From Heliocidaris erythrogramma (Eukaryota > Echinodermata > Echinoidea > Camarodonta > Echinometridae), in assembly GCA_025617745.1 (NCBI GenBank), contig CM046857.1, forward strand, positions 23,599,237 through 23,663,236: a stretch of 64,000 bases of DNA, read 5' to 3'. Shown here piece after piece: positions 1 to 64,000 of the stretch (its first letter is position 1; every line of letters starts with the position of its first letter). Below the pieces are notes generated by a model. The model saw only the letters and a program-made list of their open reading frames with translations, made no database searches and was not told the origin of the DNA. The translations under genes were made by a program, and so were the position numbers.

Positions 1-248
1 GCACAGACTAATGATTATGACTACAATTTTACCTCTCACATTTCTATTATTTTGATCATGGTTACTCGTTTTATTTGAGGAAATTTTCAAATAAGAACGT
101 TAATCTTCCATTGTCTGATTAATAATGTAACGTGAAGTTTTAACATGCTACAAAGTTGTGTATAAAGGGATGTCATATTGCTTTACCTCCTAGCTGTGTT
201 TTCCCAACATTAGCGTGTATAATAAATCCTTAATGTCCTACTATTCTG
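1..248 (-). repeat. Diverged, inverted single monomer of the 216-bp satellite
   Basis: Read on the minus strand, this stretch follows the satellite unit of the 3.47-14.45 kb array from end to end. It has the block ending GGGAAAACACAG, then TGACATCCCTTTATACACAAC, then GCATGTTAAAACTTCACG, and a degraded AACGAGTAA...AATAATAGAA segment. It is clearly more diverged than array members, and its GGCCAACCAAAATGAC box is degraded. It lies about 3.2 kb outside the array in opposite orientation and may continue beyond the window edge. Confidence 0.7.
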
Positions 249-256
249 ATCACTTT

Positions 257-535
257 TAATAATAATAAAATAATAATAATAATAATAATCCAATTAACGT
301 CCACTCCAAATTTTATTAACCGAAATGGAAATTCTTTTTGCCCTATTGTTCGTGGCCCCGGCAGCCACTGTGCAGCGCCAGATCGACGTTGCTCTATCCC
401 TTCAATTGTTGAACGCCAAACAAGGTAGCAGCAACTCCCATCTTTTAACGTCTTTTGGTATGACGCGGGCCGATTTTCGAACCCACGACCTCCCGATTGT
501 GAGGCGGACGCTCTATTGACTGAGCCAACACATCT
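257..535 (-). mobile_element. tRNA-derived SINE
   Basis: On the minus strand, from about 535 downwards, there is a tRNA-like head with an A-box-like GGCTCAGTCAATAGAG and a B-box GTGGGTTCGAA. A non-tRNA body of about 170 bases follows, ending in an (ATT)n tail at about 257-292. A second copy of the 3' half, on the plus strand, lies at 16119-16248 and shares the segments GGCGCTGCACAG and TTCGGTTAATAAAATTTGGA and the same ATT tail. Head, body and simple tail are the normal parts of a SINE mobilised by a LINE. The family name is not known to me. Confidence 0.75.
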
Positions 536-539
536 TTCA

Positions 540-1200
540 TAAGTGCAAACATTCAAATTAAAACTTTATTTTTTCCATTTGTTGATTTGCAAAGCCAAGA
601 GCATTTTTTTTTGTTGAAATGTTGTTGAGAAAACGGCATGATGATGACAAGTTTTTTATGTTTTCAGAACGTGGTTATATAACTGGGTTGTCTCTATGTG
701 CAATGTTATGTTTTTCTAACGTCCTTTGACAAAGAAGTCACCGTTTTTTTCAAATTCTCCCTTACTTCAAATTCAAATTCACATTCGTATTTATTTCATT
801 TCCAACAGAAAGAAAAGACAATGGCATTACAGATATTGTTACAGAAAATATGAAAAATATATATCAGGTCTGCAATGATGTTTCTTTAAGCAGCTAAAAA
901 TGTGACAGTTTAGAGGACAAGAAGGTGATTTGTGATGCAGTCTATTTCTTTTTTCACCGGAATGAATATGGGCGATTCAGGATATCTTGTACAAATAGCA
1001 GTTGCTATGGTGAGTGAGACCTCTATTAAAAGGCTTGGAGATATAAAACTAGATAAAATATTTGATAAAGTGTGAAATATATTTATTTTTTGATGATAGT
1101 TCCTTGATAAGTTAATATTCTTTGAACAGATGAGTTTGCTAAAAGGTCTAGTGTATTAGGATAAAATTTACAAGAATCTTTTTTACAGTGATCCAAATGT
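540..1200. other. Unassigned AT-rich sequence
   Basis: No convincing reading frame, repeat relationship or RNA signature was seen here. It is moderately AT-rich non-coding sequence between a SINE and a G-run. Confidence 0.5.
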
Positions 1201-1220
1201 ACAATAACGTATATAAGTGC

Positions 1221-1330
1221 TCGGGGGGGGGGGGGGGGGGCGTAACTACATTGTTTGCCCCAGGCACCATAATTCCTAGATACGCCACTGGCTTCGCTCC
1301 CTCGCCGTTTATCCCCCCCCCCCCCTAATC
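1221..1330. repeat. G-run/C-run pair with GATACGCCACTGG end motif
   Basis: A run of about 18 G, then a segment ending TAGATACGCCACTGG, then a long C-run. The GATACGCCACTG motif is the same terminus seen next to G-runs at 34975-35011 and, in altered form, at 21745-21786 and 44826. This is probably a degraded end of that dispersed TIR family. Confidence 0.45.
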
Positions 1331-1349
1331 ACGAACACGGATCGACACC

Positions 1350-1752
1350 CCTGACTCTAGGATAACTACCCCCGGACAACTACCCCCCAGACAACTACCT
1401 CCTAGGGCAACCACCCTCTAGGTCAACTACCCCCGGACAACTACCCCCAGACAACTACCCCCCCCCCCCCCAGGCACAATCCTGTTCATTGTGTTGTTAA
1501 GTCCAATTTGGTGTACCTTTTCTAGAGGGTGGTTGTCCTGGGGTAGTTGTCTGGGAGGGGGATCATTGTCCGGGGGGGGGGGGGTTGTCCTAGAGGGTAG
1601 TTGTCTGGGGATAGTTGTCCGGGGGTAGTTGTCCTAGAGGGCGGTTGTCCTAGGGGAAGTTGTCTGTGGGTACTTGTCCGGGGGTACTTTTCCTAGAGGG
1701 TGGTTGTCCTAGGGGGTAGTTGTCTGGGGGGTACTTGTCCGGGGTTGTGCTG
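1350..1752. repeat. Minisatellite forming a large inverted repeat
   Basis: From 1350 to about 1480 the plus strand carries tandem variants of GGACAACTACCCCC (units of about 14-20 bases). From about 1525 to 1752 the same motif runs in reverse complement (GGGGTAGTTGTCC, with GAGGGTGGTTGTCCT variants). The arms are separated by about 45 bases, so the region can form a long imperfect hairpin. Neither arm shows any coding potential. Confidence 0.85.
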
Positions 1753-3018
1753 GTTCAGATGAAAGTAGAAATGCACATTATGATCGCGCCATTTCAATAT
1801 TTTGGAAAAACGGTTTCGGCAAGTGAATCTTAGTTTTAGTCAAGTTTATGACTTTGATGATCCTATCATGGAGCTCACATTGCTGTAAGACTTTGTTAGT
1901 TGTTTAGCCTCTTTGTAGAGTATGTAGTCTATATGTGTTTGCATTATTTCTATTTTTGTGCGGTGATTTTCATTGTTTTGCCTAGTTTTTCATGCCACTA
2001 AAATAACTTTAATTGTCCACTTCTCATACTATTGTTGATCTGTAGGTCTTAATTTTCTGCCTCAATTAAAACTGAGTAATTTTAGACTGGATTTCCCCTT
2101 TAAGCTAGCAGGAGAGGGGCTTGTAAAAATCGATCAAGAGCTTCGTAATCATTAAAAAAAATCTCCCTTTCATATAGAAATTTAGTAATCCGGCGAGTTT
2201 TTTGGTGTTACAAGAACAAATAGTTTCCTTGGGAATCTGAGTAAGTTAGGATAGGATTGTAAGCTAATGTTATAGATACTACCAAAATGTAATGCAAGTT
2301 TGCCTCCCTATATCGCCAGTTGTATAGTGTAGGCCTTAGCTCAACAGATTGGTTCAATAGGGAAAACGTGGCAATTTGACAGCAATATAGTTATCATGAA
2401 TGCACTGCATTGGTAATCGTGCACTGTACCATATAGATTTACATGTATTCGTGTGACGTGTCTATTACATGAAGGTGATGTGAAAAAGTAGAATGCTGAG
2501 TAGCAATACATTTTGTAAATGGCTAGAAGGCTCGCGTGAAAATACATTTATTAACTTCCATAAAGTATGGATAGCAAATCTGATTCCATGATTTCTAAAA
2601 GATAATGCATAATTATGAATATGAATAATCCTGATTTTTAGAAAGGATATCAGGATATGATAATCGTAAACGTGGATGATAATACAGTTTTAATCCGATA
2701 TCCTATACAAGTGACAATTATGTATCACATTTGTCATCCCTGGCTGATTTTTCCCGATTGAGGTGTCATATGAAAGGACAGAAAATGAACTTTCTAGAAA
2801 TGTGATTATTTCTTTGAAATTCAGATCGTTGGCCAAACGACTTTTTGGTAGCCCTGCTTCATATTGTCTTTATTCACTCATGCGTGAAGTATGTATCATA
2901 TGAGTGACATCAAATGAAAGAAGAGGATGCAATCTTTACAAATATGTGTCATAATTGTGATTAAGATATGATTAAACATCGATAAATCTCGGTTTCGTTT
3001 TTTCTGTGACGCACTGCA
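1753..3018. other. Unassigned AT-rich sequence
   Basis: About 1.25 kb without a supported gene or recognisable repeat. The short minus-strand reading frame at 2341-2547 has no recognisable domain and is treated as chance. Confidence 0.5.
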
Positions 3019-3019
3019 T

Positions 3020-3068
<49 letters not shown>

Positions 3069-3097
3069 TATAATTATATATATAGATATATATATAT
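3019..3097. repeat. (AT)n microsatellite
   Basis: Nearly pure alternating AT with a few interruptions (ATACATAT, TAATTATA). The reading frame across it is only a translated microsatellite. Confidence 0.95.
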
Positions 3098-3290
3098 TCT
3101 TTTTTTATATATCTTTTTTTGTTGTGTACCAATCATTTTTGATGACTTGTAAATATTTTGATTTTTTGCCCTTGTTTTAATAAAACATATATACAACCAA
3201 ATGTATATTTCAGGAAATCTATATGTACTAATTACAATGATATTTAGGGTTGAATAAGGGTTTCATTTTATTTACTCCCTCCCCTTTAAC

Positions 3291-3345
3291 CCCCCCCCCA
3301 AAAAAAAAAAAAAAAAAAAAAAAAACTAAATAAATAAAAAAATAA
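3291..3345. repeat. Poly-C / poly-A low-complexity block
   Basis: A C-run is followed by an A-run of more than 20 bases and AAATAAATAAA repeats, about 130 bp before the satellite array. It resembles the A-rich tail of a retroposed sequence, but no body was identified. Confidence 0.7.
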
Positions 3346-3471
3346 ATAAAATGATAGAGACTTAGAGCTTCGAAAGGGGGTCCCCACTATACCCGCCCCT
3401 AAATTTTCTGTGTCATTACAAAGGCCAACACAAGCTTCATTTAAGACAAGTGATTTTTATCTCAATCAAAG

Positions 3472-6400
3472 AAAACAGGAGCCATGCAACCAAAATGACG
3501 TCCCAATATACCCAACTGCAAAGCATGTTAACACTTCGCGTTACATTGTAAAACAGTCAATGTGAGATTGAGGTTGTAATTTGAATATTTCCACTTATGA
3601 AACGAGTAAAAATGATGAAAATAATAGAACATGAGAGTATTTATTATACGCGATATCAAGTGGGAAAACACAGGAGGCCAACCAAAATGACGCAGGAGCC
3701 ATGCAACCAAAATGACGTCCCAATATATCCAGCTGCAAAGCATGTTAACACTTTGCGTTACATTGTAAAACAGTCAATGTGAGATTGAGGTTGTAATTTG
3801 AATATTTCCACTTATTAAACGAGTAAAAATGATGAAAATAATAAAACATGAGAGTATTTATTTTACACGAGATATCAAGTGGGAAAACACAGGAGGCCAA
3901 CCAAAATGACGCAGGAGGCCAACCAAAATGACATCCCTTTATACCCAACTGCAAAGCATGTTAAAACTTCACGATACAATGTGAAATAGTCAATGGGAGA
4001 TTGAGGTTGTAATTTGAATATATCCACTTATGAAACGAGTAAAAATGATGAAAAATAATAGAACATGAGATAATTTATTATACGCGATATCAAGTGGGAA
4101 AACACAGGAGGCCAACCAAAATGACGCAGGAGGCCAACTAAAATGACGCAGGAGGCCAACCAAAATGACATCCCTTTATACACAACTGTAAAGCATGTTA
4201 AAACTTCACGATACAATGTGAAATAGTCAATGGGAGATTGAGGTTGTAATTTGAATATTTCCACTTATGAAACGAGTAAAAATGATGAAAATAATAGAAC
4301 ATGAGAGTATTTATTATACACGAGATATCAAGTGGGAAAACACAGGAGGCCAACCAAAATGACGCAGGAGGCCAACCAAAATGACATCCCTTTATACACA
4401 ACTGCAAAGCATGTTAAAACTTCACGATACAATGTGAAATAGTCAATGGGAGATTGAGGTTGTAATTTGAATATATCCACTTATGAAACGAGTAAAAATG
4501 ATGAAAATAATAGAACATGAGAGTATTTATTTTACACGAGATATCAAGTGGGAAAACACAGGAGGCCAACCAAAATGACGCAGGAGGCCAACCAAAATGA
4601 CATCCCTTTATACCCAACTGCAAAGCATGTTAAAACTTCACGATACAATGTGAAATAGTCAATGGGAGACTGAGGTTGTAATTTGAATATATCCACTTAT
4701 GAAACGAGTAAAAATGATGAAAATAATAGAACATGAGAGTATTTATTATACGCGATATCAAGTGGGAAAACACAGGAAGCCAACCAAAATGACGCAGGAG
4801 GCCAACCAAAATGACATCCCTTTATACATAACTGCAAAGCATGTTAAAACTTCACGATACTATGTGAAATAGTCAATAGGAGATTGAGGTTGTAATTTGA
4901 ATATTTCCACTTATGAAACGAGTAAAAATGATGAAAATAATAGAACATGAGAGTATTTATTATACGCGATATCAAGTGGGAAAACACAGGAGGCCAACCA
5001 AAATGACGCAGGAGGCCAACCAAAATGACATCCATTTATACACAACTGCAAAGCATGTTAAAACTTCACGATACTATGTGAAATAGTCAATAGGAGATTG
5101 AGGTTGTAATTTGAATATTTCCACTGATGAAACGAGTAAAAATGATGAAAATAATAGAACATGATAGTATTTATTATACACGAGATATCAAGTGGGAAAA
5201 CACAGGAGGCCAACCAAAATGACGCAGGAGGCCAACCAAAATGACATCCCTTTATACCCAACTGCAAAGCATGTTAAAACTTCACGATACAATGTGAAAT
5301 AGTCAAGAGGAGATTGAGCTTGTAATTTGAATATTTCCACTTATGAAACGAGTAAAAATGATGAAAATAATAGAACACGATAGTATTTATTATACACGAG
5401 ATATCAAGTGGGAAAACACAGGAGGCCAACCAAAATGACGCAGGAGCCATGCAACCAAAATGACGTACCAATATACCCAACTGCAAAGCATTTTAACACT
5501 TTGCGTTACATTGTAAAACAGTCAATGTGAGATTGAGGTTGTAATTTGAATATTTCCACTTATTAAACGAGTAAAAATGATGAAAATAATAGAACATGAG
5601 AGTATTTATTACACGAGATATCAAGTGGGAAAACACAGGAGGCCAACCAAAATGACGCAGGAGGCCAACCAAAATGACATCCCTTTATACCCAACTGCAA
5701 AGCATGTTAACACTTCACGATACAATGTGAAATAGTCAATGGGAGACTGAGGTTGTAATTTGAATATATCCACTTATGAAACGAGTAAAAATGATGAAAA
5801 TAATAGAACATGAGAGTATTTATTATACGCGATATCAAGTGGGAAAACACAGGAGGCCAACCAAAATGACGCAGGAGGCCAACCAAAATGACATCCCTTT
5901 ATACACAACTGCAAAGCATGTTAACACTTCACGATACAATGTGAAATAGTCAATGGGAGATTGAGGTTGTAATTTGAATATTTCCACTAATGAAACGAGT
6001 AAAAATGATGAAAATAATAGAACATGAGAGTATTTATTATACGCGATATCAAGTGGGAAAACACAGGAGGCCAACCAAAATGACGCAGGAGGCCAACCAA
6101 AATGACATCCCTTTATACACAACTGCAAAGCATGTTAAAACTTCACGATACTATGTGAAATAGTCAATAGGAGATTGAGGTTATAATTTGAATATTTCCA
6201 CTGATGAAACGAGTAAAAATGATGAAAATAATACAACATGATAGTATTTATTATACACGAGATATCAAGTGGGAAAACACAGGAGGCCAACCAAAATGAC
6301 GCAGGAGGCCAACCAAAATGACATCCCTTTATACACAACTGCAAAGCATGTTAAAACTTCACGATACAATGTGAAATAGTCAAGAGGAGATTGAGCTTGT

Positions 6401-9400
6401 AATTTGAATATTTCCACTTATGAAACGAGTAAAAATGATGAAAATAATAGAACATGATAGTATTTATTATACACGAGATATCAAGTGGGAAAACACAGGA
6501 GGCCAACCAAAATGACGCAGGAGCCATGCATCCAAATGACGTACCAATATACCCAACTGCAAAGCATTTTAACACTTTGCGTTACATTGTAAAACAGTCA
6601 ATGTGAGATTGAGGTTGTAATTTGAATATTTCCACTTATTAAACGAGTAAAAATGATGAAAATAATAGAACATGAGAGTATTTATTTTACACGAGATATC
6701 AAGTGGGAAAACACAGGAGGCCAACCAAAATGACGCAGGAGGCCAACCAAAATGACATCCCTTTATACCCAACTGCAAAGCATGTTAAAACTTCACGATA
6801 CTATGTGAAATAGTCAATAGGAGATTGAGGTTGTAATTTGAATATTTCCACTGATGAAACGAGTAAAAATGATGAAAATAATATAACATGATAGTATTTA
6901 TTATACACGAGATATCAAGTGGGAAAACACAGGAGGCCAACCAAAATGACGCAGGAGGCCAACCAAAATGACATCCCTTTATACCCAACTGCAAAGCATG
7001 TTAAAACTTCACGATACAATGTGAAATAGTCAAGAGGAGATTGAGCTTGTAATTTGAATATTTCCACTTATGAAACGAGTAAAAATGATGAAAATAATAG
7101 AACATGAGAGTATTTATTATACACGAGATATTAAGTGGGAAAACACAGGAGGCCAACCAAAATGACGCAGGAGCCATGCAACCAAAATGACGTCCCAATA
7201 TATCCAGCTGCAAAGCATGTTAACACTTTGCGTTACATTGTAAAACAGTCAATGTGAGATTGAGGTTGTAATTTGAATATTTCCACTTATTAAACGAGTA
7301 AAAATGATGAAAATAATAGAACATGAGAGTATTTATTTTACACGAGATATCAAGTGGGAAAACACAGGAGGCCAACCAAAATGACGCAGGAGGCCAACCA
7401 AAATGACATCCCTTTATACCCAACTGCAAAGCATGTTAAAACTTCACGATACAATGTGAAATAGTCAATGGGAGACTGAGGTTGTAATTTGAATATATCC
7501 ACTTATGAAACGAGTAAAAATGATGAAAATAATAGAACATGAGAGTATTTATTATACGCGATATCAAGTGGGAAAACACAGGAGGCCAACCAAAATGACG
7601 CAGGAGGCCAACCAAAATGACATCCCTTTATACACAACTGCAAAGCATGTTAACACTTCACGATACTATGTGAAATAGTCAATAGGAGATTGAGGTTGTA
7701 ATTTGAATATTTCCACTTATGAAACGAGTAAAAATGATGAAAATAATAGAACATGAGAGTATTTATTATACGCGATATCAAGTGGGAAAACACAGGAGGC
7801 CAACCAAAATGACGCAGGAGGCCAACCAAAATGACATCCCTTTATACACAACTGCAAAGCATGTTAAAACTTCACGATACTATGTGAAATAGTCAATAGG
7901 AGATTGAGGTTGTAATTTGAATATTTCCACTTATGAAACGAGTAAAAATGATGAAAATAATAGAACATGATAGTATTTATTATACACGAGATATCAAGTG
8001 GGAAAACACAGGAGGCCAACCAAAATGACGCAGGAGGCCAACCAAAATGACATCCCTTTATACACAACTGCAAAGCATGTTAAAACTTCACGATACAATG
8101 TGAAATAGTCAAGAGGAGATTGAGCTTGTAATTTGAATATTTCCACTTATGAAACGAGTAAAAATGATGAAAATAATAGAACATGATAGTATTTATTATA
8201 CACGAGATATCAAGTGGGAAAACACAGGAGGCCAACCAAAATGACGCAGGAGCCATGCAACCAAAATGACGTACCAATATACCCAACTGCAAAGCATGTT
8301 AACACTTTGCGTTACATTGTAAAACAGTCAATGTGAGATTGAGGTTGTAATTTGAATATTTCCACTTATTAAACGAGTAAAAATGATGAAAATAATAGAA
8401 CATGAGAGTATTTATTATACGCGATATCAAGTGGGAAAACACAGGAGGCCAACCAAAATGACGCAGGAGCCATGCAACCAAAATGACATCCCATTATACC
8501 CAACTGCAAAGCATGTTAACACTTTGCGTTACATTGTAAAACAGTCAATGGGAGATTGAGGTTGTAATTTGAATATATCCACTTATGAAACGAGTAAAAA
8601 TGATGAAAATAATAGAACATGAGATAATTTATTATACGCGATATCAAGTGGGAAAACACAGGAGGCCAACAAAAATGACGCAGGAGGCCAACTAAAATGA
8701 CGCAGGAGGCCAACCAAAATGACATCCCTTTATACACAACTGTAAAGCATGTTAAAACTTCACGATACAATGTGAAATAGTCAATGGGAGATTGAGGTTG
8801 TAATTTGAATATTTCCACTTATGAAACGAGTAAAAATGATGAAAATAATAGAACATGAGAGTATTTATTATACACGAGATATCAAGTGGGAAAACACAGG
8901 AGGCCAACCAAAATGACATCCCTTTATACACAACTGCAAAGCATGTTAACACTTCACGATACAATGAGAAATAGTCAATGGGAGATTGAGGTTGTAATAT
9001 GAATATATCCACTTATGAAACGAGTGAAAATGATGAAAATAATAGGACATGAGAGTATTTATTATACACGAGATATCAAGTGGGAAAACACAGGAGGCCA
9101 ACCAAATGACATCCCTTTTTACACAACTGCAAAGCATGTTAACACTTCACGATACAATGTGAAATAGTCAATGGGAGATTGAGCTTGGAATTTGAATATA
9201 TCCTCTTATGAAACGAGTAAAAATGATGAAAATAATAGAACATGATAGTATTTATTATACACGAGATGTCAAGTGAGAAAACAGAGGAGGCCAACCAAAA
9301 TGACATCCCTTTATACCCAACTCCAAAGCATGTTAACACTTTGCGTTACATTGTAAAACAGTCAATGTGAGACTGAGGTTGTAATTTGAATATTTCCACT

Positions 9401-12400
9401 TATTAAACGAGTAAAAATGATGAAAATAATAGAACATGAGAGTATTTATTATATGCGATATCAAGTGGGAAAACACAGGAGGCCAACCAAAATGACGCAG
9501 GAGCCATGCAACCAAAATGACATCCCTTTATACCCAACTGCAAAGCATGTTAACACTTTGCGTTACATTGTAAAAGAGTCAATGGGAGATTGAGGTTGTA
9601 ATTTGAATATATCCACTTATGAAACGAGTAAAAATGATGAAAATAATAGAACATGAGATAATTTATTATACGCGATATCAAGTGGGAAAACACAGGAGGC
9701 CAACAAAAATGACGCAGGAGGCCAACTAAAATGACGCAGGAGGCCAACCAAAATGACATCCCTTTATACACAACTGTAAAGCATGTTAAAACTTCACGAT
9801 ACAATGTGAAATAGTCAATAGGAGATTGAGGTTGTAATTTGAATATATCCACTCATGGAACGATTAAAAATGATGAAAATAATAGAAGATGAGAGTATTT
9901 ATTATACACGAGATATCAAGTGGGAAAAGACAGGAGGCCAACCAAAATGACATCCCTTTATACACAGCTGCAAAGCATGTTAAAACTTCACGATACAATG
10001 AGAAATAGTCAATGGGAGATTGAGGTTGTAATATGAATATATCCACTTATGAAACGAGTGAAAATGATGAAAATAATAGGACATGAGAGTATTTATTATA
10101 CACGAGATATCAAGTGGGAAAACACAGGAGGCCAACCAAATGACATCCCTTTTTACACAACTGCAAAGCATGTTAACACTTCACGATACAATGTGAAATA
10201 GTCAATGGGAGATTGAGCTTGGAATTTTAATATATCCACTTATGAAACGAGTAAAAATGATGAAAATAATAGAACATGATAGTATTTATTATACACGAGA
10301 TGTCAAGTGAGAAAACACAGGAGGCCAACCAAAATGACATCCCTTTATACCCAACTCCAAAGCATGTTAACACTTTGCGTTACATTGTAAAACAGTCAAT
10401 GTGAGATTGAGGTTGTAATTTGAATATTTCCACTTATTAAACTAGTAAAATGATGAAAATAATAGAACATGAGAGTATTTATTTTACACGAGATATCAAG
10501 TGGGAAAACACAGGAGGCCAACCAAAATGACGCAGGAGGCCAACCAAAATGACATCCCATTATACCCAACTGCAAAGCATGTTAAAACTTCACGATACTA
10601 TGTGAAATAGTCAATAGGAGACTGAGGTTGTAATTTGAATATATCCACTTATGAAACGAGTAAAAATGATGAAAATAATAGAACATGAGAGTATTTATTA
10701 TACGCGATATCAAGTGGGAAAACACAGGAGGCCAACCAAAATGACGCAGGAGGCCAACCAAAATGACATCCCTTTATACATAACTGCAAAGCATGTTAAA
10801 ACTTCACGATACTATGTGAAATAGTCAATAGGAGATTGAGGTTGTAATTTGAATATTTCCACTTATGAAACGAGTAAAAATGATGAAAATAATAGAACAT
10901 GAGAGTATTTATTATACGCGATATCAAGTGGGAAAACACAGGAGGCCAACCAAAATGACATCCATTTATACACAACTGCAAAGCATGTTAAAACTTCACG
11001 ATACTATGTGAAATAGTCAATAGGAGATTGAGGTTGTAATTTGAATATTTCCACTTATGAAACGAGTAAAAATGATGAAAATAATACAACATGATAGTAT
11101 TTATTATACACGAGATATCAAGTCGGAAAACACAGGAGGCCAACCAAAATGACGCAGGAGGCCAACCAAAATGACATCCCTTTATACACAACTGCAAAGC
11201 ATGTTAAAACTTCACGATACAATGTGAAATAGTCAAGAGGAGATTGAGCTTGTAATTTGAATATTTCCACTCATGAAACGAGTAAAAATGATGAAAATAA
11301 TAGAACATGATAGTATTTATTATACACGAGATATCAAGTGGGAAAACACAGGAGGCCAACCAAAATGACATCCGTTTATACACAACTGCAAAGCATGTTA
11401 ACACTTCACGATACAATGTGAAATAGTCAATGGGAGATTGAGGTTGTAATTTGAATATATCCACTTATGAAACGAGTAAAAATGATGAAAATAATAGAAC
11501 ATGATAGTATTTATTATACACGAGATATCAAGTGGGAAAACACAGGAGGCCAACCAAAATGACGCAGGAGGCCAACCAAAATGACATCCCTTGATACACA
11601 ACTGCAAAGCATGTTAACACTTCACGATACAATGTGAAATAGTCAATGGGAGATTGAGGTTGTAATTTTAATATATCCACTTATGAAACGAGTAAAAATG
11701 ATGAAAATAATAGAACATGATAGTATTTATTATACACGAGATATCAAGTGGGAAAACACAGGAGGCCAACCAAAATGACATCCCTTTATACCCAACTGCA
11801 AAGCATGTTAACACTTCGCGTTACATTGTAAAACAGTCAATGTGAGATTGAGGTTGTAATTTGAATATATCCACTTATGAAACGAGTAAAAATGATGAAA
11901 ATAATAGAACATGAGAGTATTTATTTTACACGAGATATCAAGTGGGAAAACACAGGAGGCCAACCAAAATGACGCAGGAGGCCAACCAAAATGACATCCC
12001 TTTATACCCAACTGCAAAGCATGTTAAAACTTCACGATACAATGTGAAATAGTCAATGGGAGATTGAGGTTGTAATTTGAATATATCCACTTATGAAACG
12101 AGTAAAAATGATGAAAATAATAGAACATGATAGTATTTATTATACACGAGATATCAAGTGGGAAAACACAGGAGGCCAACCAAAATGACGCAGGAGGCCA
12201 ACCAAAATGACATCCCTTTATACACAACTGCAAAGCATGTTAAAACTTCACGATACAATGTGAAATAGTCAATGGGAGATTGAGGTTGTAATATGAATAT
12301 ATCCACATATGAAACGAGTGAAAATGATGAAAATAATAGAACATGAGAGTATTTATTATACACGAGATATCAAGTGCGAAAACACAGGAGGCCAACCAAA

Positions 12401-14452
12401 ATGACGCAGGAGGCCAACCAAAATGACATACCTTTATACCCAACTGCAAAGCATGTTAAAACTTCACGATACAATGTGAAATAGTCAATGTGAGATTGCG
12501 GTTGTAATTTGAATATATCCACTTATTAAACGAGTAAAAATGATGAAAATAATAGAACATGAGAGTATTTATTATATGCGATATCAAGTGGGAAAACACA
12601 GGAGGCCAACCAAAATGACGCAGGAGCCATGCAACCAAAATGACATCCCTTTATACCCAACTGCAAAGCATGTTAACACTTTGCGTTACATTGTAAAAGA
12701 GTCAATGGGAGATTGAGGTTGTAATTTGAATATATCCACTTATGAAACGAGTAAAAATGATGAAAATAATAGAACATGAGATAATTTATTATACGCGATA
12801 TCAAGTGGGAAAACACAGGAGGCCAACAAAAATGACGCAGGAGGCCAACTAAAATGACGCAGGAGGCCAACCAAAATGACATCCCTTTATACACAACTGT
12901 AAAGCATGTTAAAACTTCACGATACAATGTGAAATAGTCAATAGGAGATTGAGGTTGTAATTTGAATATATCCACTTATGAAACGAGTAAAAATGATGAA
13001 AATAATAGAACATGAGAGTATTTATTATACACGAGATATCAAGTGGGAAAACACAGGAGGCCAACCAAAATGACATCCCTTTATACACAGCTGCAAAGCA
13101 TGTTAAAACTTCACGATACAATGAGAAATAGTCAATGGGAGATTGAGGTTGTAATATGAATATATCCACTTATGAAACGAGTGAAAATGATGAAAATAAT
13201 AGGACATGAGAGTATTTATTATACACGAGATATCAAGTGGGAAAACACAGGAGGCCAACCAAATGACATCCCTTTTTACACAACTGCAAAGCATGTTAAC
13301 ACTTCACGATACAATGTGAAATAGTCAATGGGAGATTGAGCTTGGAATTTTAATATATCCACTTATGAAACGAGTAAAAATGATGAAAATAATAGAACAT
13401 GATAGTATTTATTATACACGAGATGTCAAGTGAGAAAACACAGGAGGCCAACCAAAATGACATCCCTTTATACCCAACTCCAAAGCATGTTAACACTTTG
13501 CGTTACATTGTAAAACAGTCAATGTGAGATTGAGGTTGTAATTTGAATATTTCCACTTATTAAACTAGTAAAATGATGAAAATAATAGAACATGAGAGTA
13601 TTTATTTTACACGAGATATCAAGTGGGAAAACACAGGAGGCCAACCAAAATGACACAGGAGGCCAACCAAAATGACATCCCTTTATACCCAACTGCAAAG
13701 CATGTTAAAACTTCACGATACAATGTGAAATAGTCAATGGGAGATTGAGGTTGTAATTTGAATATATCCACTTATGAAACGAGTAAAATGATGAAAATAA
13801 TAGAACATGATAGTATTTATTAATCACGAGATATCAAGTGGGAAAACACAGGAGGCCAACCAAAATGACGCAGGAGGCCAACCAAAATGACATCCCTTTA
13901 TACACAACTGCAAAGCATGTTAAAACTTCACGATACAATGTGAAATAGTCAATGGGAGATTGAGGTTGTAATATGAATATATCCACATATGAAACGAGTG
14001 AAAATGATGAAAATAATAGAACATGAGAGTATTTATTATACACGAGATATCAAGTGCGAAAACACAGGAGGCCAACCAAAATGACGCAGGAGGCCAACCA
14101 AAATGACATACCTTTATACCCAACTGCAAAGCATGTTAACACTTCACGATACAATGTGAAATAGTCAATGGGAGATTGAGGTTGTAATTTGAATATATCC
14201 ACTTATGAAACGAGTAAAAATGATGAAAATAATAGAACATGAGAGTATTTATTATACACGAGATATCAAGTGGGAAAACACAGGAGGCCAACCAAAATGA
14301 CGCAGGAGGCCAACCAAAATGACATCCCTTTATACACAACTGCAAAGCATGTTAAAACTTCACGATACAATGTGAAATAGTCAATGGGAGATTGAGGTTG
14401 TAATTTGAATGTATCCACTAATGAAACGAGTAAAAATGATGAAAATAATATA
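3472..14452. repeat. 216-bp satellite array (about 51 units) with 22-bp subrepeat
   Basis: Head-to-tail units share the anchors GGAGGCCAACCAAAATGAC, GCAAAGCATGTTAA, AGATTGAGGTTGTAATTTGA, AAACGAGTAAAAATGATGAA and AGAACATGAGAGTATTTATT. The usual period is 216 bp. Units of about 194 and 238 bp differ by losing or gaining one copy of a 22-bp subrepeat (CAGGAGGCCAACCAAAATGACG register). Some units carry a variant box with GAGCCATGCAACCAAAATGACG. The minus strand holds a ~69-codon open frame in most units. Because 216 is a multiple of 3 and the units are homogenised, I read this as a by-product and not a gene. Private variants recur at fixed distances of 1034, 1680 and 3123 bp, which marks segmental copying inside the array. 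Confidence 0.97.
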
Positions 14453-14528
14453 AACAAAGGAAATCATTTTAGAAACATAATTATTCATTGTACTCGGATC
14501 ACATCCGATACTTTCTGTTTCAACAAAC

Positions 14529-14635
14529 TTTTTTTTTTTTTTTTTTTTTCAAAAAAAGAGTCCATAGTATCGAACCCACGGTCTTCCTATTACCAATGCG
14601 CTTCGCCTTAACCTATGTAGCTACGCTCACTACAC
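14529..14635 (-). mobile_element. SINE head (tRNA-like) with long A-run
   Basis: On the minus strand, from about 14633 to 14559, there is a tRNA-like segment with an A-box-like TAGCTACATAGG and a B-box-like GTGGGTTCGATAC. It is followed by a run of about 21 A (T on the plus strand, 14529-14549). It differs from the SINE at 257-535. This could be a short SINE or a retroposed tRNA-like sequence; no cloverleaf good enough for a functional tRNA was seen. Confidence 0.5.
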
Positions 14636-14761
14636 ACTAAATTCACTCGAAATAAAGGTTATATCCGAAAAGTTTAAGCGTAAGCTTGCAAGCTTATCTG
14701 CGCATGCTTATATACATATTCATAGTTTGTATTCTCATGAATATTAATGAGAATCCACCAT

Positions 14762-14780
14762 TGTCATTTTGGTTGGCCTC
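14762..14780 (-). repeat. Inverted scrap of the 216-bp satellite box
   Basis: Nineteen bases are the exact reverse complement of the GAGGCCAACCAAAATGACA box that is repeated in the array ending 310 bp to the left. It is the only inverted copy to the right of the array. Confidence 0.6.
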
Positions 14781-14796
14781 TTTAAGTGCTTACCGT

Positions 14797-15189
14797 TAGG
14801 GCATGTGCACTTCAGTTCATTCTGCTGAAGTTGTGCTATATACTACTACTTGTAAAAGTTTGTTACGTTCCTTTTTTCACAATTATAAGTGGAGCAGAAG
14901 AAAATTCAACACTAAAAGATTTTTCACGTCTATTTCTTGGTACAGCATAGCATACAAAAAGGCAAGTAGCCCTCGTGTGTTTTCCTTTTACAACATATTC
15001 AGCATTATGAGAAACACGGAAAAGGGAGTGGGGTAAAGTTTACGCGTAATTACAATGTCAGGAATCTTAGCCTCCCTTTTCCGATAAATTTAATATCTAT
15101 CGATCTGAAAGATTTGTTTGTTTGTTTGTTTGTTGTTGTTGTTTTTTTTTGGGGGGGGGGAGGGAAGGAATCAAGCTGAAGAGAATGCT

Positions 15190-15220
<31 letters not shown>

Positions 15221-16003
15221 AGAGAGGGGGGGGGGGGGGGATAGCGCTGGTTTGCAAGGATTAAAAAATATCTAGTTTTCACTTTCTTTAATTTCATTTT
15301 TAAGGGGGAGCCTCTGGACTTCATCTTTACGCCTTTTACTTTAATTTCAGTCATTGCTAAACATGGAGAAGTTTTCGCGTAATTACAATGTCGTGAATCT
15401 TAGCCTCCCTCTTCCGATAAATTTAATATCTATCGATCAGAAAGATTTGTTGATGTTGTTGTTGTTGTTGTTTTTTTTTGGGGGGGGGGAAGGTATCAAG
15501 CTGAAGAGAATGCTAGAGAAAGAATGTGAGAATGAGAGAAGGAGAGAGAGAGAGTGAGAGAGAGAGAGAGAGGGGGGGGGGGGGGGGGTAGCACCGGTTT
15601 CCAAGGATTAAGAAAATATCGAGTTTTCACTTTCTTTAATTTCATTTTTAAGGGGGAGCCTCTGGACTTCATCGTTACGCCTTTTACTTTAATTTCAGTC
15701 ATTGCTAAACATGCAGAAAAATGATTTGAACATTTGACATTTGACATTTGACATTTGGGTACATGCTCAAAAGTTTAAAACCATTAATACATGGTGAAAA
15801 AGCAACATATGTGTTCCATATTTGGCAACTTTATACTGATTCCAGTATCTAGTTCTTCATATTGTTTTATTTTAGGCTGATTTTCATGAATAATATATGT
15901 TTTGAATTCTGTACTTAAGTCATCAAAAGATACGGCCATGAAAAACAGAGAATTGCCTGCTCATTGCTATGCATTTCGGGTACAAAGGATTCAAGGTGTT
16001 AAA

Positions 16004-16036
<33 letters not shown>

Positions 16037-16213
16037 ATGCGTCATTGCCTCATTTCAAAGTTGGCACACTGTAGTCTGTCTCGAACGTAAGGGTCAAAGT
16101 CCATAATGACAATATTATTACCTGGCGCTGCACAGAGGCTGCCGGACCCACGGTCAATTGGGCAAAAAGAATTTTCATTTCGGTTAATAAAATTTGGAAT
16201 GGACTATAATTGG

Positions 16214-16249
<36 letters not shown>

Positions 16250-16802
16250 GTGGAAACATATTAATGCATGTGCACTTCATTTTCATTCTGCTGAAATTGT
16301 GCTATATACTACTACTTGTAAAAGTTTGTTATGTTCCTTTTTTCAAAATTTTAAGTGGAGCAGAAGAAAATTCAACACTAAAAGATTTTTCACGTCTATT
16401 TCTTCAGCATAGCATACAAAAAGGCAAGTAGCCCTCGTGTGTTTTCCTTTTACAACGGATTCAGCATTATGAGAAACACGGAAAAGGGAGTGGGGTAAAG
16501 TTTACGCGTAATTACAATGTCAGGAATCTTAGCCTCCCTCTTCCGATAAATTTAATATCTATCGATCTGAAAGATTTGTTTGTTTGTTTGTTGTTGTTGT
16601 TTTTTTTTTTTGGGGGGGGGGGAGGAGGGAAGGAATCAAGCTGAAGAGAATGCTAGAGAGAGAGAAGAGAGAGAGAGAGAGATAGAAGGGGGGGGGGGCT
16701 AGCGTCGGTTTGCAAGGATTAAAAAATATCTAGTTTTCACTTTCTTTAATTTTATTTTTAAGGGGAAGCCTCTGGACTTCATCTTTACGCCTTTTACTTT
16801 AA
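14797..16802 (+). repeat. 0.96-kb tandem array, segment 1 (two units)
   Basis: First units of the second tandem family. Order within a unit: GTGCACTTCAGTTCATTCTG; TACTACTACTTGTAAAAG; GTGGAGCAGAAGAAAATTCA; TTCTTCAGCATAGCAT; CTCCCTCTTCCGATAAATTT; a GTT/T-run then G-run; (GA)n; a second G-run; TTTGCAAGGATTAA; TTACTTTAATTTCAGTCATTGC; CCATATTTGGCAACTTTATA; ACGGCCATGAAAAACAGAGA; a second (GA)n; GTAGTCTGTCT; TAATGACAATATTATAGTG. The stretch around 15355-15750 is a partial internal duplication. The segment ends where the 928-bp element is inserted. Confidence 0.93.
16119..16248 (+). mobile_element. 5'-truncated SINE copy inside an array unit
   Basis: It matches the 3' half of the SINE at 257-535 and ends in (ATT)n. 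It interrupts the array between AATATTAT and AGTGGAAACAT; intact units read ATTATAGTGTAAACAT at this place. The AT-rich junction leaves the exact TSD ambiguous (AATATTAT-like on both sides). A 5' truncation with a simple-repeat tail fits target-primed insertion. Confidence 0.75.
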
Positions 16803-17730
16803 AGTAGATATTCAAAGAAAATCACAAATATGGCAATTAATGTATCACTAGAAACTGGGAAGCTTACAGATGGCAATCGTATAAGTTTTATGTCAACTGC
16901 GTATCTGATGATTATAAAAACAACACAAATAAAAGCTCTCCTCAGCATCTGGAATATCCGAGGATTCGCCAGAAATATAGCGATGTTTTGACGTCGTCAC
17001 ACCGGGATCGATCCTGCTTAAGCAGACGACGTCCTATAATGAATGAACGTAATTACAATGCAATTATTTATCAAATTATAAAGAGTTTGGTATATTTAAA
17101 CATGACCTTATTTCACACCATTATAAAGGGAAAGTGAAAGTGATTCTGATAGCTAAAACCGTTTGATTGTAAATACACAGGAGAAGGGTCAATGATCAAT
17201 GAAATAAACCCCACTTTCAAATTGAAAAGCCCTCCGAATAATAGCAGGATGGTATTCGTTCCCTCTTGAAATGTCGAACATGCCCCGGTGCAAGCAGCTG
17301 AAAATACAATGGCGTCTTATTTTGTTTACAAGTGACTGATTCCTTTATTTTTTTAACGCTGCATTTTTCATCAAAATAATACCATACACGAAGTTAAGAG
17401 TGAGGCAACAGACTGACATTAAGACTGACGCTAGTGAAGGAAGAGAAATAAGTGAAGAGGAGATGACAAAATAGGCTCTGAAAAATGTGTAAGATGTTAT
17501 GGGACATCGTCTGCTTAGACAGGACTGGTCCATGGTGTGTCGTCACATATCTCAGCAGCGTTCGAGGAGCTCTTCAGCTGCTATATTGGGGGCTGTATTT
17601 TACCTTTTTATAATTGATAATAATCATTACTTCAAATGTTTCCAAGCGTTGAATTTGGATAACCTTGTTTAATTTATGCCATCTATGCAATAATAAGTAT
17701 TAAGCCAATATTTAAAATCATTGAAGTTCT
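16803..17730. mobile_element. 928-bp foldback-type element, 8-bp TSD TACTTTAA
   Basis: The array unit stops after TACTTTAA (16795-16802) and resumes with TACTTTAATTTCAGTCATTGC at 17731, so the 928 bases between are an insertion with an 8-bp TSD. Inside, the segment near 16978-17040 (GTCGTCACACC...CTTAAGCAGACGACGTCC) is matched in inverse orientation near 17500-17560 (GGACATCGTCTGCTTAGAC...GGTGTGTCGTCACA). I saw no good terminal inverted repeat at the very ends and no transposase. The 8-bp TSD would suit hAT or a similar group, but the family stays open. Confidence 0.65.
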
Positions 17731-17851
17731 ACTTTAATTTCAGTCATTGCTAAACATGCAGAAAAATGATTTGAACTTGTCAGACATTTGGGAACATGCT
17801 GAAAAGTTTAAACCATTAATACTTGGTAAAAAGGCAACATATGTGTTCCAT
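17731..17851 (+). repeat. 0.96-kb tandem array, segment 2 (fragment)
   Basis: About 120 bases of a unit, from TACTTTAATTTCAG to TGTTCCAT, lie between two insertions. The last 8 bases are the target-site copy of the 8.6-kb insertion that follows. Confidence 0.9.
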
Positions 17852-17996
17852 CCGTGTTGTAGTGGTAAATATTTTTTTGGGTATACTCCCTTATACTGAT
17901 AGCTCAATCCTCAGAGCACCAAGTTACGACAAGGCGATGCACCGTGCTGTGGTGGTGATTCACAAACACAATAACCCCCGTGACCTGACAAGAAAA

Positions 17997-18031
17997 CACA
18001 CACACACTCACCCTCACACCCACACACATCG

Positions 18032-18064
<33 letters not shown>

Positions 18065-18066
18065 TA
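17997..18066. repeat. (CA)n microsatellite
   Basis: ACACAC tract with CTCA and TCGT interruptions. Its His/Thr-rich and Val/Cys-rich translations on the two strands are artefacts of the repeat. Confidence 0.95.
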
Positions 18067-18589
18067 CACGCTCACATGCACCCCCACCCCCCCCCCCCGA
18101 GTGCCCAAACCTATCTACGTCAGCGAGGGAGCAAAGCGACCGATCGGCAAATTTTTCAATTTTTAACCCTAAAAAAACGCAATTTCTTGTGCATTTTACC
18201 CAGAAAGAGTCGAGAAATTCAGCAAGGGTACCTGAAGTTGAGATTTCTTTCAGAAGTTGAACCTTTGCAAACGCTGTTTTATACACTTTATTTATCTTAC
18301 TTCAAATTTTAACCCTTTAAGCTATTTATGAACAATATAGGCCTACTGGGGGCGCGAAATTACGAGATCCTGAAAGATAATAATTATGCGAGGGAGCAAA
18401 GCGACCGAGCTTTCGAAAATTTTCGCATTTCAAACCTTCAAAAACTAGATTTTTAGTGCATTAACAGGCCATTACCCCACCTCATATTTTTGGGGGGATA
18501 TATACCCCTACCGCCCCCCCCCCCCCCTCCAGGGATCGACACCCACTAGTGGGGGCCAGACGTGAAGGATCCAACCACACAGCCAGGAT
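18067..18589. other. Unassigned sequence with C-runs
   Basis: Non-coding, with C-runs at about 18085 and 18515. The phrase GAGGGAGCAAAGCGACCGA occurs twice (near 18125 and 18390), so this is itself part of a dispersed or tandem repeat. No gene was found. Confidence 0.5.
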
Positions 18590-19558
18590 GTCATTATAGG
18601 GGGCGGTTGTGAGCACGCGAAGAGTGCGAAATTGGTGCGTGCTCCCCAGGGGGGTGGGTGCAGGGAGGGGAAGCACGAAAGCTCTGACGTTTTATAGCAA
18701 ATTTGAGAGAAAGATAACTGCTCGTAGCACCCCCCCTTTTTTTTTAGGGGAAAAGGTATTTCTAGGTCAGGACCTTTTTTACAGTTATTTGGACGCAACA
18801 CAGCATTGTATCTAACAGGCGCTCGGAGCGCGAAAGCTCTGACGTTTTATAGCAAATTTGAGAGAAAGATAACGGCTCGTAGCACCTTTTTTAGGCGGAA
18901 AGTTATTTCGACGTCCGGACTGCTTTTCAGTTATTTGGGCGTAATACTGCACTGCAACAGGGATGGGCGCAGGGAGGGGGGGGGGGGGGGGGGATTCCCG
19001 CGCGAAGCGCGAAAGCTCTGATATTTTAGCAAATTTGAGAGAAAGATAACGGCTTGTAGCAAACAAAGGCGGAAAGTTATAGTTGGACGAACCGCTGCTT
19101 TTTCAATTACTTGGAGCAATATTGCACGGTATGTAATAGGGGTGGGTGCAGGAAGGAGGAGTTTCCCTCCTTCCCGCGCGAAGCGCGAAAGCTCTAACGT
19201 TTTAGCACCTTTTTAGGCGAAATGTTAGTTCGACGCCCTGGCTGCTTTTCAGTTATTTTGGAGGTAATACTGCACTGTAACAAGGATGGGTGCAGGGAGT
19301 GGGAGTTTCCCCCTTCCCGCGCGAAGCGCGAAAGCTCTGACGTTTTAGCAAATTTAAGAGAAAGAAAACGGATTGTAGCAAACAATTTGTTTAGGCGGAA
19401 AGTTATAGTTCGACGCCATGACTGCTTTTCAGTTATTAGGACGCAATACTGCACTGTATGTGACAGGGGTTGGTGCAGGGAGAGGAGAGTTATTTCCCCC
19501 TTCCCGCGCGAAGCGCGAAAACTCTCTCAATTCTCCCGCTTTTCGCTCTCGCTTTTTT
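18590..19558 (+). repeat. Diverged tandem repeat, unit about 150-180 bp, 5-6 units
   Basis: Anchor phrases recur: GCGAAGCGCGAAAGCTCT, GACGTTTTAGCAAATTTGAG, AGAAAGATAACGG, GGCGGAAAGTTAT, TGCTTTTCAGTTATT, ATACTGCACTGTA, then GGGTGCAGGGAG followed by a G- or T-rich break. Copies start near 18673, 18831, 19006, 19180, 19325 and 19508. Reading frames across it are not preserved between units. Confidence 0.85.
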
Positions 19559-20737
19559 AGCTCACCTGAGCTTTAGGCTCGGGTGAGCTATTGCGATGGA
19601 AATTTGTCCGTCGTCCGTCGTCCGTCGTGCGTCGTGCGTCGTGCGTCGTGCGTCGTGCGTTAACTTTTTACATTTTCATCTTCTTCTCCAAAACCCATGA
19701 TCGGAATTCAACCAAACTTGGTAGGAATCATCCTTAGGGGTAGGGGACCCAAAGTTGCTAAAATGGTACATGTGGCCAGGGGGAGGGGGGGGGGGGGGGG
19801 CGAGGGGGAGGGCCCCCAATTGTAAAAGCTATGTAAATTTCAAATATCTTCTTCTCCAGAACCAGGCATAGCTCAGACTTGGTATTGTGTATGGAGATAC
19901 CTCTATAGATGAAGAATGAATGTTGTTCATGAAATTTCTCTGAGTGGCCCTATAGGGGCCCTGTGGGGGTAACATACTGGAGGGGGGGGGGGGGGGCGCT
20001 GCCAGGCAAAATGTACATTCTGATCTTCTTCTCCAAAACACATGATCGGAATTCAACCAAACTTGGTAGGAATCATCCTTAGTGGTAGGGGACCCAAAGT
20101 TGCTAAAATGGTACATGTGGCCCCCAGGGGGGGGGGGGGGGGCCAGGGGGAGGGCCCCCAATTGTAAAAGCTATGTAAATTTCAAATATCTTCTTCTCCA
20201 GAACCAGGCATAGCTCAGACTTGGTATTGTGTATGGAGATACCTCTATAGATGAAGAATGAATGTTGTTCATGAAATTTCTCTGAGTGGCCCTATAGGGG
20301 CCACCCTGATAGCAGAAAGTGATAAAAAATGACGTGATATTTACGTCGTGGTTTTCGTCTTTTTTACGTCCTGTAATTACGTCAATAAGACGACAACTTG
20401 CACCAACGCAAGACGTCAAGAGAACGTCTTGTTTTGACGTCATCTCTACGTCTTCATTCATCTTCCCTGATAGCAGAAAGTGTTAAAAATTACGTGATAT
20501 TTACGTCGCGGTTTTCGTCTTTTTTACGTCCTGTAATTACGTCAATAAGACGACAACTTACACCAACGCAAGACGTCAAGAGGACGTCTTATTTTGACGT
20601 CATCTCTACGTCTTGTACACCGTAAAAACTAAAGTGCTACTTTTAGGGGCATGTATAGTGACTGCACCTGAAATGCTGTTTATAGCACTTGTAGTGTGCT
20701 AATTTACCAGCAAAAAAAAAAAAAAAAATGTGACCGT

Positions 20738-20796
20738 GGCGAGCCTCGAACCAGGTTCCGCTGATTGGGAGGCGCTGACGTTACCGATGGACTAAC
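20738..20796 (-). pseudogene. tRNA-like arm (left) of the 506-bp MITE
   Basis: On the minus strand it begins GTTAGTCCATCGGTAACG (A-box-like) and ends with a B-box-like CCTGGTTCGAGGCTCGCC. It is an inverted partner of 20910-20969. There is no clean cloverleaf, so it is not called as a tRNA gene. Confidence 0.6.
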
Positions 20797-20909
20797 AAAT
20801 GCTTCTTGCAATCCAGTTTAGTCATGAGAGTCAAATAGATAACATGAACTATGTGGTGTCGTAAATTCACTATGTAACAATATGATCTGCTCTAAATCGT
20901 ACAATGTGA

Positions 20910-20969
20910 GTTAGTCTAGCGGTAATGCCAGCAATTCTCGATCAGCGGACCCTGGTTCGAAGCTCGCCC
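20910..20969 (+). pseudogene. tRNA-like arm (right) of the 506-bp MITE
   Basis: GTTAGTCTAGCGGTAATGCC at the start is an A-box-like segment, and CCTGGTTCGAAGCTCGCCC at the end holds a canonical GGTTCGA B-box. The spacing suits a tRNA-like RNA polymerase III promoter. It is about 80% similar by eye to the reverse complement of 20738-20796. Confidence 0.65.
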
Positions 20970-21744
20970 AAATCATTTTTTGTGTGAATGTTTAGCAGTT
21001 AAGGAGCCTGTCCAGCTCCCGTGAAAGTGCTGAAATAGCACGCTGTGTGCATTCAATAGCACTCTGAGTGCAGTCCCTATGCATGCCCTCAAAAAGTGCT
21101 CAGCACTTCAGTTTTTTGCAGTGTACAGATGACGTCAAAATAAGACGTCCTCTTGACGTCTTGCGTTGGTGCAAGTTGTCGTCTTATTGACGTAATTACA
21201 GGACGTAAAAAAGACGAAAACCACGACGTAAATATCACGTAATTTTTACCACTTTCTGCTATCAGGGCATGTGGGGGTAACATACTGGAGGGGGGGGGGG
21301 GGGGGCGCTGCCAGCCAAAATGTACATTCTGATCTTCTTCTCCAAAATCTATGTAAATTTCAAACATCTTCTTCTCCAGAACCAGGCATAGCTCAGACTT
21401 GGTATTGTGTATGGAGATACCTCTATAGATGAAGAATGAATGTTGTTCATTAACTTTCTCTGAGTGGCCTATAGGGGCCCTGTGGGGGTGACATACTGCA
21501 GGGGTGTGGGGGGGGGGGGGGCGCTGCCAGGCAAAATGTACATTCTGATCTTCTCCAAAGGAAGCTCAGATTGGGGGGGGGGGGGATTATGTTAACATCA
21601 TCTCATGTACATCCTCCTAGTTGTTTTCAATTTCTAACATAACTCCTGGTGGTGCTAGAGAGAACATGCACCAGGTGTGAATTGATCCACCTCAGGTGAG
21701 CGTCGTGCCCCCTGGGGCTCTTGTTTTTTTTTAGTGGCTGAATA

Positions 21745-21786
21745 GGGGGGGGGGGCATGGCCCCTTGTGCCCCCCTGTCTACGCCA
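21745..21786 (-). repeat. Remnant end of the G-run/GCGTATCC TIR family
   Basis: AATA, a G-run, GGCCCCTTGTGCCCCCC, then TCTACGCCAGTGG. This has the same layout as the right end of the element at 34960-35011 (AATA, G-run, CCTGTTGCGCCCCCC, then GGATACGCCACTG). Confidence 0.6.
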
Positions 21787-22329
21787 GTGGTTGTTATTAG
21801 TTATGCATTAGTTGTAGAAGTGAATGCAAGTAGTAAGTTTGTAGTTTAGACAGTGTAACATTCACAGTGCCCTGATTATAAACACGATTTCAAAGGCATC
21901 TTTTTCACAATAAATATCACATCAAAATATAATTAAATCTTAGTTTTTGCAAAAGGCATCAAGCATTAGTGAGGGTTAGTGAGTCGTATTTTCAGACCAA
22001 TCATTGCATCAACCATATGTCTAAAATGCACAAACTAATCCAAATATTATCAAACCGTTGTCATAATAATGATTTTCTATTTCTAGTTTCTGCAAATCAC
22101 TGTAAAGGTTGTGCTATCATAAAGTGTATGAGGTAATTATTTAATTGTTACTACAGATTTTTTATAACACACTGTCATTGTGACGTCTTGTTTGTTTAAG
22201 AGGCAGTGTACAAGTGCACAACATCTTTACCCATTTCATACATTTTGTTGGGAGCTTGAGCAAAATATTCATGAAGAAACATACCCAATGTTAATAACAT
22301 TTTTTTAAAAATAATGTTTTTAAAATAAC
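21787..22329. other. Unassigned AT-rich sequence
   Basis: Non-coding. A phrase near 21850-21910 (CAGTGTAACATTCACAGTGCCC...ATTATAAACACG) has a diverged echo near 25622-25660 on the far side of the LINE (CAATGCAACGTTCACATTGCCC...ATTATACACGCAC). Nothing else was recognised. Confidence 0.45.
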
Positions 22330-22395
22330 GAATGCCATAGCCAATAAAGAACACGTAATAGGAGTATTCATGGACTTATCAAAAGCCTTTGATAC

Positions 22396-23973
22396 TGTTA
22401 CAAGTCATGTCTATCTGTCCTTTTAGTTGCTAATTAATTCAGCCACTTTGACTGACTGCCCTAGATGTAGCACCTGGCTATGTCTTTTGTTCTAAGTCAT
22501 GTATGTAGCAGGCAGCTTATTGAATGGCCTGACACAGGCCAGTGCTTTTGGGATAATTTTATTCATGTTCTTTTAATTCAGCACAGGTTTAATGCAAGAT
22601 TGGCATGTAGGTTTCCTTTTATGGGTTGTTGCTAGGAGATAGTAAGGTATGGGAAATCCTAAATTCTTTGGTAGGGTGTAACATTAGGGGTGGCTAGTTT
22701 GGTCACTTGAAGCTTTGATTTTGGGAGAGACAAGACCTATCTGTGGTGTCTTGCAGCAGCAGCAGCAGCTGCAGTTTGCCTGCTAGGAGTTTGCTAGGTG
22801 CAGCTAGGCGAATGGCAGCATGTTTGAGCTGCTAGTTTTAAACTGGGCGTGGCAATTTTGTGCGTTTCCAGCGTTTCCAGCTGTCCAGCATTTGTCTGTA
22901 CTGGACAAGGAGCTGTGTTCGTGCTTCCAAGCTTCATGTCATCAGTTGAACTGAACTGTAAGTTTAAATTATTTAGCTATGCAGTAATTTTAAAGACAAT
23001 TTAGGCAATATTTTTATTATCACAGAAGAAAAGTGAAATGTATAAGTGAAATGTTACAAGTGCTAAATTGTCTTGAAGCAGTAAAGCTTATTTCATTGAA
23101 GTTTAGATATTGCACAATTTTATCTTAAATGTTGATTACAAACAAGACTTATGAATAAGACTTGAAAGTGTGTCTTGAAGTATATTTCTGTGTGAAATGT
23201 TACAGATGGAGTTAAATTTAGCTTCACATGTTTGTAATCATTAATGAAGCTAAAATGTGGAAATATAGTTTTTACACAAACCAAACTTGTGTTTTATTGT
23301 ACATTCTATTACATATTATGGATAGATAGTTATTATCCTTGTGTAATTTCATGTTCGTAGATGGTGTTAACTCTGACTCAGGAGTCAGATACTAGACTCG
23401 AGAAAAGAAGGGTAGAGTCAGCGTAAGCTGTTCTCCAATTCGGCCTGGGTCGAGTACTCAGTTGCAGAAAGATGTCTGCAACCAGTGTTATGGGTGAAGA
23501 TCAGATGTTTCCTGTGTCAGATCAACTTGGTTCTCTATCATTTCGAGTTTATGTAACATCTTATGGACTAAAACTTTGTAACATTTATGCTTTGGCATGA
23601 AATGTGATATCTTTTTCTGACATGTCTTGGTTCTTAAACAACACTAAATGTTCTAGTACTATATTAATAGTTAAAATGCAATAGTAGGTTATCAGATACG
23701 ATTCTTTTAGTAGCAAATATCATGTAAACATTAAAAGCCAAATGTATCTTATATTTCCATGTATTTGAACCTAAAACTACATTCATTATAATTTTGTGAA
23801 GAATACTATATTCTATTATTCATTGTAAACGTTAAAGTATAGAACTGAATTTTGAAGACTGGAATTAACTTAATTCCCTTAATGCATGTCTCATATTGTA
23901 TTTTGTTTGAGTCTGGTATTCAATCAGTTACTCTGGACAACAAGCAAATGGCTCGTTTTAATCGGCTGTGACA
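22396..23973. mobile_element. 1578-bp solo-LTR-like insertion, TSD GATAC
   Basis: The LINE reading frame stops at GATAC (22391-22395) and continues after a second GATAC (23974-23978). The inserted segment starts TGTTACA and ends TGTGACA, the TG...CA ends of LTRs with a short inverted repeat, and the 5-bp TSD suits Gypsy or BEL/Pao integrases. No gag or pol is inside, so I read it as a solo LTR left by LTR-LTR recombination. A GTAAGT donor-like site near 22959 and an acceptor-like TTCATGTTCGTAG near 23360 hint at an intron in the leader. It is unusually long for an LTR. Confidence 0.75.
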
Positions 23974-24084
23974 GATACGCTTGACCACCATATTTTACTT
24001 AAAAAACTTCTTATGGAGTTCGTGGAGTTGCCCTCTCCTGGTTTGAGAGCTATTTATCTAATAGACAACAATATGTAGTGTATA

Positions 24085-25043
24085 ATGATGTTTCTTCAAA
24101 TTTCCTACAATCCAATGCGGTGTTCCACAAGGGTCAATACTAGGCCTTTACTCTTTCTATTATATATTAATGATTTAACAAATACAACGCATCTTTTATC
24201 TTTCATATTTGCAGATGACACAAACATTTTCTGTTCACATCATAATTTAAATACCCTTGTAAATACACTTAATAATGAGTTACCAAAGTTATCTTGTGGT
24301 TCAAATGCAATAAATTGTCCCTTAATTTAGATAAAACCAATTTCATGTATTTTAAGCACGTAAATTCTCATGTCATTGATTTTCCTTACGACATACTTAT
24401 AGATAATGTACCTCTTGAAAGAAAGATACAAACAAAATTTTTGGGCGTTATTATCGATGAAAATTTATATTGGAACGAATATATACATCATATAACTGCT
24501 TCTATTTCTAGGAATATTGGTATACTTTACAAAGTAAAGAGATTTGTTTCTTGTAAAACGCTCATTATGCTTTATAATTCATTGATATTACCTTATATAA
24601 CATATTGCAATTTAGTATGGGCCACCACCAACAAAACAAAAATCAACTCTATTTACTTATTACAAAAGAAAGCCCTTCGCATATGTACTGGTTCACCATA
24701 TTTATCTCACACTAGACCAATATTTTACCAACTGAAAACTCTAACAGTATTCGACATCAATTCACTACAAAGTTTACTGTTTATATTTAAGTATCTAAAT
24801 AACTTGCTCCCTCTTTCATTTCAAAACTTTTATAATTTAAATAACACTATTCACTCCTACCCTACTCGCAATTCCTCCAATTTTCATCTTTTCAACCCAA
24901 AGTTACTGATTGCCCATAGATCAATAAGACACCATGGTCCCGACCTATGGAACTCTCTCCCAGAATTCATTAAATCCTGTTGTTCCCTTTACTCATTTAA
25001 AGCCAAAGTTAAAACGATGTTACTATCTGAATATACAACGTAA
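24085..25043 (+). pseudogene. LINE reverse transcriptase, C-terminal part (frameshifted)
   Basis: Two overlapping frames (24085-24330 and 24294-25043) together encode the RT palm end, thumb and C-terminal region of a CR1/Jockey-group LINE protein. The first frame holds LLFLLYINDL and the catalytic FADD box (residues 42-45). A shift at about 24294-24330 moves to the second frame, which opens with NKLSLNLDKTNFMYF, contains KFLGVIIDENLYW, and goes on to the LWNSLPEFIK region common near the end of these proteins. The finger domain and the endonuclease are absent. It is preceded at once by the solo-LTR junction and further shifts between 23974 and 24085. Confidence 0.88.
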
Positions 25044-25061
25044 ATTTCTGTGTCAACTCTT

Positions 25062-25128
25062 CATCATCATCATCATCATCATCACCGTTATCATCATCAT
25101 CATCATCATCATCACCATTTTATCATCA
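25062..25128. repeat. (ATC)n microsatellite in the LINE 3' region
   Basis: Two blocks of CATCATCAT separated by ACCGTTAT, directly after the LINE stop codon. Confidence 0.95.
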
Positions 25129-25435
25129 ATATGCTCTTAACTTAAGATTTCAATTATTTATCCATTCTGCTTATTTGAACATGTTTTAGCTATTTCACAA
25201 TATTTGTCTGGGGCTGCCATATTCTCAAGCAAACTGCTTATAATGGCAGTCCTTCTTCCGCTAATGATTTTATATGTTATGAATTACAATAATTTGACAA
25301 TTTATCATTTCGTGTTTGTTTTTGAAAAATAATTGTTACATATACATGTACTTGTTTATGATTCAGTGTCAAAAAGTACTCTTGTATTTTATTTTATATA
25401 CATTACCGAAAAATGTACTTATATGAATGCAGAAG

Positions 25436-25460
25436 AAAATAAATCAAATCAAATCAAATC
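25436..25460 (+). repeat. TCAAA-repeat tail of the LINE
   Basis: Four to five tandem AAATC units mark the 3' end of the LINE copy. Such short tandem tails are usual for CR1/Jockey-type elements. Confidence 0.8.
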
Positions 25461-26428
25461 AAAACATTTTTTTTAAAACTTTTTTTTTGATGTGCAAACA
25501 GTGCAGTTTTGGTAATTGAACACAATGAAAAAAAAAACAATTAACTACAACTGAGTTGTGCTTTTTGAGACCTGAATTCGATTTAGAAGTGCAAAGATGA
25601 GTATAGATTTGAAGTTCATACAATGCAACGTTCACATTGCCCTTATTATACACGCACATCCAAAAGTATTTGGATATTTACTGAGGAAAACTGCAGAGAA
25701 ACAACATATGAACACAATATATTTGTTTAGAATTGTTCATTGAAATAAATCCTCAAAAAGTTCTGCAATTCTAAGTGCTTATGCAACAAAAATATAGGGC
25801 CTATGCATAGGATGTTGCACCCACAATTTTCCTCAAACGTCAAAGGCTGAAATTCCTTAGTTGGTCCTGGGACCTGGCCACTGCACGAAATCAGCTCCGC
25901 CTCCTTTGGCCTTGAAGTTGTACATTGTATATTTTGTACGGCGCATGAGCCATGATGATGGCCTGGCGGCTATAGGACTAGCATATAGCCAGCTCGCGCC
26001 TAGCCTAGCAGCTAGCCTCGCACTTGCTACCTAGCCGCGCCGGCCAGCGCCAGTGGCCTCGGGCTGGGCACACGCCGTCGCGTCCGCCACATGCACATCA
26101 CACGTGCGCCGCGGGCCCGCCGGATATGGATCGGATGTACGTAAAAAATAATACGCAATCATACTGCAATACGTACGTTTGATTTGTCAAAAGTTTGTCG
26201 AGTATATGGATCGCCAACACAAATTAATTCTGTGGAACACAACTCACAGAGTATGAATTTCGACGATTTTTCATAAATTTCATACAATTCTTTTTTTCCT
26301 ATAATTATATATTTTTTAATTTTAAAACCTGATAATTTCTTTTAAGTATACGCGCGTATACCCGAAAAGTCCAATTTCTTTTTTACGTATACGGCGTATA
26401 CAAGCGTATACGCTCCACTACACCACTG
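25461..26428. other. Right part of the hAT-like composite, GC-rich core
   Basis: Non-coding. About 25960-26120 is strikingly GC- and CpG-rich in an AT-rich setting and contains repeated CTAGCC/GCTAGCC words. The last 85 bases carry four GTATAC/GCGTATAC words before the terminal CCACTACACCACTG. This would suit a transposon promoter and subterminal binding sites, but no gene follows. Confidence 0.5.
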
Positions 26429-26624
26429 TGTTCCATATTTGGCAACTTTATACTGATTCCAGTATCTAGTTCTTCATATTGTTTTATTTTAGGCCGATTT
26501 TCATGAATAATATATGTTTTGAATTCTGTACTTAAGTCATCAAAGATACGACCATGGAAAACAAAGAAATGCCTGCTCATTGTTATGCATTTCGGGTACA
26601 AAGGATTTAAGGTGATTAAAAGAG

Positions 26625-26662
<38 letters not shown>

Positions 26663-27195
26663 AAGGGGGTGGGGATAACGCCGTTTGCAAGGATCAAAAT
26701 ATATTTAGTTTTCACTTTTTAAAATTCCATTTTAACGGAGGGAGGGGGGGGGGGGGGAGTCCTTGGACTTCATCGTTACTCCTTTTACTTTAATTTCAGT
26801 CATTGCTAAACATGCCTAAAAAGATTTGCACTTGTCAGATATTTGGGTGCATGCTGAAAAGATTAAACCATTAATACCTGATGAAAAAGTAACATATGTG
26901 TTCCATATTTGGCAACTTTATACTGATTCCAGTATCTAGTTCTTCATATTGTTTTATTTTAGGCTGATTTTCATGAATAATATGTTTTGAAATCTGTACT
27001 TAAGTCATCAAAAGATACGGCCATGAAAAACAGAGAATTGCCTGCTCATTGCTATGCATTTCGGGTACAAAGGATTCAAGGTGTTAAAAGAGAGAGAGCG
27101 AAAGAGAAATGCATCATTGCCTCATTTCAAAGTTAGCACACTGTAGTCTGTCTCGAACGTAAGGGTCAAAGTCCATAATGACAATATTATAGTGT
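26429..27195 (+). repeat. 0.96-kb tandem array, segment 3
   Basis: Starts with the second copy of the TGTTCCAT target site and runs through one shortened unit. In that unit the two (GA)n tracts appear to have recombined, so the sequence jumps from the AAAACAGAG block straight to the GATAACGCC block. The rest of a further unit follows, up to TATAGTGT, where the Gypsy element is inserted. Confidence 0.93.
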
Positions 27196-27649
27196 TGTAG
27201 TATTTTCCTCATCCTCACTTCATCTTTTCTTTAATTTCTCACTTTCACTTATTTTACAAAGTCATTTTGAGAGGACATTGCCCTTTATACCAGAAGTCAC
27301 TACCACCCCTATGTTATCACATTTATCTATCAACAAGTGGTCAGCTGCATGGCCATATCGCCATGCCCATCGCACATTAGTGACTCGCCCTCAATTCAAG
27401 GATTTTCAACAATACTCCCTTTCTTCTTCATCCTGCCACACTAGCAAGGGATAAGACAAACACTTTTCATCTCCATCTTTGCTAGACAGACTTCTCAAGG
27501 TTTTCTCATCGAGTTAACACGTAAATTTGAGGATGTCATTCCTGCACTTCAATTGGAGCAATTTCTACAATTCTCTACTTCACATTCTATACTCCATCAT
27601 CTCACCTGGAGGAATTTCTATTTCATCATTTTATTCTCAGCAATTCACT

Positions 27650-28680
27650 TAGCCTCTTGTCGAGGCCCTGGCGCTGTTGAAATCCTTGGCGGCAAACCGA
27701 GGCGCTTGCGCCGAGGGCCTCTTGACACCCGACCTGAATTATATATTCATGAGGCACGATTTCCTACTGAATTATGCATGAAACGTGAATAGTTAGATAA
27801 CCGCGGCGATCGCCCAGCAAATTGGCCAATGAAATCTCAAGGATTTCTTACTTCAGTTCTGGACTAGTCTATTATTTTTTTGGGGGGGATTACGTAAATC
27901 TATTGCTCAAAATACATTCACAGACAAGCACATTATGAAGAATTCGATCTCTAGCTTACAAACCATGGTAATTTGAAATAAGACAAATGTACATATTTCT
28001 CAAGAGATCATCATATATTTACAAATAATGAAGAATGGGCAATAAAAGTCACCGTTCAACAATAGATGTATCTCCATCAATTCTGATGTAACCAAGGAGT
28101 TACCAGCAACTTCACTGCCCGGCCAGGCCCCGGGGGATCCGCCTGGCCTAGGCCCTAGCATAGCTCGCGAATTCAAAGCAGCTAGCAGTCTCACTATCCA
28201 TCCCTGGCCCACGGAGGTAATCAGCACAGAGCGGTAGCGCGTGAAAAATAACACTTTTTCCATAGCCAGTAGGCAGATTCACAAAAACATCTTGTCCTTT
28301 AAGTGCAGATTTGATTGCATCAACTTGCAAATCTTTGAATCTGTCAATCTTCAACATTCTAGCGGCATATTCTAAGCTCTTACAAATATCGTCATCACTC
28401 GTCGTGGAAGAAACGTTGAACGCCATTTTGGGCTAGCGTGCAGTCGAGTCATGAATATTTAACATTACGTCATGGTAGCTCGCGCTTATTGGATGATTTT
28501 CACCGACCAAAATTTGGTCGGAATATTCGTCAAAACAATGAAATACAAAAGAAATTCAGATCAGGTGTCAAGAGGCCCTCGGCGCAAGCGCCTCGGTTTT
28601 GCTGGCTCGCTTCGCTCGCCAGAAATTTTGCCTCCATATCGCCAAGGATTTCAACAGCGCCAGGCCTCGACAAGAGGCTA
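27650..28680. mobile_element. 1031-bp TIR transposon carrying a helicase fragment, 9-bp TSD
   Basis: The LTR sequence CAATTCACT is duplicated on both sides (27641-27649 and 28681-28689), and the 3' LTR keeps the uninterrupted site. The ends TAGCCTCTTGTCGAGGCC...TGGCGCTGTTGAAATCCTTG are inverted repeats that stretch about 100 bp; the right arm (28560-28680) has about 35 extra bases (CTGGCGAGCGAAGCGAGCCAG region). Inside is a minus-strand RecQ-like N-terminal segment starting shortly after the right arm. A 9-bp TSD with long TIRs suits Mutator-like elements. A helicase-coding TIR element also suits the AcademH group, which I recall as encoding an SF2 helicase with 9-10-bp TSDs (unchecked). It has no transposase and is therefore non-autonomous. 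Confidence 0.85.
28148..28426 (-). pseudogene. RecQ-type DNA helicase N-terminal fragment
   Basis: Starting from an ATG at 28424-28426, the frame encodes about 70 residues of a RecQ-like superfamily 2 helicase start. There is the F-x4-Q pattern of the Q motif (RFKDLQVDAIK, residues 29-39), then GQDVFVNLPTGYGKS (residues 44-58) with Walker A PTGYGKS, then VIFHALPLCADYL. After about residue 71 the helicase-like sequence ends; the rest (GPGMDSETASC...) is unrelated, and motifs Ia to VI, including the DExH box, are absent. A full RecQ core needs about 350 residues, so this cannot unwind DNA. It sits just inside the right TIR and reads away from it, as expected for the first exon of a transposon gene or a captured host exon. 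It is not part of the Gypsy element. Confidence 0.82.
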
Positions 28681-28877
28681 CAATTCACTCAGAGAACAAT
28701 CCAAATTCTCGCTTGTGCTAGCCAAGTAGTTTTGTGATCATTTCTGCGGTGATACCTGTGTAAATATATATTTGAATCGGATTGTGCAATATTTGGAAGC
28801 ATTCATCCTTCGTCATATTGTTTTCATTTATTGTCACCCTTTACTTCATATATCTACGTGCCATTTCAACTGTCACA

Positions 28878-29768
28878 ATGCCTACTGACAATATGACTGA
28901 TTCTTCAACTTCTCCGTCTTCTGAAACTTCTAGCTCTCCATCTGTCTCAAATGTTCAACTCAAACTTCCTCCCTTCTGGCCAAATGATCCTACCATTTGG
29001 TTCGCCCAGGTAGAGGCGCAGTTCACAACCCGAGGCGTCACTGCTCAGGCAACGAAATTCGCCTACGTTGTCGCATCCCTTCAGCCTGAATATGCTCAAG
29101 AAATTCGTGATATTCTCATCTCACCCCCGAAGGAAAAGCCATACGACAAACTAAGGGCTGAGCTTATCCAGAGGACTTCGGCATCCGAGCAAAAACGCCT
29201 ACATCAGTTACTCATTTCAGAGGAACTGGGAGATCGCAAACCCTCTCAGTTACTCCGAAAAATGAAGCAACTTTTAGGAACCAGCAAGCTAGAGGAGAAC
29301 ATTCTGAAGCAACTTTTTCTACAGAGGCTCCCAACAAATGTGCAACTTGTATTAGCTTCAATTAGGGACTCTATGGAGATAGAAAAGCTCGCGGATTTGG
29401 CGGATAAAATTATTGAGACTACTACTCCATCAAACTATCACGCTATCTCGAACCTGTCTTCTTCCTCCCAACCTACTCCTTCTTCTACTTCTTCTGCCGA
29501 GATGCAAGAACTCAAGGCTCAAATTTCACAGCTTACATTGCAAGTTCAAGCCCTGTCTTCTCAGCCTGATCGAGGCCGAAGTCGTAGCCATGATCGAGGT
29601 TCTCGTCAAAAACAAGATCGAAAAGCAAGAAGCCCCAGCTCACAACGCCATGCTGAAGGGAACTGCTATTATCACCGGAGGTTCGGTAAGGAGGCCAAGG
29701 AATGCTCTCCTCCCTGCTCCTTCAAACCTGCTTCTACCAACCAGGGAAACGACCAAGCCAGCGACTAG
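28878..29768 (+). CDS. gag: Gypsy Gag polyprotein
   Basis: About 296 codons from ATG 28878, chosen over the in-frame upstream ATG at 28782, which lies in LTR sequence. After a Ser/Thr-rich start, the capsid-like region begins at LPPFWPNDPTIWFAQVEAQF and continues through YDKLRAELIQRTSASEQKRL and LLRKMKQLLG, matching the retrotransposon gag domain. A Gln/Ser-rich and then Arg-rich stretch leads to the finger CYYHRRFGKEAKECSPPC, arranged C-x2-H-x9-C-x3-C instead of the usual CCHC. Role: particle formation and RNA binding. The frame appears uninterrupted; it overlaps the start of the protease frame. Confidence 0.9.
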   Translation: MPTDNMTDSSTSPSSETSSSPSVSNVQLKLPPFWPNDPTIWFAQVEAQFTTRGVTAQATKFAYVVASLQPEYAQEIRDILISPPKEKPYDKLRAELIQRTSASEQKRLHQLLISEELGDRKPSQLLRKMKQLLGTSKLEENILKQLFLQRLPTNVQLVLASIRDSMEIEKLADLADKIIETTTPSNYHAISNLSSSSQPTPSSTSSAEMQELKAQISQLTLQVQALSSQPDRGRSRSHDRGSRQKQDRKARSPSSQRHAEGNCYYHRRFGKEAKECSPPCSFKPASTNQGNDQASD

Positions 29769-29776
29769 CAGCGACA

Positions 29777-30609
29777 AGTCACACTGGCACGACACAAAAT
29801 AGTCGCCTCTTCTACGTTACCGATAGGAAAACTGGAATTCGATTTCTCGTAGACACTGGAGCTGAAGTAAGCGTTCTTCCTCCTTCAAAATCGGAGAAAC
29901 ATCACCCTTCTTCAAAATTTCATCTACAAGCAGTAAATCGCTCAAGTATTACTACTTATGGAGAGCGAAGCTGACTCTCGACGTCGGCTTACGTCGAGCT
30001 TGCAGATGGATTTTCATCATTGCTGATATTTCCACGCCTATCCTAGGGGCAGACTTCCTACACCACTTTGGTTTGCTGGTTGATGTTCGCAATCTTCGAC
30101 TCATCGATTCTACTACTAATCTATCAGTAAAAGGCATCCTTTCTTCTTCTCCTTCTATCAGTCCTATGTTTGTAAAGCCAGACAGTCAAGCTGCTTACAA
30201 ATCTCTTCTCAATCAATTTCCTGACATCACACGCCCTGTGTACAAGGAGGCAACAATCAAACATTCCGTCACCCATCACATTGAGACGAAAGGCCCTCCT
30301 GTATCAGCCCGTCCTCGTCGCCTAGCAACCGACAGGTATACCATTGCAAAAGCTGAATTTGACCACATGCTAGAACTGGGTATCATCCGACCATCCAGCA
30401 GCAACTGGGCATCCCCACTTCATATGGTGCCCAAGAAAACCCCTGGAGACTGGAGACCGTGCGGAGACTATCGGGCACTAAACAGGAATACGGTTCCCGA
30501 TAAATATCCAATCCCCCATCTTCAAGACTTCACCTCTGCCCTAGCAGGCAAACAAGTTTTCACAAAACTCGATCTCATACGAGCTTACCATCAGATACAG
30601 TCGATCCCT
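29777..30609 (+). pseudogene. pol: Gypsy Pol part 1: protease and start of RT (frameshifted)
   Basis: The aspartic protease site FLVDTGAEVSVLP is at about 29845-29885 and the downstream ILGADFL motif at about 30038-30058, but in different frames because a shift occurs near 29974. The RT then runs from the linker (GPPVSARPRRL) through LELGIIRPSSSNWASPLHMV, DWRPCGDYRALN, TVPDKYPIPHLQDF and FTKLDLIRAYHQI. Near 30600 a one-base loss moves the frame: the track from there (SIPQTYTKQPS...) is nonsense, and the correct sequence continues in another frame with the FGLFEFVRMPFGL region. Confidence 0.88.
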
Positions 30610-31472
30610 CAGACGTACACAAAACAGCCATCACCACACCCTTTGGGTTATTTGAGTTTGTGCGCATGCCTTTTGGGCTACGCAATGCCGCACAAACTTT
30701 TCAACGATTTATTGATGAGGTAACCCGTGGTCTTCCCTTTGTGTACGCCTACATCGACGACCTCCTCATCGCAAGTGAGACACCGGAGCAGCATGTACAA
30801 CACCTGCAACTTCTCTTCACTAGACTTGCGAAATATGGAGTTGTCATCAACCCAGCCAAATGTGAATTTGGCGCATCCTCCCTCACCTTTCTCGGCCATA
30901 TCGTTGATGAGAACGGCATCCGCCCTCTTCCCGAGAAAGTCAAAGTCATCAACGATTTCCCTGTCCCTGATTCTCTACGCAAACTTCGCGAGTTTCTCGG
31001 ACTCATCAACTTCTATCGACGCTTCATTCCCGATTGTGCAGCTACCACACAACCACTCACTGATCTCCTGGCATGCAAGCAGAAAAACAAGGCAATTCAT
31101 CTCGACGAAACAGCCCTCCATGCATTCAACTCGGTCAAGACAGCATTAGCTAACGCTACACTTCTGTCACACCCTAAGCCTAATGCCCCACTCTGCATTA
31201 TGGTTGATGCATCAGATGTTGCTGTCGGAGGGGTGTTGCAGCAACTAGTTGACGATGACTGGCAACCCATCGCCTTCTTCTCCAAACGCCTGCAGCCAGC
31301 AGAGACCAGGTATAGCACTTTCGGACGTGAACTTCTAGCTATCTACCTCACCATTCGTCACTTCAAGCATGCACTAGAAGGACGGCAATTCTGTGCCTAC
31401 ACAGATCACAAACCACTTGTACATACAACTCTAGACCCGACAGGTATTCACCACGAGAAGTCCGGCATCTAG
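30604..31472 (+). pseudogene. pol: Gypsy Pol part 2: RT palm, thumb and RNase H
   Basis: It continues RT with MPFGLRNAAQTFQRFIDEV and the catalytic YIDDLLIAS box (YIDD at 30750-30761), then CEFGASSLTFLGHIV and LREFLGLINFYRRFIP of the thumb and connection. RNase H follows with the metal-binding residues in IMVDASDVAVGG, in FGRELLAIY and in CAYTDHKPL. The frame breaks near 31440, where a shift leads to a stop at 31472; the natural continuation lies in the next frame. This part would use the RNA template to make cDNA inside the Gag particle. Confidence 0.92.
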
Positions 31473-32775
31473 ACTACATATCACAATTCACGACTGATAT
31501 TAGGCATGTTAGTGGCAAACACAATGTAGTGGCAGACACACTTTCCCGCATGGAAATCAACTCGCTGAAAACATCTTCCACCATTGATTTCAATGCCATC
31601 GCCACTGCTCAGGAGGATGACGAGGAACTCAAACAACTCAAAACAACCTCGCTCAAACTCCAACCTCTACCACTCCCTACTTCTGACTCTACCATTCTAT
31701 GTGACACTTCAACCGCAAATCCTCGCCCTTACATCCCAGCCAAATTTCGGCGAGTTGTGTTTGATGCTCTTCACAACCTATCTCACCCCGGCATCAATGC
31801 TACCCAAAAACTCATCACTGAGCGTTTTGTATGGCCTGGAATCAACAAAGATGTCAGAAGTTGGACTAAAACTTGCATACAGTGTCAACGTTGCAAAGTA
31901 CATCGTCATACCAAGGCACCGATAGGTACTTTTGCAACACCAGACGCTAGATTCGACCACATCCACATCGATCTCGTGGGACCCCTCCCTCCTTCAAATG
32001 GCAATGCATATCTCCTCACTTGTGTTGACCGTTTCACTCGATGGCCTGAGGCAATACCAATCCCCGACATATCAGCCGAGACTGTTGCCCAAGCTTTCAT
32101 TTCACAATGGGTATCTCGCTTCGGAGCTCCCTCAACCATCACAACCGACAGAGGACGTCAATTTGAATCTTCTCTCTTTCAAGCCCTAACTCATCTTCTT
32201 GGCAGCTCTCGGATTCGAACTACATCTTACCACCCAGCATCAAATGGACTGGTAGAGCGCTTTCATCGACAACTCAAAGCATCTCTCAAAGCTACCACTA
32301 GTGCGAGATGGACTGAAACTCTCCCTCTCGTCTTGCTTGGAATCCGAACTGCAGTCAAATCTGATTTAGGTTGTTGCGCAGCAGAACTGGTATATGGAAC
32401 AAAAATAAGGTTGCCAGGTCAGTTTGTAGCGCCTAGTCAGAATGATTGTGATTTGGACCCTAGCAACTACATCCACCGACTACGGAGACAAATGCAGAAC
32501 CTCAGACCTCAGCCCACTCGTGCTCAACAAGGCAAACCACAGGTTCATCCTGATCTCACAACATGCACCCATGTATTTGTGCGTCATGAAGTCAAGAAAC
32601 CTCTCCAACCACCATACGACGGCCCATTCGAAGTCATCAGACGAACTGACAAGTTTTTCATCATCCAACTTAAAGGAAAACAGGACAGCGTCAGTCTCGA
32701 CCGTTTGAAACCTGCTTACTTGGACTCGCCCGTCAAATCTACTACTAACCCTGGTCCAACACTCTCACAGGACCC
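31442..32775 (+). pseudogene. pol: Gypsy Pol part 3: integrase
   Basis: It opens with the RNase H/integrase linker ([15 protein letters not shown]). Numbering from 31529, the zinc-binding site is H82, H86, C116, C119. The catalytic core has D148 (HIDLVGP), D207 (TTDRGRQFE) and E243 ([12 protein letters not shown]), with exactly 35 residues between the last two (DD35E). A C-terminal GPFEVI...[18 protein letters not shown] region follows. The frame is open until the TIR element inserted at 32776. All catalytic residues are intact in this block, in contrast to the shifted upstream parts. Confidence 0.93.
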
Positions 32776-34379
32776 CAGGGGCGTATCCAGGATTTCCTAA
32801 TAGGGGGGGGGGGGGGGGCGCCAGGAATTATTGATCGCCGTCATGGTGGAGGGGTCTTTGGAAAATTTTTGCTTCTGAAGAAGGGCTGAGATGCAAAATA
32901 GTGCTATATGCAGAGCTGCCAACCTGTCACTTTCAAAAAACATATTATTCAGCTAGAAAAAAAACATATTTTTAGGTGAAAAAACATATTTTGCCGGTTT
33001 TATATGTTATTGCTATTTTCCTTAAAAATGCTAATGCGACGACTGTACATTTCTTTAATAAGAACGCCTTCAGTTGCATAAAGTCGTTTCATGTGAATGC
33101 ATTAAAAATAAAAAATACTGGTCAAAATTGTGCCCCGCACAGTTTGCAACAGGCACTGAACTCGTCTCGTCTCGAAGCAGCTCCATTTTGCTGAGCTGCA
33201 TACTCGGGTTTGAATGTTTGCTTCCTTCAGCTCAAAAAAATCCGGAAAACCCAAGCCGGAGGTACAGGGGCCCGCTCAGGGCCCCTGATGGGGTCGAGGG
33301 GCAAAGCCTCTTTTGAGGGTTCAGGGAGCGAAGCCCCCTGAAGCTGGTACGTTTTCTTGTTCTTTAGAGGGCTAAATTCATTAATCTACAGTACATCATA
33401 AAGAAATATTGACATGATTAACTTAATATTTTAGCCACACCACATGCAAATTCACCTTGCCCAGTTGCCTAGTAAGATCTAAACTAAAAACCAGGAACTA
33501 ATTTTTTTTCGATGGAAAATTACTTTATCTTCATTCTATAACATTCCAGGAATTCCCTGATCGTATGTAGTTAACCACAGCTAAATTCAAACACCCCAAC
33601 ATAAAGTTAAAGAGTAGCCCGGCCCCCACCCCCCCCCCCCCACCACTCGGAGGTCGAAGGGACCGCATGCGTGTTCCCAAAATCTCCGGTAAAGGGTATT
33701 TTTTGGGCGACACAATCCGGCCCGTGAATTGTAAAAAAAGGGGGTTTTTTTATCTTTCACCCGGAGATTTCATTAAAAAGGGAGGTGTTTTTCTTTCTCT
33801 CTCTCTCTCTCTTCGACACCTGAGAAATTAAAAAAAGGGGGGTTATGAAATATCTTGAAAAATCGATCAAATCCCAGGATCAAATTCCTGAAATTCCTGC
33901 TAGTTTTGATAGCTCATTCAGCCAGGATTATTTCATTTTGAAAAGTAGAAACACTGGCCCCCATCTCTTCCAAGGTATTGTAATGACAGCTTACTTGGGA
34001 GGGGGTTGGTGGGTTGGTGTCTGTCCTGAGATATGGGGTTGGAATGAGAGCTCACCTGAGATAGGGAGGTACATTGAGCAGTGTTCTGAATTTAGGGGGG
34101 TCTCCAAAGCAGGAAAAGCCCGCGCAAAGCCCGCGATAGGAGGGTTCAGAAATTTTGGCAGCCCTGAGATAGAGGGGTGCTTTCAAAGGGAGGGAACAAG
34201 CATACGCGTACCCTAAATAATACTGAGTGGGGGCGTGAAGAGTAGAAAACAAGCCACAAAAGCCTGGTCATGAAGAACGATTCACGATATGCACGCACTG
34301 TACCCACCACACTACCAATTATCTAGGCCGCTGGTGCTGGGGAAGACTTGGCACCTGTATCCTTGTACCTTGATCATAG

Positions 34380-34435
34380 TCTCTTGAAAAAATCCCTGCT
34401 GGAATTCACTTTCCAGCAGGGATTTTTTCAAGAGA
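34380..34435. other. Perfect 24-bp hairpin
   Basis: The left arm TCTCTTGAAAAAATCCCTGC (continuing to 34403) and the right arm 34412-34435 are exact reverse complements over 24 bases, with an 8-base loop ATTCACTT. It lies in the middle of the 2.2-kb TIR element. It is too short for an ordinary pre-miRNA. Confidence 0.85.
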
Positions 34436-34644
34436 ATATTTCAACAAATTAACCAACAAATTAGACATTATCTGTCACCTGAATCATGAAAAATAGCGAT
34501 GATATTCCATTTGGACTCATTTGTGAAATTTAGAATCAGTTCTCAGAGGAGAAATGCCGGTTATTAGGGGCTGTGATTTCCCTATCTCGCGATAGCACAA
34601 TCGTGCACTGCCATCATGCATAACATGGATTCACTGCACAGTAC

Positions 34645-34736
34645 GTTATCTTGTCAATGTACACTGTTTGTTCTCACACCCATGCTTCGTATACACTGTA
34701 CATGTTAGCACAAACAGTGCACATAGACAAGATAAG
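34645..34736. other. Imperfect hairpin with 27-base arms
   Basis: The left arm 34645-34671 (GTTATCTTGTCAATGTACAC...) pairs with the right arm 34710-34736 (ACAAACAGTGCACATAGACA...) with about three mismatches around a 38-base loop. The overall size of about 92 nt is in the pre-miRNA range, but it may equally be an internal inverted repeat of the transposon. Confidence 0.65.
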
Positions 34737-35011
34737 GTAGTTGTAGGGTATCTACGTAGTGTAAGTTCGAACAACCATACTCGGAATTTTCAAAAAACGT
34801 AGGGACGTATTTTACTCCAAAAAACGTATTAATACGTTAAAAACGTACTACTTGGCAGTTCTATATATGTGACCAATTTTGAAGCCTATTTAATGAACAA
34901 TATTTTCAATTGGTATGAGGATTTAAAAAATTTTTTTTTGCTATTTTTTTTTACGACGGCCAATAGGGGGGGGGGGCGCGCGCCTGTTGCGCCCCCCTGG
35001 ATACGCCACTG

Positions 35012-35167
35012 GGACCCTAAACCTTCACAAGCGCCTACTACACCAACCTCTCAGCCTCAACCTCCCTCTATCACTCTCCTTCTGCCAAGCCCGAAGTCAG
35101 ACAAACTCGTTCCGGCAGAAGAGTACACTTTCCCAAACGCTATGTTCAAGTTTGGAATTTCAAATGA
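35012..35167 (+). pseudogene. pol: Gypsy Pol C-terminal tail, beyond the inserted element
   Basis: Proline/glutamine-rich codons directly continue the tail cut at 32775. In the third frame, about 35096-35167, the sequence reads QTRSGRRVHFPKRY...and stops at TGA 35165-35167. The TRSGRR...P motif is typical of the end of many Gypsy Pol proteins. At least one shift lies between the first part and this motif. Confidence 0.75.
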
Positions 35168-35233
35168 GATATTATTTAATTTCATTCGGACTATTTTCTC
35201 AATTATCGACCGTTTCATTTTATTCAACGTTCT

Positions 35234-35246
35234 AGGAGGGGGCTGA
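35234..35246 (+). promoter_or_regulatory. Polypurine tract
   Basis: AGGAGGGGGCTGA directly before the TGTAG of the 3' LTR is the expected plus-strand priming site. Confidence 0.75.
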
Positions 35247-35923
35247 TGTAGTATTTTCCTCATCCTCACTTCATCTTTTCTTTAATTTCTCACTTTCACT
35301 TATTGTACAAAGTCATTTTGAGAGGACATTGCCCTTTATACCAGAAGTCACTACCACCCCTATGTTATCACATTTATCTATCAACAAGTGGTCAGCTGCA
35401 TGGCCATATCGCCATGCCCATCGCACATTAGTGACTCACCCTCAATTCAAGGATTTTCAACAATACTCCCTTTCTTCTTCATCCTGCCACACTAGCAAGG
35501 GATAAGAACAAACACTTTTCATCTCCATTTTTGCCAGACAGACGTCTCAAAGTTTTCTCATCGAGTTAACACGTAAATTTGAGGATGTCATCCCTGCACT
35601 TCAATTGGAGCAATTTCTACAATTCTCTACTTCACATTCTATACTCCATCATCTCACCTGGAGGAATTTCTATTTCATCATTTTATTCTCTGCAATTCAC
35701 TCAGAGAACAGTCCAAATCTCGCTTGTGCTAGCCAAGTAGTTTTGTGATCATTTCTGTGGTGATACCTGTGTAAATATATATTTGAATCGGATTGTGCAA
35801 TATTTGGAAACTTTTGGCATTTTGGAGGATCCATGTCCGGTTAACCCCTGCACGCATAAAGTCGGTAAGTGGTGATTGCTTCTTATTCCCATCTCGCCTT
35901 ATAAGTAGCGACCAACCGCTACA
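35247..35923 (+). repeat. 3' LTR (complete, 677 bp)
   Basis: Runs from TGTAG to CTACA with perfect 5-base inverted ends and abuts the GTGT target duplication. The last 114 bases have no partner in the 5' copy. They contain a GTAAGT donor-like site at 35865-35870, so element transcripts could have been spliced from the U5 region. Confidence 0.9.
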
Positions 35924-35941
35924 GTGTAAACATAATAATAT
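35924..35941 (+). repeat. 0.96-kb tandem array, segment 4 (18-bp island)
   Basis: GTGTAAACATAATAATAT is exactly the piece of array unit between the Gypsy insertion site and the next insertion. Array units elsewhere read AGTGTAAACATAATAATATA without a break. Confidence 0.9.
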
Positions 35942-36029
35942 CGTCGCTCATTTCACGAAGTGGCACAAGTGCGCGCGGATCACGAAAAGTGCGTTCTGAG
36001 AAAATCGCGATTAAAGATTTGTAATCTTT

Positions 36030-36930
36030 AAAGCTATTAATATGGAGGGTTTTCTGGAATTAGATATAATAAATTGTACATGAAACGAAAGAGCGGAATT
36101 TCCACTAACTAATCACATACAATACTTTAAAAAAGAAGACAAAACATGAATACTGGAAGGACTCAAACATTCGTGTCATTTCGTGAACGAAATCATACGC
36201 GTAATCCGCTGCGCGATTTAGTTCACGAAATGGCACAATTGGACGCGCGCATGGTGTGGGCTGTTTATTCGCGAGTTAAAACCACTGATCTCTATGTAAA
36301 AGTCTGGATAGAGCATTGGCTTGTTGAGGTGAAGCCGCTAGGCCGCCATGCTACCACTCCCATTTCTATAGCTGGAGATTGGAAAGGCCAATCACGTCGA
36401 AGCTGGTTCAATGGCTGTGCAGTGATGCGCAGCGTGCGCATTGTATTGGGAGTGGTTTAAATGGCCGCACTGTGGCTTCAGATGTTTGCACAGTGCGTAT
36501 GGACCGATGCTCTATCCAGATTTTTACATAGAGATCAGTTGTTAAAACGCAATTGATGAGATATTATTTGGGAAACCATTAAATTGATGTGGTTTTCGGA
36601 ATTAGATATAATAAATTGTACATGGAACGAAGGAGGGGAATTTCAACTAACTGTTCACATACAATTTTTTAAAAAAGAAGATAAAACATGAATACTGGAA
36701 GGATTCAAACGTTCGTGTCATTTCGTGAACGAAATCATACGCGTATTCCGCTGCGCGATTTAGTTCACGAAATGGCACAATTGGACGCGCGCATGGTGAG
36801 CGCTGTTTATTCGCGAGTAAAAACAGCAATTATAAGATGGGAGGTTTAGAAATACTTGTTTCGTTGGTGCTTTTGAATAATATATAACAAATTGTACAAA
36901 AAACGAAAGAAGAGAATTTCCTTTCTCCAA
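36030..36930. repeat. Internal direct repeats of the 3.9-kb element
   Basis: A block of about 260-280 bp (GAATTAGATATAATAAATTG...ACATGAATACTGGAAGGA...TTCGTGTCATTTCGTGAACG...GCTGTTTATTCGCGAG) occurs at about 36055-36282 plus continuation, and again at about 36600-36835. A partial third copy follows to about 36920. The first copy is opened by the MITE at 36283-36540, and the second shows the empty site. Confidence 0.85.
36283..36540. mobile_element. 258-bp hAT-type MITE, TSD GTTAAAAC
   Basis: GTTAAAAC flanks it on both sides (36275-36282, 36541-36548). The ends CACTGATCTCTATGTAAAAG and, inverted, AACTGATCTCTATGTAAAAA start inverted repeats of about 37 bases that continue with TCTGGATAGAGCAT. 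The neighbouring duplicate at 36812-36835 reads GCGAGTAAAAACAGCAATTA with no insertion. The 104-codon plus-strand reading frame that runs across it is not supported as a gene. Confidence 0.9.
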
Positions 36931-39540
36931 TTTGATCAAATCACTGCCCACCTTTTGGTATTAGTATTGCTTTGCACAATGAAGCACACTGCATTTATCC
37001 TTTCTCTAACTTCTCATTTTATCATGCTTCATCATTATTAATTTTCAATCCCAGTATTACTCTCTCTCTCTCTCCCTCTCTCTTTTAATTTTTCACCGAG
37101 CCTCATCTCGTGTGCTTACATTTCGAACACAAGTGCATGCATTTCTAAATACATAAATATTTTGACTTCAACTATTATTCTAGGTTTTATTGAATAATTT
37201 AAAATTCGACAAAAAAATTCATTTTGAAAGTACAAAAGTCAGTGAAGATTAATAATTGAAAAGGGTAATTAAATAATTCAACACATTATCATTATTTTTA
37301 CACATGCTAATATTTCGTACACAAAATAGCAGTAATTACCACTACTCTGCATCTGCACTCATTTGTAATACATTATGAGTTTCAAATTAATTACAGATTT
37401 TTACTAATATTATTTTGATATTATGAATTTAAAGTTGATTCACGGTTTTTACTGAATAGTTTTAACTTGGAAAGAATTTTTTAAAGCACAACGTCAAAAA
37501 AAAATCAATAATTTACCACAGTATTTTAACAAATTAAGCATTGTCTTACAAATGTGCTTACAGTTTGAACACATAAGATTTGGACTGCATGTGCCGTCCT
37601 TTTTAGTAGACATTTGTGAATATGTTTTGAACTACTATCATGAAGGTTTTTACTGAAACACATGCTTTCTATTTGATTTCATTAAACTTCATACGAATTA
37701 TGTTAGTGAATAAAATATTTAAAGCCGTTATATACTTTTTGGAAGATCCAACTTGTTTTCATCATTGTGAAACGTACTTATAACATTTCTGAATGACACA
37801 TTGTAGGTCAGCAAGAGAATGCTACTAGCGAACAAATTACAATTAGCAATTACCTCATATACCTCTGCAGGGACAAAATATGAGGAAAATTTACTCTCAG
37901 ACTTGCATTACTATTCACTATATACCACTACTATAAACTGGTAATGGTGAATATTATACATTATGACAGTGGAAAATGATTGACCATGCACAAATTTGAA
38001 AACAGATATATCAATTTATAAAGAGAATGTAAAAAAAAATGTTACACAATTATTCTGTACTCAAGGTTATCAACCATTTTAAAATCAGAAAAAAAATACA
38101 AAATCATGTTAATTGATAAAGTTAAATTTATTGAAAAAAATCTATATACCTAAAACAGGCTTCCTTCATAAATTAAAAATAATGCACAGTCATCGTGAAG
38201 ATTTGCTTAACAAAATATAATTATGAGTTCGTCGTTAATACTTACATCTATCATATCTCTACTATAAGCTAAGCTTCAACTTAAAGAAAAGATGGAAGTG
38301 TTAGTGCGGACAAATACGCCAGCATCTTAGTAAATGTCTGTGAATACATACATTAGTCACCCCACCCCTTTCAATGTTGGCACAAGTTCTCAGAGATGTG
38401 AGTTGATTTTAGTCAATCTTTCTTGTAATCAACAAATCAGAATTACTATTATACAAATATCTTTGTGACTTATATTACCACAAAAGATCTGAAAATCATC
38501 ATCACCTCAACGCTCTAGTTGGAAATATCTACATCACAAATACAATTTCTTACGCAAGTTAATTATAAGGTAATACAACATATACAGCATATACAACATA
38601 CAAGACATACAAGATATCTCTCAACATACAATATATAAAACAACATATACAACATACAACATACCTCTCAACATACTATATATCTCTAAAAGTTACAATA
38701 TATCTCTAAATGCTTCAGAGCAAACAAATTATAATTCTTAATCTCCCCCCAAAAATGTTCTATCTTTCATAATAATCAAATATTCGCGATCGCGAAAGAT
38801 CTCTATTTACAAATACTGCACTGGCCCCGCGGCCAGCACAAGCGAAAAGAAAGTAGATCACTGTTGTCTAATGTTGATAAAATAAGAGTCAAATCTGCTG
38901 TTTGCCAGATAAAGAAAATGGATGAGTAAATGAAGATGCGATGTCCAAATGTTGGTAGTCCTAGGTTGTGAATGTGTGACTCAGTAGAAAAAGAACGTGT
39001 TCTCTAGATGAAAACTTCCTACTAAGTGAAAAGCTGAAAGTCCATGTGCTCAGTAAACTCATGTCATTGGAAGGTTTGTATCCAGGCAACAAAAACAAGT
39101 TCTATTATAAGGGAGTGAAGCAATGAAGAATGTAGAACATGTGTAGAGTGCCTTGCCTGGTGTAGTGGAGAACAAAAGATGAATGCTGAGTGCAGGAGTT
39201 GAATAAGAAGAAGGTCTTTGGTATTGTCCAGTGAGGAAGTGAGCAGTTGAATGAACTTTAACCAGCTGATCCACATAAACAAACTATGACCAAGCTTTGA
39301 TCAGTCCTGTCTGTCTAATGTAAACAAATGAGTGAAGTTGCTACAATACCACCTGTTTAGTGCAGAAGCTGGCGGTAAAATGCTTGGTTATCTGGATGAT
39401 TGATGACGGGGATGCGTCCAGAACAGAGAGTTAGCAAATCTTCATATTTGCTTTGAGAGATTTTTGGAGGGCCAGCCTGATACAAACACTGTGGTTCTGG
39501 GTCATTGGGATTTTTTTATGAACAAGCCGAAAATGAAAGT
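36931..39540. other. AT-rich interior of the 3.9-kb element
   Basis: About 2.6 kb without a supported gene. It contains a CT-repeat at 37058-37082 and a TACAACATA-type minisatellite at 38573-38705. Minus-strand frames at 39059-39282 overlap in two registers and show no domain. Confidence 0.55.
38573..38705. repeat. AACATACA-type minisatellite
   Basis: Irregular tandem variants of ATACAACATA / ATACAAGATA, with two TATCTCTCAACATAC or CCTCTCAACATAC breaks and a repeated ATATCTCTAAA ending. Confidence 0.8.
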
Positions 39541-39844
39541 ATAAGATTAGCTCGAGGAAGCGCGCACGTCTTCGTAATACATACAAAGAACGAGGCGCGC
39601 GCATGAAAACACACGGTTGGCAGTGCGCGCGCCGTCTTGTGCCGGTTCGTGAAATTATGAATCTGCATTTTCATGGCTCGTGTCACTTTCAGCACGACGT
39701 GTTTTTGCATAAATAAACATAATTATTACTCGAAATTTAGTGAAATGGTAGAACATGGCTAGTAGATCGAATAAATGAAGAAAACTAAAAATTGACTATG
39801 TACGCGATTTTGGGCCTTTGTGCCACTTCGTGAAATGAGCGACG

Positions 39845-40979
39845 ATATATGTGCACTTCAGTTCATGCTGCTGAAATTGTGCTATATACTACTACTTGTA
39901 AAAGTTTATTATGTTCCTTTATTTCCAAATTTTAAGTGGAGCAGAAAAGAAAATTCAACACTAAGAGATTTTTCACGTCTATTTCTTCAGCATAGCATGC
40001 AAAAAGGCAAGTAGCCCTCGTGTGTTTTCCTTTTACAACGGATTCAGCATTATGAGGAACACGGAAAAGGGAGTGGGATAAAGTTTTCGCGTAATTACAA
40101 TGTCGTGAATCTTAGCCTCCCTCTTCCGATAAATTTAATATCTATCGATCAGAAAGATTTGTTGTTGTTGTTGTTTGTTTGTTTGTTTTTTGTTTGGGGG
40201 GGGGGGAAGGTATCAAGCTGGAGAGAATGCTAGAGAGAGAGATAGAGAGAGAAAGAATGTGAGAGTGAGAGAATGCTAGAGAGAGAGAGAGAGAGAAAGA
40301 CTGTGAGAGTGAGTGAGCGAGAGAGAAGAGCGGGGCGGGGGGGGGGGGGGGGGGGGATAGCGCCGGTTTGCAAGGATTAAAAAAATAAATCTAGTTTTCA
40401 CTTTCTTTAATTTCATTTCTAAGGGGGGAGCCCTTGGACTCCATTGTTACGCCTTTTACTTTAATTTCAGTCATTGCCAAACATGCATACAAATGATTTG
40501 CAATTGTCAGATATTTGGGCGCATGCTGAAAAGTTTAAACCATTAATACTTGGTGAAAAAGCAACATATGTGTTCCATATTTGGCAACTTTATACTGATT
40601 CCAGTATCTAGTTCTTCATATTGTTTTAATTTAGGCTGATTTTCATGAATAGTATATGTTTTGAAATCTGTAGTTACACTCTAAAAACTAAAGTGTTAGA
40701 TCACCATTTAAAAGGGCCGAGGAGTGACCACTCTTTCAAAAAGGCAGATTAACACTTTTAACATGCTGGATCCAACACTATAAAGGTTGTATCTACCAGG
40801 TTTAAGAGGTTGATCTGCCATTTTGAAAAGGTGGTCACTCCTCGGCCCTTTTAAATGGTGATTTAACATTTTAGTTTTTAGAGTGTAAGTCATCAAAAGA
40901 TACGGCCATGAAAACAGAGAATTGCCTGCTCATTGCTATGCATTTCGAGTACAAAGGTGTTAAGAGAGAGAGAGAGAGA

Positions 40980-41011
<32 letters not shown>

Positions 41012-42179
41012 AATGCATCATTGCCTCATTTCAAAGTTGGCACACTGTAGTCTGTCTCCAACGTAAGGGTCAAAGTCCATAATGACAATATTATAGTGTA
41101 AAAGCACTTCAGTTCATTCTGCTGAAATTGTGCTATATACTACTACTTGTAAAAGTTTATTATGTTTCTTTATTTCCAAATTTTAAGTGGAGCAGAAGAA
41201 AATTCAACACTAAGAGATTTTTCACGTCTATTTCTTCAGCATAGCATGCAAAAAGGCAAGTAGCCCTCGTGTGTTTTCCTTTTACAACGGATTCAGCATT
41301 ATGAGGAACACGGAAAAGGGAGTGTTATAAAGTTTTCGCGTAATTACAATGTCGTGAATCTTAGCCTCCCTCTTCCGATAAATTTTAATATCTATCGATC
41401 AGAAAGATTTGTTGTTGTTGTTGTTGTTGTTTTTTTTTTGGGGGGGGGGGAAGGTATCAAGCTGAAGAGAATGCTAGAGAGAGAGAGAGAGATAGAGAGA
41501 GAAAGAATGTGAGAGTGAGAGAATGCTAGAGAGAGAGAGAGAGAGAAAGACTGTGAGAGTGAGTGAGCGAGAGAGAAGAGCGGGGGGGGGGGGGGGGGGG
41601 GGGGGAGGGATAGCGCCGGTTTGCAAGGATTAAAAAAATAAATCTAGTTTTCACTTTCTTTAATTTCATTTCTAAGGGGGAGCCCTTGGACTCCATCGTT
41701 ACGCCTTTTACTTTAATTTCAGTCATTGCCAAACATGCATACAAATGATTTGCAATTGTCAGATATTTGGGTGCATGCTGAAAAGTTTAAACCATTAATA
41801 CTTGGTGAAAAAGCAACATATGTGTTCCATATTCGGCAACTTTATACTGATTCCAGTATCTAGTTCTTCATATTGTTTCAATTTAGGCTGATTTTCATGA
41901 ATAATATATGTTTTGAAATCTGTACTTAAGTCATCAAAAGATACGGCTATGAAAAACAGAGAATTGCCTGCTCATTGCTATGCATTTCGGGTACAAAGGA
42001 TTCAAGGTGTTAAAAGGGAGAGAGAGAGAGAGAAATGGGTCATTGCCTCATTTCAAAGTTGGCACACTGTAGTCTGTCTCGAACGTAAGGGTCAAAGTCC
42101 ATAATGACAATATTATAGTGTAAACATAATAATACATGTGCACTTCAGTTCATTCTGCTGAAATTGTGCTATATACTAC
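39845..42179 (+). repeat. 0.96-kb tandem array, segment 5
   Basis: About two and a quarter units, resuming at ATATATGTGCACTTCAG. These are A-type units that keep the ATAAAGTTTTCGCGTAATTA stretch. The first unit holds the 209-bp MITE. The segment ends in ATACTAC, the target site of the 2.9-kb element. Confidence 0.93.
40677..40885. mobile_element. 209-bp palindromic MITE, TA TSD
   Basis: A near-perfect palindrome: both ends begin CACTCTAAAAACTAAA, and the arms stay alike for about 100 bases (ATTTAAAAGGGCCGAGGAGT, GACCAC, GGCAGAT). TA lies on both sides, and intact units elsewhere read TCTGTACTTAAGTCATC at this place. Its end resembles that of the 506-bp MITE at 20618. TA duplication and end shape point to the Tc1/mariner group. 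Confidence 0.92.
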
Positions 42180-42229
42180 CAAAGACTTTAAATAGTATCA
42201 AGACAGATCACTCTGACCTACTTCCGTAG

Positions 42230-43625
42230 TACATTTTGGAGGCATACTTTGCTGTGTTAAAAACAGACTCGGAAAAATACGTTCTCCATAGGCATAACAC
42301 GTGAAAAGATGTCTCACTTTTTCTTGATATTTCATATCTTACTCTATCTTTTTCAAGTCTGATTTTTGCACGAGAAAAAGGATGGATAGTTAAAAAAACA
42401 TTTCTTGAACCCTTTTGTCAATAAATGCCGATATGAATCCCTTGGATCATGCCTGCTTTTTGACAAAGTCATCTGCCATAGGGTTAACACGTGAAAACAT
42501 GGATTTTAAAAATGATTATAGTTCCTCTAGTATTACCTTGAATTTAGTGCAAATGTGGCTTACATGTAATTTGAGACTCTGAAAAGGCTTAATGAAGGCT
42601 CAAAAGGTGCAAGGGACCCCGCATAAATCCCCGGGAATATGCATGCTTTTGGCCTTCCATTTCCCATAGGTTAACACGCAAAAACGGGAATTTTAGAATG
42701 ATTATAATTCCCGCAGAATTAAATCAAAATTTTGAAAAATGTGCCTTGAATAAAATTTAAAGCTCTGAAAATGTATAATTAAGACTCAGCTAGTTGAATA
42801 GACCCCGCATAAATCCCCGGGAATATGCATGCTTTTTACCCAATAAAAGTCTCTCCTGCCATAGGTTTACACGCGAAAACAAGGAATTTTAGGATGATTA
42901 TAATTCCCATAATTTTTATTTGAAAATATAAAAAACGTGATTTAGATAAAATTTAAAGCTCTGAAAAGGTATAATGAAGGCTTGATGAGTCCAGTAAACC
43001 CCCATAAATCCCCGGGAATATGCATGCTTTTGACCAAAAACGTCTCGCCTGTCATAGGTTAACACGCAAAAACAAGGAATTTTAGGGTGATTATAATTCC
43101 CATAATTTTTCTTTGAAAATGTAAAAAATGTGATTTACATGAAATTTAAAGCTCTGATAAGGTATAATGAAGGCTTGGTGAGTCCAGTAAACCCCCCATA
43201 AATCCCCGGGAATATGCATGCTTTTGGCCTTCCAGCTCCCATAGGTTAACACATGAAAACAGGTGTTTTGAAATGATTTTAATTCCCCTAGTATTTATTT
43301 GAAATTATGAAAAATGTGATTTACATGAAATTTAAAGCTCTGAAAGGGTATAATTGAGGATCGATGAGTCCAATAAACCCCCCATAAATCCCCGGGAATA
43401 TGCATACTTTTGGCCTTCCAGCTCCCATTGGTTAACACATCAAAACAGGGGTTTTGAAATGATTTTAATTCCCCTAGTATTTATTTGAAATTAGGAAAAA
43501 TGTGATTTACATGAAATTTAAAGCTATGGAAGGGTATAATTGAGGCTCGGTGAGTCCAATAAACCCCGCACAAATCCCGGGAATATGCATGCTTTCGACC
43601 AAAAAAAATAATTTGCCATACTACA
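42230..43625 (+). repeat. ~190-bp satellite inside the 2.9-kb element
   Basis: Units are anchored by TCCCCGGGAATATGCATGCT, CCATAGGTTAACACG, GAATTTTAGGATGATTATAA and AAATTTAAAGCTCTGAAA. The TGCAT positions 42640, 42826, 43021, 43215, 43401 and 43586 give periods of 185-195 bp. Two leftmost units (about 42230 and 42430) are much more diverged, so homogenisation has worked mainly on the right side. Confidence 0.92.
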
Positions 43626-44100
43626 CGTGCATTCCAATTTGTTATCGATGACCTAATGTAAATGGGCGTGTACCGATCACGTGAGTGACGACATCCAATG
43701 AGATCGTGCACTAGCAGACGACCATGTAGCAGACGTACGTCCACCCGAAAGCAAACCCAACCTAGCCGGTTAGAAGAAAATCTAACTAAATTCCAGTTCA
43801 CTACTATATTTCTAATGTACCAGAGGCAAAATTCAATGTGTTAAATTCATAAATTCGTATCATCAATGTTCTATCACCGCATTACGCATAGCCTAATGGC
43901 TGATGTTCATGCAAGCAGCATGGAATAGCTGAGCAGAATAGGTGCATGGACATGATAGGTCTCTAGCACTAGCCTCTGCGATCCCGATCGAGGTGGTGGC
44001 GTTGCCGATGATATGTCAGTTTGCCAAAACTTGGCTCATCAAGGTTTTTTTGCTTGCTGTTCGTTGTTTGCTTGTCTTTGGTACCGAGAGACCGACAATG

Positions 44101-44151
<51 letters not shown>

Positions 44152-45044
44152 TGGCAATTTTTTTCTTCTCGCCAGCCCTCCGAAAGTCGCTCAGTGGAGG
44201 GGTGGAGGGTATCAGATATTATTAGTCCAGTTTTCCTCCATAATTCTCTGACAAGCCAAAGAAGTTATCAGTTCTAAAAGGGGGATACAATTTTATTTTA
44301 TTTTTTTTTGTTCCAATTGCTTTATTTTTACTGTTTGTTTTTGTTGAGGGTTTTTGTTGTGTTTTTTTTTTGCTCAGTGATTTTTTTTTAAAATCATGTA
44401 AATCACTTGTAATTGTGATTTCTGTTGATTTCCTAATAAAAACACAAATTATAAAAATAAGACATCATTATTTTTTTTCCAATTCTATTGGAGTCATTTT
44501 TACAGATCTGTTGTAAGAGAGAAAAGAGAGTATGAGAAAAATGAGGGGGGAGAGACAAAGAGAGATGGGGGCAAAAGTAATGGGATATTCCTACAAAGAC
44601 AGAATAGGAGAGGGGGAGGCTCACGCCTGACGAACAAAAAAATAATCAGATGCATTCTATTTTGAATTTTTAGAACAAGCAAGGAAGAAATTATCAGTTT
44701 TTAGATTCTTTCTGTGCGGGGGGGGGGGGGGGGGGGTACACATTTCCTTTCATATTATTTTTTTCTTCAGATTCTTCAGATTCCGTTTTGGCTGGCACAT
44801 AGGGGCATGTACATTCCTGGATAATCTTGGATACGCCACTCTTAATGTAATCTTTATATTTATATAAGGCTTTACCAAAAGGCAAAAACGATGTCCAGAA
44901 AAAGAAGAAAAAATAAAGAAAATAAAAATTTACAAACATCTTGATTAAGACTATAAACTTTCCCTCTCGGCCGATCGACGTGTACCACAATATATACGCG
45001 TACTTTATTTCGGCACTGAGCACTCTTCGTATTTAAACTCTTTG
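43626..45044. other. Right part of the 2.9-kb element
   Basis: Non-coding. It holds (GT)n plus a G-run (44104-44152), T-rich stretches at 44295-44380, a G-run near 44718 and a TCTTGGATACGCCACTC scrap at 44825-44840. The minus-strand frame 43481-43801 shows no domain. Confidence 0.55.
44104..44152. repeat. (GT)n microsatellite and G-run
   Basis: About 16 GT repeats run directly into about 17 G. Confidence 0.95.
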
Positions 45045-46776
45045 ATACTACTACTTGTAAAAGTTTATTATGTTCCTTTATTTCCAAATTTTGAGTGGAG
45101 CAGAAGAAAATTCAACACTAAGAGATTTTTCACGTCTATTTCTTCAGCATAGCATGCAAAAAGGCAAGTAGCCCTCGTGTGTTTTCCTTTTTATACAACG
45201 GATTCAGCATTATGAGGAACACGGAAAAGGGAGTGGGATAAAGTTTTCGCGTAATTACAATGTCGTGAATCTTAGCCTCCCTCTTCCGATAAATTTAATA
45301 TCTATCGATCAGAAAGATTTGTTGTTGTTGTTGTTGTTGTTTTTTTTTGAGAGATAGAGAGAGAGAGAGACTGTGAGAGTGAGTGAGCGAGGGAGAAGAG
45401 CGGGGGGGGGGGGGGGGAGGGATAGCGCCGGTTTGCAAGGATTAAAAAAATAAATCTAGTTTTCACTTTCTTTAATTTCATTTCTAAGGGGGGAGCCCTT
45501 GGACTCCATTGTTACGGCTTTTACTTTAATTTCAGTCATTGCCAAACATGCATACAAATGATTTGCCATTGTCAGATATTTGGGTGCATGCTGAAAAGTT
45601 TAAACCATTAATACTTGGTGAAAAAGCAACATACGTGTTCCATATTTGGCAACTTTATACTGATTCCAGTATCTAGTTCTTCATATTGTTTTAATTTAGG
45701 CTGATCTTCATGAATAATATATGTTTTGAAATCTGTACTTAAGTCATCAAAAGATACGGCCATGAAAAACAGAGAATTGCCTGCTCATTGCTATGCATTT
45801 CGGGTACAAAGGATTCAAGGTGTTAAAAGAGAGAGAGAGAGAGAGAAAGAGAGAAATGCATCATTGCCTCATTTCAAAGTTGGCACACTGTAGTCTGTCT
45901 CCAACGTAAGGCTCAAAGTCCATAGTGACAATATTATAGTGTAAACATAATAATATATGTGCACTTCAGTTGATTCTGCTGAAATTGTGTTATATACTAC
46001 TACTTGTAAAAGTTTATTATGTTCCTTTATTTCCAAATTTTAAGTGGAGCAGAAGAAAATTCAACACTAAGAGATTTTTCACGTCTATTTCTTCAGCATA
46101 GCATGCAAAAAGGCAAGGAGCCCTCGTGTGTTTTCCTTTTACAACGGATTCAGCATTATGAGGAACACGGAAAAGGGAGTGGGTGTCGTGAATCTAAGCC
46201 TCCCTCTTCCGATAAATTTAATATCTATCGATCAGAAAGAATTTGTTGTCGTTTTTTTTTTTGGGGGGGGGGGGTGGGGAAGGTATCAAGCTGAAGAGAA
46301 TGCTAGAGAGAGAGAGAGAGAGAAAGACTGTGAGAGTGAGTGAGCGAAAGAGAAGAGCGGGGGGGGGGGGGGGGGGAGGGATATCACCGGTTTGCAAGGA
46401 TTAAAAAAATAAATCTAGTTTTCACTTTCTTTAATTTCATTTCTAAGGGGGGAGCCCTTGGACTCCATCGTTACGCCTTTTACTTTAATTTCAGTCATTG
46501 CCAAACATGCATACAAATGATTTGCAATTGTCAGATATTTGGGTGCATGCTGAAAAGTTTCAACCATTAATACTTGGTGAAAAAGCAACTTGTGTGTTCC
46601 ATATTTGGCAACTTTATACTGATTCCAGTATCTAGTTCGTCATATTAGGCTGATCTTCATGAATAATATATGTTTTGAAATCTGTACTTCAGTCATCAAA
46701 AGATACGGCCATGAAAAACAGAGAATTGCCTGCTCATTGCTATGCATTTCGGGTACAAAGGATTCAAGGTGTTAAA

Positions 46777-46813
<37 letters not shown>

Positions 46814-47260
46814 AATGCATCATTGCCTCATTTCAAAGTTGGCACACTGTAGTCTGTCTCCAACGTAAGGGTCAAAGTCCATAATGACAATATTATAGTG
46901 TAAACATAATAATATATGTGCACTTCAGTTGATTCTGCTGAAATTGTGTTATATACTACTACTTGTAAAAGTTTATTATGTTCCTTTATTTCCAAATTTT
47001 AAGTGGAGCAGAAGAAAATTCAACACTAAGAGATTTTTCACGTCTATTTCTTCAGCATAGCATGCAAAAAGGCAAGTAGCCCTCGTGTGTTTTCCTTTTA
47101 CAACGGATTCAGCATTATGAGGAACACGGAAAAGGGAGTGGGTGTCGTGAATCTAAGCCTCCCTCTTCCGATAAATTTAATATCTATCGATCAGAAAGAA
47201 TTTGTTGTCGTTTTTTTTTTGGGGGGGGGGTGGGGAAGGTATCAAGCTGAAGAGAATGCT

Positions 47261-47292
<32 letters not shown>

Positions 47293-48696
47293 AGAGTGAG
47301 TGAGCGAAAGAGAAGAGCGGGGGGGGGGGGGGCGGGGAGGGATATCACCGGTTTGCAAGGATTAAAAAAATAAATCTAGTTTTCACTTTCTTTAATTTCA
47401 TTTCTAAGGGGGGAGCCCTTGGACTCCATTGTTACGGCTTTTACTTTAATTTCAGTCATTGCCAAACATGCATACAAATGATTTGCCATTGTCAGATATT
47501 TGGGTGCATGCTGAAAAGTTTAAACCATTAATACTTGGTGAAAAAGCAACATACGTGTTCCATATTTGGCAACTTTATACTGATTCCAGTATCTAGTTCT
47601 TCATATTGTTTTAATTTAGGCTGATCTTCATGAATAATATATGTTTTGAAATCTGTACTTAAGTCATCAAAAGATACGGCCATGAAAAACAGAGAATTGC
47701 CTGCTCATTGCTATGCATTTCGGGTACAAAGGATTCAAGGTGTTAAAAGAGAGAGAGAGAGAGAGAAAGAGAGAAATGCATCATTGCCTCATTTCAAAGT
47801 TGGCACACTGTAGTCTGTCTCCAACGTAAGGCTCAAAGTCCATAGTGACAATATTATAGTGTAAACATAATAATATATGTGCACTTCAGTTGATTCTGCT
47901 GAAATTGTGTTATATACTACTACTTGTAAAAGTTTATTATGTTCCTTTATTTCCAAATTTTAAGTGGAGCAGAAGAAAATTCAACACTAAGAGATTTTTC
48001 ACGTCTATTTCTTCAGCATAGCATGCAAAAAGGCAAGGAGCCCTCGTGTGTTTTCCTTTTACAACGGATTCAGCATTATGAGGAACACGGAAAAGGGAGT
48101 GGGTGTCGTGAATCTAAGCCTCCCTCTTCCGATAAATTTAATATCTATCGATCAGAAAGAATTTGTTGTCGTTTTTTTTTTTTGGGGGGGGGGGTGGGGA
48201 AGGTATCAAGCTGAAGAGAATGCTAGAGAGAGAGAGAGAGAGAAAGACTGTGAGAGTGAGTGAGCGAAAGAGAAGAGCGGGGGGGGGGGGGGGGGGAGGG
48301 ATATCACCGGTTTGCAAGGATTAAAAAAATAAATCTAGTTTTCACTTTCTTTAATTTCATTTCTAAGGGGGGAGCCCTTGGACTCCATCGTTACGCCTTT
48401 TACTTTAATTTCAGTCATTGCCAAACATGCATACAAATGATTTGCAATTGTCAGATATTTGGGTGCATGCTGAAAAGTTTCAACCATTAATACTTGGTGA
48501 AAAAGCAACTTGTGTGTTCCATATTTGGCAACTTTATACTGATTCCAGTATCTAGTTCGTCATATTAGGCTGATCTTCATGAATAATATATGTTTTGAAA
48601 TCTGTACTTCAGTCATCAAAAGATACGGCCATGAAAAACAGAGAATTGCCTGCTCATTGCTATGCATTTCGGGTACAAAGGATTCAAGGTGTTAAA

Positions 48697-48731
<35 letters not shown>

Positions 48732-49177
48732 AATGCATCATTGCCTCATTTCAAAGTTGGCACACTGTAGTCTGTCTCCAACGTAAGGGTCAAAGTCCAT
48801 AATGACAATATTATAGTGTAAACATAATAATATATGTGCACTTCAGTTGATTCTGCTGAAATTGTGTTATATACTACTACTTGTAAAAGTTTATTATGTT
48901 CCTTTATTTCCAAATTTTAAGTGGAGCAGAAGAAAATTCAACACTAAGAGATTTTTCACGTCTATTTCTTCAGCATAGCATGCAAAAAGGCAAGTAGCCC
49001 TCGTGTGTTTTCCTTTTACAACGGATTCAGCATTATGAGGAACACGGAAAAGGGAGTGGGTGTCGTGAATCTAAGCCTCCCTCTTCCGATAAATTTAATA
49101 TCTATCGATCAGAAAGAATTTGTTGTCGTTTTTTTTTGGGGGGGGGGTGGGGAAGGTATCAAGCTGAAGAGAATGCT

Positions 49178-49209
<32 letters not shown>

Positions 49210-50593
49210 AGAGTGAGTGAGCGAAAGAGAAGAGCGGGGGGGGGGGGGGGGCGGGGAGGGATATCACCGGTTTGCAAGGATTAAAAAAATAAATCTAGTT
49301 TTCACTTTCTTTAATTTCATTTCTAAGGGGGGAGCCCTTGGACTCCATTGTTACGCCTTTTACTTTAATTTCAGTCATTGCCAAACATGCATACAAATGA
49401 TTTGCAATTGTCAGATATTTGGGTGCATGCTGAAAAGTTTCAACCATTAATACTTGGTGAAAAAGCAACATGTGTGTTCCATATTTGGCAACTTTATACT
49501 GATTCCAGTATCTAGTTCTTCATATTGTTTTAATTTAGGCTGATCTTCATGAATAATATATGTTTTGAAATCTGTACTTCAGTCATCAAAAGATACGGCC
49601 ATGAAAAACAGAGAATTGCCTGCTCATTGCTATGCATTTCGGGTACAAAGGATTCAAGGTGTTAAAAGAGAGAGAGAGAGAGAGAAATGCATCATTGCCT
49701 CATTTCAAAGTTGGCACACTGTAGTCTGTCTCCAACGTAAGGGTCAAAGTCCATAGTGACAATATTATAGTGTAAACATAATAATATATGTGCACTTCAG
49801 TTGATTCTGCTGAAATTGTGTTATATACTACTACTTGTAAAAGTTTATTATGTTCCTTTATTTCCAAATTTTAAGTGGAGCAGAAGAAAATTGAACACTA
49901 AGAGATTTTTCACGTCTATTTCTTCAGCATAGCATGCAAAAAGGCAAGTAGCCCTCGTGTGTTTTCCTTTTACAACGGATTCAGCATTATGAGGAACACG
50001 GAAAAGGGAGTGGGTGTCGTGAATCTAAGCCTCCCTTTTCCGATAAATTCAATATCTATCGATCAGAAAGAATTTTTTTTTTTTTTTTTGGGGGGGGGTG
50101 GGGAAGGTATCAAGCTGAAGAGAATGCTAGAGAGAGAGAGAGAGAAAGACTGTGAGAGTGAGTGAGCGAAAGAGAAGAGCGGGGGGGGGGGGGGAGGGAT
50201 ATCACCGGTTTGCAAGGATTAAAAAAATAAATCTAGTTTTCACTTTCTTTAATTTCATTTCTAAGGGGGGAGCCCTTGGACTCCATCGTTACCCTTTTAC
50301 TTTAATTTCAGTCATTGCCAAACATGCATACAAATGATTTGCAATTGTCAGATATTTGGGTGCATGCTGAAAAGTTTCAACCATTAATACTTGGTGAAAA
50401 AGCAACATATGTGTTCCATATTTGGCAACTTTATACTGATTCCAGTATCTAGTTCGTCATATTAGGCTGATCTTCATGAATAATATATGTTTTGAAATCT
50501 GTACTTCAGTCATCAAAAGATACGGCCATGAAAAACAGAGAATTGCCTGCTCATTGCTATGCATTTCGGGTGCAAAGGATTCAAGGTGTTAAA

Positions 50594-50643
<50 letters not shown>

Positions 50644-51567
50644 GCATCATTGCCTCATTTCAAAGTTGGCACACTGTAGTCTGTCTCCAACGTAAGGGTC
50701 AAAGTCCATAATGACAATATTATAGTGTAAACATAATAATATATGTGCACTTCAGTTGATTCTGCTGAAATTGTGTTATATACTACTACTTGTAAAAGTT
50801 TATTATGTTCCTTTATTTCCAAATTTTAAGTGGAGCAGAAGAAAATTCAACACTAAGAGATTTTTCACGTCTATTTCTTCAGCATAGCATGCAAAAAGGC
50901 AAGTAGCCCTCGTGTGTTTTCCTTTTACAACGGATTCAGCATTATGAGGAACACGGAAAAGGGAGTGGGTGTCGTGAATTTTAGCCTCCCTCTTCCGATA
51001 AATTTAATATCTATCGATCAGAAAGAATTTGTTGTTGTTTTTTTTTGGGGGGGGGGGGGGGGTGGGGAAGGTATCAAGCTGAAGAGAATGCTAGAGAGAG
51101 AGAGAGAGAGAAAGACTGTGAGAGTGAGTGAGCGAAAGAGAAGAGGGGGGGGGGGGGAGGGATATCACCGGTTTGCAAGGATTAAAAAAATAAATCTAGT
51201 TTTCACTTTCTTTAATTTCATTTCTAAGGGGGGAGCCCTTGGACTCCATCGTTACGCCTTTTACTTTAATTTCAGTCATTGCCAAACATGCATACAAATG
51301 ATTTGCAATTGTCAGATATTTGGGTGCATGCTGAAAAGTTTCAACCATTAATACTTGGTGAAAAAGCAACATATGTGTTCCATATTTGGCAACTTTATAC
51401 TGATTCCAGTATCTAGTTCTTCATATTGTTTTAATTTAGGCTGATCTTCATGAATAATATATGTTTTGAAATCTGTACTTAAGTCATCAAAAGATACGGC
51501 CATGAAAAACAGAGAATTGCCTGCTCATTGCTATGCATTTCGGGTACAAAGGATTCAAGGTGTTAAA

Positions 51568-51606
<39 letters not shown>

Positions 51607-52532
51607 AATGCATCATTGCCTCATTTCAAAGTTGGCACACTGTAGTCTGTCTCCAACGTAAGGGTCAAAGTCCATAATGACAATATTATAGTGTAAACAT
51701 AATAATATATGTGCACTTCAGTTGATTCTGCTGAAATTGTGTTATATACTACTACTTGTAAAAGTTTATTATGTTCCTTTATTTCCAAATTTTAAGTGGA
51801 GCAGAAGAAAATTCAACACTAAGAGATTTTTCACGTCTATTTCTTCAGCATAGCATGCAAAAAGGCAAGTAGCCCTCGTGTGTTTTCCTTTTACAACGGA
51901 TTCAGCATTATGAGGAACACGGAAAAGGGAGTGGGTGTCGTGAATTTTAGCCTCCCTCTTCCGATAAATTTAATATCTATCGATCAGAAAGAATTTGTTG
52001 TTTTTTTTTTTTTTTTTTGGGGGGGGGGGTGGGGAAGGTATCAAGCTGAAGAGAATGCTAGAGAGAGAGAGAGAGAGAAAGACTGTGAGAGTGAGTGAGC
52101 GAAAGAAAAGAGGGGGGGGGGGAGGGATATCACCGGTTTGCAAGGATTAAAAAAATAAATCTAGTTTTCACTTTCTTTAATTTCATTTCTAAGGGGGGAG
52201 CCCTTGGACTCCATCGTTACGCCTTTTACTTTAATTTCAGTCATTGCCAAACATGCATACAAATGATTTGCAATTGTCAGATATTTGGGTGCATGCTGAA
52301 AAGTTTCAACCATTAATACTTGGTGAAAAAGCAACATATGTGTTCCATATTTGGCAACTTTATACTGATTCCAGTATCTAGTTCTTCATATTGTTTTAAT
52401 TTAGGCTGATCTTCATGAATAATATATGTTTTGAAATCTGTACTTAAGTCATCAAAAGATACGGCCATGAAAAACAGAGAATTGCCTGCTCATTGCTATG
52501 CATTTCGGGTACAAAGGATTCAAGGTGTTAAA

Positions 52533-52569
<37 letters not shown>

Positions 52570-54053
52570 AATGCATCATTGCCTCATTTCAAAGTTGGCA
52601 CACTGTAGTCTGTCTCCAACGTAAGGGTCAAAGTCCATAATGACAATATTATAGTGTAAACATAATAATATATGTGCACTGCAGTTCATTCTGCTGAAAT
52701 TGTGCTATATACTACTACTTGTAAAAGTTTATTATGTTCCTTTATTTCCAAATTTTAAGTGGAGCAGAAGAAAATTCAACACTACGAGATTTTTCACGTC
52801 TATTTCTTCAGCATAGCATGCAAAAAGGCAAGTAGCCCTCGTGTGTTTTCCTTTTACAACGGATTCAGCATTATGAGGAACACGGAAAAGGGAGTGGGAT
52901 AAAGTTTTGCGTCATTACAATGTCGTGAATATTAGCCTCCCTCTTCCGATAAATTTAATATCTATCGATCAGAAACATTTGTTGCTGTTGTTGTTTTTTT
53001 TTTTTTTGGGGGGGGGGAAGGTATCAAGCTGAAGAGAATGCTAGAGAGAGAGAGAGAGATAGAGAGAGAGAGAAAAATGTGAGAGTGAGAGAATGCTAGA
53101 GAGAGAGAGAGAGAGAGAGAGACTGTGAGAGTGAGTGAGCGAGAGAGAAGAGCGGGGGGGGGGGGGGGGGGAGTGATAGCGCCGGTTTGCAAGGATTAAA
53201 AAAATAAATCTATTTTTCACTTTCTTTAATTTCATTTCTAAGGGGGGAGCCCTTGGACTCCATCGTTACGCCTTTTACTTTAATTTCAGTCATTGCCAAA
53301 CATGCATACAAATGATTTGCAATTGTCAGATATTTGGGTGCATGCTGAAAAGTTTCAACCATTAATACTTGGTGAAAAAGCAACATATGTGTTCCATATT
53401 TGGCAACTTTATACTGATTCCAGTATCTAGTTCTTCATATTGTTTCAATTTAGGCTGATTTTCATGAATAATATATGTTTTGAAATCTGTACTTAAGTCA
53501 TCAAAAGATACGGCCATGAAAAACAGAGAATTGCCTGCTCATTGCTATGCATTTCGGGTACAAAGGATTCAAGGTGTTAAAAGAGAGAGAGAGAGAGAGA
53601 AATGCATCATTGCCTCATTTCAAAGTTGGCACACTGTAGTCTGTCTCCAACGTAAGGGTCAAAGTCCATAGTGACAATATTATAGTGTAAACATAATAAT
53701 ATATGTGCACTTCAGTTGATTCTGCTGAAATTGTGTTATATACTACTACTTGTAAAAGTTTATTATGTTCCTTTATTTCCAAATTTTAAGTGGAGCAGAA
53801 GAAAATTCAACACTAAGAGATTTTTCACGTCTATTTCTTCAGCATAGCATGCAAAAAGGCAAGTAGCCCTCGTGTGTTTTCCTTTTACAACGGATTCAGC
53901 ATTATGAGGAACACGGAAAAGGGAGTGGGTGTCGTGAATCTAAGCCTCCCTTTTCCGATAAATTTAATATCTATCGATCAGAAAGAATTTGTTGTCGTTT
54001 TTTTTTTTTTGGGGGGGGGGGGGTGGGGAAGGTATCAAGTTGAAGAGAATGCT

Positions 54054-54087
<34 letters not shown>

Positions 54088-54534
54088 AGAGTGAGTGAGC
54101 GAAAGAGAAGAGCGGGGGGGGGGGGAGGGATATCACCGTTTGCAAGGATTAAAAAAATAAATCTAGTTTACACTTTCTTTAATTTCATTTCTAAGGGGGG
54201 AGCCCTTGGACTCCATCGTTACGCCTTTTACTTTAATTTCAGTCATTGCCAAACATGCATACAAATGATTTGTAATTGTCAGATATTTGGGTGCATGCTG
54301 AAAAGTTTAAACCATTAATACTTGGTGAAAAAGCAACATATGTGTTCCATATTTGGCAACTTTATACTGATTCCAGTATCTAGTTCTTCATATTGTTTTA
54401 ATTTAGGCTGATCTTCATGAATAATATATGTTTTGAAATCTGTACTTCAGTCATCAAAAGATACAGCCATGAAAAACAGAGAATTGCCTGCTCATTGCTA
54501 TGCATTTCGGGTACAAAGGATTCAAGGTGCTAAA

Positions 54535-54569
<35 letters not shown>

Positions 54570-56050
54570 AATGCATCATTGCCTCATTTCAAAGTTGGCA
54601 CACTGTAGTCTGTCTCCAACGTAAGGGTCAAAGTCCATAATGACAATATTATAGTGTAAACATAATAATATATGTGCACTGCAGTTCATTCTGCTGAAAT
54701 TGTGCTATATACTACTACTTGTAAAAGTTTATTATGTTCCTTTATTTCCAAATTTTAAGTGGAGCAGAAGAAAATTCAACACTACGAGATTTTTCACGTC
54801 TATTTCTTCAGCATAGCATGCAAAAAGGCAAGTAGCCCTCGTGTGTTTTCCTTTTACAACGGATTCAGCATTATGAGGAACACGGAAAAGGGAGTGGGAT
54901 AAAGTTTTGCGTCATTACAATGTCGTGAATATTAGCCTCCCTCTTCCGATAAATTTAATATCTATCGATCAGAAACATTTGTTGCTGTTGTTGTTTTTTT
55001 TTTTTGGGGGGGGGGGGAAGGTATCAAGCTGAAGAGAATGCTAGAGAGAGAGAGAGAGATAGAGAGAGAGAGAAAAATGTGAGAGTGAGAGAATGCTAGA
55101 GAGAGAGAGAGAGAGAGAGAGACTGTGAGAGTGAGTGAGCGAGAGAGAAGAGCGGGGGGGGGGGGGGGGGGGAGTGATAGCGCGGTTTGCAAGGATTAAA
55201 AAAATAAATCTATTTTTCACTTTCTTTAATTTCATTTCTAAGGGGGGAGCCCTTGGACTCCATCGTTACGCCTTTTACTTTAATTTCAGTCATTGCCAAA
55301 CATGCATACAAATGATTTGCAATTGTCAGATATTTGGGTGCATGCTGAAAAGTTTCAACCATTAATACTTGGTGAAAAAGCAACATATGTGTTCCATATT
55401 TGGCAACTTTATACTGATTCCAGTATCTAGTTCTTCATATTGTTTCAATTTAGGCTGATTTTCATGAATAATATATGTTTTGAAATCTGTACTTAAGTCA
55501 TCAAAAGATACGGCCATGAAAAACAGAGAATTGCCTGCTCATTGCTATGCATTTCGGGTACAAAGGATTCAAGGTGTTAAAAGAGAGAGAGAGAGAGAGA
55601 AATGCATCATTGCCTCATTTCAAAGTTGGCACACTGTAGTCTGTCTCCAACGTAAGGGTCAAAGTCCATAGTGACAATATTATAGTGTAAACATAATAAT
55701 ATATGTGCACTTCAGTTGATTCTGCTGAAATTGTGTTATATACTACTACTTGTAAAAGTTTATTATGTTCCTTTATTTCCAAATTTTAAGTGGAGCAGAA
55801 GAAAATTCAACACTAAGAGATTTTTCACGTCTATTTCTTCAGCATAGCATGCAAAAAGGCAAGTAGCCCTCGTGTGTTTTCCTTTTACAACGGATTCAGC
55901 ATTATGAGGAACACGGAAAAGGGAGTGGGTGTCGTGAATCTAAGCCTCCCTTTTCCGATAAATTTAATATCTATCGATCAGAAAGAATTTGTTGTCGTTT
56001 TTTTTTTTTTGGGGGGGGGGTGGGGAAGGTATCAAGTTGAAGAGAATGCT

Positions 56051-56084
<34 letters not shown>

Positions 56085-56534
56085 AGAGTGAGTGAGCGAA
56101 AGAGAAGAGCGGGGGGGGGGGGGGAGGGATATCACCGGTTTGCAAGGATTAAAAAAATAAATCTAGTTTACACTTTCTTTAATTTCATTTCTAAGGGGGG
56201 AGCCCTTGGACTCCATCGTTACGCCTTTTACTTTAATTTCAGTCATTGCCAAACATGCATACAAATGATTTGTAATTGTCAGATATTTGGGTGCATGCTG
56301 AAAAGTTTAAACCATTAATACTTGGTGAAAAAGCAACATATGTGTTCCATATTTGGCAACTTTATACTGATTCCAGTATCTAGTTCTTCATATTGTTTTA
56401 ATTTAGGCTGATCTTCATGAATAATATATGTTTTGAAATCTGTACTTCAGTCATCAAAAGATACAGCCATGAAAAACAGAGAATTGCCTGCTCATTGCTA
56501 TGCATTTCGGGTACAAAGGATTCAAGGTGCTAAA

Positions 56535-56569
<35 letters not shown>

Positions 56570-57016
56570 AATGCATCATTGCCTCATTTCAAAGTTGGCA
56601 CACTGTAGTCTGTCTCCAACGTAAGGGTCAAAGTCCATAATGACAATATTATAGTGTAAACATAATAATATATGTGCACTTCAGTTGATTCTGCTGAAAT
56701 TGTGTTATATACTACTACTTGTAAAAGTTTATTATGTTCCTTTATTTCCAAATTTTAAGTGGAGCAGAAGAAAATTGAACACTAAGAGATTTTTCACGTC
56801 TATTTCTTCAGCATAGCATGCAAAAAGGCAAGTAGCCCTCGTGTGTTTTCCTTTTACAACGGATTCAGCATTATGAGGAACACGGAAAAGGGAGTGGGTG
56901 TCGTGAATCTAAGCCTCCCTTTTCCGATAAATTTAATATCTATCGATCAGAAAGAATTTGTTGTCGTTTTTTTTTTGGGGGGGGGGTGGGGAAGGTATCA
57001 AGCTGAAGAGAATGCT

Positions 57017-57048
<32 letters not shown>

Positions 57049-57530
57049 AGAGTGAGTGAGCGAAAGAGAAGGGCGGGGGGGGGGGGGAGGGATAGCGCCG
57101 GTTTGCAAGGATTAAAAAAATAAATCTAGTTTTCACTTTCTTTAATTTCATTTCTAAGGGGGAGCCCTTGGACTCCATCGTTACGCCTTTTACTTTAATT
57201 TCAGTCATTACCAAACATGCATACAAATGATTTGCAATTGTCAGATATTTGGGTGCATGCTGAAAAGTTTAAACCATTAATACTTGGTGAAAAAGCAACA
57301 TATGCGTTCCATATTTGGCAACTTTATACTGATTCCAGTATCTAGTTCTTCATATTGTTTTAATTTAGGCTGATTTTCATGAATAATATATGCTTTGAAA
57401 TCTGTACTTAAGTCATCAAAAGATACGGCCATGAAAAACAGAGAATTGCCTGCTCATTGCTATGCATTTCGGGTACAAAGGATTCAAGGTGTTAAAAGGG
57501 AGAGAGAGAGAGAGAGAGAAAGACTGTGAG
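45045..57530 (+). repeat. 0.96-kb tandem array, main block (about 13 units)
   Basis: GTGCACT starts lie near 45959, 46919, 47879, 48836, 49790, 50744, 51712, 52675, 53704, 54675, 55704 and 56676, so periods are 954-1029 bp. Length differences come almost only from GA, GTT, T and G tracts and from an extra (GA)n-ATGCTAGAGAG copy in the ~1029-bp units. B-type units lack the ATAAAGTTTTCGCGTAATTACAA stretch and read GTGGGTGTCGTGAAT. Longer copying units are visible: 2000 bp (52675-54675 versus 54675-56675) and 1920 bp (about 45430 onward versus 47350 onward). Short frames in every unit arise from GA and G tracts plus shared flanks; none looks coding. Confidence 0.97.
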
Positions 57531-58419
57531 AGTGAGTGAGCGAAAGATTTGTTGTTGTTGTTGTTGTTGTTGTTTTTAGGGGGGAAGGTATCATGCTGAA
57601 GAGAATACTAGAGAGAGAGAGCCTCCCTCTTCCGATCAATTTAATAACGATCGATCTGAAATATTTGTTGGGGGCTGAAGAGAATCCGAGAGAGAAAGAG
57701 AGAAAGAGAGAGAGAGAAAGAGAAAGAATGAGAGAGTGAAAGAGAGATAGAGAGATAAAGAGAAAGAGGGGCGATAACGCAGGTTTGCAAGGATTAAAAA
57801 ATAAATAAATCTAGTTTTCACTTTCTTTAATTTCATTTTAAGGGGGTGGGGAGGGGAGTACTTGGCCTTCATCGTTCCTCCTATGGTTACGACTTTTACA
57901 TTCATTTCAGTCATTTCTAAACATGCAAAAAAATAATTTGCACTTCTCAAATATTTGTGTGCATGTTGAAAAGATTAAACCATAAATCCTTCGTGAAAGA
58001 GTATATGTTTCATCATTTCAAACTTTATATTTATTTACAGTATCAATGTTTTCACATTGTTTTATTTGAGGCTGATTTTCATGAAAAATATATGCTTTTA
58101 ATTATATACTTAAGTCATGAAAAGTCACGGCCATGGAAAACGGGGAAATGCCTGCTCATTGCTATGCATTTCGAGTACAAAGATGTTAAGAGAGAGAGAG
58201 AGAGGTTGAGAAACAAAAATGCAGCTTTGCCTCATTTTAAAGTTGAGAAACTGTAGTGTGCCACGAACGTATAAGGGCAAAAGTCCATAATTACTAAATT
58301 GTGTTAACTTCTTGTTGCAAGTTTCGGAATTATTCTGCATAGTAGTACTTGTAAAATTTAATATTGATCGATCCGAAAGATTTGTTGGAGAGGGGGAGGA
58401 ATTAAGCTGAAGAGTATGC

Positions 58420-58478
<59 letters not shown>

Positions 58479-58860
58479 GGGGGGGGGGGGGGTAACGCCG
58501 GTTTGCAAGGATTAAAAAAATCTAGTTTTCACTTTCTTTAATCTCATTTTTAAAGGGGTGGGGAGGGGAGTACTTGGACTTCATTGATCCTCCTATGGTT
58601 ACGCCTTTTACTTTAATTTCAGTCAATGCTAAACATGCAAATATTTGTGTGCATGTTGAAGATATTAAACCATTAACATATTTGTACTTTTTTTTACAAC
58701 ATATTTATTTCTTTCCAGTATCTACGATTTCATAGTTTATTTTAGGCTGATTCTCGAGAATAATATATGCTTTAAATTTAGTCATCAAAAGTTACGGCCA
58801 TGGGAAACAGGGAAATGCCCGCTCATTGCTATGCATTTCGGCTACAAAGGATTCATGGTG

Positions 58861-58895
<35 letters not shown>

Positions 58896-59660
58896 GCAGC
58901 TTCATTTCAAGTTGAAACACTGTAGTCTGCCACGAACGTATGGTCAAAGTCCAGAAGTGAAAAATTGTGTGAACATCTTGATGCATGTGGACGTCAGTTC
59001 ATTATGCTAACATTGTTCTATATACTACTACTTGTAACAGTTTATATGTGCCTTTATTTCAAAATATTATGTGGAAGAGAAGAAAATCCCAAACTAAGTG
59101 CTTTTTCACGTCTATTTTTTCAGCACAGCATGCAAATAGGCAAGTAACACTTCAAGTATGTGTTTACCAACGGATTCACTACTATATGCGAAACACGGAA
59201 AAAGGGTGTGGTGCAAAGTTTTCGCGTAATCAGGAATCTTAGCCTCCCTCTTCCGGTCAATTTAATATCGATCAATCCGAAATAGTTTTTTTTTTTTTTT
59301 GGGGGGGGGGGAGGAAGTAAGATTAAGAGAATGAGAATGAGAGAGAGAGGGGGGGGGGGGGGGGGGAGGGGGAGGGGTAACGCCGGTTTGCAAGGATTAA
59401 ACAAATATCTAGTGTTCACTTTCTTTAATATAATTTTTAAGGGGGGGGGGGGTACTTGGACTTCATTGATCCTCCTATGGTTAAGCCTTTTACTTTAATT
59501 TCAGTCATTGCTATACATGGATAAAGAATGATTTGCACTTGTCATTTGGGTGTATTCGGAAGATATTAAACCATTAATACTTGGTGAAAAAGTGACATTA
59601 TGTGCTCCATTTTTTTGCAACTTTATAGTTATTATTTCCAGTACCTAGGGTTTCGTATTG
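57531..59660 (+). repeat. 0.96-kb tandem array, degraded right edge
   Basis: Shortened and diverged units. A hybrid at 57497-57560 joins the second GA tract of one unit to the first GA tract of the next. Later anchors are TTTGCAAGGATTAA (57783, 58502, 59386), CATGGAAAACGGGGAAATGC, TACTACTACTTGTAACAGTT and TTCCGGTCAATTTAATAT. The array fades near 59660. Confidence 0.88.
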
Positions 59661-60934
59661 TTTTATTTTAGTCTGATTTTCTTCTAATAAAATAAGGATG
59701 ATTTGTCAAACTTTTTCTCGCTCTGTCGCAATGCGACTTTGCAAAATAATATTGTAATTGAATTACGCGTTTTGAAGCTAACCGTCAAAAGGAATTCAAA
59801 GGTATTACGGGGCACGTGAACAGTCAAACAGAACAAATTTGAACGCTCTCTTACATTATGAATTGAATATAAAACTGAAATACCTTCAAACATAGAAGTT
59901 TATGCATTTATTATAAAGAATTATAAATAATTAATCTGTCTAAACACTTTCAGTCAAAACGGAATGAAGCAAATAGTTTTGCTCGCTCGCGAGTATCCAT
60001 GACTCTTTGTGCTGTTGTTACAATATCACTACAGTAATGCTTCTGATAATAAACTTCAACCAGAAGCATAATTTGCAAATCATGAACGGATGTGTTCATG
60101 GAACATCCGACGTGCTACCCCCACGGCCCCACCCTTCTGACGCAAATTATAGGGCCTGATAAATGATTTTTTTTTTTCTTGATCACTATTGGCTCGGGTA
60201 TTTTCTCCCCCCCCCCCCCCCCCTTCGAGGCAAGGCCCACATACGCCATTGTGTATGATGGATCCTTACGATTAGGAACAGAGCCTTTGATTTCATCCTT
60301 ACCTTTATTTCACTGTCACCATAATGTTCCTCTTATATTTCCAGATCGGCAACACACATTTTCACACCAAGAAGTTCAACTGCGCTGAATGAATTCTGAC
60401 ACCGTTAAAGACTTGATTTCAAATTATTTACATGGCGCACCAAAGCAGTCTGCATTGTCTCCACCTTGAATGAACTTTTGAATGTTCATTTTAAGTAAAC
60501 AATGAATACTCAGTTTTCTACAAGAGAAACAGCGAGTTTAATGCCTCTGCTTATGGATTTTCATTAAGCGAATTTGACGTCAAGTGTTAGATGAATGGAC
60601 ATTTCGACGAATTCAGCTAGCAATCGATATCATAATAGTAACAAATAGTTGGATACTAGGATATCACTTCATTGATTGTCCATAAGGCTTTTTATAACAA
60701 ACGGAAGGTCTACTCGCCCAAAAGTTCCAGCACCAGTTATCATCAAATAATGAGAAACGTTTACTGCAGCATGCGTTTCATTTTGTATTATGTATTGTGA
60801 TTTAGAGCTTAGAAACTACCTACTGTTGCTTGTTTGACCATCAGTGGATTTGCATTCTTGATACAATAATATTTTCCAAATAAAGCGACATCAAGTTGCA
60901 AACTCGTGATATGTTTGAGCACCACTAAGCCACC
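59661..60934. other. Non-repetitive flank upstream of the Ig-like gene
   Basis: About 1.27 kb of apparently unique sequence without a supported gene. A C-run at 60207-60223 followed by CACATACGCCATTGTG resembles another degraded GTGGCGTAT-type element end. The last 100 bases lead into a good start context. A CCAAATAAAG word at about 60876 is the only weak core-promoter-like candidate; no promoter is called. Confidence 0.5.
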
Positions 60935-61936
60935 ATGAGGTTGTCAGTAATTTTTGTAGCTGCATTGGTCATATCAACCAGGTGTAATGCGGAAACACAT
61001 TCTGCTTTAGAGGGAGAAATTGTAAATTTGAACTTTGTATATCCATGTGACAGTGTAAAAGTCACTTTACAATATGGATACAGAGTACCGTTTTACACTT
61101 TGGCTAATTCAGAATATCTCTCACTACATTCCGATCAAATAAACAGATTCCAAGTCAATAATAAAAATGAAAGCCGCAATTGCTCACTCCATCTCAGCAT
61201 CAATCCAGTTTTGAGAGGGGATACTGGAACATATATTCTTTTTTGGTTTGACGACAATGATGACACAGGTTCAATTGAGAGAATTGCCTTGCATGTAGAT
61301 TTTCCCCCTGGTAAGGCATCATGTACACCTAGTGAAGAGCAAACGGTTGAGAATTTTGTAGCACTGCTTTGCTCAGCTCCAGTTGGGAGTGTACCAGGTC
61401 AGATCGAATGCTATCAAAATGGAAATACATCACTGTCTATAACAGCACCTATAGAATCAGATAGAGTTTTAAAACAAACAATTTTGGTTAAAAGTAAGTC
61501 ATACCCTGTATTTTGTTGTTCCTCTACATGGGACCAGCTTAAACATATGTGTGAATGTAATGATTTCCACTGGGATTCTGTTCATAACACCACAATACCT
61601 ATTACCGCCATGGTAGACCCTTGCGCTTCTACCTCAACAATACCGAGTCGTACCGAGACAAGTGAGGTTAATCCCTCAGGTCTCAGATCAACGCAGGCAG
61701 TGCTAGAAAGCATTACCAGCATTAAAACAACCAGTTCAGTGTCTGGGCAACATGTGCTCAGTAGCATGATCACTCTGGTTATTATTCTTTCTTCAGTTAT
61801 TTTGACTGTAGGACTATTAATTTCATGCAAAGTTCGGCTAATAAATAAGGAAAAGTGTTCAAAAAAGAAACATTATAATAACAGAAACGGAAATACGTAC
61901 ATTAAACCCTTCCCAAGTGAAGAAATATCAGTGTAG
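60935..61936 (+). CDS. Single-pass membrane protein with Ig-like ectodomain
   Basis: Single 333-codon frame; the ATG sits in a strong start context (GCCACCATGAGG). Residues 1-19 look like a signal peptide. Residues about 24-123 resemble a V-type Ig domain, with C38, the strand-E-like CSLHLSINPV and the DTGTY motif (96-100). The usual cysteine two residues after the Tyr is missing; C83 is the only other cysteine in the domain. Residues about 125-225 form a second, cysteine-rich region (C130, C146, C159, C194, C195, C206, C208). N-glycosylation sites occur at NES, NCS, NTS and NTT. A Ser/Thr-rich stalk (230-275), a membrane span (about 278-297) and a basic 36-residue tail without an ITAM or ITIM follow. 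A cell-surface receptor or adhesion role is inferred; I do not recognise the family. The absence of introns is odd for such a protein and could mean a retrocopy or a lineage-specific single-exon family. Confidence 0.8.
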   Translation: MRLSVIFVAALVISTRCNAETHSALEGEIVNLNFVYPCDSVKVTLQYGYRVPFYTLANSEYLSLHSDQINRFQVNNKNESRNCSLHLSINPVLRGDTGTYILFWFDDNDDTGSIERIALHVDFPPGKASCTPSEEQTVENFVALLCSAPVGSVPGQIECYQNGNTSLSITAPIESDRVLKQTILVKSKSYPVFCCSSTWDQLKHMCECNDFHWDSVHNTTIPITAMVDPCASTSTIPSRTETSEVNPSGLRSTQAVLESITSIKTTSSVSGQHVLSSMITLVIILSSVILTVGLLISCKVRLINKEKCSKKKHYNNRNGNTYIKPFPSEEISV

Positions 61937-63588
61937 GCTCACTAAAATGAAGAGACCGAATCATGCCTCTGCCCTGAAGCCAACTACAACCATAATCAAT
62001 TTATTATTAATTTATGATTGTGTTATCAGTAATATATTTTTGGGTTTGTTTACATAATCCGTAAATCATATCAGACGTGAATATACAACACTTCTATACA
62101 TAACGCATATCCTTTCTTTATTGACCTGTCCTTTATTTCCCCTCTCTTTCTCCCCTACTCCCACACGATTCATGTCTTATGTACCCGTGTTTTGATTGTA
62201 TTAATGATGTAGTGTAATGGATGGAGAAGGGGTGGGGGGGGGGGGGGGGGGTCATGTGAGTATCTGACATGTCAACATTCTTGTATTATATTCCCATTTT
62301 CGCCTTTTCTTCTCCTTTTTATCTTTACTACATTTTTCTTTCAGTGAAAAAAAACAACAAAGAAAAGGAACAGTTATATATAAGGTATATTTTCAGTTGT
62401 TTAATATTTTTTTTCGCCCATGAAGGTATACATTTTCGCAGATAACGTAAAGGTATATTTTTGTATATATTAAGTATACAAATATTATATGCATGTGTAA
62501 AACTCTTTGTTCTTCCATGAATGTAAACATTTTTTCCATATACGTATATATATTTACCTGTAAATTGTAACAGTTTCTGTTTATATACTTTATTCATGAT
62601 TGTAATGTTTCTATTTTTGGTATATCTGTTGATTTCACAGAAAAAAAAATGGATAAAAGAATACTTAAAAAAAAAAAATACTCAATTATCTCATCATGTA
62701 GACTTTAAATCATTGGACATGGGTCTATGATGTACAAGCTTTGCTTTTTCATAGACTGGTTTGCTTTATGTCCCCTTTTCAGCATTACAGTAAAGTAAAA
62801 TTGATTCCTAGTTTCTCGTCCGAGTTTTTCGAAAATTAGGAGGAGGGGTTATTTAATATTTGATATTTTTTCCACACATAAAAATACTACTGGGTCAATT
62901 TCAACAATTTCTTATAATATCATTTCATTTGTACATGCATCCCAGAGGCTCAAAACAATGGGAAATTTCATTTTTGTTAATTCATTGTCCAGCTGTCCTC
63001 ATGCTTAGATATATTTCATTTTGGAACAAAAATATCAAATTAGAAAAAAAAATTGAGGCGGCGGCGGTCAAAGGAAGGAGGAGGGGCGAGAAACTAGGAA
63101 TTCATGTTATTTGGCCTTACTATAATATTTTCATGTACATTACAACTGGCTTTGTCTTGTTAGTTGATCAACTATAGTGATGAACGGTTTGTTATTATCA
63201 TTCTTGACAATGCTTGCTCAACTTGTCAATGTAAATTTTGTTTGTTAATTTAATTTATGATAACGTTGATATTAAGTTGTGTATTCTGTTTATCTTACTT
63301 TAATGAGCATGAGGAAAATCATTTTGTTTTATGTGATTTCATTTTCCTGTCTATTTGATTAAGTTTTCAAATATACCTGTATGCTAACATGAATCAGTAG
63401 TCCATTAGGCATAAGAATATACTTCATAATAATGTGGGTTGGTAAAAATACACCTGTAAGATATACCCCCCTCCCCCATGCTAAAAATATTTCTACAAGT
63501 TGGGCTGTAAAAAAGTTGCACAAGATATTTTGTTAATAGAGTCAGGTACAAGTAGGCCCTCACAATTGCCAGTGATATATGCTTCCAT
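61937..63588. other. Downstream flank of the Ig-like gene
   Basis: No further gene supported. A G-run lies at 62233-62252, A-runs at 62640-62685, and short AT-rich frames show no domain. No AATAAA was seen close after the stop codon, so the 3' end of the transcript is not placed. Confidence 0.5.
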
Positions 63589-63625
63589 GGGCGGATCCAG
63601 CAATGTGGGGGGGGGGGGGGTATAC
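63589..63625 (+). repeat. Element end: CATGGGCGGATCCAG next to a G-run
   Basis: The layout GGGCGGATCCAG, AATGT, then a run of 14 G is like other GTGGCG(G/T)ATCC-type ends in the window. No partner end was found before the window stops. Confidence 0.5.
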
Positions 63626-63940
63626 TTCCTCCCCTCTTAAACTCCATGGGGTATGAGTGAATTTATTTCCAGATACAACTTTCTTCTCAAAGGAAGGGAT
63701 GGTCTATTCGGCTTTCAGATGCCATTTGCTGGCTCTGCTTGTTTTATCTATCCAGTTGTAAGTTTCTTTCGTAGGTGAACCCAATATGCACTGATATACA
63801 AACGGCATTTTTGTTGAATCAACCTTCTTGGTAGTTTCTTTGAGAATTCAACTGAGTATGTATATAGTTTATATATATAATGCGAAAGAAAGTTCTACGA
63901 GAGTTGCCAAAGCTGTTGTATATGTTATTTCCTCACAATA

Positions 63941-63943
63941 GTT

Positions 63944-63979
<36 letters not shown>

Positions 63980-64000
63980 GGTGTGTGTGTGTGTGTGTGT
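63941..64000. repeat. (AT)n-(GT)n microsatellite
   Basis: TATATATA passes into GTGTGTGT, with one GGGT interruption, and runs to the window edge. Confidence 0.95.

Follow-up and report, generated by a model that had tools for sequence, protein, structure and literature searches.

The element and its insertion site

In a 64,000-nt stretch of the genome of the sea urchin Heliocidaris erythrogramma (hereafter the window), positions 27650-28680 are occupied by a DNA transposon of 1,031 bp, which is bounded by terminal inverted repeats (TIRs) of approximately 90 bp and carries the beginning of a RecQ-type helicase gene. Three paired arms make up the TIRs: a perfect 18-bp end (TAGCCTCTTGTCGAGGCC; 27650-27667 and 28663-28680), a further perfect arm of 25 bp (27667-27691 and 28640-28664) and a third one of 47 bp, which matches at 96% (27694-27740 and 28553-28599); the pairing was also done on the consensus of the copies described below. 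The left TIR, on the non-helicase side, runs on the plus strand from 27650 to 27740, its outer part comprising 42 bp (27650-27691), and the right TIR, on the helicase side, lies on the minus strand at 28553-28680 with its outer part at 28640-28680. The gap between the outer and inner arms measures 40 bp on the helicase side as compared to 2 bp on the other. Both extreme ends contain a terminal palindrome, GCCTC-ttgtc-GAGGC (28663-28680 on the minus strand, also at 27650-27667).

Between the TIRs, the interior of the non-helicase side (27741-28111, limits approximate) is followed by a G+C-rich spacer (28112-28207, limits approximate) just beyond the helicase homology, and by an open frame of 92 codons on the minus strand (28148-28426), residues 1-72 of which (28426-28211) correspond to a RecQ N-terminus according to Pfam, PDB and homology searches. 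No transposase-like frame was noticed in 27741-28111 when the listed open reading frames of at least 25 amino acids were inspected by eye. The spacer varies in length among copies, although per-column agreement elsewhere in these copies is mostly 97-100%.

An exact 9-bp target-site duplication (TSD), CAATTCACT, flanks the element on both sides (27641-27649 and 28681-28689). The insertion interrupts the 5' LTR of an LTR element on the plus strand (27193-28798, in the pieces 27193-27649 and 28690-28798), and if the flanks are joined over one CAATTCACT, they align across the junction at 97.7% with the uninterrupted 3' LTR of the same LTR element (35244-35809, plus strand). This 3' LTR therefore represents the empty site, and the window copy of the transposon is thus younger than the LTR element. 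Both the TIR transposon with its exact 9-bp TSD and the uninterrupted site in the 3' LTR had been described in the original prediction, made from the letters of the window, and are borne out by the 18-bp ends, the duplication and the alignment through the junction. As to the surroundings, a stretch of ~96 bp beside the 5' LTR (27100-27195) recurs 14 times at 41004-56657 of the window, in lengths of 93-96 bp and mostly 950-1030 bp apart, and long tandem arrays with a unit of ~216 bp (variants of 194 and 236 bp) are found at 3487-14450.

Copies in the genome and their target sites

Copies were searched for in the genome of H. erythrogramma itself (1.064 Gb, 26 contigs). The DNA search yielded many full-length copies (the best 40 of 907 first-look candidates were scored), and the exact 18-mer end occurs 603 times in forward and 615 times in reverse orientation, as against 0/0 for a backward-read control, so that the ends cannot be ascribed to chance. 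The short form is thus present in roughly 600 copies with intact ends. The first 100 of the 1,218 end positions gave 40 end pairs, 27 of them 900-1150 bp long, with a median of 1,030 bp and extremes of 152 bp and 26 kb.

From the best 40 DNA matches of the 907 candidates, a sample biased towards intact copies, 28 copies were fetched, all of them with both ends; the TSD is an exact 9 bp in 24 and carries one mismatch in four. As L007 and L008 share one insertion site, these copies represent 27 distinct sites, among which the nine positions show no fixed letters. In 14 further insertions, one of them a 545-bp copy that lies inside another (L070), the TSD is exact in ten, has one mismatch in one and is not in register in three, although it should be noted that L075 shows the same nine letters as L025 and the two may not be independent. 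The three cases out of register speak against a family of uniformly intact copies: the duplication of L067 seems displaced by a single base, a matching one is lacking in L068 and L091, and the interior of L091 is partly duplicated. Altogether, 34 of the 42 insertions have an exact TSD, five have one mismatch and three have none in register. The expectation that such TIRs with 9-bp TSDs exist elsewhere in the genome (603 + 615 ends, 39 of 42 insertions) has therefore been confirmed. In the nested case (L070:1232-2818), a copy sits within a copy of the same family, each with its own exact 9-bp TSD.

Divergence from the majority consensus is low, with a median of 0.97% in the 28 copies and 0.29% in the window copy, and the family is probably young, which points to recent transposition, as judged from copies chosen among the best matches. 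With ~1 kb in length, TIRs, a near-uniform TSD, hundreds of near-identical copies and neither a transposase nor any working gene, the family resembles MITEs and other internal deletion derivatives. It differs from MITEs in that part of the coding sequence of a helper gene is still recognisable, in addition to TIR-adjacent DNA.

The helicase fragment and its larger relatives

The 92-aa frame matches the Pfam DEAD profile at 6.9e-6 (26.3 bits, just above the cut-off of 26) as well as the PDB chains of RECQ1 and BLM at 1.2e-5 to 5.5e-5, the latter over residues ~22-69 including the Walker A motif TGYGKS; no helicase match was found for the residues beyond 72. The earlier description of a RecQ N-terminus with Walker A that then breaks off agrees with these profile results. 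Matches that reach residue 92 in L067, L069-L071, L074 and L075 proved to be chance alignments in the G+C-rich spacer.

With the transposon helicases of three groups of loci, the fragment shares 42-48% identity over 56-73 aa (up to 68.6 bits), as compared to 34.3 bits with the best host RecQ exon seen. The motif TG(F/Y)GKSV(V/I)F is found in undecayed transposon copies, TG(G/A)GKSLCYQ in the host-like exons on C12 and C15, the latter being the same as in human RECQ1. In the phylogenetic tree, the fragment is placed on the transposon-helicase side of a branch with 98/99 support, apart from the host RecQ; this tree contains nine short rows and 72 columns, three of its six internal branches remain open and one of the host rows is filled to 35% only, and it therefore serves as a check of type only. 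The comparison with the host RecQ genes thus supports a fragment of the transposon type rather than of the host type. An intron seems to lie close to the end position of the fragment in a degraded related family, and the fragment may accordingly represent a whole first exon.

RecQ loci were collected with the profile TIGR00614 (best 37 of 828 candidates scored) and by a protein search with a transposon helicase (61 of 61 candidates scored, 48 rows). Two of the elements found, L060 (7,263 bp) and L061 (6,628 bp), belong to one family with TAGTCCA ends; their TSDs, GCTCCGATC and TGCTTCGCA, are exact 9-bp repeats, and a degraded RecQ gene starts ~700 bp inside one end. Both also show a direct duplication of ~190 bp in the helicase region. 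An element of 12.9 kb on C17, bounded on either side by TAGTCCA, reaches from TAGTCCACTG to TGGACTA and is flanked by a TSD that agrees in 8 of 9 letters (TATCACCGC/TATCACCCC). Two of its frames, read as exons, encode RecQ (DEAD 2.3e-12, Helicase_C 1.8e-16). DUF6589 frames (7.3e-22 and 2.4e-8) lie convergent to these on the other strand, where a first exon resembling zf-AD (9.7e-5, below the cut-off) and a weak match to C2H2 were also noted. We infer that the DUF6589, zf-AD-like and C2H2 frames form one gene, and the DUF6589 protein would be the putative transposase. DUF6589 lies within 15 kb of RecQ rows at seven loci (10 of 34 rows; 0.05 expected), and the other 24 of 34 rows have no RecQ row within that distance; DUF6589 is hence not confined to helicase elements. 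A text search of the literature for DUF6589 gave no match. A helicase start inside one TIR is common to the window element and the related larger elements.

A second kind of short derivative is apparently represented by L076 (C11), L077 (C21) and 14 more rows. L076 and L077 are 97-98% identical to DNA beside a zf-AD-like exon, which is situated ~5 kb from the RecQ frame of C4, and all 16 rows, two of which were fetched, contain a frame of 74-75 aa of the zf-AD-like exon.

An autonomous element with TAGCCTCTTG ends was not found in a search covering the first 100 of the 1,218 end positions, and such a copy may accordingly lie elsewhere in the genome. Longer copies between the same TIRs, in which a helicase and a transposase were to be looked for, do exist, but as far as fetched the over-long end pairs of 26 kb, 5.8 kb and 3.0 kb contain foreign DNA and neither of the missing genes. 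In the first, of which the ends were fetched, a large insertion has split a short copy between positions 145 and 150 of the consensus; in the second, the spacer of a short copy has received 4.75 kb of inserted DNA, and the third is a short copy holding other repeats. The split copy (C1:6120891-6146922; L087, L088) has a matching TSD, GGAGCGGCG, and its insertion of ~25 kb, which is associated with a 6-bp overlap of the consensus, may be a Maverick/Polinton, judging from size and duplication. Exon 1 or the upstream DNA was viewed by sequence at 14 RecQ loci (C17, C14, C6, three on C1, C19, two on C2, C16, C7, C12, C10 and C9) of the 48 RecQ rows, and the C4 locus was judged from its search row. 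Among the loci examined, the fragment is matched over length at 48% at best; 74-78% is reached over 18-19 aa only, in one degraded family, and no exon 1 was recognised in the fetched stretch at C19, C16 and C7. A chimeric query for a full-length copy listed short copies and the helicases of C17, C14, C6 and C4.

The palindrome at the tip follows a layout that can be found at other ends as well: 1-2 bases from the tip, a stem of 5-6 bp is followed by exactly 5 nt and the complementary stem. Three end sequences show it, namely GCCTC-GAGGC in the window family, GCCTT-AAGGC in a second short family and AGTCCA-TGGACT at the helicase-side end of the TAGTCCA elements; the letters differ, the pairing is kept. 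The second short family is represented by an element of 829 bp (L082:1512-2340) with related ends (TAGCCTTTTGACAAGGCC) and an exact 9-bp TSD (AAGTCACAC), which adjoins, upstream, the helicase start of another RecQ locus. Random TAG ends scanned in the same way gave a stem of at least 5 in 2.8% and of at least 6 in 0.6% of trials. Caution should be taken when counting these cases: the helicase-side ends of L060 and C17 are identical in their first 19 letters and were counted once, and the stems of the two short families differ little, so that three end sequences amount to fewer than three independent cases. At their opposite ends, the C17 and L060 elements lack the palindrome, which, with three end sequences compared, argues against its generality. 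That the RecQ helicase opens the ends, and that the palindrome, being capable of folding into a hairpin, then forms a structure which is recognised or cut, tying the helicase to the 9-bp staggered joining, would be a possible but rather doubtful scenario; a plainer alternative would be a protein dimer binding the palindrome in its double-stranded form.

Probable affinity with AcademH transposons

We consider the element to be a non-autonomous, MITE-like derivative of an AcademH-type DNA transposon, with a probability of roughly 0.88. The cited passages of PMC10045372 give 9- or 10-bp TSDs and an encoded helicase for AcademH and 3- or 4-bp TSDs for AcademX, and relate these lengths to the helicase and nuclease encoded. 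Here, 39 of 42 insertions have a 9-bp TSD, unlike AcademX, and the duplications of the related elements agree in 9 of 9 letters in two and in 8 of 9 in one; the RecQ helicase is represented by the N-terminal 72 aa in the window and by DEAD and Helicase_C in a related element. A RecQ-type (SF2) helicase, 9-bp TSDs, TIRs and animals among the hosts are shared with AcademH, whereas a transposase and the greater part of the helicase are missing from the window copy; the assignment is based on published statements of TSD length and helicase content. In the parts cited, PMC3627910 refers to an earlier account of a RecQ helicase in Academ, and PMC10799480 includes AcademH, KolobokH and Helitron among the sources of helicase domains in fungi. 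The original prediction, which had offered a deletion derivative of an AcademH-like helicase transposon as one of two explanations, is in this respect supported by the type of the fragment and by the larger TAG-ended helicase elements with 9-bp TSDs. Its statement that such an element would be noteworthy in an animal genome is overstated, as AcademH has already been published from animals and fungi, to judge from a title (Kojima 2020) in the reference list of PMC10045372. Our literature text search for an Academ MITE of sea urchin with transposase returned no match, and AcademH was absent from the matches listed by a broader one.

The history of the element may be pictured as follows. In the ancestor, a RecQ-type helicase gene would have begun inside one TIR, an arrangement observed in related families, and a transposase gene convergent with it would have begun inside the other, as does the putative transposase gene of one related family. 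Deletion of the interior would have left both TIRs, the 5' region of the helicase gene and its first coding part, and the short form would then have been amplified by enzymes acting in trans to its roughly 600 intact-ended copies. Insertion proceeds via a staggered cut, as reflected in the 9-bp TSD, and the window copy entered the LTR element after the latter was in place.

The second of the two explanations originally offered, a Mutator-like element that captured the first exon of a host RecQ gene as an animal counterpart of the plant Pack-MULEs, appears improbable. TIRs, a 9-bp TSD and an internal gene fragment are shared with Pack-MULEs, long TIRs together with 9-bp TSDs fit MuDR (9-bp TSDs of MuDR-like elements are given in the cited part of PMC3627910), and the search for an autonomous copy with the same ends was negative among the first 100 of the 1,218 end positions. 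The fragment, however, groups with transposon-encoded helicases and starts inside the TIR as in the related larger elements, so it is of the transposon helicase type and not a captured host exon; with 34 bits for the best host exon against 69 bits for the best transposon helicase, the capture was rejected.

Kolobok elements produce a TSD of TTAA. The duplication here is 9 bp long without a fixed motif at 27 distinct sites, on which ground a KolobokH-type or another helicase-bearing superfamily other than Academ was rejected as very improbable, even though KolobokH encodes a RecQ helicase, as does one rhodophyte Kolobok; the cited part of PMC9587614, from which this is taken, reports KolobokH from fungi only.

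Equally far-fetched is the idea that selection maintains the truncated RecQ frame in the short copies as a small functional protein or a repressor. At first sight, the openness of the frame in many copies speaks for it: of the 150 rows scored among 1,090 candidates, 146 agree with the fragment at 82% or above, and a stop is listed in only seven. Ranking these rows by protein score, however, gave preference to intact frames, and the openness is explained by the youth of the copies. Over 73 codons in 28 copies, 22 distinct nonsynonymous changes (one of them a stop) stand against nine synonymous ones, a ratio of 2.44 as compared to 2.55 expected without selection (assumed transition weight of 4), and nine of the 28 copies have an indel in the helicase frame. 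Selection was rejected on these grounds; in the 28 copies the helicase fragment is a passenger in neutral drift, with no function for the element.

The window family is most likely a further member of the short derivatives of AcademH-like helicase transposons, and in an animal genome, a helicase-bearing cut-and-paste lineage would thereby have produced a short repeat that is present in roughly 600 copies with intact ends. Since the short copies have a near-uniform 9-bp TSD without a working helicase of their own, the geometry of joining would be set by enzymes supplied in trans. With its RecQ and DUF6589/zf-AD frames, the complete-looking element on C17 lends itself as a concrete candidate to a transposition assay, and it suggests what DUF6589, a Pfam family of unknown function, may do.
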